Source: Incurvaria masculella (taxonomy: Eukaryota > Arthropoda > Insecta > Lepidoptera > Incurvariidae). From it: a DNA stretch of 64,000 nt. Of the stretch, positions 1 through 64,000 are shown in pieces. Numbering within the stretch: position 1 is the stretch's first letter; each line of letters starts with the position of its first letter. Under the pieces are notes generated by a model. The model saw only the letters and a list, made by a program, of their open reading frames with translations, was not told the DNA's origin and did not search any database. The translations under genes were made by a program, and so were the position numbers. The stretch covers positions 12,033,001-12,097,000 of the forward strand of contig OX335660.1 of NCBI GenBank assembly GCA_946894095.1, written 5' to 3'.

Positions 1-451
1 GAATTTGAGCAGACATGTGTCAAAGCCTAACCTAACCACCTCTAAAATTACTCTTAAGTCTCGAGAGTTGGTATTCTATGCCTAGAATTATTTATTTATT
101 TTTTATTCGGGAAATATACAGTTTTACAAATAAACATAGAAAAGAGCATAAATAAAATGACATAGAACCAATGAAATTTCCACATAAAAATAATATCATA
201 TAAAGATGGCGTTCAACATAAGACAGTAAACAATAATAATAATCGAAATTAACAAAAGTTCAAAATAAAACAATTTTCAAAACAGATTACACAGTTAGGA
301 AACACAAAACATTATATTCATAACAGAAGCTTATACATATTCAAAGCTAAACCTAGTTAAATAGAAACAAAACCCTAAATTATGCATCAAATATGAAAAT
401 ATATATATTTATAAACAAAGAAGAAAAAAAAAATCCTTAGTGCTTAATATA

Positions 452-1736
452 ATAGGTCGGGGAAAAAGTCTTTTCGCATTATAGTATGTATGAACTTGTA
501 ATAAAATCTCTTTGGCTATACTATTTGTATCTGGCTGGTTTTGGTATCATTGAAAGTTTAAATTTTAAAGAACATAATTCCAAATTCAAATTACGAAAAT
601 GTGTGATTCTCATTTGTTTTTCGTACTGTCAAAATGAGTGAATCTAATGAAGAAATTCGATACATTTTAAAATTTTACTACAAAAAAGGTAAAAATGCAA
701 CGCAAGCCGCGAAAAAAATTTGCGATGTTTATGGACCTAGTGCAGTGTCTGTGAGAGTAGCACAAATTTGGTTTAAGCGTTTTCAATCCGGAAATTTTGA
801 TGTCAAAGATGCACGTCACTCTGGTCGCCCTATTACGGATAAAATGGATGCCATTTTTGAAAAAGTGGAGCAAGATCGGCATATCAGTAGTTACGACGTA
901 GCTGAAGAACTAGGAATTGACCACAAAACAGTTTTGGCGCATTTGAAAAAAACTGGGTACACAAAAAAGCTCGATATTTGGGTACCTCACGAGCTCACTG
1001 AAAGAAACCTAATGAACCGTGTACTCATTTGTGATTCTTTATTACGACGTAATGAAACCGAACCATTTTTGAAGAAGCTGATAACTGGTGATGAAAAGTG
1101 GATCACGTACGACAAGAACGTGCGAAAAAGGTCGTGGTCAAAGGCCGGTCAAGCTTCACAGACTGTGGCGAAACCCGGGTTAACTCGCAACAAGGTGATG
1201 CTGTGTGTGTGGTGGGATTGGAAGGGCATTATTCATTATGAGCTGTTACCACCAGGCAGGACCATCGATTCTGAACTCTACTGCGAACAACTGATGAGAT
1301 TAAAGCAAGAAGTTAAGAAAAAGCGGCCGGAATTAATCAACAGAAGGGGTGTGGTTTTTCATCATGATAACGCTAGACCTCACACATCTTTAGCCACTCA
1401 GCAAAAACTAAGAGAGTTTGGCTGGGAGGTGTTAATGCATCCGCCGTATAGTCCTGACCTTGCACCTTCAGATTTCCACCTGTTTAGGTCTCTTCAGAAT
1501 TCTTTATGCAGTGTCAGGTTAACATCACGAGAGGACTGCCAAAACCACTTGTCGCGGTATATTGATCAGAAGTCCCAATATTTCTATAGCAATGGGATCA
1601 TGTCCCTACCTACAAGATGGCAAAAAGTTATCGAACAAAATGGTACATACATACTTTAGTTAAATGTAAATAAACCATATTAAAAAATGTTTTGAATTTT
1701 ATTAAAAAATGCGAAGAAACTTTTTCCCCAACCTAA
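452..1736 (+). mobile_element. mariner DNA transposon, apparently complete (1285 bp)
   Basis: The element is bounded by near-identical terminal inverted repeats of about 29 bp: left 452-480 begins ATAGGTCGGGGAAAAAGT, and the right end (1736-1708 on the minus strand) begins TTAGGTTGGGGAAAAAGT. Both ends are flanked by TA (450-451 and 1737-1738), the duplication expected of Tc1/mariner elements. A single uninterrupted transposase frame lies between them. Size, TIRs, TSD and intact frame suggest recent or present activity, although the first TIR base and a few others differ between ends. It sits inside an older LINE. Confidence 0.95.
634..1659 (+). CDS. mariner transposase (cecropia-like), DD34D, 341 aa
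   Basis: This is a cut-and-paste transposase that binds the element's own TIRs and moves it to TA sites. The N-terminus (about 1-115) holds two helix-turn-helix motifs, with the linker motif WVPHEL at 116-121. The catalytic triad is visible: D153 in TGDEKW, D245 in HHDNARPH and D280 in SPDLAPSD, with 34 residues between the last two, the mariner DD34D spacing. Length matches the family (about 345). The start is the first in-frame ATG after the left UTR. No stop or frameshift is present. The sequence resembles the cecropia/Hsmar1 branch; that placement is by eye. Confidence 0.96.
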   Translation: MSESNEEIRYILKFYYKKGKNATQAAKKICDVYGPSAVSVRVAQIWFKRFQSGNFDVKDARHSGRPITDKMDAIFEKVEQDRHISSYDVAEELGIDHKTVLAHLKKTGYTKKLDIWVPHELTERNLMNRVLICDSLLRRNETEPFLKKLITGDEKWITYDKNVRKRSWSKAGQASQTVAKPGLTRNKVMLCVWWDWKGIIHYELLPPGRTIDSELYCEQLMRLKQEVKKKRPELINRRGVVFHHDNARPHTSLATQQKLREFGWEVLMHPPYSPDLAPSDFHLFRSLQNSLCSVRLTSREDCQNHLSRYIDQKSQYFYSNGIMSLPTRWQKVIEQNGTYIL

Positions 1737-2184
1737 TATTTCACAACATCTTTAAACATAGTTTTTTAAATTGATGTAAAGAACATTGTTAAATATCTAT
1801 ATCTGCATATTTATCATTATAAATTTTACAACTACGTTTTAAAAATGCGTTCCTACAATAATTGCATCGTGATTTTGGAATTAAAAATAAGTCTCGTGAG
1901 CGAGTGTTTTGCTTAGGACACCTGAAATTTATTGAACCTAATAAGTAGGGAGATTCGACAAAACCATTAATAATTTTATGTAAGAATACGATGTCTTTTA
2001 CCTCTCGTCGTTTTGCTAAGGAGTGAAGAGAAACGATCACCTGATCGTTAGTTGATTCATCACAGTGAGTTCGGTAGCGTACATATTTCGTAAATTTATT
2101 TTGCACTTTTTCGATTTCATTGATATATATTGAATATTGTGGATTCCAGACTACTGATGCATATTCGAGATGAGGTCTGACGTG

Positions 2185-3186
2185 ACGTTATTATTATTAG
2201 AATATATTATATTACAATTAGTTATTTTATAATACAAGTGCAAATGATCAGAGCAATGACAGGTCAATGACAGCCATTTGACAGCATACACGGCGCGCAA
2301 GCTCTCAGCTGTGAACCCTTCGTACGATCTGTGTGCGGTCTAGAGTCACGTCCCTTATGTCAACATGCCGTTCACGGGAGTGAACATGAGCAATTCGGGA
2401 TGGTCGTGAACTCGTATTTTGCTGCTGTCTCTGCAACATATGCAATTCAGAATGCACGGATAGACAACCTTCAATCTGTTACGTCGCTTATCCGGTCGCC
2501 GGGACATTCCGCTCTGGACATACATGGTATGAAGCTATATATATCTTTTCCGAAAGCCACTAAAGCTCTGCGCCACTTCATGCTGTCGTGTCACCATGTT
2601 TAGTTAGTATTGCCAACTGACGCAGAGCATGCAGCGGATAAGTGTGCATTATATCACCAACTCACAGCATCATCACTTTGGGGCGTCTTGGTCCAAGGGA
2701 AGGATACTGCAGAGTGATTTTTTTTCAAGTCTGCCTTTATAGTCAAATTCGAAATTATAAAAATAGCGATAAACACTCTGATCCTGATTTTGAACTAAAA
2801 CTGCATTATTCGAATTTTGACAAATATTGTTTCCTAGCCCGGAATAAAACTTGTTGATTTTGAGAAAAATAATGCACACTATATTACGTCACACAATACC
2901 ATTCACGGTGCTCAAGCTTCGAATGCCAAGCTCTGTGAGCGTTAATAATGGACGTTGCTTTAGCGTTGTATGCCTTCTTTTGGGTGTGTAATTTCCATCT
3001 CTTCGATACTGACAGCTTTGAGCATGCAATCTGAATAGGGATGCTTTGCGTGTACTGTGAGCAGCTCAGTTCGGACCTTGCTCTGGTTTAGAGGGGCCAT
3101 TATCACACAAAGTGAAAGGAGTTTAGCGCTCATTAACTATAAAGAGCATAATAGAGCATTCATAACACATTTCTTTCAAGTCTTAC
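2185..3186. other. CPSF6 intron stretch, no gene seen
   Basis: This lies downstream of the last CPSF6 exon found and is presumably intronic, because the arginine/serine-rich C-terminal coding sequence expected for CPSF6 is not visible here. Two short open frames, 2331-2603 and 2642-2857 (+), match nothing I recognise. A loose inverted pair (GTGCATTATAT near 2642; ATAATGCACACTATA near 2868) hints at an old fold-back element. Confidence 0.4.
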
Positions 3187-3278
3187 CTCTCGCTGCTGCT
3201 GTAGGACTTGGTCTCGACGCCGTGCAGTGTGTCCTGCAGCGAGGAGATTAGGATCTTGCATCGGTCATCCTGCGCCAC
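3187..3278 (-). CDS. CPSF6: CPSF6 exon 11
   Basis: 92 nt, phase 0 to 2. Acceptor CGGCAG|GTG, donor AG|GTAAGA. It encodes [20 protein letters not shown] and [10 protein letters not shown], the segment just before the charged RS-like tail. Too short and low in context to be called by open frame alone; found by splice-site and homology reading. Confidence 0.94.
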
Positions 3279-6200
3279 CTGCCGACCGACATAGCCATCA
3301 GCTACCACATATGCAGCGCCAGTCAAAGGAGAATGTTCAAATCAAGGCCCCATAGAAATCAAGATGTCTTTTATTGACAGATACGATAATTTATATTTAT
3401 TATTAAAACATATTTTAAACTATCTGATTCCCCATTTTTCACACCCATTTACTTGTTTCATAATTTCTTCTTTTCCGACTGACAATATGAATGAAAGTGT
3501 TCGGGCAGATGATTCCGTCCAGTAAGGGAGAAAAAGGCATACATTTGCATCTAAAATAATCCCTAGGACTCATTTGAAGGATTGTTCCTCACGAAATATG
3601 AAAAATACATTAAACTCTGTCCACTTTGATTGCATTTGGACTGGTTTTTTTTTGTTATAGCGGCGAGATACAGCCCAGTGACGGACGGACGGACTGTCGG
3701 ACGAACGGACAGCGGAGGATGTCTAATAGGGTTCTAATAGGGTTCTAATAGGGTTCCGGTGGCACCCTTTGGGTACAGAACCCCAAAAAGAAAGCAGGAG
3801 GGTTCGCGCAAACCTTGCTCTGCTTGATGAGCGAGATGGCGGTGACGAGCGTCTCGATGGCGCTCGCGTACTCGCCGGCGGCGGCGTCGCTGACGGCGCG
3901 CGCGATCGCGCTGCTCGAGACGGTGCGGTTGCGGCCCATCACCTCCTCGAACTCGCGCTCCGGGATGGGCAGCGCGGCGGGCGGCGCGAGGTGGGCCGCG
4001 TGCGGCGCCGGCGCGAGCGGGGCCACCGCGGCGTGCGCCGGCGGACCGCGCACCTCGCCGCCCATGTACGGGCCCTGGACACACAACGCCAACTCTTGCT
4101 CATCCGGCTATGGTCAACAGTACGACCACAACATCCACATTATTGTATTGTTTTATTGCATTCATAGGTAGGTAACCTACACTTGAACATGTCAATAATC
4201 GTTATGCACAATCATATAAAATCTAAAAAAAATATATAATAAATAAATAAATAAGTGTTGTGATATAGGTGCATCAGCTTAAAGCTGCTAGCCTATCAAT
4301 AATAATATAATATATAATATAATGCTATGCTATCGTTATGTATATAAGAACTGGCAAACATACTTTGCCAGTCACAAAATAAGTTTAAAACTTAATTCAA
4401 ATTTAAGTAGTTAATTAATCAATACCACCGCTCACAAGAAAAACGTAATGAGAAACTTGAAAAATATATAAAAAAAATATAATTATGAATCTTACAAACT
4501 TAACCTAAACGTGCCATCGTCAATGTAAAACTAGTCAAAAATATTGTACAAACTTAATCTAAATCTGATGTACAGTGCCATTGTCAATGTTCCTAAATCT
4601 AGTCTAATTTGTATGGATACTATAGACTATTGTATAGATTGATGATTGAAGCAATAAGAGAATCTATTAGAGGGCCTGGAGACTTCACAAGAGGAGCGAA
4701 TACAGCGAGGCGACTTAATTGAAACCTTTAAAATATTAAATGGACATTATGACGTACCTAACCTAAAAGCTATGTATTCCCTGAACACTGACCAAAGACT
4801 TTGTGGACATTCTCTCAAACTCAATCATAATAGCTTCAATTCCAACCCGAGGAAACTGTTTCTGGCAGACCGTGTTGTGGAAGACTGAAACAAGCTGCCG
4901 GAGGAAGTCATAACTGCTAGCTCAGTAAACAGTTTAAAAAATTTTTTTTATTTACTATTTAATTATTATTTACATGTAAAAAATATTAAACAGCTATGTA
5001 GAATGCTTGGAGCTATGAAACACAAGTATAATATAACAGGTGTCCAGATAATCTGCATTCTTCTGCGCTATGTGATGTCCCATATTTAAAAATAATCACA
5101 TACTATTGTAGAAACCATTTCGATGTCATTCGTTGGTCTGGTTGGTCAGACTCTACAAGTAATCTGGTGCCATACCTGCGGCGGACGTCCGTAAGGTTGT
5201 CGTGCACCGGGAGGGGGTCCCTGCTGCGGCGGGGGTGCACCGTGCGGCGGTCCGTGGTGTCCGTAAGGTACGCCGCCTCCTGTAATCGGTATTTTTAGAA
5301 TGCACGAAAAGTGTCACATCATTGACTAGATTAAGAGATGCAGAGGCGGCACCCCATGAGCATTCTGAAACGTATGAAGTGGGCAATGAATGCCATACCA
5401 GCTTTTTTTATGTAGTTTTTTTACTGAACATGGATGGAACCACCCCTAGTCTCATGATAAGAGAACAACACACCGCAGCCTCCATGGAATAAGGGTGGAA
5501 AAAACTGACGATTTTTATTGCCTGTTTGACGATCTTTTCATCCAATCCGGGCAGATTTTTACCCTATTATCTAGCAGGTAAGAGGATCTACTGTTTTACA
5601 TCGTTTCCGAACTGTGGAACACTTTGAATTCGTTACGAAACACACGTGTCCAACAAGAAAGAAAAAATAAAGGTGAATGAAACAGGGTGGGATCGATCCA
5701 ATGACCATGTCCTCTGGCATGAAAAGTAAGTCCCCGTGCCCCTAAGAGGTTAAATTTATTTCAATACTTAAAACAACTGCTTGCTTAGCTAACCCGTCAG
5801 CAATCTCATCCCGTAGCACTCCTACATGAGATGGAATCCACTGTAGTTGGATGTTTTTTCCATTGGACCAAAGTGCCTTTCTTAAACCTGGTTTTCGTTA
5901 ACGACAAATCATTTTGTGGTGAGAGGTAAACAATGAAGTGTGGGTGAGTACACTGAGGCCCGGGCGTCAAAATATTTTGAGGTGAGAGGTAAATAGAGAG
6001 GTGCGGGTGCGTACCCGGGGGCCCGGGCTGCACGCCGGGCGGCTGCTGGGGCGCTTGCTGAGGTGGCTGCTGCTGGTTGAAGAAGGCGGGATTGACGTGC
6101 GGCGCCGGGGCGACGGGACCTGTCCACACCGACACGTCACAACAATGCCCATATGCGCGTAGGCTTAGCTGAGTGAAGCTCAATGAGCCACAAGAGAGTA

Positions 6201-9200
6201 AGTACTAGAAGGAGTCAGGGCAGAGAACATTTTTAACATTTTTGTAGGATGGTAAGTAAAATATAACGTTTTAGGTGGGTAGCTAGGGAATGCCACAAAC
6301 TTCATGTTCCTTGCAAAATATTTATAGATGTTTTTTTATAATTTTAGTGTTTATTTATTTATTTATTTATTCATTAATGGGATCCAATGGGATGGGACCC
6401 ACTGAAGTTCTGGGGATTATTAACCCATTCGAAGACCAACAGAACTGTCACTCATGTGACAATCAATTCTTCTTGATGATCCAAATATAACTAAAAATGG
6501 TTCTTTTTTTAATTATTGTTGATTTTTGAGAGAAACAGTAACCTAAAAATTATAAAAACAAAAGTTTAGTTAATAAAAGAAGTCTTCTCGATTTGATATC
6601 ATTCCTTCTTCCTCAGACTTTTGCTGTCTAGTGCTGGACGTAGGCCTCCCCTCAGACCTCGCCAACCTCATCTTTTACGCTCTATCATTTACGACATAAC
6701 CATTTGTCCAAAAAGTAGAGGATTGCGTCGCTCAGCTAGACCGGTGTTAACTGACCTGGGGGTCCGTGCGGGGGGCCGACGGGCGGGCCCCGCGGGCCGG
6801 GCCCGGGCTGCTGGTGCGGCGGCATGTGCTGCATCTGGTGTGGCCCCGGCTGGCCCATTGGCCCCATCTGCGTGGAAAGCATTTATTCATCATATTATTT
6901 AAGTAACTCGTAGCTTGTTGGCGTGTGAGCTTGGTTCTTATGCCAGAGGTCATCAGTTTCTGTCATGGAACTGTCAAATTGTAAATGGATTTAAAAACCG
7001 ACTGGACAAACACTTAAAGGAATTAAAAAAATAACTTATAGTCAATAAAAATTATAAACAATTAATAGTCTGAAAAAAATTCAAAACAAATATATAATGT
7101 GAATGATAAGTAATAATAGTAACACCAACTATTTTTTTTAAATATAAACAAGTGCACAACTAAAATGTTTGTTTATTAGGTAAGTAAGTATTTAGTAAGA
7201 TTAATGTGGACAAAAAACTAATGGTATGAATTGGTAAACCCACTGTCCATCATCACAATCAGTTTTTAACTTAACTTTGTGTTAGACACAATTTTTTAAT
7301 AGAAAACTATTTGCCGCACAGGCTAGAAGCGATATTTTACAGGAGTAGGAAGGCGGGCTGAACGTACGTGGTGCTGCGGCGGCGGCCCCGGATGCTGCAT
7401 GTGCGGCGGTCCTTGGTGCGGCGGCCCCTGGTGCGGCGGCCCCTGGTGCGGCGGACCCTGATGCGGCGGACCCTGATGCGGCGGACCCTGATGCGGCGGG
7501 CCTTGGTGGGGCGGCGGCCCGTACTGCGGCGGCGGGCCTGGTTGCATGTGCTGCGGAGGCCCACGGGGGCCCCAGTCCGGGCGCGGTCCGCGCGGGTCGC
7601 CCATCGGTCGCTGCATCTGCGGCGGGCCCTGGAACTGCACGGACCGTGGTTATCTTAAAAATATCGTTAAAGACAAATTTCTACAAATTCTAGCATTATT
7701 AAAATGCCTAAAAAAGTACGTAGTCATAAATTTTCAAATGTTGCTCGAAAATTCGGTATTTAAACAATACGAAAAAATTTAAGAAACAAATAGGCATCTC
7801 GAGGCGCAGCGCTGCGTATTGCCATGTATTCTGAATGCTCACAATGAAATGTGTATCTTTTCCTATAGTAAATAAAGTAAAAAATTTAATTCACTCTGCT
7901 AAATTGTGCAGTGTTAACTGACCCTAAATCTCCCACCTAATGAGCAAGGACCATATTTTTAGGAATTTCGACCAAAAATTTGTCATAGAAGAACACAAAT
8001 GTAGCTTTGGGACAAGCTATGATAAAGCCATCTATAAAAGCTGGTTGGCCTTTATTTCTGTTTACCGGTCTGCCTTTTCCTGCTACCGCCAGTCGGCGTT
8101 AATGAGTTCTGTACGTTAGCAGCATTCTTCCGGGCCCATTGAGGCATTTGAATAGTTCGATTGATGAAAAGTCTCGAATGTATTCAAATAGTGTTTTAAG
8201 AAATTGAATGAATCACTCGTCTATTCGGGTGGCGACTCTAGAATAAAACTGAAATTAGCTGTATGACTTTTTATTTTGCTCATTCGAAATTTTCAATCAA
8301 ACGGAATGCGAGACTAAATATGAACTGAACGAATGATTTCTTGCCGGCTATTTGCATGAAATCGTTCGAATGATCATGAGATTATTGTTTCTAACGACTA
8401 TTCAATTAATCGTTGGAATCATTCGAATTGGCCCAACTCAAACCTCTATTCCTGCTAGTGAATCTGTTCGCGTGCGACCAACCTGCATGGGAGGGCGGTG
8501 CGGCGGACCCTGGTGCATGCCCGGAGGGCCCTGCTGGTGTTGCATGTGGTGCGGCGGCGGACCCTGCTGGTGCTGCATGTGGTGCGGCGGCGGGCCGGGC
8601 GGGGGGCCGCGCATCTGGTGGTGGTGCGGCCCCGGCGGCATCATCATGCCGCGCGGACCGTTCGGCCCGGGGCCGTTCGGACCGCCGCCGTAGAACTCTG
8701 TCCGAGGGTGATTCTCGATCAATGAGATTTACTTGAGATGCATTTACGCAGTAACTTCTGAATTTGGTTTGACTTGTGGCTATAAGTCATGGCAGCTATG
8801 TATCCAATTATACAAGTGCAAAAGTCAGTTTTGGGCCAATTTCCCCCGGAACAGTTAGTGTTTGTTTGGGTTGAAAAGTGTAATATAGATGTGGACCATA
8901 CAGGTAGTATTACCAAATGTCTGTTTTTTTTCTCGTTTATTTTGGATTCAAACAGTCACACATACAAATTATCAAATAAAAACAATCAAGCTTAGACCTA
9001 TAGATCCGACAAAATTAACTAAATAACAAAATAATAATAATAATCACTGTTTTATTATTATTATTATCATTAGTATTATTTTTACGCAGACAGTTAAGCA
9101 CATACATAGCTTCCTCTAGGTAAATGGCAAAATGATATAAAATACTCTGAAAATAAATAAAAGATTCATCACTTCAAGTTTGGAATGACATGTTTTTATG

Positions 9201-12200
9201 ATGGTATGTATTTTATGTAATCATGAAACTTGAAAATTCTTAAAGATAAACATTTACTATCAGATTCAATATAAAAGTTTATATATGATTGTGTAAATAA
9301 ATGTATGATGTTTCCAGTTCCCCTCCCTTCCCCTAGTAGTAAAATGTGATGTTATTCGAACTACCTCCCTATTTGAGCCTCACGAGATAATGGGCAAGCC
9401 CATATGCGCATTGAAGGTTGTTAGTTACCCACCGTGTGTTATTTGCGACTGTTAGCATGTTTGACAAGCATAAGTATGATTATAAATCTATATCTTACCT
9501 CCCGGGTGTGGGCCAGGCGGGCCCCCCGGATGCGGTCCCCTCATACCAGGGTTGTTGGGTGGCCCCGGAGCAGGCCGCGTCTTGGATTGACTTTCAAATT
9601 GATTCAGAGCCTGTAAATTTTTACATTTCACTATTTCATATTAAATTCATCACGGTGTAGTTTTGTAAGTTGGCTTCAGAGCCCCTAGGCCCACTTTTCA
9701 CCTAAATTGGTGTTTACGCCAAACCGATCGACTAGCATTTCGATGATAAAAAGTTCACAAAAGTATGGAGAATTGAAGAGCGGCGTTAGTGGGCGTTAAG
9801 CGAACTAAAATTGCGGGTCTGAGTTTGATTTGACAGCTTACTCAACGTCGTTGTAAATACTTTGACGTGGCCATTAACACCGACTTCGCATTTACGTTTA
9901 AATTTGGTAGTCCGAGTTCGATTTTGACAGGTTGAAGAAGTAAAACCACAGAATAACTAGTAAAACTTGTATGGGGTTTGACTTTTTGCGTAAAGTTTCG
10001 TAAACGCCAATTAAGGTGCGAAGTCCGACTAGGGAATCAGAAGGAAAATAGTAGAGGTTCTTTATAGCAGTAATTCATTCAATGTCTAGATAACCGCCTG
10101 CAGGCGAAACGGTAGATACCAGGTACTGAGTAAGAGAATCCTGCATTTAGGGGTGTCCAAACCTGTCTGACCCCTACAAAGTGTACCCATACACAAAAAG
10201 TAATTAACTATATAATAGTGCCATATGACTGTATAAAACTTCGAATTGTCATGACATCGAATCAAATAACCTGAAAATCTAAAAACGATTTCGCAAAAAC
10301 CGATGTGGATATATTCAACTATTTATTACTTGGACTTGTTACTTGCATACCAGAAACGTATGGGTCGAACAGGTTCAGAAACCCGTTAACATGTAATAAC
10401 CTTTAAACCCTACTCCAGCATCAGTCTTCCTTACTGCCACATTAGCTGTATTTCTATCTTGTGTTAATATTTTACTACAATTGGCTTTAGATTATCATCC
10501 ATCAATTTTTTTTAATTAAAAGTTTCTAATTTAAAAAAAACCATTAATTTGCCCAATGCTCATGTTTTGAAGTTCACCGTTTTTAAGTGCAAAGGTTCAA
10601 ACTTAATACTCCCCTTTATGCATGTATCATATTCTATATATGACGAAACAGATTAACAGAGCGGAAGTGAGTAGGTAAGTAGCCTAGGAAAACATACCAC
10701 CATTAAACTGACTAAGTACTTTATGGGGTACATACATAGAACCAGTAATCGTAGAAAATGTATGAAAATATTTTGATCTGTAGAGAAAGCGAAATAATAA
10801 TATGTATCGATGTCTCAAAATAGTGATAACTTGGACCTAATTTTACAAATTGCCTCATCCCAAATTGTCACATCATGAAAAAAAAGTACTATTGCAAAAA
10901 ATTGCTTAATTGCTTTATTGACCAGTATTTTGGTGATATTATATTTCATACCCGTTGACGCATCACAGCCTTTCTCGTTTAGAGCTTGATAGTATAACAC
11001 AAGTGCTTTATGGTAAAGGAAAAACATCAAGAGGAAACCTACCACTTCGGTGGTGTTAGGCTTTCTAGAAAATAGTAGATGACACAGCAATGGGATTGCC
11101 ACTTATTAAGTGTGCCAAATAAGATTATTGGGTGAAACGAGACTGAGTCTGGGTACACTGAGACGGTATATTGATGCTGTGTTTAGAATAGTCCAGAAAC
11201 GCGAATAACAGAGATGCATGTAATTTTCTTTATGCACATCAATGCATAGCAATGTGGATAGCTCAGCAATGCATAGCAAGTTAGCATCGCAATGTGGAAG
11301 AAAACTCAAAGCTTATTGTAGGTGTCGCATGATCAACCTCACCTGTCAAGTTTTATTTACAAGAAAGAGAAAAATTACTAAGTTCCTTTTACTCTATGGT
11401 TGACGTCAATATGACAGAATGAGGTCTCGAATTTGTCTCTGGTTCCGGTGTATCGGCTTCAGAGTAAAGGTTCGTACTCCACGATGCAGTCAGAATAAAG
11501 TTTGGAGGAAAAGAAGAGCCATTGTTTGTCTTGAACAAATTTTAATGTAATGGACCAGCACAAAGTTTCGGCATTTGATAAACATAATTTGAAACAGTTA
11601 ATTTTCGGAATAATTACAAGTGAGTCATTTAAGCTCCATCGGTTGAGTTAATATTTTTTTTAAATAAATCCTGTTTTATTTTGTAGGGTATTTGACAGCT
11701 TTGACAGCTCTTTCAGGTTGCAGTTCCCTTCCCCCCTTTTTGACGAATTTTTGATAATGGCGCCATCTAGCATCAGTTGAAGAACTAGCGAACGTTCAGA
11801 ATCACTTTACTGCTGATTGGGTAAACTTTATTTGGAGTGTAATTTAATTTAAAGACCATGATTAAATTTAGTGATGATGTGTAAGTTTAGGTAATATAAT
11901 AATACTATTTACATGATGCTTTAATGAACTTAAACCAGCATCTAAATAGCTGCAATGATTTCACACTTACCAAATTAAAAAAAAACAAATGAAACACCAT
12001 GTCGGGTGTAATTTTTTTCTCTAGTAAATCGAATATTCTGTTCTAGGAGTTCCCTACTCATGCCGAAATAATAAACCCAGACCATACTCTGATTAGTTAT
12101 ACAATGTTTAATACCTTTCTCTCGAATTCGAGACAAAGCATTGTATAACAATAAGAGGTGATCTGGGTTTATTCTCTACCTCTATTGAAAGCTCTACCTG

Positions 12201-13336
12201 GATAAAGACTAAAAGCCAGGACTCCTTAGCAGAGCACAGGCACACATTGAATGCGAGCTTTCTCTGTCGTAGGTGGTAGGATTAAGCTCACCTAGGTTGT
12301 TACCATCACGTTTAATAAAAGATAGACAAAACAGTAATTGACTATTGTCAGTGTTTTCCATCCAGTTCAATGTCGCCACAAAAGGAACTGTCATTGTGTT
12401 TTCACGGTGTTGGGTTAATATCGTGACAGTAGGTGTGGTATTAGCCATACACGTCCAGTTCCATAAAAAATGCATGTTTCAATTCGCACTATATGGAATT
12501 ATCTGGTTATAACCACACATGTTTGTGTGTGGTATTTCTATACTCTAGCCTCTATTATTATTAATTTTCCCTGTTACTAATATACCCAGATCATCCTCTG
12601 AATAGTGACAATATTTGGTCCTTTGCATTGACATGCGTTTAGAATTTGAAAGAAAGAGACAAAACTTTGTATAACTTGAGAGGATGATCTGGGTATCTTT
12701 GTAAGTAACAGGGTTTATCTTTGCTGAATTATGTTGGTTAATTTCTGGAAATTGGTATCAAATTATAAAAATTTTTTTACATCTCAACAGTCAATGAATG
12801 CAACAAAGGGTAAAATTTTCCATAAATTTATCTGCTCTCGATGTGACTACCTTGATCCAAAAATTGATGTTTTATTTTACTTTCTATGGTATTAATATTC
12901 CCTAATGAACTTTTAAGATCGTTCCATTTTTTAATCCTGTATCGACATTACTCCCGCTCTGTATGAAACATTTCGAATAATGCCCCACTTGGACGTTTAC
13001 GGGATTTACGGATTAACGTGACGAAACTCAACTAAAGAGAACAATAATTCTTGTGCAAACACTGGGAAGCAATTACTCATTTAGCTTTTATCGCATATAC
13101 TACCGAAAGCCAAACTTTTAATATAAAACCATTCGTTATTTTGTTGTTTATAAAACATTAACATTTCATGAATATTAGAATGTTCAGTCTTGAAATGTTC
13201 CTTCATTGGTTACAAATAGGTTCGACCACAGTGAAAGATTTAAAGTTGATAAAAATATTTTTCATAATAATTTCTTTATATATAATGTTGTAATTGATTG
13301 CTTGAATGGAGTTTTTTGACTTCTATTTTATTATTG

Positions 13337-13397
<61 letters not shown>

Positions 13398-16300
13398 TAT
13401 GCATTATTAGATTTATAAAATCCCCTTAAAACATTGGGACAGGTAATTTTAGGATATTTCATAATAAATTACATTAGGCCAGAACAATCATATTTGGTGC
13501 ACTGTGTTTATGTAAGATTTGCAGTTTTTATTACATTTTAATTACATAATCGTCGGTAGGTTATTTACCTGCTTAGTAGGCAGTGTGACCACCGGGTGCT
13601 GCCCATGGATTTCTTTCTTGGCCAGCCTTTCCATCACAATCCTGACGGAATGTTCCGAACCGAAGGACACAAGGCAAAAACCTTTGGATTGTCCATTGGT
13701 GCGGTTCTCGAAAAACTTTACGTCCGAAAAGTCTGTCACGCCGACGTCCGCCACCGCGTTGGCAATGTCCTGATCGGTAGCCCACTGAAAACAACATTCA
13801 CAGCATGCCACAATCTTTGCAGAAACCACAGCCTATGATAAATGCATGAAAAAATAAATCATACATGCCTCACATAACCATCCGGGTTTGCAGATTACCA
13901 CTTAATTTCACTAAAGCGCATAAAAATTTTGAGAAGCGGAGTATGAGAGATGCATTTTTATCTCTACTATTCTTTTTGTTCAAGTTACTTATCTCCCTTA
14001 TCAGATGAACTCAAAAAAATTAGTTGCAGTGTTTTCAAATGACGAAATAGATATTAACCAGTGTGCTATTAAAACCGCATTGATTTGTGTCGCTGTGTGT
14101 GGTGCCTAAACTGTGTGTTAGGAAACTTCAGGAAAAAGGAAACAGAACTGATTTTGTACGCTTTTATTTCACTTTCCAACATGTCACAATGACAACTTTT
14201 ATTGTATAAGTAAGCACAATGCTCAAAATAGTATACTGATCAGATGAATTTTACATTGAAAATTTTAAATATTAACCAGTTAAATTAATTTATCTGGGTC
14301 ATACAGTCACATGACTAAGCTGGTAAATATTTTTCAAAAGAGTAAATCCTGCATGAATTATGTTAAGACAATTTGATTTAGGTATTATTTATATCAAACC
14401 ATACAGGCTACATAAATATGTGACCATTTAAACTAAATAATAAATACTCCTAAATTAAATCAAGAACTAGATAAATAAAAAAAAATGAATCAAGACAGTT
14501 AATAACTAAATTAGCAATTAATTATGGGTAATTTCACTGTACCAATGAAAAAAAAACAATGTAAGAACCCACTTGTCTATGTACATTTAAAAGAAATTTT
14601 CTGTATTGTGAAAGACAGCAAAACAGAGTGTTTTAAATTTAACACTTTCATTACAAATAAATGAATAAATTTCATGTTACAATAAATGCATTGCTGCATT
14701 TTCCTATAACAGTTGTGTTTCATATGCATACAAAAGAATAGTGCTATTGGGTTATCTCTGTAAATGATTACAATTTTCAGTCAACTCTAGGTAAGTTTAC
14801 TAATTGAATCTTTCACAATGCATTGCTGTTTTCTTTTTAAAAATACAGATTTAATTAATCTAAAGCGCGTGATAACTTTGTTCAAATCCTCAGAAGTGAG
14901 TTAAAATATCCCTGTGAAAGTATCATGCAAGTATCAAAGGTGAAACATTTTGTCTGATAAATGCAGCCAACATATTTTGCGATACAATGTTGAAATAAAT
15001 ACGTGTAGATCAATTTTTTACTTTAAATTTTTCACACATAATAAACTCTCTACGAGTGGTTGTTGCACATTCATAAAATTGTTATCATTTTTTTATTTCC
15101 GATCACGAGGTATTCAATTGTGACCTATTCATACTTTTTTATGTGAGTGTGCGTGCACAGAGTTCTATAAAGTGCATACACAGACTTACACAATTATGAT
15201 ATACATACTAGAAGACAAAGAGAGAATTATCGAATCAGGGACATTTTCAATTCCTAACTATATAATGAGGGACAAAAAAAACCGATTGTATATTCCATAA
15301 ATAAATTTAAATATCACATATAAATAAAACATGCAATAAACACATTTCAACTCTGCATACAAAGCTATAGTAAACTTTAAATTGCAGATACACCCCTTGT
15401 AGCCAACAGGGACCACATTACCACTATTAAATAACATGTTGCTACTATGCACAGCACAGTTCAGGTAATTTGAACTAGCACATAGATTCATCCATGAATA
15501 TGGCATGGCACCCATCTTTGAGGCATATAATGAGCGATGAGACACAATCAAAGTCTTAACAACAAAACACACAAATCCACATTATATCACAACAAAAACA
15601 TACTTTACCTGGTTGTGCAAAACCTATTTACCTTGGAAAATGCATTAATTTAGATACTAAATAAGTTTTGATTTTTAATTTAACGCATTAGAGATCTTGA
15701 GCCAGGTGTCTATGGATTATGTTAAATTGCTTTGTAAATGATTTAGTTGGATATCTTTATCGTGATAACATACAACCATGCTCTAGACCAATAATTCGTA
15801 AATGAGTCCGGCAAATCCATGATAAATCTCATTAACCATTGAAATATATCTAATATGACAAGGGATTTTACTAAGCGAAAAACACATATATTGTCATAAA
15901 ATTTTAGAATCTTTAATGGTCAATAATATTTATACAGAAATCATACCATATATTAAACAGTCCGCCAAACGTCAGGCTTAGCAGAATATATGTGCCACGG
16001 AATAAAAATACAAACACCTAATCCGCCACTATCTTATTTTTCGCCACTATCAAAGCCTACGAATGCATATTGGATTTGAAGCAAAAATACAAATATTAAG
16101 GAAGTCTTTAATTTTCACAATAAAAGGGTGATGTCCCAAATGATGGCCATTCACCAAAAACGCCCATCCTTAAATTAACCTCAGTGAAATTTACTCATAT
16201 TTGAATGATGCCTTTAATGAAAAACATAAGTTACACCATCGCTATAAATATTCAACCATTGACAAGGTGACATTAACCGATGCAAAAAATGTTGCAACTG

Positions 16301-19300
16301 ATGACAACTTCGCCATTGTTTTCCTTTATTGTTATTTAAGTTATGGTAAATATCAGATCCAGTTATTAGAATAAAACTCGATATTTAGTGGAAACAAGGA
16401 GTTTAATCTAAGTAACTCGTAACACACTGATAAATTCTTACTATACTTTTGGAAAAGCATGCTAGATATTAATTACACTTTAAATTTGCTTGCACTCGTT
16501 GATTGCCAAATAAGTTACAGATCTTGTACTTGGACGGTAATTTTATATCAGCGTTGAGTTAATAAATAAAATTTTAAAATGATGTTTTTCCAAACAAAAT
16601 AGGAATGCAAAAAAAAAATTAAACCAATAAAAGAAACGTTGCAAAGGTATGTTCGCTGCAAATTGCCATGGCAATTTATAATTTTAATTCCGGTACATAA
16701 ATGCTTTATGGTTATATCAAGTTACAAAATTATTATCTAAATCCCAACAATGCTGGGAAATTAGTCGCAGTATTACCAATAAATATATGGATTTGGGTAA
16801 AATCTAGATTTAGGTAACGCTTGATGGTTATACTGTTAATGAAATTGAAAAAAAGTTGTAAGTGTTGTGGAAGTTATGGCAACATCCTTAAATCAGTTTT
16901 GAAGTTAAGTTTCAAGCATAAAAATATGTGTCAGTATCATTAACAATATCAACGCATGTAAAGTCTGTCTAATATGTTAAAAAGTGACGCACTTGGTCCA
17001 TGGTCTAAAAAAGTAGGTTGGTATTTAAACTTTTGCTAGTACATATGTGCACCATAACTGGCACATGTGTCTTGGGTAAATTAACAAGTCTGATGGCTAA
17101 AAAGTGCTGCTGACCACTAGCTAAGTGGTTACACACCCTAAAAACACATTTGGCATGGAGGGGCACTTGCTTACATAGAGACAGACTCCACCTACATGCC
17201 AGTAACTAAACGCCCAAAAGGAAAGAATAAATGCAGTAAAGTTTATGATGGACAGCTATAATACAACCGACACAACTGGAAAGGAAAATCCAATCCATAA
17301 GGTCTTCATTTCCGATAAAAAGCGAGACTCACATCGGATCAAAACAATCAGTCGTCTGGATAGATAAAGGTTTTGGCTGATTTACCCTAACAATTGTGTA
17401 AACAAGTCTATCACGGATTGGTGGAATTGATCGTGCAGAAAAAACATACCTTAATGCCGAACTGTAGTTAGTAGAACATCAAGTAAATAGTAAGTAAAAA
17501 TCTACAACCGAACTAAAAAAACTACAGGTGGTAGAATTACAAAAATCTTGAACCCATTTACAAATAACACCTAACAATAACATCTTATTCTATTTCAGGA
17601 ACAAAATAACAATATTCCTGACTACTAGCAGTATTTTGAAAAACTTAGACCCGAATGAACTCGGTCCTAAAACAATTCCTAAAACCCACTTAAGTGACCT
17701 TTAAAATGTATTCTGAAAAAATTATATCCTCCAAAACTTCTTACTGCAAAGTTTATACCATTTATTTTAAAACCTCAAAAAACAATTTTCGTTCATACAT
17801 TTTTAAAACTATACTTGTGTGACTTTTTTAACAAGCACCAAACATATTTATAGATTAACATAATAGTTTTATATATTCTAAAGGGATATGATTATGGACG
17901 ACAAGCGATAAGAAACATCTTTATTGTCATAACTACTTATAATATTCTATTTGCGATTACCTATAATTAAAAATCAAATATTAAGACGACATGTTATTCT
18001 AGTATCGATATTGCATCAATTAAATCAGCCAAAACCTTCAAAGGAACCACTAACATTGTAAACTTTAAAAGATATTGAAACATGCATACACGCATATTGC
18101 GTGTGAAAACAAGTCAATGCGACTGATTGTTGGTTGTTTAATGAGAAAGGTGCTTCACTACGAGCTCATTATGAAGTATTACTAGATCAGAAAAATGACA
18201 ACAAAATGTCCCGAAATAAGATTGCACCGGGGCACCACAATTGTGTTTAATTTCACAGATATATCACAGTAACATAATAATAGGCTTCTGTGGAAAACAT
18301 TGCAATACACATCAAGTGATAATTTAATTGATTGAGTCTGGAATAATTGAAAAAAAAAATCAAATGTTTACACTTTTTTTATTAGATGAAGTAAACTGAT
18401 ATTTACTGGGTTGCAACAAAAGGATTGGTATAGGATTTCCAAGACGCACGTATTTCTATCAACTAGTTGGGTGGATAGTAGGAAAGTGACTCAAAGGAGC
18501 ATTTTCGAAGTTTGCATTATATTTTTAAAAAAAATTCAACACTTTTCAACCTCTCTCCGCCTTCTTGACCTCTGTTGCATTTTTATTGCTGATAGCAAGA
18601 AATGTATCCACAATTTGAGGTAATTTTTTATATAAAACATTTTATATAGGTATATAAAATCACATTACGTTATATATAGTCATAAAAAATGTTTTTTGGG
18701 CTTTTAGTAGGCATGTAACTTTATTTCTAAGGTGCCTCCGTCTTGGGGACCCCTTCCAAGGATTGACTTCAATGAATCAAATATGGAACTTTAGTTTTAT
18801 CCATGGATGTTTTTAAAATTAATTACCAACATTACAAATTGTATGCTCAATATACCTCAATATAGCCGATTAATCATAAATTGACCTATTCAAAACGAAA
18901 TAACTTATTTATAATTCACAATAGACATGGCATTAATGCTGTTCCGACCCATATAAAGTTGTTTGCACACATAACGCAAAAAGTATTGCACTTTAAGCCA
19001 CGAATTAATAATAAAAGTTTAATATTGTCATATTACTTGCCGCGAAAACAATTTCACAATTTCAGGGTTATTGGTTTTGTTACAATTTATTTAAATACGA
19101 TTTTTATTTAACAGCGCCATCTAACGGTGTAAAACGTCTAATCGGCAATTACAACGAAACCAATAAATCTGAAATTGTGAATATGTTTTCGCTGCAACTA
19201 CTATGGCTATATTTAATATTTTTGACGAATTCGTGCCTTAAAGTGCAATACTTTTTGCGTTCTGTGTAAAAAAAACATTGTATGGGTTGGAACATCCTTA

Positions 19301-20048
19301 ACAATAATTATTTTACATCTGGCAGTCCACTTCACCTAATAATCTGACTATCAAATCTAATAATATATATATAATATCTATAAATCTGACTGAAATTTTT
19401 GTTTCGAGCGTTATTCGATTCACAGGCAATTAAACCAACACTTGCTATTACCAATGTTTCCACTAGCACCCCTTAGTTTAGTTAGAAATTATAAACATTT
19501 TACAATGAGCCTACTACAATATGGACAGTGTACAAACCCAGGTTAGGTTGCCAACGTAGAGCTGGTGCCTGCGACTGTGGTAGCCGCCGTGATGCGGTCC
19601 ATTGTGGTAAGAGTTACCGTTGGTTTCCTCCGGAGGGTGGTCGCGGTCGCGCTGCGGGCGCCCTTCCCCCCGCACCTCACCGCCCTCTTCTTGCTTGACG
19701 GCCGGCGCCGCCAACACGTCGTCGTACAGATCCACGTTTTCTCCACTGAATCCCTCCTGAAATTACCAACCGATCTTTCATCGCTAACCATTTTCGATAA
19801 ATTCGGGTAGGGGTAATTTTGTCATCGAAGCTACTTTTGCCAACAGTAAAATTTGGCTACTTATGCCGCCATCGAATCAGGCTTCAGCTTCTCGAGGAGT
19901 TCACCAGCCAGTTTTATACACTTTCGAATCGGTATTGCAGTGGAGATAACAAGATAACACTTAAATTTGCTTGAATACTCACGGCTTGATTGAAATCAGG
20001 TTCTATGTCGTCGGCATACAGGTCGATGTCGACGCCTCCGTCCGCCAT
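3187..20048 (-). CDS. CPSF6: CPSF6: cleavage factor Im 68-kDa subunit (partial, 3' end outside window)
   Basis: CPSF6 binds the small CFIm subunit (NUDT21) and directs pre-mRNA 3'-end cleavage and poly(A)-site choice in the nucleus. Eleven exons are joined on the minus strand: 20048-19983, 19756-19538, 13784-13569, 9610-9499, 8697-8483, 7634-7368, 6867-6756, 6119-6015, 5279-5176, 4074-3814, 3278-3187. They give 1769 nt (589 aa plus two bases), all in phase with GT/AG borders. Order: N-terminus [17 protein letters not shown] at about 88-167 with RNP2 LYVGNLTW (88-95) and RNP1 KGFCLVSF (129-136); Pro/Gly/His/Gln-rich 180-475; then [20 protein letters not shown] and ISLIKQSKV, the family's signature C-terminal block. 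The RS-like tail is missing, so at least one more exon lies left of position 1. Identification is firm; exact ends of the low-complexity exons rest on splice consensus. Confidence 0.96.
3648..3788 (+). repeat. truncated copy of the GGTTCCGTACC interspersed repeat
   Basis: The 3' half matches copies at 24397, 33022, 47125 and 51401: GTTATAGCGGC, ACGGACGGACGGAC, and a GGGTTCCG...TTTGGGTAC...AACCCC end. A GGGTTCTAATA unit is tripled at 3728-3755. It ends about 25 bp from the donor of CPSF6 exon 10. Confidence 0.75.
3814..4074 (-). CDS. CPSF6: CPSF6 exon 10 (conserved C-terminal block)
   Basis: 87 codons, phase 0/0. Acceptor TCCAG|GGC, donor AAG|GTTTGC. After an Ala/Pro-rich start it holds [20 protein letters not shown] and [17 protein letters not shown], the most conserved part of CPSF6/CPSF7. 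A truncated interspersed repeat ends about 25 bp beyond the donor. Confidence 0.96.
4674..4940 (+). pseudogene. LINE reverse-transcriptase C-terminal remnant
   Basis: Plus-strand translation gives [31 protein letters not shown] and [19 protein letters not shown], then [15 protein letters not shown], the familiar end of CR1/L2-like LINE polyproteins where WNxLP is expected. The Trp codon is now TGA. This is a dead 5'-truncated copy inside a CPSF6 intron, too broken to show as a long open frame. Confidence 0.8.
5176..5279 (-). CDS. CPSF6: CPSF6 exon 9
   Basis: 104 nt, phase 1 to 0. Acceptor ATTACAG|GA, donor CAG|GTATGG. It encodes a [19 protein letters not shown] stretch and ends PYGRPPQ, like the DPYGRPPPY segment of the vertebrate protein. 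Confidence 0.9.
5405..5755 (-). mobile_element. tRNA-derived SINE copy
   Basis: Minus-strand copy of the abundant SINE family described at 61385. Shared landmarks are the GTTCGGAAACGATGTAAAAC block, the CAATAAAAAT segment, a GTTTTTTCCACCC block, and the CATCCATGTTCAGTAAAAAA tail. It lies in a CPSF6 intron next to a LINE RNase H fragment. Confidence 0.7.
5758..5880 (-). pseudogene. LINE RNase H fragment
   Basis: Minus-strand frame reads [20 protein letters not shown] then LAKQAVV, the RNase H active-site region (WIPSHxGxxGNExAD) of jockey/I-type LINEs. The same family occurs at 34700-35257. Only about 40 codons remain. Confidence 0.75.
6015..6119 (-). CDS. CPSF6: CPSF6 exon 8 (APHVNPAFF motif)
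   Basis: 105 nt, phase 1/1. Acceptor GGACAG|GT, donor CCGG|GTACGC. It contains [11 protein letters not shown], which is strictly recognisable in vertebrate CPSF6, then a Gln/Pro-rich tail. Confidence 0.94.
6120..6755. other. CPSF6 intron, no gene
   Basis: AT-rich intron with a TTTA run at 6349-6372. I see nothing coding. A broken tail resembling a LINE 3' UTR near 6360-6480 is possible but not supported by protein. Confidence 0.4.
6756..6867 (-). CDS. CPSF6: CPSF6 exon 7
   Basis: 112 nt, phase 0 to 1. Acceptor ACGCAG|ATG, donor CCAG|GTCAGT. It encodes [19 protein letters not shown] and a [13 protein letters not shown] run, part of the proline-rich region. Confidence 0.9.
7368..7634 (-). CDS. 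CPSF6: CPSF6 exon 6 with tandem HQGPP repeats
   Basis: 89 codons, phase 0/0. Acceptor GTGCAG|TTC, donor CAC|GTACGT. It encodes [20 protein letters not shown] followed by about seven uninterrupted HQGPP pentapeptides. An alternative donor three bases downstream (GTAC|GTTC) is possible but weaker. Confidence 0.88.
7411..7508 (-). repeat. 15-bp coding tandem repeat (HQGPP)n
   Basis: About seven 15-bp units inside CPSF6 exon 6, each encoding HQGPP, with only third-position differences between most units. The 15-bp length keeps the frame, so copy number can vary without a frameshift. Confidence 0.9.
7635..8482. other. CPSF6 intron with AT-rich imperfect inverted segments
   Basis: No coding signal. 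Segments around 8155-8260 and 8355-8440 share GAATCATTCGAA/TTCGAATGAT-type motifs in both orientations, so an old fold-back element is likely. Its ends are not clear. Confidence 0.35.
8483..8697 (-). CDS. CPSF6: CPSF6 exon 5, Pro/His/Gln-rich
   Basis: 215 nt, phase 1 to 0. It encodes [10 protein letters not shown], then two tandem copies of a [14 protein letters not shown] unit. Acceptor GGACAG|AG, donor CAG|GTTGGT. The low-complexity, GC-rich coding sequence stands out sharply from the AT-rich introns. Confidence 0.88.
9499..9610 (-). CDS. CPSF6: CPSF6 exon 4
   Basis: 112 nt, phase 0 to 1. Acceptor TTACAG|GCT, donor GGAG|GTAAGA. It begins [10 protein letters not shown], matching the KQFLSQFEMQS segment after the RRM in the vertebrate protein, then turns proline/glycine-rich. 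Confidence 0.92.
9676..10035. mobile_element. fold-back MITE (CAGAGCCC family), degraded copy
   Basis: Left end CAGAGCCCCTAGGCCC and CACCTAAATTGG. The interior matches copies at 23745 and 37451: GTTAAGCGAACTAA (in either orientation), TTGACAGCTT, TTGAAGAAGTAAAACCACAG and CGTAAACGCCAATT. The right end has drifted. Palindromic structure and three copies support a non-autonomous DNA element. Confidence 0.65.
10036..12030. other. CPSF6 intron 3, repeat-derived, no gene
   Basis: No exon found. 11370-11640 is alignable by eye to 31545-31880 (shared TTTCGGAATAA and TTTTATTTTGTA-GGTAT blocks), and GAAGAAAACTCAAAGCTTA at 11300 recurs at 30568, so the stretch is mostly an unnamed dispersed repeat. Open frames 10815-11102 and 11106-11309 (-) match nothing I know. 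Confidence 0.4.
12066..12176. repeat. imperfect fold-back element
   Basis: AATAAACCCAGACCAT on the left pairs with GATCTGGGTTTATT on the right, with a second internal inverted pair (TATACAATG / CATTGTATAA). It resembles the cleaner element at 12569-12713. Confidence 0.6.
12185..12472 (+). mobile_element. SINE copy
   Basis: Plus-strand copy of the SINE at 61385: GGTGGTAGGATTAAGC, GTGTTTTCCATCCAGTTCAA, GTGACAGTAGGTGTGGTATT, and the tail GTCCAGTTCCATAAAAAA. Confidence 0.75.
12569..12713. repeat. 145-bp fold-back MITE
   Basis: Ends CCCTGTTACTAATATACCCA and its near-complement TGGGTATC...GTAACAGGG form about 30 bp of inverted repeat, with GATCATCCTCT/AGAGGATGATC inside. It is non-coding and short. 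Confidence 0.75.
13339..13396. repeat. (TA)n microsatellite
   Basis: About 29 uninterrupted TA units in CPSF6 intron 2-3 sequence; likely polymorphic. Confidence 0.98.
13569..13784 (-). CDS. CPSF6: CPSF6 exon 3 (most of the RRM)
   Basis: 72 codons, phase 0/0. Acceptor TTTCAG|TGG, donor CAG|GTAAAT. It encodes [11 protein letters not shown] through [19 protein letters not shown] to [13 protein letters not shown], the RRM body that contacts RNA and NUDT21 in the human complex. Confidence 0.97.
13785..19537. other. CPSF6 intron 2 (5.75 kb), AT-rich
   Basis: Lies between RRM exons 2 and 3. Apart from the palindromic element at 18937-19297 I see no exon, RNA gene or recognisable transposon protein. 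Short frames such as 15258-15572 (-) have no recognisable content. Confidence 0.6.
18937..19297. mobile_element. TTAA-flanked palindromic MITE, copy 1
   Basis: Flanked by TTAA at 18933-18936 and 19298-19301. The two halves are long inverted repeats: GTTCCGACCCATA near the left end and TATGGGTTGGAAC near the right, each with GCAAAAAGTATTGCACTTTA (or its complement) and CGCGAAAAC. The centre holds AGCGCCATCTAACGG. A second copy is at 53931-54290. The TTAA target suggests mobilisation by a piggyBac-type transposase; that link is inference. Confidence 0.85.
19538..19756 (-). CDS. CPSF6: CPSF6 exon 2
   Basis: 73 codons, phase 0/0. It starts after TTTCAG and ends TGG|GTTTGT. It carries the acidic NVDLYDDV motif, a charged stretch with ten His/Asn-rich residues, and ends with RNP2 of the RRM (LYVGNLTW). 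Confidence 0.95.
19983..20048 (-). CDS. CPSF6: CPSF6 exon 1 (coding part)
   Basis: The start ATG is at 20048-20046 and the exon encodes 22 residues, [14 protein letters not shown] and onward, matching the CPSF6 N-terminus. The donor is GCC|GTGAGT. It ends in phase 0 and joins exon 2 directly. Confidence 0.93.
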
Positions 20049-20230
20049 TTTACGCACACCACTTCGCCGCCACCTTAACGCACGAGCTATCAGCGACCAA
20101 GTTAGGGAGCGAATGAATGAATTTGGCAAATGGCGTCGTTTCACGAAAGGATATTTATGTTCTGTGTTCGTTCACGACCAGCGCCGGCTATTCAATCTGT
20201 GGTGCCGGCATTAGTGTTGTATTGCTGTGT
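20049..20230 (-). promoter_or_regulatory. CPSF6 5' UTR and probable promoter
   Basis: Upstream of the CPSF6 ATG the sequence is GC-richer than its surroundings. It includes AAGGTGGCGGCGAAGTGG and an AT box (ATAAATATCC, minus strand) about 100 nt before the ATG. No transcription start can be fixed from sequence alone, so extent and function are inferred from position. Confidence 0.4.
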
Positions 20231-20317
20231 TTTAAATATATTTTAGCATCTATTACATATTCAATTACAAAAGTGTAGTGTGCTATTTATTACATATTCA
20301 ATTACAAAAGTGTCGTG
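20231..20317. repeat. short tandem duplication upstream of CPSF6
   Basis: A unit containing TTACATATTCAATTACAAAA and GTGTGCTAT occurs twice, about 36 bp apart (20254-20289 and 20290-20324). It lies just upstream of the presumed promoter. Confidence 0.7.
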
Positions 20318-20725
20318 TGCTATATCGTGATCCGAAAAAAATAACGCTAAATAAAACCATTCAAAACATTTCAGTAAAAATAAATACATGTCTACTTGCA
20401 ACCTTAGATGAAAAAGGAAAGGATAGGGGACTAAAAAAATTTTACGGTCCGTCAAAAATACGCTCAGTCAGCTCATATGCTCTCAGTCGGTGTCAAGTCG
20501 GTGGTTTATGTGTTGTAAAGGCGCAAACAGGGTTGGCACAAGCAAACTGTCAGTTCAAATTGTCAGTTCGATTTTTATTTTTGTTTTCATTTCAGTATTA
20601 TATATTAAACAATTATTTTTTTTAAAAACAATTAGGGCTGCCACAAAAAAATAGTCTACGTACTGTTTATTATTTTTTATAATGTCATTTAGGATGTTTG
20701 TATAATATGTCTTAGTTCTGAGGCT

Positions 20726-21145
20726 GTGATAAAAGGGTACATCCTTGAAAATGGTAAAAATTTTACATGTGACAGACAGCTCGTTTCCATAAAGATTAAA
20801 ATTCTCAAGTCGTTTCTAGGCTCAAATGTCCTTTTGTCATTGAATGAGAAATCATTTCTTCAACCTGCAACATTTAATCTTAGACTCCATCTTCTTAGGG
20901 CTATTATCGAAAAATATGTAAATGTAAAACTTTATCATATACATAAAACCAATCCTGGGATTAAAGCCGCGACAAAAGGACAAAAGCGTAAAAAACTGAA
21001 CCTATTTGAAGGAAATCAAAAAAATTGTAAAAAGAAAGAACTTAGTGGTTTATCAAAATACCATCACACATTTACGGCGAACGGCAATAATCATCAACAG
21101 GTTTTACATAACACTGTACTGACTATTATTTGGACTATTTTTTAG
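20726..21145 (+). CDS. unrecognised 139-aa open frame, possibly transposase-derived
   Basis: The longest unexplained frame in the intergenic region, AT-rich, Lys/Asn-rich and basic in its C-terminal half (KGQKRKKLN, NCKKKELSG). The middle, FLQPATFNLRLHLLRAIIEK then YVNVKLYHIHK, looks like folded protein rather than random sequence, but I cannot assign a family. No splice sites or neighbours support it. It could be the end of a domesticated or dead DNA transposon, or chance. Confidence 0.2.
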   Translation: MIKGYILENGKNFTCDRQLVSIKIKILKSFLGSNVLLSLNEKSFLQPATFNLRLHLLRAIIEKYVNVKLYHIHKTNPGIKAATKGQKRKKLNLFEGNQKNCKKKELSGLSKYHHTFTANGNNHQQVLHNTVLTIIWTIF

Positions 21146-22730
21146 CATTTTAAACGCATTGAACGAAATTTTTAAATGCATAAAATGCAAACATGGACAA
21201 TTCAAAATAATTAATATTATTTGTTTTGCAATGTTTGACCCATACTTGCAATACATTAATGATTCCCTCTTTGTGTTTATTTTATTTTATGATTTCAATA
21301 TTTAGAAATTGTGTATATTCGACTTTATTATTTTTATCCTTAATATCGATGATTTTTACTCAGAAAAACGATGGTTTGAAGAATGATTCCATTAATATTT
21401 TTTTCATTTTCCCGCTTGCAAATTCGCGAAAAGATTATTTGATGCCTTGTTAACTATACAATCATGGTACTACTTGTTCTGACCACTATCACTAAATAGG
21501 AACCTTAATATTTTAATGTACAATACAATATATTGTTATTTATTTTTGTGATCAATTTTGGCAACCCTGCCATTTTCACTTTCATTTTTCATTTAGTTTT
21601 GACGCGCCATTCTGGTCAAAGGGCTAAGCATGCGCGCATCGTTGATGCGTCATGATGGATTAGGATGAATTTTGCACTATATCTACGACCAGATGTCACA
21701 AATGTCACCATCTCTTTTTCTCATGCTATAACTAATTCAATTTAAGGAAATTGTTGTCTCATTTCATTCTTCCGCGATTAGATGAATCTATTTGTCACTT
21801 TTTCGCATGATGCATTTCCTTATACCTTGGTCCTGCTCTATTAACCTTTACGTAGTAGAATTTGGTGTGCATGTAAAAGTATAGGTGTGTAAGTTTTTTT
21901 AAAAATAGGAACGCTTTTAAACTATCGTCAGTATGGAGGTACCGTATCCATTCTTTTTCATCTAAGCTTGCAGCCTGCCAAATAGAACTGAACAGTTCGA
22001 GCCTGCGGGTGAAGCGCAGTGAAGCGAACACGAGAAGTTCTCGTGTTCGCTTTCCTGAGTAGATATTAGTGCTGTTCTCGTATTGGTTTGTGTCAAACAT
22101 TATGTAGAAAAAACGTAGCATATTTTTTTCAACATATAGTTTGACAGAAGCGAACATGAGAACTTCTCGTGTTCGTTTTCATATGTAGACCCCCAGAGCG
22201 CACCACCCTTGGCGCCACGATATGCATTGGCATTTGTGGGTCAAGGTCCAATGTGTGGCGTCTAGGGTGATGCCGTTTGTACAAGTAAAAGTATTACTTT
22301 GTTTATTTTAATGAAAAACTATTTGCTATATAGCTATATAGCTATTTGACTAATTAACAAGAATGTTTGGAAGTGTGATTTATAACCCTTTCTCGATTGA
22401 CAATACATATCAGAAAACTGCTGATATGACTTGTATTCATATATGTTTCAGAAATAAGGCCGTGGTCTGATTTCCGTTGACAGCGATTACGAATATATTC
22501 AATATATTCCATATAATAATTATTATATATAATCAGTACTGGCGAATACTGTAATATTTGCGATAACAAATCGGACCACAAATGTATGTTATTTAACATT
22601 ACAACTTCTGGCTCTCTGGGCTGTAGACTGCGCGAGTCTATCTTTGGATAGCTTAAATAACTAACTTATAAACTTATAAATGAAATAAAATAACCAACTT
22701 ATTAACTGAATAAATGTTCAATAAAATCCT
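21146..22730. other. intergenic, fold-back debris
   Basis: Holds GCGAACACGAGAAGTTCTCG (22023 region), a perfect short palindrome, and a related GAACATGAGAACTTCTCGTG at 22151; a third relative lies at 29150. These are remnants of one fold-back family. A tripled TATAGC run occurs near 22328. No gene seen. Confidence 0.45.
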
Positions 22731-22733
22731 ATA

Positions 22734-22853
22734 GTCGTATTCAGAGTAAACCTGTCAAAACTTAGTACGGAATTAGCATCAGACTAACGAAACAATAACA
22801 TAGTCCGGCAATAACACGCGCCTTAAAGTTAGTCCGCCAACTCTGAATACGAC
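22734..22853. repeat. 120-bp MITE
   Basis: GTCGTATTCAGAGT at 22734-22747 is the exact inverse of ACTCTGAATACGAC at 22840-22853. Short, AT-flanked and non-coding: a miniature inverted-repeat element. Confidence 0.75.
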
Positions 22854-23744
22854 AGATAGTATTTTTCTTGTTTTTTATTGTTGCTTTAGGTATTGTTTTC
22901 CTTCCTTGTCAATCGAATGCATGCGATTGATACGATTATGATATGACACTAGTAACTAGCCCCCTTGATCTAGGGAAAAACCCTATATGCTGGCAATCCT
23001 TCGCTGAGAACTCTGTGTTGCGCCATCTGTTTAATTTATTTTAAATCAATAGTTTGAAAGTAATATTATATTATCTATGCTTGTATGTATCCTAAAGTAA
23101 CTCTGTCTGGTGAGTTTTCACGACGCTTTGACTGAACCAATTTTGATGACTTTCGGTTTAGAGGTAGTATATGGACCTTGAAGAAGGACATAGGTTACCG
23201 TTTGTGGCGAAAATAAGAGCGGATGAAAGTGTGATAATATCCAGGAAATAAATTAGCCCGACATCAGTCCAAAACGTCATTGACCCGAGCGGAGTCGGAT
23301 ACCTCGACTAGTCTGTGATAAAAAAAAAGATAGATTAAAGATAGTAGGGAGGGATCAGGAGTGTTTCCACTGAGGACTAGGAGGGTGATCTTTTTTATGA
23401 TTAAACTGATAATTTCCTTTGAATATGTTTCTCTTTGCTAAGAGGTGCCCGATGAAGATCATGGGTTTCGAACTTTCTCGGAGGTTGCTATGTCGGCCGG
23501 TCAGGTGCTTCTTCACACTACCTACCTTTGTTTGAAGGACCACAGGTAGTTTGGGGGAAATACCAGTGCATTTCACAGTTTGCCGACTATCAATGAAAGA
23601 TTTACAGGATCAGTTAGTTCTAAAACGAGGAATGTCGACAGTGAATGGTTGCATTCCCTATCTGGCGCGTTGAGCAGGGGGCGCAGCCGGACGGAGTAAT
23701 GGCGTTATGCAGCTCCGAAGAGAAATTCTCCGTGGTACATGTTG

Positions 23745-24054
23745 TGAGCCCGTTGTCCGACTTGTCACCTAAATTGGCATTGACTGAACTAGTTTTACTA
23801 CTTATTCTGAGTTTTACTTCTTCAAGTTGTCAAAATTAAACTCTGAATACTTATTTGTATGAAAACGCGGAGTTGGCGTAAACTGCAAAATCAACGTATT
23901 TATGGCGACCATACGTAAGCGGTCATATCAAACTCAGACTCGCAAATCTTAGTTCGCTTACTGCGCGCGCTTTAATTCGCAATACATCTGAAAATGTCAG
24001 TTGATCTGTTTGGTGTAGAGGCCAAGTTAGGTGACAAGTCAGTCTAGGGGCTCT
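23745..24054. mobile_element. fold-back MITE (CAGAGCCC family), best-preserved copy
   Basis: Left end GAGCCCGTTGTCCGACTTGT then CACCTAAATTGG; right end CCAAGTTAGGTGACAAGTC then GGGGCTC. Interior TCTTCAAGTTGTCAAA and TTAGTTCGCTTACTGCGCG match copies at 9676 and 37451. Confidence 0.75.
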
Positions 24055-24396
24055 GAGTTCTTCCAATACTTCAATATAGTACAGTTGCAATTTCTGCCGC
24101 AAAGCTGGATGCCATATGTCCACCTCACCGTGCTGGCCGTGTAAACGGCGCCATGAATGGAGACTCGCCTCCTCCTACTAATTTTTTGTGGTATATATTA
24201 TGGTGTAATGTTCTACGCTTTGCAATTAAGACCTATGGTTAACAAATAAGCAGGGTAGTAACATTTTAGTTTGCTTATCACAATGATTTAGATACTTATC
24301 ACACACGTTTTAAAGTGTGAATAACCCAACATATTGATAAGGTACAGCGGGCATGAACAAATCCATAAAAGTTATGTGCTCGTAACTTTAAATAAA

Positions 24397-24680
24397 CCGG
24401 CCAAGTGCGAGTCGGACTCGCACAAGAAGGCTTCCGTACCATCATAAAATATTTAATACAAAAAAATCACTTTTTTTGTATGGGGCCCCCTTAAATTTCA
24501 ATATTTTTTTAATCTTAACTATTTGTAGTTATAGCGGCAAAATAAATACACACTCTGTGAAAATTTCAGCTATCTGTTACGGTTACTGAGATACAGCCCT
24601 GTGACAGACGGACGGACGGACAGCGGAGGCTTAGTACTAGGGTTCCGTTGGAATCCTTCGGGTACGGAACCCTAAAAAAC
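24397..24680 (+). repeat. GGTTCCGTACC interspersed repeat, full-length copy
   Basis: Begins CCGGCCAAGTGCGAGTCGGA, then CTTCCGTACCATC, GTTATAGCGGC, ATTTCAGCTATCTG, AGACGGACGGACGGAC, and ends GGGTACGGAACCCTAAAAAA. It is a widespread non-coding repeat in Lepidoptera as I recall. No protein or pol III boxes are obvious, so its class is left open. Confidence 0.8.
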
Positions 24681-24994
24681 GGACCTGCGTGAGTCTGACC
24701 CGTGCACCGAAGGTTCCGTAAAAAAATATGTAGACAATTCTTCTGTCACACATTTTTTTATGTGATGTATCTACAACTAAACGATTCTTGGATTTTTCCT
24801 TAAACATGTAGTGAGACCTAGCTGCTTACCAAATTTCATGATTCCAACTGAAAGTCTATAGATTTATTTGCGAGTGTTGCGGCATAATTGTCTGTATTTT
24901 TTGATCGCATTGACTTTACATTTTTTTTGTAACTTTTATCCATATGGAAAGGCAAGAGCCCTAAGTACCATAGACCTAAGAATTAGATGTTAAT

Positions 24995-25295
24995 TTTTAC
25001 CTCCACGCGCTCAGCCTCAGAGGCTGGCCGTGGTTCGGATTCCACGTTAATATAGGTCCCCTTTCTTACTTACTAGGTGGTAGGGTTAATCCCGCCCGGG
25101 TTGGTACCATCGCATTGGATGAACGATGGTCGAAGCGGCAATGAAAATTATCCGTGTTTTCCATCCAGTGCAATGTAGCTGTGCAATATATGGAAGGTCC
25201 TAGCATGGCACCTAGTTTCCATCTGGTGTGTTGGGCTAATACCATGACAGAAGGTGTGGTATTAGCCATCCATGTCCAGTCACATAAAAAAAAAG
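24995..25295 (+). mobile_element. SINE copy with recognisable pol III B box
   Basis: The head contains GGTTCGGATTCC (25032-25043), close to a tRNA B box, then the family body: TAGGTGGTAGGGTTAATCCC, GTGTTTTCCATCCAGT, GACAGAAGGTGTGGTATTAG, and the CATGTCCAGTCACATAAAAA tail. Confidence 0.8.
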
Positions 25296-25900
25296 TCAGA
25301 TGTGATCCTTTTTCCTTTTGAGGGACGAAACCCTAAAAAAAGAGTAAGGAAAGCGTGAGGAACGCATAAAATTGTAATAAAATAGGAGACGAAGATTAAA
25401 AATACTTTATTTTACAAAAGACATCTTATAGTAACACTGCAAAAAATATTTTACCAAATAATGGAAGAAGCCGTTCATAACTAAAGCAGTAAACAAAGTA
25501 AAGAGTAAATTCAACTCGCAATTTTCATACACATACTTAGAAAAAGAAAATGGGTAGAGATTAACATTATCACTATGATCACAGATATAAATATTCTGTG
25601 CAATATAAAAATAAGTGACAGTGGTGATTGTTCGAATATCATCCGTTTGGCCATTATGGAAAAAGACAATCTGATTTTTTAGGAAGCGCAGATTTTATAT
25701 GTCAATACATACACTTACAAAATGCTATGTATGAAAATAAATATTAGTTGGTAACATTGCAGAAACAATATAATAATTTTATAATGAGAACACGGATCCA
25801 CTCCAAGAACAAGATAACAAGAGTCAACTTCGGTAGCCCAGGTCGAGTTCGGATGGGTGACCTTTAGACCTTTGAAGAGCTGGCCATGAACCTTGATTAA

Positions 25901-26163
25901 GGTGGGTCTTCCCGCTCAACTCACCATACGAAATTATAATCAAAACAGCTTTATTTGATCGAACTAGATTTCTGATGACCATTGGCATTGTAAAATAGTG
26001 TTTGGTTTCTAAGTTATAAGGACCGAAAGTTCTTAAGTTCGAAGGTCGAAAAGCTCATCATGGAGCCTGTCTTTTTCTTTGAAACAGAGAAGGTCACAGA
26101 GCGCAATAAACACGGTTTTGAACTGTGCCCGCGAATGAGTTATTCCCGTCAGGAAGGGCCACC
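25901..26163. mobile_element. TTAA-flanked element (GGTGGCCC family), short copy
   Basis: Flanked by TTAA at 25897-25900 and 26164-26167. Ends GGTGGGTCTTCCCGCTCA and, inverted, GGTGGCCCTTCCTGACGGG. The interior (CTTTATTTGATCGAACTAGA, CTTTGAAACAGAGAAGGTC) matches the 542-bp copy at 54295, from which this one has lost about half. Confidence 0.8.
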
Positions 26164-26274
26164 TTAAATTGAAATACTATGCTTCGGAATATTTTCGTCA
26201 AGAAAATCTCCTGATTCCTGATTACGGTATTCCAGGAATAGGCCTCCTCCATTGTACGAAAACTGTAGTTACTA

Positions 26275-26480
26275 GGTGCCATGGATAATTCCACCCAGGT
26301 TGCTAGGATTGCAGTGAGTTAAAGATGGTCAAACACTAAAATTGTATGTGTTTTCCAACCAGTTCAAGGTAGCCATGCAATACAAGGAAGGACCTAGTTC
26401 CGATGAGGTTTGTTAGGCCAGCATCATGACAGAAGTTGTGATACTAACCACCCAAGTCTAGTGCCATAAAATAAATCATT
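26275..26480 (+). mobile_element. partial SINE copy
   Basis: The body and tail of the same SINE, without the tRNA head: GTGTTTTCCAACCAGTTCAA, ATCATGACAGAAGTTGTGAT, and a CCATAAAATAAA end. Confidence 0.65.
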
Positions 26481-27289
26481 CCTGTTTCTATAAAATGACT
26501 TCGTCAAATGATATTATTATTACCATTGTTACACGGGTAGGAACCTTACATTATTTCACTAGACAACAGCTTAGACATACCTATTGAAATATGGCAAAGT
26601 TTCACATTACACAAGCACATACAATTCATAAGCCCAGTCATTTTGGGAAAATGTTCATTCAGCTCAAATTTAACTCAACATGTTGTCTTGCAAATTACAT
26701 TCAATAACACATAATGTATGCTTAAGACGACATTCTGCATATTTCATCAATTTTTCTTTATAGTTGCAAAACCAAAAAAAGTATCAACTGATTCAAGTAT
26801 TCCTTATCGATTCTGTACGCCAGCAACTTTTTACGTTTAATTTGTTAAAAGTGGCTTCGAAATATCTCTATTTCTGAGCTGACTGCATTTATTGTGTGCA
26901 AGAAACATGTTTCCATTACAAATAAAAATTCGACTAATTGATTTTTTAAATCAGTAAAAGATAATTCCTGTGCTGGCTACGATAAATGTTAACCAGCAGT
27001 AAAATGAAGACGTGATTTGATTCATTTATACTCCTATTTCCATATTATGTAGATATTTCTTAAAAAATCGTAACAAAAACAACTCACCGTACTCCCTGCC
27101 CACCCAACGCATAATGAAAAATGTCCTCTTAAGCGTCAAACATTCTGTCACACTCTATTTAGCTCTTTTCGTTATAGTCACAGTACTATATATTCTCATT
27201 ACGTGACCCTATCAATTAACTTCATATGAAGTTTGTAACGGTAATGAGTAAAAATGAGTTGATTACAAAGATATTATTATTATAAACAT

Positions 27290-27295
27290 TTTATT
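27290..27295 (-). terminator. possible poly(A) signal of the fusion gene
   Basis: AATAAA on the minus strand, about 313 nt downstream of the stop codon at 27608. It is the only plausible signal noticed in that interval. In AT-rich DNA such hexamers are common by chance. Confidence 0.35.
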
Positions 27296-27607
27296 ATACT
27301 TCACACATTTTTAAACGCATGCATAGACTCTTAAATCACATAAAAATATAACTTTCAACAGTATTCTATGTAGGACATGGAACTAAATCCTACTAAGACG
27401 CAACAGCACCAGAGACATTAACCGCGGTCATAGCTATCAAAACATCTAAGAAAATGGCAACACCAAATATCTCAAACATGCAGCATTCAGTCTCTAGCTT
27501 GTCACTAATGAACTTTCGAACAATAGCCTTCACTCAAACTATTTTAGTAATGACAAATATCACTTTGTGCTTCGCCTCAGTCTGGACCTGACTTGACGGC
27601 TCGTCGT

Positions 27608-27725
27608 CTACGGCACGGGCTCCTCGTCTGTACCTTCCTCCGAATCGTACACGGGCGCTCCGTTCTTCATCTGAATGACGGACTTCTTGCGTTGTCTGTG
27701 CTCCTTCAGATCTTGGTCGATGCTT
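27608..27725 (-). CDS. fusion gene last exon with stop
   Basis: 118 nt; acceptor TTCACAG|A. It encodes [20 protein letters not shown] and ends [12 protein letters not shown] then TAG at 27610-27608. The basic-then-acidic tail is not part of the TtcA core. Confidence 0.88.
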
Positions 27726-30700
27726 CTGTGAATTAAACGTGGCGCAGATGAGTACCTATGCTGTAAAGCTCCCTTAGGCCACCATATGCAAGTAGTTGTT
27801 CCTGGATTCGAAAAAAATTTGAACCGGATTCATACAGAGATAAAAGGAAAACAATATTTCCAGAAAAAAAACAGACAATGGAAACTGTATAGATGTAGGT
27901 TACACTTTTTTCTACTCTGGTAAAAAACTATTGCACTTGCATATGATCCAGGATTCCATTAACACCATCACGTGTGCCTTATTGGCTCCTAAGAACAGAA
28001 TATACAGAGGCGTACAGAACGAGAGGCGGCCATTGTTGTGTATATCTTATTTTTGCTAGGACCTGACACCTACAAAGTTGTTTTGTTTTTTCATGCAATC
28101 TGACATGGATGACTAATACCACACGACTGCATTATGATATTAGCCAATACACCACATTCCCGAAGGAATTTATGTGCCATGTCAAGACCTTCCCTTTATG
28201 AGCACAGATACATTGAACTGAATGGAAAACAGGGATAATTTTTCATATTTTCATCCGATGCAATCCGAGGAGAAGAGGACCTACAGTTTTAAATAGATTC
28301 CGAACCATGGAGCAGCTCGCATTCGTGACGAAATCCATTTATCCAACTCAGAAAGAGAAAGAAAGTGGTGCATGATTGAGGCGAGGATTTCAAACCAGAC
28401 CTCTGGCTACTATAATATAAAGAGATAACCCGAACCAAGCGTCGCAAGGACCTTAAAGCAATGCACTGCTCCAGTGGCCACAAAACACTGTGAAACACTT
28501 GCACATTAGGTTTTAATACTAGAAGTTTTGTCATAAACTACTACAGTGAACTGATCACATAGTTAAATATCCCTTTAAATGCTACCACCTACAGAAAATA
28601 TAGTATAATGGTTTGAAAGCAGCCTTACAATAAAATAAGAATAAGATTCTCATATGAGATCACTCACTTGGCACTGATAAGGGGGTGCAGCGCGCTCTTG
28701 AGGCTGGTGAACAGGCACGGGTAGAGACGCTCGTGGGAGGCAAGGATGTCACGCGCCACGCTGCTGGGCTCCGAGCGCGTGCGGCCGCACTGGCTTGTCA
28801 GCGGCTCGGCGGTCACGCGTCCGCACGGCTCTGACACGGAGCGGTCCCGCAATAGGTTCGACTTCCTGCAATGTATGCTTAGTGTTAATTTCATCTTGGG
28901 GATAAGTAAGTACTTATTGGAGGTTATTTCACAGGCATAATTACCTTCTAGTTTGAAATTTCTAAGAACTTACATTTTTGTCTTCAGAATCACACCCTGG
29001 AATGAAAGCAGTTGATTCTGACTCAACCTATTTTATGTGTTCAATAAAACTCAGTTTTGTATACGCATTCTTGAATCTCACTTCTGTCAATGAGTCTCTT
29101 TGTGAGACGTCAATAGAAAAAAGTAGGCAATATAGTTAGACAGCTTCTGACGCGAGAACTTCTCTTGTTCGCTTCCTGAGTAGCACCGCCCCCCTTGTAA
29201 CATTTTGTCTTGCCAACTTAACGTCGCCTAGCACCTCTCAAAATTTGCCTCAACACTTGGATTACTACATTGTTAACCATATTTCGATACAGAAGAGGAG
29301 GTTGTCACTCACCCGGCATCGCAGCAGCACTCGTCCGTCGGCGGGCTCAGTTCGCGTCCTGCACGGAACTCTGGCAGCCGCCTGACGTCCGCAAACGCAC
29401 GCAGTTCACTCTCGCGCACGTACACGAACGGACGCACGATGCGCAGGTTATGCTCTCTGCGAAGGGAAAAGCATGCATGACAAACAGACAAACATTGGCC
29501 TCGGTGTTCGACACGATTGATTTCTTTAGATCTTATTTTGAACATTTTTATAAATTAAATTATTATTGATATATTTTGACTGTTGAAACAGTCACGGCAC
29601 ACACACAAATGTATTTCTCAAATACTGTATGATTTTTTAAACAAACATGTATTTTTAAGCATATTAGATAGCAACATGTCATCATCGAAGCCACTTGCTA
29701 TAAGCCCGCATTAATATTAAACGAAATCAATGAGTAGGATTATGTCCTGAGTGCTTGGATGTGTGCTGTGATGAGTGCTTGGCCGTCTCCACTCTCCTCG
29801 CCCCGGACGGTGCCCTGCATCTACATCGCCAATATCTCCGTCGCAAAGCTTCACCGCCAATATCTGCATCGCCAATATCTCCGTCGCCAGCGATGAAGCT
29901 GCGGCCGGATCGCAGATCCATCGCCACTATATGTACGTGGGAGTGTAAATGCGTATGGTGAGGCGGGATATATTTTAACATAACCTATCCAAACCCAACA
30001 TAACATAACCTAACCTAACCCAACATAACCTAACCTAACCTTACCCAACACAACTTAACTTAACCTAACCTTACCCAACTTAACTTACATATCCCCACAC
30101 CACACCTACTTTGGTGACGCATCTGCCTCTCCAGTTTTTGTCTGACCGCCAGTTTGGCCGCAGATGCCTCGCTGGCGATGGAGATATTGGCGATGCAGAT
30201 ATTGGCGAGGCAGATGGTGGCGATGCATATATTGGCGATGGACATATGGAGTCGTACCTGACGTGGTAGTGCGCGCGCGTGGTGCGCAGCGCACCGCCGT
30301 GGAAGGCGGCCGCGAGGAAGGCGCGCGCGGCGCGGTCGAGGTGCTGCGCGAGCGCCGCCACGCCGTAGCCATGCGCCGCCGCCGCCGCGTACACGCGCCG
30401 CCGCACGCCGTGCCGCGCCCAGCGGTGCGCGCCCCGCTCGCGGCGCCCGCGCGCGCCGCTCTCTGCGGGACGGGGGGGTGAAGTGAGATCATAGTAGGGA
30501 TAGATTGCTAGTGTCACACAAGTTTTAAATAGGAATATTAAAAGTCCACAGAAGGCGTTGCAATGGGGAAGAAAACTCAAAGCTTAAAGACTAGCTGCGG
30601 TACCCGGTTCCGCTCGGGTCAATATTGTGTTGGATTGATTTCGGTCTGAATTATTTCCTGGATTAAAAGTAACCCACCAAAAGGCTGGTCCAGGACTAAG

Positions 30701-33700
30701 TATCCGTCTACCAAATTTTATCAAAATCGTTTGAACCGATATGGCAAGATTAATTGATAAACATCGACATATTCCCATTTAGAGCTTCGTAAACATTTGG
30801 GAGCGAATTTTAAAAGCATGTGCCGCCAAACCCTTACTGCACTGGCACTGCTACATAGAAATTGATACAAAACCAACAAAGGCGGGATTAACCCTACCAC
30901 CTTCCTTACTTTAACAAAGCTTGATGAGGAATACGAACCACAGCCACCTTCAACATAGAAAACGGTAACCCATCCGCAATCTGACTGCGCCTAGAGTTGC
31001 TATACGTTGATAAAATACGCAAATAAATCGGGCGAGTGGTTCGAAGTTATCGCTCTACATGATATCGTGGAACTTTCTGTAGGCCTTTTCAACACCTACA
31101 ATTTTCAAGTACATAGTTTTCATTTTACTCTTCAGGTTTGTATTAAATATTTAAAAATTACATACGCAATCCTTGCTCGTTGATCGCTCCTTATATTAAT
31201 GAAAACCGTATCAAAAAGTCCGTTGCGTGGCTTAGAAGCAGTAAACGAAGAAATAAAGGCAGATAGTGATTACCGCCCCAAGCCGCCGCCTTTCGGTTTG
31301 TATGACAGCTACATCTTAACGTAAGCGGAACTGAATTATATCTAGCCTATCCTGGGTCCCGTGTATTTGCATATACGTGTAGTAAGTCTCATCGAATTCG
31401 GATGATCGGTTTGAGAGTTATGGAGGAACATACATACATACATACAGAACTGATTTCTGAAAATAATCAAGTATCTTAGAAAACAAAGCAACTTACTCCA
31501 TGAACACCCCTTACAGATTTATTACTAGTATAGAGTATAGATGACAAATGAGGTACCTCACCGTAAAAACGTCAAAACTGTCATTCCTGTAAAGTTTGAT
31601 TAATGCGTTTTTGAATGAAAGATGTACTTCATGATGCAGTTATAAGGCTTAGAGGAAAAGACGAGCTTTTGATTATCTTCAAACGAATTGAAATGTCATT
31701 GCCAAGCACAAAAGATGAAACGACATATTATAGGTTATGTTTTTGTTTATATTTTCTTACCCACGACTTTTTTTGATTAGCATGATTAAGAACAGTTTAT
31801 TTTCGGAATAACATGGAGAAAATTTAGTCATTTCAATTACATAGATTAAGTAAACATTTTTTTTATTTTGTATGGTATCTGATAGCTGTGACAGATATTT
31901 AAAGTGAGCTGGCTTAGACGCCACCTGTCGTGATAAATAAGTAGTTTTCTTCCCCATTCACATTTCAGTATACATTCATCACAAACCATTTAATATCAAA
32001 AATATTTTTCTTATTACAATGATTGCTTAATTTATAGTTAAAATTAAAATGTTTCATCACGCCGACCTAGACAAAATTTGTAATTGAGCTTAGTTTAATG
32101 ATGGTGGAACTAGTTCTGGCAGTGACGGGAGATGGCGCTGGTTAGAAATGTCAAAGTAGGTACCAGCGAAAATTAGAAGTTTTAAGCGAGTTTTATACGT
32201 TTTATGACATTAGCAGTCTTTCCTTTGTCTATGGTGAGATCCATTTTTTCTTATATGTTTTACTAGCCGAGGTACCCGGCTCCGCTCGAGTCAATGTCGT
32301 TTTAGATGATGTCGGGTTGAATTATTTTCTGGATAATACCGATATGAGTTCCCCATACAAACTATCATTCCCTATTTCACCCCCTTCGAGTTTGTATTTC
32401 GCCACAAAAGGTAGCCTATGTCATTGAACTTCTCCAAGGTCTAAACTCTCTCCATATCGAAATTCATTAAAATTAGTTCAGAGGTTCAGGCGTGAAAACG
32501 CAAGAGACAGACAGATTTACTTTCGCATTTATTATATAAATATGGATGTGACTATGTTACTGGATATTGATGGCTAATACCACACCCACTGTCATACTAC
32601 AAGAAAATCCCGAAAGTGCCAGCCCAGGACCTTCCCTGTATTAGCATGGGCGGTAGAGGACTACTACCTAGTAGAGGAAGGGAACCTATAGTTTTAGTCG
32701 TGCATGAACAAGGCAAGGATAAAACCCTTTACCTCTGGCATGGAAATCAAGTCCGCGCGCCTCTGAGCTACGAGCCGCTATATAAGCATAAACTACAGAT
32801 GGTTTAACATGACGCCAGATATGATTTTAGCTTTTAATGACAAATATCATATAAACTTACGGTCGTCATCAGTCTTATCCTGGTATATCAACTTGACTCT
32901 GAGGTTCCGGCAGTAGGCCATCAAGTGCAGCGGGTCGATGTCTGACTCAGGCCCGTTGACGAATATTGCACCTATGACAGAAATCAGTCATTTTCAGGCA
33001 GTTACCACAGATTTCACATAATTTTTAGGGTTACGTACCCAAAGGGTGAAAACGGAACCCTATTCTAGTATCCTAGTCTGTCCGTCCGTCCGTCCGTCTG
33101 TCACAGGGCTGTATCTCATGAACCGTAATAGGTAGGCAGCTGAAATTTTCACAGAGTGTGTATTTATTTTGCCGCTGTAACAACAAATAGATAAAATAAA
33201 AAAAATATAAGAATTTAAGGATGGTCCCATACAAAAAACGTGATTTTTTTGTGTTAAATCTTGTACGATGGTACGGAACCATTCGTGTGTGAGCCCGACT
33301 CGCACTTGGTCGGTTTTTTACATCAGTTAAGATTTCCATTAAATTGATGCGTTGGACGCATCGAAAGTTTATTTTCAGCCAAAATATCCATAATAACACT
33401 CTTGTGCAGAATATGCAAGGATACAGTCTAAAAACCGGTTTGTTTGTCTGAACTAGCTTTTTGTGAGGTATTTGAAAAGTTGTAACATAGAAAACCTCTA
33501 AGATTTTTAGGTTAACAAATAAAAAAAAAACATTTTTCGCAGAGGAAGATCGACTAGCGATGCTGTAGCTTTATAAACAAATTAAAACAGTCATAACTTC
33601 TAAGTGACCTTTTAAAATTCATAATCGGTTTTTTTCTTACTTTAGTAAAAAGGATTCAAGTTTGTCATGTGAATAGTATCGAAATAAACATATGTAGAAA

Positions 33701-36700
33701 TAATTACAGTTGGTGTATGTCAAGGGCCCATATTAGGTCCCTTGATTTTTAATATACATGTTAATGAAGATCAAGTTGTATCTTGGACAATAAAGCATTA
33801 ATTAGGTAGTACAATTTGTCTTGATTAATAAAGCGATGATAGTCTCTTATAATGAAGACACTACAATTATGATTTGCGTACAATTTATAATTCAAACAAT
33901 ACTTGCATTGATGGTCATTGTGGGTAACAATAAGATATTAGGGCACATGTGGCGTGCCCCTTACATGTCACACCCCGAAAAACAAGCCCAACCTTAGGGT
34001 GCTACTGGACTTATGTCATCGATGGTATATTCTAATGACAAACTCTATCGAAACACAGCAAACATACCCATTGTGAAGTGAACACCCCTGCCCCTCGCAT
34101 AAAGCTGGTAATGGTGGAGCGTATGCAGCAGCGCTAGAGAGTCGCGGCCGCCGGACAGACACACCAGAACCTTGTCTTGATCCCGGATCATGTCGTACTC
34201 GTGGATTGCCTGCCAGGATGGACAACAATATTATTGTGGTTCATTATCATTTGGATTACTTTCTTTTTGTGGGCCTATGTGGGGCACTCGTGCAATGATT
34301 ATCGTAAGAAGCCTGGAACTAATCAACTTATTCTCAGTACGAAAAAGTACACATTGTTTAGATCAACTTTTTTTTGGACAGGTTAGGTAATTTAGGCTAG
34401 TGAGGTTGGGTTAGATTAAAAGATAAAATAGATATCGTAAAATAAATCGAGGTGCATGACCTTTTAACTAAATATGTGTATGTAGAAAGAACAAATGAAT
34501 GCTTCAACATCGAGTGTGCGAATATTGCGCTCCACTATTCGAACATGAATGACACGTTTGAGTAATGGCGCTTCAACACCGTGCTCGAGTGTGTAAAGGT
34601 ACAAAAATGGGACCATCTTTTTTCTATTCATTTGGTTAGTAGCTTAAGCCATGTTTGTCTATGTCAGCCCCACAGTAACTATTTGTGTTTACGGATCGCT
34701 GCGCAGGACAAGAGAATTGTTAAAAGTTTTCGTTTGTGAACTCTTCATTCTGTGGTTGGCTTAGAGCTTCATGGATCGTGAAGAATAAATGCAGTTTGTC
34801 TGTGCACAGAACCTTCAACAGTTTGTTTCTAGTGACTTGAATCCGGACACAATCCAACAGTACGTGGAGCTGATCCCCTGCTTGCCGACAAGCAGATCAG
34901 TTAGGCGCCTTAACTATTCGCATAAATTTCAGTGTCTTATTTAGTGTTGTATGTCCGGATTGCAGTCGGAGGCCTGTCACTATGTTAGATCTTGGCAATT
35001 TAGAATTGACAAGCCATGGTGTTTTAAGTGGTTCACATTGAATTATTTTATACCATATTCTTTTCTCTACCGACCTTCTATCTTAATGAAAGAGCATTAG
35101 AAGCATAGAGTGATGCATGAGCTTTTGAAATTTGACTAAATTTCTAAATGTAGAGCAAGGATCACAATTGATTTCAATACTTTCTGATTACATAACTGCT
35201 TGCTTAGCTAACCTGTCTCCAATTTTATTTCCAAGTACTCCAACATGAGATGGAATTGTTTATTGTTTATTCAACATCCATAGGTAGCATACTGCACTCG
35301 GATTTGTCATATTTTATCATGAGCCAGTTCTGCATTCACGGCGGAAAAGAACTGGCAAGAAATTTCGCTGAATTTTATCCAACGTCCACTTAGTTTAGGT
35401 TTACAAGTTTTTTTGCCATTGCTTACAGAAATACTTATTGGTTATTGGTACCCGTTTGTGTGATCCATTGTAAATAGTTCGATTTTTTTTAATGGAACAT
35501 TTGAGCATGAATATCGTGCTAGAATATTCGAACATGAATGACGACTTGTAACAGAGGTTTAACAATGTGCTCGTGTGCAAAGCCCCAACCTCGACGGTGC
35601 CTTTCCAGACGGCCCGCGTCGGCGGTTGCCAGTCGCCGTCGGCGGCGGGCTCCGGCGCGGACGAGTCGCCGCTGCTCGCGGAGCCGCACCGCTCGCCCTC
35701 CCCTTCGGAGCCCGAGCCGGACTCCTCGCGCTGGTAGAACTCCGGCTTCCTGCTGACCATAGATGAATGATAGTAGGGACAGATTGCTAAGAGCATGCAA
35801 GTGTTGAATAGGGATAATAAAAGTCCACAGGTGGCGTTGCACGTCACATTTCAGAATGCATTAAATAGAAGCCAATGAAAATAAATGACTTTTATTTACA
35901 ATGCCATTACTTCATTTATAGATAAAATTTAATGTTTTCATCACGCCTACCTAGGCAAAATTTGGAATCAAGCTTAGTTTAATGATGGTGTAATGAGTTC
36001 TGGCAGTGACGGAAGATGGCGCTGGTTAGTCATAGTATCAGCGAAAATAAGGAGTTTTCGGCGAATTTTTTTAAATTGTATTACGTTAGCTTTCTATTCA
36101 TTCTCTTTAATCTATGGAGCCGCTTATGACGTAATGGAGCCACTGCTCAAAATTCTATTTGTCTGCGGACCGACAGTTATCAATAGATCTCACCGTTTGA
36201 CATTTCTAGTACGCATAGGGTATAGCTCGATTAGACAAATAAATTATTTAATTTAATTTCGATTAGTTTAAGTTGAGGCGATCAAGGCACGCAAACATAA
36301 GGGGGACATTTCTCAAATACAGTACGTTCTTTTTTTTTTAAATGGGTACATTCAAACACATTTGATCGCCACATGTCATAGTTGTCACCATACTGGACCA
36401 CGCTTGCTATAAACCAGCAACAATAAAAAAAAAATCCGTAACCTCAACTAAAAATCAATATTAATACAAATTATAGGGTATTTTTGAAAATACACATAAA
36501 TAGATTTCACTAGGTGTCAACTGACCTGATTTCGTTAAACGGTGGGCTCAGGTCCTGACTAGTTTCCTGTGCGTCTACGTATCGCAAGCAGGGTGCGAGC
36601 TCCGAATGTACGGGCGAGCGACCACACCCCGCGGAGCCTGGCTGGCACAGACTCGACCTGTAGAGTGCAAAGCCTGTTCAAATAGAGACCGATAGATGGC

Positions 36701-39700
36701 GTTACTTGTAATGTTACGCTTCGATGATTCCCACAATTGTCCACATTTTTATTAGGAAGGATATATGTAATTCTACCCGTTCATGAGAAGTATGTACTGA
36801 TTTCATTAACATAAGAATTGTAGTTTTATTCCCTACGTACCTTTTTGCTATTAACACTACAACACAAACCCTATTGCCACAGATTACTCATCTATTGTTA
36901 TTGCTCCAGAATATATGGTTCTAGTATTCATCGGAAAATTTGGTTAACGAAAGTACAGGGGCATTCATATTATTGCTATTAGGTCGTCCTACAATGTACA
37001 TTACATTATTCTTAAATTTCCGTTTACTGCTTGAAATAAATATGGGATCCAAAGCGCAAAGCATGAATGAAGTGAATGAGTAATGGTCAATTGCATAATA
37101 GGAACCTGCTGTCTTTGGAGTCAATATCTTCAGCTAACTGGAAGTTTACTCTTCCAATATCAGTCGTATTGCCCCCGCAGCAGGGTCGATATTGCCTCGA
37201 ATAGTCCCCCGAGCAAACGGGAACACCCTCTATTATATCGGGTACCTCAGTCTTGTCATACCTTTGGTGCGACTTTAGCTTGCTCTGTGCCCATCTACCC
37301 TTGTGTGTGGGGTCGGAGCATGTGCGCCATTTCACTGAAAATAGAAAAAGTCACGTGACACCGGGCTCATGAAAAGCGTTTGTAAATGGACTAGTTAAAT
37401 TCCACCGAGCTTTTCCACAGTCGATTTTAGCATGTATTTTCCATCCAGTGTGGTCAGTCGGAGTTCTCACCTAAATTGACGTTTACAGAACTTGGAAGTT
37501 ACGAAAAACGTCAAACTCCGTAAACAAGTTTTTTCTTGATATTCTGTGGTTTACTTCTTCAAGCTGTCAAAGTCATACTCGGACTTCCGATTTGTATGGA
37601 AATGCGAAGTCGGCATAAACGGCAACGTCATCGTATTCATGGCGACGATACGTAACCTTTCAAATCGAACTTGGACTCGCAAATGTTAGTTCGCTTAACG
37701 CCCACTGCGCGCGCTCTTCAATTTCTCCATACATTTGAAAACGCCAGTCGATCGGTTTGGCATAAACGCCAATTTAGGTGCCATCTGGGACAACGGGCTC
37801 TGATTAATGGGAAATTTATGTAAGTAAGCTCCTGACATAGCACCTACATAGATTCCATGAGGTGTGTTGGAAAAATACTTCCCGCTAGTCATCCCCTTAA
37901 AGCAATCTTTTTGTCCCCAAGGCCCCCTTGGCTACGTTTAAATGGTTGACGACCCTATATATATGTGCGCTGAAAATGTTGTCTTTATTTCTCTACAATG
38001 TATGCCTCCTATCTTCTCCGTCTACCCCTGGCCCTCATTCCATCATCCCTTTACCAATCATATAATACCAAGAAATATTTAGAAAAGTTGATAAAAATAA
38101 TTAAGGCCCTGGTACTAGCCAAATCGCAAAGTTAGACGAGGCACCCCAAGTTAACTAACTAAGCCCCGATTGCACGAAGAGACAGCTGAGTTAATCAGTG
38201 TTCAAACACGTCACTTTTAGTGAACCGCTTGGAGTTCCGTCCATAGAGTCCATAGAAAGTGACCTGTTTAATCATATGTTGACGTTGATTTTTATTTTTT
38301 GTTCTTTCGTGCACTCGGCCCTGAGTCTGACGATTAGAAGTGTCATTCTTACAATATATGACAAGGAATCTAGGAATCAACTTATTTTCGTTAATGTATG
38401 TTTTCTTTTTCTATACAAAATACATTGCGGAAACGGTGTCCATTTCCGAACTTTTTTGACTAAATATAGAAATCTAAAAGCAAATGGAATTATTTGTTTA
38501 TGTATATATCCTGTTTTTGCTTATATCTAGAAATCTTATTACTTTTAGATTTATAATGTAAAAAAATTACTTTATTATTATTATGATTATTTAAATAAAT
38601 GATGGAATCAAACAATATTTACAATCCATTATCAGTCTGGAGTTCTATTTGAACTTGTTTAGGTGTTTCACTGCATATTATTACATTTGATAAAGTTGCA
38701 TTTGTATGGCGCGAGTAGTTGGCTAGTCCTAACGCCTTAAGTGGGAAGAAATATATATTTCATTAACACATTGTATAAAAACCATCTTTAGTCTACAAAA
38801 TGATTAAAAGATATAAATTTTATTAACATTACATTTTCTGGGCAAACAGCCCCGCAGGTGCCCGCGACCCCGAAGTGGGTCGCGACCCACTGGTTGGGAA
38901 ACACTGCCCTAACGTGATTTAGAATGCTGGTAGGTAGCCTATACATAAGTTATAGGAATAATCAAGCCCTGCATAGATTCAAACCGCATAAAAATCGGAA
39001 AAGCTGTTCCCAAGATACAAACTAACCTACAATCGTACACAAAGGCGAACAGATGATTAGAGCGGAAATACCAATATTTTTGTTATGAAATATTGTTTTC
39101 GATTAAGTTGAATTTAAAACTGTCATTTGAGGGATGTAGTTTAATTTTGAGGGAATGATTTTCTCATAGATCCACAGAAAAATGAAGTGTGGAAAAATAC
39201 GTTAAATCCTTTATTTACCGTGCTATTAGTTGAGGCGCTCGAATGTGAAAAATCAATATTGCGCATTAACAATGGAATATTCTAATCCACACTAAAGATG
39301 TAAACATTGGCACAGGTCACACGTGATCTTTGCAGAATGACATAAATGTAGACACATACGTTTTCGTACATGCATGCATTACTTATACACAACTATAAGA
39401 TATTTGTTAAACAGATGAATATTGAATTGTCATCATGTAAACTGTACCAAAAAATTATGAAAGACTTCTCGAAAAAATATAGCTGTTTGCAATATTGGCC
39501 ATAAAATAACGAATGTGATGTTAGCATAAACCTGTTTACTTGACTGTAAATAAAGGCAATTGTGATCCAAGGTTGTAGCTCATTATTAAAGTTAGTTGAT
39601 CATATACTGAAGTAAGTGGCTTGTAATTAATAACGAAATTAAGTACCTACTTAGGTTTACTACGAAACATTAAGACCCTAAAATTTCTCGAAGAATCTAG

Positions 39701-42700
39701 GTTTGCCAAGATCGACCCTAAGCTCACAATATGAAGAGAGCTGCAAAGTCATCACTGGAATCACCTACCTATACGGGGTAGAGAGAGGCATATCTAGAAC
39801 GGGACTTCTCAGCATCCTAGTTTCCGCAGGTTAGCTGTAGAGGCTTGAAGCGAGTTGATACGTTATCGGTAAGGAGTCTAGCCACCCATAGACCCAAGCT
39901 TGATTGAAACCCTCTACTGCCAATAGCCCCCATACATGTTCGGTGAATTCATTGAAAGCTGAGTTCAACGTTATAGGGGAGACATGTGTCGATTAGAAGA
40001 TAAATGATTAATTCCTTGGCTGAAATAATGTCTGGGTTGCTCATTTGGGTTGATCACAGTTTTGATACTGCTTTAACAAATAGCAAACATAATTTCTACT
40101 CATTTAAAAAATCTTGTTACAATGCTTCAATGTAGATGTCACTGTTTACGTAAAATAAATGTGTTACTTCTGCCTATGCTTTAATGGCATTATTAATTCA
40201 AATTAGTATAAACTCACCAAAGTCCTGATAGGAATCTGTTTCCGGGAAGCTCATATTGATTCCACTGTCCTGCGAACTGATCGAGGGGTTCTGACACCAA
40301 TTTTTCTTATTGCAATACTGTCTGCATATGGCGTCCGAACAACACACTTCATCGTCGGAGAGTTTGTGCGTACTCAGAGATTTGGGCATCGTCGGCGAAT
40401 CTAATGAAGTCGACACAACCTGAATTATCGTGTCTGGTGTGGAGGTTTCGCTCGAATTGAACGACAAACTGTTGGGACCCGATGCTTCGTGCAGGGGAGT
40501 GCCTTGTCTCGACTTGGAAGGAGTCTCTAAAGGCGACCTCGAACAACAAACACTCTCATCTTCTTCTATGCTCCTCTGCGAAGGTAAAATCGGACTTGTA
40601 GGGCACTTTTTCAAAGATCCCGAGCTTTCACAAGCGGTTTTAAGGTTCAACCCCAATTCGGGGCCCGATCCGAGCCTTCTTCTTATCCCCTGAGGTGGAG
40701 AGCCCCTTCGGGAGCCCATTGAGCACATATTCAGCATATCCGGGGACATCATCTCATCGACTTGATTTACCATCTCTCGTATCTCGTGCTTCACCTCAGA
40801 TGCCATTTCTCTCGACATCCCCATTAAGTACTCCGCCACGTCTATCACGGAGACAGAATTGTTATCTAAATTGCTACTATTCGAGATCATGCTCGCGTTG
40901 GACTGTTCTAACGTTTCAGAATTCTCCAAAATATCATCAACTTGAGAAATGACCTCCCTTATTTCCGATTTCAGTTCTGTTGCGATTTCCTTAGTCATCT
41001 CCTTAACATATGCGTGAAGATCCTCAGAAGTGTGAGATGCAATGGAGACCGTTGGGGAGGCGCGACCTGCCACACTGCAGTCTGAAATTGAAGCACTGGT
41101 CTGTGTGTTGTAGGGGAAAACCCTCGTGGGAGAAAGCATAGGATCGTCCAGTGACTGCAAGTCCGTTTGACTTCCGCAGTTGCACAAGCTGTTTTTCGTC
41201 TCGGTTGCGGAAATGTCTGAAAGGCCTAGGTTCAGTCTCGTCTTTGGACTCAAAGCGGGTGAGGGCACGTCAGATCCCAAGCTGTAGCATCGCGACCTCA
41301 TCATAACAGGATTCGACCTAAGGTGAATGGGCATGATTGATTCACCCACAGCGAACTGGACCGGCGGCGTCTTCGTCAAGCCACTTGTATATTCGCCATC
41401 CTTTTCCATCAAACTGGTTTCTCTAGAGAAGAATTTTGTTTTGTGCTTTAGCCTGATAAGAGCGCAGTCATCTATCGCCGACAGACTGTAGTGTCTCGGG
41501 GATGAGCCGAGTACCGGTGAAGACCCATTGGATCCTCTTTGGATGAGGCTTCTCCTTGCTCCCGTGTATCCGGAAGGGTCGAATGGCACTATGTGCTTGA
41601 CGTTTCCGGACTTCCCAAGCAACAGGTCGTGAGCTTCCTTGGGTAACATGAACCACCTTAGGTAGTCCATACGAGGGTTGAAGGTGACCTCCTGGTCGGC
41701 CACTGAGCCTTTCATGGCTAGCTTTCTAGCTCTGTTAAATAGGTTTCTAGCTGTTTGCAGGCATTCCGTGTAGGTCTGTGGGAATATGCCCGGCCCTGCA
41801 AATATAACATTATAAATCCTTGTTCAAAATTAATCAACGGCGATGGCATATTCAAGCAAAGTGTTGGATTGTTCGCAACCGCGTTTCGATTTGTCCAACT
41901 AATGTATATCGGAGGTTTACCTGAAATTCTTCTCTCATGCGATGTCATTTTTCCATCGTGATACCTAATGGAAAACAGTGATTTTCTATCCAGGAACACA
42001 GCATTGGAACGGTGTCGCCACTGCCCGTTCTCAGGATTCACAACGTACTGGGGCAGGATCTTCCATCCTTCCGTGGCGACCATCTTGAGGGCTTCGAGGA
42101 CGAATGCAAGTTCACTCTCCGACATGAAGAAAGGAAGGGAGATCCGAGAGAACCCAGGCCTGAGGTGCTCGTTTGGTGTAAACGGCTTGCTGTCTGCTGA
42201 CTTTTTGGACTGCGGCATCGCCTTATTTCTGGCAACAAACAAAAAAACGATGACACATTTTCCGCCAATTGAACCGATAGAATTTGTTTAATCTCACGAA
42301 AATACTTCAGCAAAGTAAACTACAAACTCATTTCATGACAAGCCAGTGACTGCTAATCACATGTTGGTTGACAATAATCACACACTAAAGTTGTCTTTAA
42401 CGATAAGTCTGCCCTTGTCTAATTTTTTTTTATATAACTTGACATAGATGGCTAATATGTGGCTAATCCCAAACCTACCGTCATATTAGGCCAAAAGACT
42501 ATATGGGAACTACGTGTTATCACACAACACGATTTTGTAACTGTATTGTCCTGTATTTTGTACACGAAGTCATTAATTTATCTCAGAAAGAGACATGACT
42601 CACAGTTCGTCGTTAAGCAGCTTCCCGTACTCGCGCAGCAGCTGCGCGGCGACGGCTAGCACATCCTGCCCGTAACTTAGGTTGCCGCTGAGCACACCCT

Positions 42701-43244
42701 ACTAGCCGTCGAGAAGTGCAACACTCACAGGTCTTCGTTGAGCAGCTTCTCGTACTCGCGCAGCAGCTGCGCGTCGATGCCGAGCACGTCCTGCCCGCAG
42801 ATGAGGGTTCCGCTGAGCACACCCTACTAGCCGTGGAGAAGTGTAACACTCACAGGTCTTCGTTAAGCAGCTTCTCGTACTCGCGCAGCAGCTGCGCGTC
42901 GATGCCGAGCACGTCCTGCCCGCAGATGAGGGTTCCGCTGAGCACACCCTAATAGCCGTGGAGAAGTGTAACACTCACAGGTCTTCGTTAAGCAGCTTCT
43001 CGTACTCGCGCAGCAGCTGCGCGTCGATGCCGAGCACGTCCTGCCCGTAGCTGAGGTTGCCGCTGAGCCCGCCGCGCGCCTGCACGCCGAACACGTCGTT
43101 GAGCACCGCGCACACGAAGTTGTGGTGCAGGAAGGTGCCCCGCGGGTGCTTCACGAGCAGCGAGAAGATGGGCAGCCGCCGCACCGTCGGCGACTCGCTG
43201 CCCAGCAGTATCAGCTCAGGGATGTTCTTGATATGGGCGATCAC
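27608..43244 (-). CDS. class-V aminotransferase / TtcA-type PP-loop ATPase fusion (partial, 5' end missing)
   Basis: Twelve exons join in phase: 43244-42979, 42228-41921, 41795-40218, 37334-37106, 36657-36526, 35749-35590, 34209-34068, 32971-32861, 30462-30258, 29456-29313, 28865-28668, 27725-27608. The total is 3591 nt, 1196 residues plus TAG. Residues 1-235 resemble the C-terminal lobe of class-V aminotransferases of the cysteine-desulfurase type ([47 protein letters not shown]). About 235-890 is Ser/Pro/acidic linker with two related helices. About 892-1160 is a TtcA-like PP-loop ATPase: [15 protein letters not shown] (SGGRDS at 910-915), [50 protein letters not shown]. TtcA enzymes thiolate tRNA cytosine 32; desulfurases supply the sulfur. 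Several expected cysteines appear replaced. The N-terminal lobe with the PLP lysine is not in the window. Catalysis is therefore uncertain; domain identity is fairly sure. Confidence 0.85.
28090..28435 (-). mobile_element. SINE copy in fusion-gene intron
   Basis: Minus-strand copy of the SINE: ATGGATGACTAATACCACAC at the tail side, GGACCTACAGTTTTAAATAG (the complement of the body) and CAGAAAGAGAAAGAAA, ending in a decayed tRNA-like head. Confidence 0.7.
28668..28865 (-). CDS. fusion gene exon k
   Basis: 198 nt; acceptor TTGCAG|G, donor CCAA|GTGAGT. It encodes [20 protein letters not shown], then [20 protein letters not shown], matching the family's closing helix (LFxNLxxAxxPL). A roughly 30-residue polar insert precedes that helix. 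Confidence 0.9.
29313..29456 (-). CDS. fusion gene exon j
   Basis: 144 nt; acceptor TCGCAG|A, donor CCGG|GTGAGT. It encodes [20 protein letters not shown] and [10 protein letters not shown], as in TtcA (RPLxYxxE..T..FA). Where the family has ENCPxC this protein has an unusual [10 protein letters not shown], so a cysteine cluster remains but not in CxxC spacing. Confidence 0.9.
29770..29930 (+). repeat. minisatellite of CATCGCCAATAT units
   Basis: Four or five copies of a 12-18-bp unit around CATCGCCAATATCTCCGTCG. The same unit occurs inverted at 30165-30250, so the pair can form a stem enclosing 250 bp. Confidence 0.8.
30000..30085. repeat. degenerate CCTAA (telomere-like) run
   Basis: Repeated AACCTAACCTAACC and AACTTAACTTAACC with errors. 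It resembles interstitial copies of the insect telomere repeat (TTAGG)n read on the other strand, and sits between the two inverted minisatellite arms. Confidence 0.75.
30165..30250 (-). repeat. inverted arm of the CGCCAATAT minisatellite
   Basis: Contains GGCGATGGAGATATTGGCGA and variants, four or five units. It begins about 10 bp inside the intron after the donor of fusion-gene exon i. Confidence 0.85.
30258..30462 (-). CDS. fusion gene exon i (GC-rich)
   Basis: 205 nt, very GC-rich; acceptor CCCGCAG|AG, donor GTCAG|GTACGA. It encodes [20 protein letters not shown], then [20 protein letters not shown] and [14 protein letters not shown]. The order matches TtcA CxxC-R-x-RRG..Y and GHHxDDxxETFL; here the CxxC pair reads H..A and the second Asp reads Arg. 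A minisatellite starts about 10 bp past the donor. Confidence 0.92.
30588..30775 (+). mobile_element. RTE-like LINE 3'-region fragment
   Basis: TAGCTGCGGTACCCGGTTCC and a following AATTATTTCCTGGATTA match 32266-32545. Non-coding, typical of dispersed RTE-derived repeats in Lepidoptera. Confidence 0.5.
32266..32545 (+). mobile_element. RTE-like LINE 3'-region fragment, longer copy
   Basis: Starts ACTAGCCGAGGTACCCGGCT and ends CGCATTTATTATATAAATAT after AGACAGACAG. A related inverted copy lies at about 23085-23310 (GCGAAAATAAGAGCGGATGA). No protein is left. Confidence 0.55.
32545..32800 (-). mobile_element. SINE copy in fusion-gene intron
   Basis: Minus-strand copy: GATGGCTAATACCACACCCA, AGGACCTTCCCTGTATTAGC, and a tRNA-like head ending GCGCGCCTCTGAGCTACGAG. 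Confidence 0.7.
32861..32971 (-). CDS. fusion gene exon h
   Basis: 111 nt; acceptor TCATAG|GT, donor GACC|GTAAGT. It encodes [20 protein letters not shown] and [13 protein letters not shown], corresponding to the second beta strand and helix of TtcA (VDPGS...YDPxxL). Confidence 0.92.
33022..33320 (-). repeat. GGTTCCGTACC interspersed repeat, inverted full copy
   Basis: Reads TTTTTAGGGTTACGTACCCA at its left and GAGCCCGACTCGCACTTGGT at its right, the complement of the 24397 copy. Contains (CCGT)n. Confidence 0.8.
34068..34209 (-). CDS. fusion gene exon g: PP-loop
   Basis: 142 nt; acceptor TGGCAG|GCA, donor ATGG|GTATGT. It encodes [20 protein letters not shown] and [26 protein letters not shown] is the ATP-pyrophosphatase P-loop (SGGxDS), complete here. 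Confidence 0.95.
34700..35257 (-). pseudogene. LINE RNase H to C-terminus remnant
   Basis: Minus-strand frames give [20 protein letters not shown] (35257-35195), then after decay [20 protein letters not shown] and [20 protein letters not shown], then DQLHVLLDC. This is the RNase H and zinc-knuckle end of an I/jockey-type LINE, broken by stops. Same family as 5758-5880. Confidence 0.75.
35258..35470 (-). mobile_element. LINE 3' UTR-type repeat
   Basis: TGTTTATTCAACATCCATAG and ATTTGTCATATTTTATCATG with CAAATACTTATTGGTTATTG-like text recur inverted at 53145-53345. It is a non-coding retroposon tail. Confidence 0.6.
35590..35749 (-). CDS. fusion gene exon f, acidic Ser-rich, NAGNAG acceptor
   Basis: 160 nt with the distal acceptor; the tandem acceptor GTCAGCAG allows a start at 35752 or 35749, adding or omitting one serine. 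It encodes [20 protein letters not shown] and ends VWKGTVE|GTTGGG, leading straight into the PP-loop domain. Confidence 0.85.
36526..36657 (-). CDS. fusion gene exon e (predicted)
   Basis: 132 nt; acceptor CTACAG|G, donor ATCAG|GTCAGT. It encodes [20 protein letters not shown] and [19 protein letters not shown], a low-complexity linker. Support comes from phase agreement on both sides and good splice sites. Confidence 0.75.
37106..37334 (-). CDS. fusion gene exon d (predicted)
   Basis: 229 nt; acceptor TTTTCAG|TG, donor AGCAG|GTTCCT (weak). It encodes [20 protein letters not shown] then [17 protein letters not shown]. No family match, but it opens and closes in exactly the phases needed by exons c and e and brings the whole reading frame through. 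Confidence 0.7.
37385..37890 (+). mobile_element. SINE copy interrupted by a fold-back MITE
   Basis: SINE body GTATTTTCCATCCAGT stops at about 37450; SINE tail text (CCTGACATAGCACCTACATA, GAGGTGTGTTGG) resumes at about 37815. The CAGAGCCC-family MITE lies between. Confidence 0.6.
37451..37803. mobile_element. fold-back MITE (CAGAGCCC family) nested in a SINE
   Basis: TCTCACCTAAATTGACGTTT on the left and AACGCCAATTTAGGTGCCAT with CAACGGGCTCTG on the right. The interior matches the 23745 copy: CTTCTTCAAGCTGTCAAAG, TTAGTTCGCTTAACGCCCAC. Confidence 0.75.
37900..40200. other. fusion-gene intron, no exon recognised
   Basis: AT-rich; includes a CCGCGACCCCGAAGTGGGTC palindromic patch near 38862-38890. 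The frame 38198-38530 (+) is hydrophobic but has no recognisable motif. Confidence 0.45.
40218..41795 (-). CDS. fusion gene exon c: large linker exon
   Basis: 1578 nt, 525 codons; acceptor TTTGCAG|GG, donor TTTG|GTGAGT. The first 60 residues finish the aminotransferase part ([20 protein letters not shown]). The rest is Ser/Thr/Pro-rich and probably disordered. It holds two related amphipathic helices, [20 protein letters not shown] (41010-40927 region) and [20 protein letters not shown] (40833-40750 region), 59 residues apart: an internal duplication. Confidence 0.93.
41921..42228 (-). CDS. fusion gene exon b
   Basis: 308 nt; acceptor TGCCAG|AAA, donor TCAG|GTAAAC. It encodes [20 protein letters not shown] then [20 protein letters not shown] and NGQWRHR, typical of the C-terminal lobe of this aminotransferase subfamily. 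Joined to exon a it reads [13 protein letters not shown] with no Met start needed. Confidence 0.9.
42430..42600 (-). mobile_element. partial SINE copy
   Basis: ACTTGACATAGATGGCTAAT, CCTACCGTCATATTAGGCCA and the TCTCAGAAAGAGACATGACT block, in the intron just beyond the duplicated exon tails. Confidence 0.55.
42601..42978 (-). pseudogene. three extra tandem copies of the exon a tail and its donor
   Basis: Units starting at 42601, 42726 and 42851 repeat, with a 125-bp period, the last 90 or so bases of exon a ([20 protein letters not shown]) plus the donor and about 30 bp of intron. The true exon is the fourth unit (42976). No copy has its own acceptor. Reading past the true donor hits TGA at once, so only the proximal donor gives a continued frame. 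Confidence 0.9.
42979..43244 (-). CDS. fusion gene exon a: end of aminotransferase fold
   Basis: 266 nt, phase 0 to 2; acceptor GACAG|GTG, donor CCT|GTGAGT. It encodes [36 protein letters not shown] and then [15 protein letters not shown]. In the family as I remember it, ARGG is followed by a Cys-x-Cys-AGPY segment; here those cysteines are absent. Whether exons upstream exist beyond the window or were missed is unresolved. Confidence 0.88.
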
Positions 43245-43339
43245 CTGTCTGGAAGGGACATTTATTGTTTCGATGTTGTTCACCTACATTCACAACGAGG
43301 GGTCAGTCACTTAGGGAATTGGTGTACAATTGTTTGATA

Positions 43340-43870
43340 ATCTCAGTGATCTCTGGTACTCTTAGGTGGGAGTCCGGGGAATCTGGTGGGATTCCGAGGA
43401 ATCTGGAGTAATCTTAGGGAATCTCGAAGAAATCCTTGGGAATCCTATCAAACATCAAGGAATCAGAAAAATCTTCCCATTAATCATCTCTGCATGAATG
43501 ACTTTTGTTGCTGATTCCAATTTTATTCTGAGTATTCTTGTCAAAATGCGATGACAAGTTTCATTTTGGAAGAGCATCGTCCTGCATGAATTATTATTTT
43601 TTTGCTTATTCGAAAAATTTAAAATGTTTGCACTAATCCAATCAAATTGGGAGCATAACGAACTCGAACACAATTTGTTTTTATTTTCTAGCAAATTTGC
43701 ATTCCTTAGTAATCTAACGTAATCCCAAAATCTTTGGTAATCCTAGGAATCTTTGGTAATCCCTTAGGAAGCTTTGGTAGTCCTTTTAGAATCATGAAAA
43801 TCACCAGGAATTCACCGTGGGAATTTAGAAATCACAAGGTAATCCTGGCAATATTGACTACTGGTAATCT
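43340..43870. repeat. degenerate GGAATCTTTGGTAATCC repeats
   Basis: Two clusters (43363-43460 and 43715-43870) of imperfect 15-20-bp units such as GGGGAATCTGGTGGGATTCC and AATCTTTGGTAATCCTAGG. Non-coding, in or upstream of the fusion gene's next intron. Confidence 0.6.
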
Positions 43871-43919
43871 CGGTGCACACTTTTTACTCGAGTGACTGGC
43901 CCCTCGATTAACAATTAAC

Positions 43920-44130
43920 AGTTGAGCAAAAAGTTATTTGTTTTCTATCCACCTGGCAATGTAACGCCTTCGAGGATCGCTACGTGTCTTTAAAACGATG
44001 TTAGACCATTTTGTAGGCCCCTCCGCATGCTGCCACAAGGAATCTTTTGATGATGTACCGCACACGACGAGACGGTCCGAAACGTTGGCCAATATAACCG
44101 CGAAATAGAATTGTGGTAGGCCCAATGATA
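43920..44130 (-). pseudogene. possible LINE C-terminal fragment
   Basis: The minus-strand frame contains LANVSDRLVV and EGPTKWSNIVLKTRSDPRRR, reminiscent of the GRPPTRWSDDIVK end of R1/RTE-like LINEs. It is a weak match with no second landmark. Confidence 0.35.
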
Positions 44131-47100
44131 TACAATATCGTTTCTTACAGTCCAGAAATAAGCACTTCTAAATGGACTTATTTAATATGGGTCTGTTGAG
44201 GTTTTGAAGACGAAAAAATTCCTAACGGAGCGATTACATATTTTGGGGGAGCTGGTGAGAATCTTTAAAGACAACCAGTAGTTAGGCCCTTCAATGCGGC
44301 AGAATAGGTATAATTACAAAGAGGGCGGAGATGATAAACTGTCAACATACACATAATTGGGTAATTAATCACGCACGGGTAGAAATTTAATTGCATGCAA
44401 TTTGCTACTGCTCTTGTGGTCTGATTTATTGAGCCATAATATCCAAGACATGTGGAATGAGCTATCAGAAAAACTATTAGGTTACGATAATAGTGTTACA
44501 GAAATATAGTTAGAGAGGGAGCTGTGATATGAATGGTAACTTTGGTTAATAATTTCACGGCCGTTGCCGAATTTCATAACGATATACTTGCCCACACATT
44601 TTTTGTAGACCGCATTGAAATTTACATAAAAGATTTAAAACATCATGGTCGTCGGTATAATTTGGCGCCAGCAAACCATAAAATTCGACACGAAAGATAA
44701 TAAAATATCGCCTTGGACGTGACATTTTACAGACACGAATACTTGATACTAGAGACGCATAGATATAACCACACCGTCAAAAGTGTATTGACATGGCCCG
44801 ATGGAATCCAAAACGCGAACGTTTTCACGATGTCAACAGTGAAGCTCGAATCTAAAAAGAACCGGGGCGCCACATTACGCCAATTTATGCTGAGGAACGA
44901 ATCAAGAAAATCACCGCAAGGGGCTAGTGCCAAGAATACAACACTATCCACAACTGGTTTGAACCGGTCGGACCAAATCTATTCCATACTAACCATTTAA
45001 AATAGCTGGAATACATTCGTGCGAATAAAAACAGGCGGCGACCTACTGAGTCGCTATTGCCAGACGGACAGCTGATATATCGCGCGGGTGATTCGGTGAT
45101 ACCACTCAAAACAGAAACACGAGTTATCTAAATGGGCTGTGCCAATGTGGGTCGTTCTGAAAGTGTATTTACGCATCTTTCAATAAATAAATTTCCAACA
45201 TTATGTATTTTCAAATATTATATCAATAAATATATTTTCCCCTATTGCAGAAATCGATGTTTTTTTTAATATACTTATATTTTATACTTATACTTATATT
45301 TTTTTAATATATATTTTTTTTAATATTGGCAGATATTTACGGACATAGAATGAAGCTTTTCATGTGAAAAAATAATTGATTAAAATCTGACAACGTTTAG
45401 GGGTAGGGAAACGTTAGAGTCTGGAAGACGATTTCGCTTTTTTAATGGCAGTTGCCGTGCAAAATTGGCCAAAGGACAAAGAATTTTCTAAAAATTATTA
45501 AAAATATTAGATTTTCTGTGACTTCACGGCAGCCTTAACAAATGCAGATAATTTTAACCCTGCGCAATAATTGTAAAATCGAAATAATCAAAGAAATTCT
45601 CATGCATTTTTGCATGCAGAAATTGCAACCATGTTCATTGCTTTGAGAGTTGGTTAAGTGGTAGTGGGAGATAGTGGGACAACTAGAAGTACTAGACGAT
45701 ACGATACAGAGGCGCTTGGCAGGCTTCCAAATGCATCCCACCAATATCTTACACCACCTTGCGATAACCTCACTAAACCTATAAATACAACATGCTATAC
45801 AATTGGTTACATTAACATAACTTTCATTCATGATGTTGATTTCGTAATCATGATAATGACAATTCCAATTTGAACATTCATATACTGATTTATGAGTGAG
45901 ATACCAAGACAGACCTGAACGTACCTGATACGTTTACAAATCTAAATAACAAGAATACAGGTAGGGTTTTGTCAAAAAAGGTGCTCATAATTTTGGAGTC
46001 GATTTCTGAAATAGAACCACGATCGCTAAGAAGCTACCTCACTGTTCTGTCCAAAGACTTTAAACTACTAAGTAGTCTGCTCTTTCCTAGTCCGCGGCAT
46101 CCTAATTATGTTTTATATTTATATACTTGGAAACCATTAGAAATTGATGCAAAGTTTCTTGGCAAAAGTATTTATACTTAAGGCTGCGTATGAAGCTAGA
46201 CAAATTCCCGATTTCCCCCCCACCGCTCCGCTAGACGCCGAAACAGCAGTGGCGCCGTGAATCTTAGGACAAAACTGAAATGAGATATTGTTAGAGCGAC
46301 ACCTATACGCCGTCGCGGGAACTTCGTGAAAGTTGTATCGATCCCGCGGCAAGTCGTCAATGATCATACAACCAATCACAAGGCTCGAGATCACCCGCCA
46401 TATTATTCACATTGCTGCTAGAAAACAGCCACCATTTCGTGAGATCTCTACTTCATGAAAGGATTTACTATTTTCACATCGATCGTCAGTAGCTCGTTGG
46501 TGTAGCGCGTGAGACGTCTTATCTACAGTTATTGTTCGATGGGGGTGTCGGTTCGAATCCTGTAGGTTACAAAACTTTTTTTTTCTGTTTTTTTACTTTT
46601 TATTGTTAATGGTGTATAGTATATAATTATAGCGTGGGTTAGACTTAATTGATTTATACATATAAAAAAATATTACATAATAATAGGTTTTGGTAAAAGT
46701 TTTTACCTGAGAAACAATTTTAAAAAGTATAAACGTAAAATAAAACAAAACAATAAAAAGTAAAATAACACTTTTAAAAAGGATAAACGTGAGACGATTG
46801 AGAAATAATTTCCATACAACGAGCGCGCAAAAAATTACGCCACGCGACTTACAACATTATATCGCCGTTCATAGCGCCCCGTAGCGCAGTGATGAAAACG
46901 GAGAAAAATCTAATTTTTTGTCTCCCAAATTGATAGGTAAACTGATAATAATAAGAATTATTTTTCAATAAACCTGATAGTCGTTACGTCATTCTTCATT
47001 AGTAGTGAGAGCCGAAACAAAGGCAAAATTCCTCCCGCGGCACAAGTGAAGTAAATTTACTTTTTTGTACTAAGCAGGTACCTACGTCGCTTATTCCAAG
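44131..47100. other. no recognised gene; one tRNA-like sequence
   Basis: No aminotransferase N-terminal exon was found here. 46491-46572 has tRNA-like A- and B-box text (GGTTCGAATCC at 46550) but poor stem pairing. A moderately GC-rich patch at 46190-46400 is unassigned. Confidence 0.4.
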
Positions 47101-47124
47101 GAATGTGACAAGTAGTGTCGACAC

Positions 47125-47449
47125 TTTTTAGGGTTCCGTACCCAAAGGGTGAAAACGGAACCCTATTACTAAGCCTCTGCTCTCCGTCCGTCCGTCCGTC
47201 CGTCCGTCCGTCCATCCGTCCGTCCGTCCGTCCGTCCGTCTGTCACAGGGCTCTATCTCATGAACCGTAATAGGTAGGCAGCTGAAATTTTCACAGAGTG
47301 TGTATTTATTTTGCCGCTATAACAACAAATAGGTAAATTAAATAAATATATAAAAGTTAAAGGGGTTAATACAAAAGAAACGTGATTTTTGGTGTTGATG
47401 GTACGGAACCCTTCGTGTGCGAGTCCGACTCGCACTTGGCCCGTTTTTT
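47125..47449 (-). repeat. GGTTCCGTACC interspersed repeat with expanded (CCGT)n
   Basis: Complete inverted copy, TTTTTAGGGTTCCGTACCCA to GACTCGCACTTGGCCCG, with about fourteen CCGT units at 47180-47242. Left flank of the satellite. Confidence 0.85.
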
Positions 47450-47840
47450 TAGTTCAATTTGCTCTTCTGTGGTCGCCTGGAACGCAGTATCCTCTATTTA
47501 GCTGCTATTTGCCGCGGCAGCGAGTGCCGCGTCTTTTGTCGTTTGAACATCTTTTGTTCGACGTTGGCGACGTTGTCGTCGTTGTTCGTCGTTGTTGATG
47601 TCGAAAACGGAACCCTATGCGCGCTCGTCGATTGTATCTCGTTCACTCGCGTCAGTCGCCCGGTCGCGCCGCGCCGAAGTGTCTTATAATATTTGGACGC
47701 TCGTCCGCTCCGCTGTAGCGCCACAGAGCAGCGCTGTGCAACAATCTAATAATGTAGATTTGTATTCGAATGAATCGAATAACGGGAACAATCGAATAAT
47801 TCGATTGTTTTTATTCGCAATCGCCTATCGCTAGTCTATG

Positions 47841-50800
47841 ACCAGTGTTTCCAATGATATAACGAAAATAAATTTTGACATGACAGACAGGTAGATCAGG
47901 TCGGGGCGTTTATATTGAGTGGTCGCTTGATGGGCCTACGATCAGTGTTTCCCATGATATAACGAAAACAAATTTTGACATGACAGACAGGTAGATCAGA
48001 TCGGGGCGTTTATATTGAGTGGTCGCTTGATGGGTCTACGATCAGTGTTTCCCATGATATAACGAAAACCAATTTTGACATGACAGACAGGTAGATCAGG
48101 TCGGGGCGTTTATTTTGAGTGGTCGCATGATGGGTCTAAGACCAGTGTTTCTCATGATATAAAAAAAACAATTTTGACATGACAGACAGGTAGATTAGGT
48201 CGGGGCGTTTATTTTAAGTGGTCGCATGATGGGTCTACGACCAGTGTTTCCCATGATATAACGAAAACAAATTTTGACATGACAGACAGGTAGATCAGAT
48301 CGGGGCGTTTATATTGAGTGGTCGCTTGATGGGTTTACGATCAGTGTTTCCCATGATATAACGAAAACAAATTTTGACATGACAAACAGGTAGATCTGGT
48401 CGGGGCGTTTATTTTGAGTGGTCGAATGATGGGTCTAAGACCAGTGTTTCCCATGATATAACAAAAAACAATTTTGACATGACAAACAGGTAGATTAGGT
48501 CGGGGCGTTTATTTTGAGTGGTCGCATGATGGGTCTACGACCAGTGTTTCCCATGATATAACGAAAACAAATTTTGACATGACAGACAGGTAGATCAGAT
48601 CGGGGCGTTTATATTGAGTGGTAGCTTGATGGGTCTACGACCAGTGTTTTTCATGATATAACGAAAACAAATTTTGACATGACAAACAGGTAGATCTGGT
48701 CGGGGCGTTTATTTTGAGTGGTCGCATGATGGGTCTAAGACCAGTGTTTCCCATGATATAACAAAAAACAATTTTGACATGACAGACAGGTAGATTAGGT
48801 CGAGGCGTTTATATTGAGTCGTCGCTTGATGGGTCTACGACCAGTGTTTTTCATGATATAACGAAAACAAATTTTGACATGACAGACGGGTAGATCAGGT
48901 CGGGACGTTTAATTTGAGTGGTCGCATCATGGGTCTACAACCAGTGTTTCCCATGATATAACGAAAACAAATTTTGACATGACAGACAGGTAGATCAGGT
49001 CGGGGCGTTTATTTTGAGTGGTCGCATGATGGGTCTAAGACCAGTGTTTCCCATGATATAACGAAAACAAATTTTGACATGACAGACGGGTAGATCAGGT
49101 CGGGACGTTTACTTTGAGTGGTCGCATCATGGGTCTACGACCAGTGTTTCCCAAGATATAACGAAAACTAATTTTGACATCACAGACAGGTAGATCAGGT
49201 CGGGGCGTTTATTTTGAGTGGTCGCATGATGGGTCTACTACCAGTATTTCCCATGATATAACGAAAAAAAATTTTGACATGACAGGAAGTTAGATCAGGT
49301 CGGGGCGTTTATTTTGAGTGGTCGCATGATGGGTCTGCGACCAGTGTTTCCCATTATATATCGAAAACAAATTTAGACATGACAGACAGGTAGATCAGGT
49401 CGGGGCGTTTATTTTGAGTGGTCGCATGATGGGTCTGCGACCAGTGTTTCCCATTATATATCGAAAACAAATTTAGACATGACAGACAGGTAGATCAGGT
49501 CGGGGCGTTTATTTTGAGTGGTCGCATGATGGGTCTACGACCAGTGTTTCCCAAGATATAACGAAAACAAATTTAGACATGACAGACAGGTAGATCAGGT
49601 CGGGACGTTTACTTTGAGTGGTCGCATCATGGGTCTACGACCAGTGTTTCCCAAGATATAACGAAAACTAATTTTGACATGACAGGAAGTTCGATCAGGT
49701 CGGGGCGTTTATTTTGAGTGGTCGCATGATGGGTCTGCGACCAGTGTTTCCCATGATATAACGAAACTAATTTTGACATGACAGACAGGTAGATCAGGTC
49801 GGGGCGTTTATTTTGAGTGGTCGCATGATGGGTCTACGACCAGTGTTTCCCAAGATATAACGAAAACAAATTTAGACATGACAGACACGTAGATCAGGTC
49901 GGGACGTTTACTTTGAGTGGTCGCATCATGGGTCTACGACCAGTGTTTCCCAAGATATAACGAAAACTAATTTTGACATGACAGGAAGTTCGATCAGGTC
50001 GGGGCGTTTATTTTGAGTGGTCGCATGATGGGTCTACGACCAGTGTTTCCCATGATATAACGAAAACTAATTTTGACATGACAGACAGGTAGACCAGGTC
50101 GGGGCGTTTATTTTGAGTGGTCGCATGATGGGTCTACGACCAGTGTTTCCCATGATATAACGAAAACAAATTTTGACATGACAGGAAGTAGATCAGGTCG
50201 GGGTGGTTATTTTGAGTGGTCGCATGATGGGTCTACGACCAGTGTTTCCCAAGATATAACGAAAACAAATTTAGACATGACAGGAACGCAAATCAGGTCG
50301 AGGCGTTTACTAAGAGTGGTCGCATGATGGGTCTAGGACCATTGTTTCCCATGATATAAAGAAAACAAATTTTGACATGACAGGAAGGTAGATCAGGTCG
50401 GGGCGTTTATTTTGAGTGGTCGCATGATGGGTCTACGACCAGTGTTTTTCATGATATAACGAAAACAAATTTTGACATGACAGACAGGTAGATCAGGTCC
50501 GGGCGTTTATTTTGAGTGGTCGCATGATGGGTCTACGACTAGTGTTTCCCATGATATAACGAAAACAAATTTTGACATGACAGACAGGTAGATCAGGTCC
50601 GGGCGTTTATTTTGAGTGGTCGCATGATAGGTCTACGACCAGTGTTTCCCATTATATGTCGAAAACAAATTTTGACATGACAGACAGGTAGATCAGGTCG
50701 GGGCGTTTATTTTGAGTGGTCGCATGATGGGTCTACTACCAGTGTTTCCCAAGATATAACGAAAACTAATTTTGACATGACAGACAGGTAGATCAGGTCG

Positions 50801-51290
50801 GGGCGTTTATTTTGAGTGGTCGCTGGGTCTACTACCAGTGTTTCCCAAGCTATAACGAAAACAAATTTTGACATGACAGACAGGTAGATCAGGTCCGGGC
50901 GTTTATTTTGAGTGGTCGCATGATGGGTCTACGACCAGTGTTTCCCATTATATGTCGAAAACAAATTTTGACATGACAGGAAGTTAGACCAGGTCGGGGC
51001 GTTTATTTTGAGTGGTAGCATGATGGTCTACGACCAGTGTTTCCCAAGCTATAACGAAAACAAATTTTGACATGACAGGAAGTTAGATCAGGTCGGGGCG
51101 TTTATTTTGAGTGGTCGCATGATGGGTCTACGACCAGTGTTTTCCATGATATAACGAAAACAAATTTTGACATGACAGGGAAGGTAAATCAGGTCGGAGC
51201 GTTTATTTTGAGTGGTCGCATGATGGGTCTACGACAAATGTTTCCCCAGATATAGCGAAAACATATTTGGTCATGACATGACATGTACAA
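47841..51290. repeat. satellite array, about 34 copies of a 100-bp monomer
   Basis: A monomer containing CCAGTGTTTCCCATGATATA, AATTTTGACATGACAGACAG and CGGGGCGTTTATTTTGAGTG repeats every 100 bp with occasional 1-6-bp indels. Monomer variants recur every third unit: at 47941-48840 the ATCAGAT, ATC(T/A)GGT and ATTAGGT types alternate, and the 49551-50150 block repeats a different trio. It is non-coding, with stops in all frames. Not CRISPR: no unique spacers. Confidence 0.97.
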
Positions 51291-51400
51291 CACGTGAAAT
51301 TGAACTGAACCGTTCCTCCGAGATTAATATTGGAGTTTCTTTTCGTCATAGAATTTATGTTATTTTATTATATTTTTAATTTTTATTATTATTTTATTTT

Positions 51401-51554
51401 AGCTATTTGTTGTTATAGCGGTAAAATAAATACACACTCCGTGAACATTTCAGCTGCCTACCTAAGGCCCTGTGACAGACGGACGGACGGACGGAAAGCG
51501 GAGGCTTAGTAATAGGGTTTCGTTTTCACCCTTTGGGTACGGTACCCTAAAAAC
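51401..51554 (+). repeat. GGTTCCGTACC interspersed repeat, right half
   Basis: TTTGTTGTTATAGCGGTAAA through AGACGGACGGACGGACGG to GGTACCCTAAAAACG. Opposite orientation to the 47125 copy, so the satellite sits between inverted repeats of about 150-200 bp. Confidence 0.85.
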
Positions 51555-53140
51555 GAACCAACAAAACAAAACATATTATTTATGTCATTTATTCTTTTCA
51601 CGGAGTTTTCCTTCTGTTCATGTTATTAATTATTCTGTGCCGCCGACAAAAACTACAAAAATCCGCCCGCCGAGCTATCTGCCAAGGTCATGTGACTTGT
51701 CCTGTTGCGACCCGTCCGCAACGGACGTACTGCAGACGCACGTTCCACGGGGAGGCGGATATTTGCGGCCGCCCCAATACTCGTAGTGCCCGCTAGGCTT
51801 GAGAAGGAGAATTTAGCATAATTACGTAACGACAGTCGTGGCACAATGGTTTTAGTGTCGTATTTTTGCTGCGAAGTTGAGAACCACACATATCGAAGTT
51901 CGGTTCCTGGAAACATCACTTTTTTTATATTATAACAAATATTTTATTTATTTATGATATTTTTATTTATTTATATCTTGCTAACCGAACGTTACTAACC
52001 AGTGTCAATTATTTCGGCTTTAGACCTCAATAACATTTGATTGAGAATTATACAGCGCCATCTATGAAGTTCAGCTGATGCTCGTAGGAATTTGGTTCGG
52101 AACTTTGTTACTGTCGCGATCCCGAAAGCGATCTCCGCGTGCGGAGAGTCGTGCGGAGAGGCGTGCGCCCGCTTCGAAACATCGCAGCGGACTGAGGCTA
52201 CCGAAATGGCGATAGATAGCCGCCAAGAGAACGAAAGGGAAAGGGATACTTTACGGTGCTCAGAAATTTTGTCGTAAGTCCAAAATTCATTTTTTTGATG
52301 CTTTGAATGAAAAATTGTGTCCAAATGCAACAATAATCATTCAAAAATTTGAAAATCATGATGCAAATATAATGTGAGATTACTAGCACTGTAATTAATA
52401 CCAATTCTGAGAAATAAACCATAATGTGAAAAAATCGACCTATTTTCGCGATTTTTTTCTATCGGGCCAATGTTATGCTATTGGAACAATAATCATTCAG
52501 ATTAAGCGGATATAAGTGAAGTTTCATATAACGCAATTTTAGCATGATTAGTTCAATATTCTCTGAGAAATTAAGACAAAGCTAAGTGCGATTTAGCGTC
52601 ATACGGAGCCTTAAGATACTAAATCAAACCTAATAAGTGATGGGCACCTTTTTTATGACCTTATATTTTAAGCCACGTTAAAAGTCGATAAAGATTAGTG
52701 GCCATTATAACAACGTCTCCAGAATCAAAGCCATACCAAGGTCTGTTCGAGGCCAGCTAACGAATTCTGCACATTTAGTTAGCGCTGAACAGGAGCTCCC
52801 GGAATAGCCTGTAGCCAGTTAAATTCGTTAGCGATGTAGTAAACAGCCATAAAATCTTCCGACAGCAACATAGAGCTTGGAACAAGAGGCGCCAATATAT
52901 TTGCTCACTCGTGTAACATGGGATAGATAATAACTATATTTTACTATGAGATGGCTCATAGATGTTGCTATGTAAATCATATTATACAAAACGTGAGAAA
53001 ACAGGAAGAACACACCTACGTAACAGATAATAGCAATACCAAAAACTAAAAAAAAAACAACTCTGTGGAGCTTGCATCCCTTATTTACCCTGTATCTCCA
53101 TATCTCCGCAGCATACGGCGTGAATGGTATATTTTTGTGA
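51555..53140. other. no confident gene
   Basis: Includes a GC-rich patch at 51650-51790, a second tRNA-like B box (GTTCGGTTCC at 51898) and a plus-strand open frame at 52092-52277 followed by GTAAGT. None could be tied to a protein family or a partner exon. Confidence 0.4.
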
Positions 53141-53144
53141 ATTA

Positions 53145-53345
53145 ATATTAATTTAATGTATTGACATAAACGGGTACCAATAACCCGTATTTCTGTAAGC
53201 AGTGGCAAACAATCAGCGAAGTTTCTTGCCAGTTCTTCTTCGCCGTGAATGCTGAACTGGCTAATGATAAAATATGACAAATCCGAGTGCAGTGTGCTGC
53301 CTGTGGATGATGAATAAACAATAAACAACAATAAACAATAAGCAT
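53145..53345 (+). mobile_element. LINE 3' UTR-type repeat
   Basis: ATAAACGGGTACCAATAACC, CGTGAATGCTGAACTGGCTA, and TGAATAAACAATAAACAACA. Same family as 35258-35470, opposite strand. Confidence 0.6.
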
Positions 53346-53930
53346 TTTGTAAGACAATTTGTTATTTTTATTTGAGAGCCCACTGTTTCTCAAATTAGTT
53401 ACTTTAACGCAAAGAATTGGCCAGGGTATGGCCCTGCCTATGGGCGAGTGTCTTTCTTCTTGCGTTCAACTTGGGTACCATACCTTTAAACATAGAAATA
53501 ACATGCTGGAGAGCACTACAATAGTTCCCAAACATGGAGCGTCGCTTAGTGTAGTTTCGCGTGGTGCGGTTTTACACATTTGGCTGTTTTGAGCACCCTT
53601 GGTCCCTCGGCCTAGCCACTCATACTAGTTTTTCATTAAAAAGACCAAGTAGAAAAATCTTAAAACACAATACGGCAGGAATCGATAAGAGCTTTGCCTA
53701 AACAAAGTAGATAGATCTACCACAGTTTTTTGACGTATAAGCGAATTTGACATTCGGTCGCGCAGTGAGATACCGAGCATGAATCTTTCCATGGGCTACT
53801 TTCAGCTTGTGTTCAGTTCCAACTGTAAACGTCCATGTCTCGCAAGCGTAGGTCAAAACAGGCAGCACGCATTGGTCAAACAGTCTACTGTTGAGAGACT
53901 GGGTCATCTTAGAATGGAAGACATCTTGAA

Positions 53931-54290
53931 GGATGTTCCGACCCATACAATGTTTTTTTTACACAGAACGCAAAAAGTATTGCACTTTAAGGAACGAATT
54001 GGTCAAAAATATTAAATATAGCCATAGTAGTTGCCGCGAAAACATATTCACAATTTCAGGTTTAATGGTTTCGTTGTAATTGCCGATTAGACGTTTTACA
54101 CCGTTAGATGGCGCTGTTAAATAGAAATCGTATTTTAATAAATTGTAACAAAATCAATAATCCTGAAATTGTGAAATGTTTTCGCTGCAAGTTATATGAC
54201 TATATTAAACTTTTATTATTAATTTGTGGCTTAAAGTGCAATACTTTTTGCGTTATGTGTGCAAACAACTTTATATGGGTCGGAACAGCC
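53931..54290. mobile_element. TTAA-type palindromic MITE, copy 2
   Basis: About 360 bp, matching 18937-19297 in inverted order: GGATGTTCCGACCCATACAA at the left, TATATGGGTCGGAACAGCC at the right. Left flank TGAA (53927-53930) looks like a mutated TTAA; right flank TTAA is 54291-54294. Confidence 0.85.
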
Positions 54291-54294
54291 TTAA

Positions 54295-54836
54295 GGTGGC
54301 CCATCCCGCTCATCTCCCCATACAAAAGGGGAAAGAAGATCACGCCCATATTTCTTGTCAGAAATCCAAAATTTTGCTCAAAATAGCTTTATTTGATCGA
54401 ACTAGATGTCTGATGACCATTGGCATTGTTAAAATGTGTTTGGTGTCTAAGTTATAAGGTCCGAAAGTTCGATTTTTTCGCGCGTTTTATACAATAACTT
54501 TGGAGGTGGATTACGCAATGATAAAGTAAGAACATCTTAAAAAGATTAGTCATCAGACATAGCTCATTTAATCAAGGTTTATAATCGATTAGGTTTTTGT
54601 TAGATTTTTGACTACAGCGGTCGTGGTTTACTTTTAGCTATAACTAGTTTTGAAATTAAAATTTTCGTGAATATTACCAAATCATACACTATGCACATTG
54701 TCTTTTTTGTGGACATGTTGCATCTTCCTCATCACGGAGCCTGTCTTATTCTTTGAAACAGAGAAGGTCCCAGAGCGCAACAGCACGGTTTTGTACCGTG
54801 CCCGCGAATGAGTTAGGCCCGTCGGGTTGGGCCACC
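54295..54836. mobile_element. TTAA-flanked element (GGTGGCCC family), long copy
   Basis: 542 bp between TTAA 54291-54294 and TTAA 54837-54840. Ends GGTGGCCCATCCCG and, inverted, GGTGGCCCAACCCGACGGGC. No transposase, so non-autonomous. Shares its left TTAA with the MITE before it. Confidence 0.82.
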
Positions 54837-55554
54837 TTAAGTGTTTAAAGGCGTCCTACGCCAGCTAAATGGATCTCGTCCGAGTTTAATCACTTGACCC
54901 AAGTAGCCATATTCCTGGACTTGCTCTATTACAGTTCCGAGGACCGTGATCGGATTTGATGGTTGGTCCGTGGTTCCCATCAGCTTGGTTTTGTCCTAAT
55001 TCATCTTGAGTCCTACTTTTTTCGATTCCTATGATAGGTCACATAGCATCACGTTTAAGTCTTCAGGTGATTCTGCCATTAGGAAAATATCTTCCGCAAA
55101 CCTCAGGTGTATTATACCTCAGGTTTATATATATTTATAGGTATATTTTGACCAATAACTTACGTATCCCTGCGATATACTGATATACTGAATACCTAGA
55201 TGCAGATACGTTAGAAAAGTCGTTTATCAACTGAAATTACTAACACTTGGTCTCCAATATCCTCTATCTCGAGACCTACGTCGCATTCATATTAGGAAAC
55301 TTCCCTGCTTGGCAGAGATGCCGCACCGAAATAGGGAACTTGACATGTTTATCTGTGTCCACAATGCCGTTGTTTGGCACGAGACGCGTGGGGGTAGACC
55401 GATAGACGCCCTGAATGACGCAGTCATCTGCATGAGCCATTTCACCTAAGGTGTAACACGTATACGTAGGCCACTATACACATTATGAGACAATGGTTAA
55501 TATGTTTAAATTGATATATCTTGAAAAATACTCTCCAGCTCTGAACAGCTAAAA

Positions 55555-56075
55555 TTAACTTTGGGCGAATCTGCCCCTTCTCGGGCAACGAGTTTTAGAT
55601 GGTTCAATGAATTTAAAAGGGGCAGAACTGGCCTTGAAGATAACGACAGAAATGGACCAACGGCAGCAAATGTGTGGCATAGTGCACATACCATCTTAAA
55701 TGAATCTCTTGGCGTGAGGAAACATTGTTGTAGAAAATCTAGTGCTCTCCGAATCGGAAAAACAAGCCCGTTTGGATTGGTGCAGAGAAATGTGACTATG
55801 TTTAGAAAATGGTCGTCGAGGCGTTTTTCTGAAATAATGACTGGTGACGAAACAGGGATACATCATACATACAAGAATATTTTATCGGTATGAGTGATTC
55901 GAGGTGGCCAGTAACTAACAAAATTACAAAGACCCCGGAACAATTTCAAACAATGGTGGCCTTTTTTTACCGATTGAAAAATCTTGCGAAATTGATCCCA
56001 AAAATTGTAGATCAGTTAACGCAGAATGGTACACAATAGTCGCATTGACAAACGTTTTCTCAAGTGTTTGTGTCT
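55555..56075 (+). pseudogene. degraded mariner transposase relic
   Basis: Frames give GESAPSRATSFRWFNEFKRG then RTGLEDNDRNGPTAANV (the helix-turn-helix region), EIMTGDETGIHH (first catalytic Asp), then after frameshifts TMVAFFYR and RSVNAEWYT. This is a different mariner lineage (GESAPS...RTSLEDE type) from the intact element at 452. Inverted repeats not found. Confidence 0.85.
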
Positions 56076-57284
56076 AGAGCGATCATGCGACCACCGCGTG
56101 TTGCCATAGATTGGCTCTGAGATATAAGTAACGAAATAGATTTCCTGATTGAAATTTCACCCTTTCGAAGCATGTGAAGAGCTTCCGTCTTTAAAGCCCG
56201 CGAGATAAAGTAGGTAACGTCTACATGTATATTATTGCAATTTGCATAAGCATTGAGCTGCATTTCGCCCTTTGTATGAAACGCCAAATACCTAAAGACT
56301 TCACATATCAGACCTTGCAAAGGGTCCGTTCCTATGTGTAAAGCTAGGTTGGGTTAGCTTATATTTCGAAGCAATCTAAGGGCCGAATTGACAGTATGGA
56401 AAGGAGCTGAGTCAACTCCACGCGGTTAAATAAAAGTGACGCCTGAATTCGGGGCTAAATACCCAGACAGGCGTTGTGTTTATACGCTACCTAAATTTAA
56501 TGTTAATCTTATAAAGACGGAATATCCTAATCAAAAGGAAAAAAAATAGAGCTGGATACAGAGGTACAAATTTATTGTGCGTTACATACACACTCGACTG
56601 ACGTTCGAAGAAGATAGGAAACATCTTTTATTGCCCTCTGCACATTCGCACAGCGGAGGCGGCGAGTGCCAACTATGATAGCTGGCGGCGGTCCAGACTC
56701 ATGGAAAGTGGACTAATTGTGGCGGCGGCATTACGCCGAGACGTGCTGAAAGCGTGAAAGAAAACGCGAATGGGTAAGAAGATAAGTTCGCACAGAAAAG
56801 CAGAAGAAAACTTTACAGACAAAGGTACGAGTTCATAACTGCAACGGATGCCCGTGGATGAAAAGTTTAAGAAATTATTTCGTTATCCATTGGACAAGGT
56901 ACATTAAACAAATTATCGATATTAGATTTCGATTATGATCTCGATAGTATATTTTACAATGCAAGGTTTCGAAACCCTATCAAAATATTTCGAGCATGTT
57001 ATCACCGAATTGATAGGGTAACAACCGACTAAGTCCGACAAAAAACAGTCGGTTTTTACCGGACTTGTCTCATATGTAACCTCACTGCGTAGCCCTCAAG
57101 CATCGACATACCAAAGCTTATATCGATGCCCTCAGGTGATTTAGCTTGACGGTAAGTAAGTAGCTTGTAATTGATAGGAAGAATCAAGCTGTATGTAAAT
57201 ACGAACCGCGTCAAAATCGGGTAAGTGCTTTTAAAATTATAAGAAGACGGATAGAATATCGACAGACGTAAGATAATTAAGGTC
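56076..57284. other. no recognised gene
   Basis: A GC-rich patch at 56640-56760 has no open frame with recognisable protein. A CCGACTAAGTCCGAC/GTCGGTTTTTACC patch at 57028-57060 looks like fold-back debris. Confidence 0.4.
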
Positions 57285-57545
57285 TTGCGTGGAGTATTAC
57301 TCGCATTTGCGGAACGGCTCAGCTAAGTTATATAAGTTATATATTTAAGTTTAAGTATAATGTGTATTTGTTGTATATTGTGTAGGAATTATGTTTCCTC
57401 TAAAGCTATTTCTCCATAGTTACTACTCGCACTACTGCTCACGATACCCAAAGGTAGACTGGTAGAAAATGCCTCCGGCATTAAGTTGTACCTTTTGCCC
57501 GAGTTTTTTTGAGTGCAATAAACTTATATAAATAAATAAATAAAT
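57285..57545 (+). mobile_element. LINE 3' end with internal deletion
   Basis: GGTCTTGCGTGGAGTATTAC (encoding RSCVEYYSHLRNGSAK) jumps to a 3' UTR with GGTAGAAAATGCCTCCGGCA, TGCAATAAAC and a (TAAA)n tail at 57526-57550: a typical jockey-type tail. Confidence 0.7.
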
Positions 57546-57989
57546 AAATAATATAATTTATAAGAGTAAGTGATAGTTTTATGTAGTCCTAGTATGTGTT
57601 TGATTTAAATTGTTTCATAATTCTTAGCCAAATGGTTGAAGGTAATATTAGAAGACAACAGCTGAACATAGCTTAGCTCTTTGGCACGATACAATTGTGA
57701 TATTATTGTTAGGATAACCATGAGGAGAAACATGGCCTTCTTAGTCCTAGGACTAAGTTGAGTACTGCCTTGGCTCAGTGACTATAATGTATTTGATTTA
57801 GTTCTCTGGGTGACGTCACTGAATTGCGTAAACTCATCAATCTTTCCCGAGAGATTGATCGCGACACGACGTGAAAGCATGTCCATAAAACCATTTCAAT
57901 TCCATACATTCCATATCTATGATATTTAAAATTCCATCTCAGTTCAGGAAATAATTCTACATATATTGTTCTATATTTGAAACATATTT

Positions 57990-58230
57990 TTTAGTAGTTA
58001 TGTAACGTTAGCAATAAAGTTAGTTGATAAATGATTAAATAATAACGCCTGCGCCAAATATCGACCTGCGCCTGCGAACAGCGATTAACCATTTTGACAG
58101 CTCTATAACTTTTTCGCGCCAACACACGCGCGGCGTGCGGGATGGTGCGGGGGAGCGGTGCGCGCGCAATCAGACAACGCGTTGCTGGCGCTATCAAGGC
58201 CACCGATTCTGTTTGCAGTCATGCTCGATC
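57990..58230. other. CpG-rich patch, possible promoter
   Basis: GCGCCAACACACGCGCGGCG and GCGGTGCGCGCGCAATCAG stand out from AT-rich surroundings. It could be a promoter or a repeat; no adjoining exon could be proved. Confidence 0.25.
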
Positions 58231-58364
58231 TTCGATACAGTTGAACAAACTGATGCTATTTATAATTTTATCAAATATGTAATCATTATTGAACTAAGAT
58301 GAAATCCAAATATTTTTGTGGTTTAGCTCCTCCATTGCATATTTGCTGCTCCTTTACAAGGCGC

Positions 58365-58482
58365 AGATAAGGTCTTGCGTGGAGTATTGCTCGCATTTGC
58401 GGAACGGCTCAGCTAAGCACCTGCTTGGCTCCCTGGAGCCGATACAGCGTCGGGCCGTGCGTCTCGTCGACGACCCCTAGGT
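58365..58482 (+). pseudogene. LINE reverse-transcriptase C-terminal scrap
   Basis: Frame reads RSCVEYCSHLRNGSAKHLLG then SLEPIQRRAVRLVDDP, the MEYCSHLWxG...LxxIQRRAxRxV landmark. Shares its first 50 bp with 57285. Confidence 0.8.
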
Positions 58483-58489
58483 ATCCCAG

Positions 58490-59515
58490 AATTTGGAGAC
58501 GAATCATAACAAAATTAGTGTTGAAATACAACAAAGCAAACACTGCCATGTAGTGAGCTGGTATTTTTTAAACTCAACGAGAAAATCAATGCAAAATATG
58601 TCACAGAAGAAAACCAAAATCTCTTTGACAATCTAGGTAATCTATGATTGCAAGCTGTAAAAGTGTTTGGCCGGCTTATGAAATTAAACGTTAATAAAAT
58701 TAATCCTACCATGTAATTACAAAGGTACATATTATACATATGACTATTTAAAGGCTTCTGCCAGTTAGTCCTGAATATGAATGAGTCCCGTACGTCCTGG
58801 AACGAGAAAACTGGGTTCCATACATACAGGCAATCGTGTCCCTAGAGGTCTCTCGGTAGCCCGTGACGTAACTAGAACAGGCCGCTCGGTCACTAGTTCA
58901 TATAAATAGGTCAATCGCTCGCATCGCCTCTGTTCGTTGTCCAACCCATTGGCGTTTTTCCCTTTATTGTTGGAAAAATGTGGTTGAAATACTACACATT
59001 CAAAATAATCACATATATTAGATGTTCAAATGTCACTGAAACGAATCTGTTATGCAAGAAATTGAGACGATAGACAATATTTCTATCAAATTGCGATCGT
59101 TTACATGTTGCATGAATATATGAAAATGCTTAGAGTAGGCTAACACCACATATTCCTATTTAATAAGTTCATCAAATGTTACATATTTCATGTCAATAAA
59201 ATATTCTACTTTGTCTCATTGCCTCCTTTGAACAATTTGTATAGTTTGAGTCAAAATGATTACGATTTACTATATTTATCTACCATTCGTTCTCTGTAGA
59301 CATGCGCAACTGCTCACTCTTGCTGCTAAAATAGAAACTGCATAGTGCGTAGGTACAACACAACGGACAAGTACATCTAGGTTTGAGATGTTACGGTTAC
59401 AAAGGACAATGTGGAAAAAATTACGGGCTAGAAAAGCGTTCGAAACTTGCACGTACGCCAATATTATTTTCAACTCGGGCAATTCGGAAAATCTTAGATT
59501 CATGGCACACCCGAG
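58490..59515. other. no recognised gene
   Basis: AT-rich; no exon, RNA gene or transposon protein seen. Confidence 0.45.
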
Positions 59516-59519
59516 CACG

Positions 59520-59690
59520 CACAGTTATGATGATGTTCATTGCACTTCACTTCAAAACTAAAAACATTAAATATTTGCATATTCCGGTGATGCATCGTAG
59601 TATATTTCGGTAAACAGATAAATCGGATTCAAACGTTGTCTTTACGACATCCGGGGTCATGCCAAGATGCTGTGTAAACTGCACATCAAA
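59520..59690 (+). repeat. dispersed repeat, copy 1
   Basis: GATGATGTTCATTGCACTTC, TTAAATATTTGCATATTCC, GATGCATCGTAGTATAT and TTGTCTTTACGACATCCGGG all recur in order at 61203-61350. Confidence 0.8.
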
Positions 59691-59907
59691 ATTATATCTT
59701 CTGTTGAGATGTTTGTCAGTTCTATATCCATGGTTCTATGCATTTTCCAGTGTTTGCACATTATATGAACACATTATATGCATACATATTGCCTTTACAA
59801 GGAAATTCAAATTATGGTCAAAATATGTATTTTTTTGATAATATATTTATTCTTATTAAGAAATTTCCAGATACTGTTTGGTTATTTCAAATAGATGTCT
59901 TGTTTTT

Positions 59908-60250
59908 AACCGACTTCAAAAAAAGGAGGAGGTTATCAATTCGTCCGTATGTTTTTTTTTGTTTTTTTTTTATGTTTGTTACCTCATAACTTTTGCCTGG
60001 GTGAACCGATTTTGATGATTATTTTTTTAAATGATAGCTAGTGCTTCCCAAGTGGTCCCATTTTAATTTGGTTAAGTTCTGACAATGATTTCCATGAGAA
60101 AACATAAAAGTCTTAAATTTGTATTAAGATGTGCGCGACAAATGGACGAATAACTCAATATAACGTCAACCGATTTCGGTGATTCTTTTTTTATCGGAAA
60201 GGACGTGTACTAATTAGTAAGTGTACTTCAGATTCACTAAAAATAAACAA
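59908..60250 (+). mobile_element. ACCGACTTCAAAAAAGGAGG-type repeat
   Basis: AACCGACTTCAAAAAAAGGA, GTTTGTTACCTCATAACTTT and GGGTGAACCGATTTTGATGA: a repeat I recognise as common in lepidopteran genomes. Its AACCGACTTC end is repeated as both ends of the hairpin that follows. Confidence 0.6.
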
Positions 60251-60261
60251 AAAAAAAATAA

Positions 60262-60540
60262 TTAACAAAAAAAATAACCGACTTCAAAGAAAAAGCACTA
60301 AAAAGTAAAAAATAATTTCCATTTTTGTAGTTACGATTTCTGTTATTTTTTGAGTCGGTGTCAGCCAAGGTTAGGTTAGGTTAGGTTAGGTTAGGTTAGC
60401 TTAGGTTAGGTCCTCTTGATTGGCGCAGCGCGTTCCCGGCTGACGCCGACTCAAAAAATAACAGAAATCGTAACTACAAAAATGGAAATTATTTTTTACT
60501 TTTTAGTGCTTTTTCTTGGAAGTCGGTTATTTTTTTTGTT
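60262..60540. repeat. near-perfect hairpin with a TTAGG array in the loop
   Basis: Arms of about 97 bp (60270-60367 and 60438-60536) differ at only a few positions: TAACCGACTTCAAAGAAAAA against its complement, through GTAGTTACGATTTCTGTTAT to GAGTCGGTGTCAGCC. The 70-bp loop holds GGTTAGGTTAGGTTAGGTTA at 60369-60413. Confidence 0.92.
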
Positions 60541-60729
60541 AAATTTTTTAACAATGTTTTCATGAAAGGCTCGTAGTTCAGGGCCGCGGGGCTTTGCTGG
60601 ATGTATGTTTTGATTTTTAAGAAAGTATGTGTAAGAAATGTTTATTAGCTAATAATTTCAAATCTAAAAGATGTATTAAAATAATTAAAACATGCAGACA
60701 TAGACTTCTACAATATATTTTAGAATCCA

Positions 60730-61075
60730 AAGTTTCAAAAACCTAGTAAAACATTAAGAGCATGGAAACAGTTTTCGCCCGTAGTATGGGGAATTGATAG
60801 GGTAACGACCATGGAGGTGAAAAAATAACCTCACTAATTTCCTCACCTCCATGGTAACGACTATCTCAAGCCAGTTGGTGCCATCGTATTGGATAACAAC
60901 ATGGTCGAATCGGCAATAAAAATTGTCCATGTTTTCCATCCAGTTGAATGTAACCGTGCTAATAAAGATAACGTCTTGGCATAGAACCTAATTCCTTCGG
61001 GAAAGCAGTGTGTTGACCTAATGTCTTGGCCTTAGGTGTGGTATAAGCAATATCCGGGTCAATAAAACATACCTA
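60730..61075 (+). mobile_element. SINE copy
   Basis: GTTGGTGCCATCGTATTGGA, GTTTTCCATCCAGTTGAATG, TTAGGTGTGGTATAAGCAAT. The head region contains an inverted repeat CCATGGAGGTGAAAAAATAA / TTTCCTCACCTCCATGG at 60809-60853. Confidence 0.7.
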
Positions 61076-61202
61076 GTCGTCGCACAAAGTATGTAATTAA
61101 ATGTATGTGGTTTATTTGTTGATGAAATACCCAATTCGTTTTAAGGCTACATTTCGCATTAAAATTAAAAATATGTGTAAGCCTGTAATCAACAATCAAA
61201 TG

Positions 61203-61350
61203 CATGATGTTCGTTGCACTTTACTTGAATACTCAAAACATTAAATATTTGCATATTCCAGTGATGCATCGTAGTATATATCGGTAAACAGATAAATCTA
61301 ATTAAAAAGTTGTCTTTACGACATCCGGGGTGTGTGTACAAACATCAAGA
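61203..61350 (+). repeat. dispersed repeat, copy 2
   Basis: Second copy of the 59520 repeat, about 85% alike by eye, abutting a SINE. Confidence 0.75.
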
Positions 61351-61384
61351 TGCTGTGCAGATGATGTTTGTACAGCTCGTGCTG

Positions 61385-62100
61385 TTGGGGCTAGAGGACT
61401 CGCCTTTCATCAAGAGGTTATGGGTTCAAATCTTTGCCACGTTTATGCACCAATTTCTTTCTTTTTCTGAGTTGGATAAGTGCATTTCGTTACGAATGAG
61501 AACTGTTCCATAGTTCGGAAACGATGTAAAATTGTAGGTTCCCTTCCCCTACTAGGTGGTAGGGTCAAGCCCGCCCGGGTTGGTACCGCCGCATTCGATT
61601 ATAGTATGGTTTAAGCGGCAATGAAAAATTGTCCGTGTTTTCCACCCAGTTGAGTGTAGACGTGCTCATAAAGGGAAGGTTCTGGCATGACACCTAACTT
61701 CGGGAATGTGGTGTATTCGACTAATATCATGAAATGAAAATGAAAAAATCTTTATTTGCAAGCCTGCAAGCATGGATTACAAAAAGGCGGAATTAATGCC
61801 ATGAGGCATTCTCTGACATTCAACCTTAGAGACGTAGGAGAGGTGCGGTGTGGCGGGCAAAAAAAAACTAAAGAAAATATTAAGTATCTTAAAAAATCAT
61901 TTTAAAATGAAATGGAAAAATATATATTTTCATTAAATAAACGTACATAATATTGGCTTATAATGTATAGTACTTAATATTAACAGATAGAAACATACAA
62001 ATATTTGCACATATAAATAAATACCTTTATATTCAATGCGCATTGCACTCATGACGGTAGTTGTGTAGTATTAGCCATCCATGTCAGGTTCCATAAAAAA
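61385..62100 (+). mobile_element. SINE, best copy, split by a LINE tail
   Basis: tRNA-like head with B box GGTTCAAATC at 61423-61432, then TAGGTGGTAGGGTCAAGCCC, GTGTTTTCCACCCAGTTGAG, and tail GCCATCCATGTCAGGTTCCA at 62075-62094. The tail is separated from the body by a 317-bp insertion. At least ten relatives lie in this window, on both strands. Confidence 0.8.
61732..62048 (-). mobile_element. LINE 3' end inserted in the SINE
   Basis: Flanked by TCATG at 61727-61731 and 62049-62053. The minus strand ends with GCAAATAAAGATTTTTTCAT then TTTCATTTC, a LINE poly-A-like tail, after CATGGCATTAATTCCGCC. It is 5'-truncated with no coding left. Confidence 0.75.
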
Positions 62101-62235
62101 AGTTCCGTGATACCTAAGTAAAATATACTTTTTCGTACTAAGCAAGTATGCACTTATGTAACTCGCTTTTTTCCAGGAATGTGATTGTATGTAGAATCGA
62201 CCGTGAAGCCAAATTATGGTTATAAATATCATAGA

Positions 62236-62784
62236 CTAGGAGGTGGCGACAAAAATGGTAACGATAACGTAAGTGGCTGAAACTGGGTTCACAGGATAAA
62301 GACCAACCCTCTGAAGCTAAATGCGTTGGTCTGCCTGTGCCAAGTGGTTGCGTTACCTATATAAGGCGCCTGAAAATGTAGTTATGGTGACTAAAAATAT
62401 ATATGATAAGGTAAATTGGTGCAAATAACGAAGCATAAAAGTATCAGTAAATACTTGCTTAGCAATACCAAAACTGAACAAATCTTTGGTTGCATTTCGT
62501 AGTTATAGGCGATTTAGGTTACAGATATAACTTTAGGGATATTTAAGTATTTAATTAAAAATCGACTGGTTATTGTTGTATAATTAATTTGTATCAATGT
62601 TTCTAGACAATCAGTATATTCAACAGCAGGTACATAACAACAAATTTATTTATATAGCCAATCTTAACGCAACCACTTGGCACAGGCAGACCGACATATT
62701 TAGCATCAGAGGATTGGTCTCTAACATGTGAACCCAGATTCAGCCATTTACCTTATCTTGACCAAAAATGTCGTGACCTCCCGG
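62236..62784. mobile_element. long-TIR element, copy 1
   Basis: 549 bp with inverted ends of about 120 bp: CTAGGAGGTGGCGACAAAAA ... CTGGGTTCACAGGATA ... CAAGTGGTTGCGTTA, inverted on the right as TAACGCAACCACTTGG ... GTCGTGACCTCCCGG. Non-coding interior. Copy 2 follows after 62 bp. Confidence 0.88.
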
Positions 62785-62846
62785 AATATCAGCGGAATCG
62801 GAAGGCGCAATGCCCGTGAAAGGGCAACAATTTTCTGTCTTTAATA

Positions 62847-63360
62847 CTAGGAGGTCGCGACAAAAATGGTAACGATAACGTAAATGGCTGAAACTGGGTT
62901 CACAGGATAGAGACCATCCCTCTGATGCTAAATGTGTTGGTCTGCCTGCACCAAGTGGTTGCGTTGCCTAGATAAAGCGCCTGAAAAAGTATTTATGGTA
63001 AAAAAAAAATATGAGGTAAATGGCTGCAGTATCAGTACATACTTGCTTATTAATACCAAAACTAAAGAAATATCTGGTTGCATTTCGTAGTTAAAAGCGA
63101 TTTAGGTTACACATATAACTTTAGGTATATTTAAGTTACTGGTTATTGTTGTATAATTCATGGATATCAATATTTCCAGACAATCCGTATATTCATCAGC
63201 CGGTGCATACCAACATGTATTTTGTACAACCAATCTAGCTAACGCAACCACTTGGCGCAGGCAGACTGACATATTTAGCATCAGAGGGTTGGTCTCTAAC
63301 ACGTGAACCCAGATTCAGACATTTACATTATCGTGACCAAACATGTCGTGACCTCCCGGA
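62847..63360. mobile_element. long-TIR element, copy 2
   Basis: 514 bp, the same structure and orientation as copy 1, with about 85-90% identity by eye. Starts CTAGGAGGTCGCGACAAAAA and ends CATGTCGTGACCTCCCGGA. Confidence 0.88.
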
Positions 63361-64000
63361 ATATTAATAAATGCCACACGGTCGATTCTACATACATATC
63401 CTTGCCTTGAGTCCAGTCTTGTTTTAGCGAGACGGAACGCAGCACATAAACTTAGTATGTAATGTTGCCACAATATTGCGCTAGGAAAACAAGATCGGAG
63501 GAGCGCAATAAAACATTGAGGTCAATCGTATATTATTTGTTGCATCGACATAACCAAAGCTTTATGTACGTCAATGATTTGTTGACGTTCATATCGATGT
63601 GCTCCGGGCACATAATTATTTTGACCACGTAAATAATTTCGTGTATCGACTTGACCTGCCTAAACAGAAATATGTGATGGGTAATTTCATCGAAAATGTT
63701 CATTTTCTTCGAAAATGCGGATCACTCCATGGTTCGGAACTAGGCGAATGCCATGACAGTAGGTATAGTTATATTTCATTCATGTCTAGTTCCATTAAAC
63801 AAAATTACCAATCCATTGTCATTCATTCATTGTACCCATGGCCACCAGATTCTGATATTTTGTAGTATTTTCTTTTCTTTTGTTGTATTTTTTTCTATTA
63901 ATTTTAGGTTGAAATACAATCACGAATGTCCTAAGTAATGTGTAGTGGCTGTGTAACAAGTGTAATTAAAATGCTAGAGAACATAATAGTTTAGATGTCA
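63361..64000. other. no gene; SINE fragment near 63700
   Basis: CACGGTCGATTCTACATACA at 63377 is the exact inverse of 62186-62205. 63716-63800 has SINE-like text (ACTCCATGGTTCGGAACTAG, ATGCCATGACAGTAGGTATA). Nothing coding is recognised. Confidence 0.5.

Follow-up and report, generated by a model that had tools for sequence, protein, structure and literature searches.

A SufS-like/TtcA fusion gene that has lost active-site residues in the moth Incurvaria masculella: a probable pseudoenzyme scaffold

Proteins that carry a cysteine desulfurase and a second sulfur-related domain in one chain are known from ABA3, in which the partner is a MOSC domain, and from the Pseudorhodoferax CD-rhodanese fusion, described as bifunctional in PMC8931425. 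Both are active, and in both the partner differs from the TtcA-type PP-loop domain considered here. TtcA, the tRNA-cytidine(32) 2-sulfurtransferase, is reported to require C122, C125 and C222 (PMC5372745), and s2C is listed for bacteria and archaea, not for eukaryotes, in PMC7694415 and in the table of PMC5372739. Our literature search found nothing on a fusion of desulfurase and TtcA, which agrees with the original prediction for this locus that no animal enzyme of this build has been characterised; the build itself, however, is common in sequence databases.

We analysed a window of 64,000 nucleotides of the I. masculella assembly GCA_946894095.1 (contig OX335660.1, positions 12,033,001 to 12,097,000). 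As had been proposed, a single real gene at the predicted locus and strand codes for both domains. As rebuilt here, the minus-strand gene has 16 exons, of which 11 lie within the window and five upstream on the same contig, and it spans 110,261 bp. Its product of 1484 aa is one open frame and aligns with Plodia P0001 at 65% identity over the entire length; because the alignment to independent lepidopteran proteins runs end to end, a chance origin is excluded. Alignment, tblastn and motifs place both domains in one chain, in the order SufS-like cysteine desulfurase, extension, insect-specific linker and TtcA-type PP-loop domain, and the open frame together with homologues of equal domain order would agree with one transcript. 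The N-terminal lobe, which had been left to be sought, is encoded by four exons upstream of the window (contig C20, 12101054-12117997), and exon 1, carrying the ATG, lies at 12170868 of this contig. Searches of the genome with two queries, one lepidopteran and one of the intact type, found no second copy.

Within the window, homology (tblastn with six insect proteins as queries) yields 11 exons on the minus strand instead of the twelve originally predicted, and their coding part gives 1154 rather than 1196 aa. The first of them, exon 6 (42979..43248), encodes the C-terminal lobe of the desulfurase. In what was once the catalytic loop, 12 residues replace RGGCACAGPYAQ; the acceptor of the exon (TTCCAG/ACAG) was placed at 43248, not at 43244 as predicted, because the frame with the upstream exon requires it. 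A tandem repeat of 125 bp in 3.8 copies overlaps this exon (42598..43068, minus strand; Tandem Repeats Finder), and comparison of the copies showed that the unit is the 3' end of exon 6, including its donor site, duplicated into the next intron. Exon 7 (41921..42228) starts the extension with LRPGF, has AG/GT edges and is 63-76% identical to its matches in tblastn. Exon 8 (40218..41795) completes the extension (LRWFML..EA) and covers the greater part of the insect linker, including two KxEIR helices and SSQDSGIN; it matched Lepidoptera at 65-70% and cockroach and beetle at 37-41% over the best segments. The linker continues in exon 9 (37106..37334; 46-55% to four Lepidoptera; weak donor GTTCCT) and in exon 10 (35590..35749), which leads to the PP-loop start, preserves the frame and was matched by two of the six queries at 27-33% (E 0.003). 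The edges at 37106, 35749 and 35590 are the least certain, with weak donors and a poorly conserved linker. The PP-loop itself lies in exon 11 (34068..34209; tblastn and ATP_bind_3), and its domain extends through exon 12 (32861..32971; 65-73% to Lepidoptera), exon 13 (30258..30462; tblastn and site survey), where intact relatives carry CxxC and GQHLDD and this gene reads AQHLDR, and exon 14 (29313..29456; 49-66%), the end of the core. Exon 15 (28668..28865; 43-61% in tblastn, and a separate segment-identity comparison) encodes a tail without the CPAC Fe-S motif, and exon 16 (27608..27725; 67-82% to Lepidoptera) the conserved C-terminus and stop. A candidate twelfth exon at 27801-27756 was rejected, as it introduces stops; without it, the frame stays open and ends in the conserved ...EEPVP tail.

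Of the two domains that had been predicted, the PP-loop domain was recognized directly in the full product (ATP_bind_3, 5.3e-12), whereas Pfam Aminotran_5 matched neither the in-window product (E<=0.1) nor the full one (E<=0.05). A whole-genome ATP_bind_3 search was empty, missing even this gene exon by exon, and is uninformative on other PP-loop genes. In other Lepidoptera, Aminotran_5 scored below its curated cut-off in Plodia (0.0021) and Plutella (0.0015) and had no match in Bombyx, and at E<=0.01 the Plodia protein alone had no desulfurase match in the PDB. We assigned the desulfurase domain because of alignment to relatives and a mixed insect profile: the N-terminal part is 49% identical to the N-terminal region of Periplaneta, which Aminotran_5 matches at 2.5e-34, and the profile, 33 of whose 44 rows are lepidopteran, matches SufS chains at 5.4e-9. 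The cockroach protein resembles the SufS type (group II; TIGR01979, 3.2e-33, below cut-off), while the I. masculella gene lacks the catalytic cysteine, the stacking histidine and the Aminotran_5 match. Similarly, the TtcA model NF007972 scores below its curated cut-off in Plodia (2.5e-20) and cockroach (3.6e-56); the PP-loop is shared with TtcA, but the first CxxC and the tail motif are absent from I. masculella. A lepidopteran structure model (P0038), without the N-lobe, reached a mean pLDDT of 48.9, with about 90 in the PP-loop core and low confidence outside it. tRNA thiolases ranked first in the fold search with the lepidopteran model, which is evidence of fold, not of function. For the intact-type model P0174 (mean pLDDT 62.8), the best PDB matches were SufS structures.

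The fusion is not peculiar to I. masculella. The same domain order (PF00266 + PF01171), which the original prediction had suggested surveying for, is present in at least ten insect orders and in stramenopiles, with end-to-end homology among the insects. Three family searches, each scoring about 8000 candidates, listed the best 120 of 221, 2163 and 7880 matches. No dipteran or trichopteran name was among the best 120 of 221 or the best 120 of 2163, which is no evidence of loss. Desulfurases of this subfamily also occur as stand-alone proteins in bacteria (RGGCSCAG loop; Actinomycetota, Acidimicrobiia, Myxococcota and others). They are 42-51% identical, and their tblastn matches span mostly query residues 45 to 600 or so, that is, the desulfurase and part of the extension. 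Among the matches listed, no TtcA-like match lay near the bacterial gene in 80 loci with flanks of up to 3.5 kb. An extension test piece likewise had no match in these loci, but it is a poor probe given that the tblastn ranges mostly end at about residue 600.

Seven active-site residues are intact together in 25 of 26 hemimetabolous proteins but in none of the 51 named lepidopteran rows, a row being a cluster that includes isoforms rather than a species. The hemimetabolous exception, P0068, is truncated at the scored sites; neither active site has been lost in mayflies, cockroaches or aphids. The catalytic cysteine, histidine and Fe-S residues are also kept in nearly all of the 120 listed of 7880 rows, and the residue-complete fusion occurs in insects, oomycetes and a brown alga. 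Thus, the self-contained sulfur-transfer enzyme of the original prediction is in line with the residues of these relatives but not with those of I. masculella, in which the catalytic cysteine, the PLP-stacking histidine and both cysteines of the first CxxC are replaced. The derived regulatory protein that had been offered as the other option would, judged from the sequence, fit this insect well.

In the lepidopteran proteins examined, key sulfur-handling residues have disappeared although large parts of the sequence are well conserved, and the protein has thus probably taken on a new function. We therefore favor, with a probability of roughly 0.7, the reading that the gene encodes a neofunctionalised pseudo-desulfurase/pseudo-thiolase scaffold, the lepidopteran version of a eukaryotic SufS-like/TtcA fusion. 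Ancestrally, the desulfurase half would have formed a persulfide from cysteine, and the [4Fe-4S] PP-loop half of that protein would have accepted it, adenylating and thiolating a tRNA cytidine. Lepidoptera lack the catalytic cysteine, the PLP-stacking histidine, the first Fe-S CxxC and the histidine that precedes the PLP lysine, and their PP-loop motif varies. They retain the PLP lysine and aspartate, two arginines, the modelled PP-loop core fold and the insect-specific linker with its two related helices and DSGIN. The outcome would be a non-catalytic protein, probably a dimeric PLP-site scaffold or ligand sensor, that may act via the linker on putative partners.

The desulfurase site was surveyed in the named lepidopteran rows. 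H162 (SufS H121) is T in all 41 rows with a residue and a gap in 10; at this PLP-stacking histidine (E. coli H123, B. subtilis H121), I. masculella reads VPERQ instead of EHHSN when aligned by eye. H274, which precedes the PLP lysine, is E in 42 rows and a gap in nine. The lysine K275 is kept in 42/42 rows with a residue (gap in nine) and is present as the Schiff-base lysine of I. masculella (NCEKFVGG), D239 in 41/41 (gap in 10), R419, aligned to SufS, in 50/51, and R476, which we read as the substrate arginine, in 51/51. Retention of the lysine and aspartate would also suit a new PLP reaction and counts against our best explanation. A domain repurposed for new PLP chemistry, for instance an amino-acid lyase, decarboxylase or transaminase reaction, would account for all four conserved residues, and of the 193 columns that hardly vary in Hemimetabola, 32, including H162, H163, H274, C422 and G426, changed and were then fixed in Lepidoptera. 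However, no residue was identified as a substitute for the lost acid/base groups, and structural PLP binding would also account for the lysine; we consider such chemistry unlikely.

C424, which aligns with C361 of B. subtilis SufS, is replaced by S (41), G (5), T (2) or N (1) and is a gap in two of the 51 rows, leaving Cys in 0/49; I. masculella has G at this position (E. coli C364, B. subtilis C361). C422 was rejected as the catalytic cysteine, as the B. subtilis SufS alignment places the nucleophile at C424; it is L in all 50 rows with a residue. A cysteine anywhere in the 12-residue catalytic loop occurs in a single row, P0050, at the last position. These losses argue against a sulfur-transfer enzyme that is still self-contained and works through other cysteines, a view that draws on the intact family members of other insect orders and of stramenopiles and on Hymenoptera, which keep C424 in 45/45 although the tail Fe-S motif is kept in only 7/45. 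The histidine and the Fe-S ligands are lost too, and TtcA is reported to require its three cysteines (PMC5372745), making this view very improbable.

In the PP-loop half, the first Fe-S CxxC is complete in 0/50 named lepidopteran rows (HRWA in I. masculella) and a tail CxxC or CP occurs in 0/51; no [4Fe-4S] site is therefore predicted. The I. masculella PP-loop, SGGRDS, fits SGGxDS, and ATP binding may thus be possible; SGG[RQ]DS is found in 10 of 50 rows with the segment. Conceivably, this half still binds ATP and adenylates a sulfur-independent target, with the desulfurase half being structural, and the well-modelled core as well as 0.81-0.85 identity among Lepidoptera in the first half of the domain are in its favor. 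Yet the PP-loop aspartate is replaced in 24/50 rows (E12, S10, A2) and H or R takes the place of the second LDD aspartate in 40/49, and we give such an activity little credence.

In a tree built without the I. masculella gene, Lepidoptera have a stem branch of 0.671 and a mean crown depth of 0.21 (stem/crown 0.278/0.262 in Hymenoptera and 0.171/0.332 in Coleoptera); the long stem and shallow crown imply fast change followed by constraint. Identity within Lepidoptera is 0.92 in the desulfurase C-lobe versus 0.44 in the TtcA tail, compared with 0.90 for both in Hemimetabola, identities between orders being raw and uncorrected for age. The long stem and divergent tail are what a gene decaying under weak selection toward a pseudogene might show, but the 1484-aa open frame, near-uniform replacements at several sites and, among Lepidoptera, identities of 0.92 in the C-lobe, 0.88 in the extension and 0.88-0.92 in the linker helices would speak against decay, which is hardly credible. 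Two genes joined in error, as introns of up to tens of kb and the weak donors at 37106 and 35590 might suggest, is a negligible option, since annotations of many species show the identical domain order and 4.9-6.3 kb contigs (source 'lgn'), which nest within Lepidoptera in the tree, are too short for such introns and are presumably transcripts, encode 1498-1550-aa members (P0004, P0007, P0014 and P0047).

Supporting a role of the linker in the scaffold that we favor, DSGIN is present in 176 of 180 insect rows versus 0 of the 120 listed of 7880 rows, of which none has the KxEIR helix and 55 have RWFxxPxEA of the extension. In Hemimetabola, identity is 0.56 in the second helix and 0.35-0.43 in linker stretches, and this lower conservation implies that its importance is weaker there. 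Decay is partial in beetles and in most Hymenoptera. We propose, at even odds, that insects inherited a bifunctional, self-contained sulfur-transfer enzyme that was dismantled in steps and along parallel lines. The Fe-S thiolase half would have gone first (in beetles and most Hymenoptera) and the desulfurase nucleophile later, at least twice (Lepidoptera, fireflies), with the insect-specific linker becoming the selected part. The intact forms would predict that tRNA of stramenopiles and hemimetabolous insects contains an unreported thiolated cytidine, or another thiolated base, expected to be missing in moths. The residue-complete fusion makes a eukaryotic s2C version directly testable, with the moth gene as a natural negative control. 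The family would also be a clear example of how a two-step enzyme becomes a pseudoenzyme that is itself conserved, and beetles and wasps may harbour living intermediates. The label 'tRNA 2-thiocytidine biosynthesis protein TtcA' on lepidopteran entries is probably wrong.

The gene runs on the minus strand and encodes a SufS-like cysteine desulfurase, an extension, an insect-specific linker and a TtcA-type PP-loop domain. Starting from splice-consistent open frames on that strand, we set the exons inside the window by tblastn with six relatives, located four further exons in 50 kb fetched upstream on the same contig, and identified exon 1, with its start codon, by a whole-genome search (contig OX335660.1, C20:12170698-12170868). 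The joined model has 16 exons with GT/AG edges and 1484 aa, with a single stop, at the end. The original prediction had placed both domains in one gene at 27608..43244; the N-terminal lobe is absent from that region, and its exons lie upstream on the same contig. Full-length alignment gave 65% identity to Plodia P0001 and 63% to Bombyx P0025, and the alignment to Periplaneta P0057, from residue 28 on, gave 42%. Genome searches landed at this locus only, with 15 matches for P0001 and 8 for P0057, and revealed no second copy.

The Periplaneta protein matches the Pfam domains Aminotran_5 (2.5e-34) and ATP_bind_3 (4.4e-12), and its top NCBIfam ranks are TtcA (3.6e-56) and SufS (3.2e-33), both below curated cut-offs. 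The best structural matches of the AlphaFold model of P0174, an intact-type hemipteran protein (mean pLDDT 62.8), are SufS crystal structures. Pfam hits had been anticipated for both domains of the Incurvaria product; ATP_bind_3 was recovered (5.3e-12) and Aminotran_5 was missed. Aminotran_5 is likewise below cut-off in Plodia (0.0021) and Plutella (0.0015) and without a Pfam match in Bombyx, and the Plodia protein searched alone against the PDB found no desulfurase. A mixed profile of 44 rows, 33 of them lepidopteran, retrieved SufS chains (5.4e-9 and 2.2e-8) and TtuA (1.6e-7). The homology thus rests on the family as a whole. In the model of lepidopteran P0038, the PP-loop core reaches a pLDDT near 90, the remainder is poor, and TtuA, TilS and NcsA are among the closest structures.

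The insect alignment has 180 protein rows: 51 are named Lepidoptera, 45 are Hymenoptera, 30 are Coleoptera, 26 come from seven hemimetabolous orders and 28 are unnamed. Its rows are 90% clusters with isoforms among them, and sites are numbered by Periplaneta residues. In the alignment to B. subtilis SufS, the PLP-stacking H162 corresponds to H121 and the catalytic C424 to C361; PDB titles name H121A, H123A, C361A and C364A among the mutants studied. Seven sites were scored (H162, H274, K275, C424, the PP-loop Asp and both cysteines of the first CxxC), a truncated row counting as not intact. All seven are intact in 25/26 hemimetabolan, 21/45 hymenopteran, 0/30 coleopteran, 0/51 lepidopteran and 10/28 unnamed rows, and the tail motif, CxxC or CP, is present in 24/26, 7/45, 2/30, 0/51 and 5/28, respectively. 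C424 is retained in 45/45 Hymenoptera and 26/30 Coleoptera. The four remaining beetles, the fireflies Pyrocoelia, Abscondita, Photinus and Lamprigera (P0082, P0085, P0090, P0100), all carry Asn and form one clade in the tree with two unnamed rows (one Asn, one Ser). The desulfurase nucleophile was thus probably lost a second time in fireflies, independently. None of the 49 lepidopteran rows having a residue at C424 carries Cys, and H162, H274 and C422 are uniformly replaced; the PLP lysine K275, its aspartate D239, R419 and R476 are retained.

The lepidopteran gene is very probably no pseudogene. A tree of 168 proteins, built on 561 columns from the desulfurase and extension with the Incurvaria gene left out, gives a stem and mean crown depth of 0.671/0.21 for Lepidoptera, 0.278/0.262 for Hymenoptera, 0.171/0.332 for Coleoptera and 0.051/0.235 for Hemiptera. 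Among 193 desulfurase columns near-invariant in Hemimetabola, Lepidoptera kept 106, changed and fixed 32, and vary at 55. The C-lobe and linker are conserved within Lepidoptera: mean pairwise identity, uncorrected for clade age and intended for contrasts between regions within this order, is 0.92 for the C-lobe, 0.88 for the extension, 0.88 and 0.92 for the two linker helices and 0.81-0.85 for the first half of the PP-loop domain. The TtcA tail stands at 0.44, as against 0.90 in Hemimetabola.

Within the linker, DSGIN occurs in 176/180 insect rows (mayflies 1/3, Hemiptera 6/8) and K[ST]E[ILF]R in 177/180; each is found in 0/120 of the listed relatives from the oomycete-unit search. DSG-type motifs can serve as phosphodegrons. 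The two helices resemble one another in P0001 (stretches of 32 and 35 residues), are helical in both models (P0174 and P0038) and amphipathic by eye, and the second is less conserved in Hemimetabola (0.56).

The first protein search returned 221 relatives, 120 of them listed; the best 56 of the 120 are lepidopteran, 51 by name and five unnamed ones by list position. Other named relatives among those listed are cockroaches, termites, stick insects, an orthopteran, a thrips, beetles and Hymenoptera. Searching with a profile built from eight insect proteins gave 2163 matches, and the oomycete-unit search gave 7880, with both Pfam domains in 120/120 listed. The named members of these 120 are presumably all stramenopiles (oomycetes, a brown alga, Chrysoparadoxa, Paraphysomonas, Hondaea and Mucochytrium); a survey for the same domain order, suggested with the original prediction, found both domains in insects and, among the matches listed, stramenopiles. 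Of the 120 listed rows, 118 have an intact first CxxC, 118 an intact tail CxxC and 119 the SufS-aligned Cys, P0232 being unaligned at that position. The two rows without the Fe-S motifs are P0182 and P0183; with P0179 they seem to represent a second paralogue in oomycetes, and in all three the desulfurase loop is complete and the Fe-S cysteines are replaced (LxxT; SxxT or MxxG). Loss of the thiolase half therefore appears to occur outside insects too, in these oomycete copies. P0179 contains two fused units within one predicted protein, and the unnamed P0236 and P0237 carry both halves plus PF00085, PF08534, PF00578 and others, which we take to be thioredoxin-type domains. The fusion looks eukaryotic, judged from best matches, because the best 80 of at least 587 candidate bacterial loci carry the desulfurase by itself, matching mainly query residues about 45-600, with no TtcA-like match in the fetched flanks.

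The ancestral form may have relayed persulfide to a tRNA cytidine; the protein probably forms a SufS-like dimer, and in Lepidoptera today it probably acts as a scaffold or sensor. Reviews list s2C for bacteria and archaea (PMC7694415, PMC5372739), and TtcA is reported to depend on its Fe-S cysteines (PMC5372745). A desulfurase fused to another partner, the CD-rhodanese protein of Pseudorhodoferax, was shown to have both activities (PMC8931425). The original prediction knew of no characterised animal enzyme of this build, and our literature search, in a collection that covers few subscription papers and no bioRxiv preprints, likewise found no description of a desulfurase-TtcA fusion.

A tandem repeat at 42598-43068 holds 3.8 copies, spaced 125 bp apart, of the 3' end of exon 6 and its GTGAGT donor, which places three decoy donors in the intron; read-through beyond the true donor runs straight into TGA. 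A satellite array of 34.6 copies of a 100-bp unit (47834-51287) lies in the 24.8-kb intron that separates exon 5 from exon 6. The insect telomere repeat (TTAGG)n occurs in exact stretches in one intron of the gene and in degenerate form in another (60371-60410 and 29976-30091). A CPSF6-like exon (3748-4107; RSLD_CPSF6 3.9e-25) lies downstream on the same strand, and a 350-aa mariner/Mos1-type transposase open frame is found at 607-1656 (Transposase_1 1.1e-26, HTH_48 2e-17).
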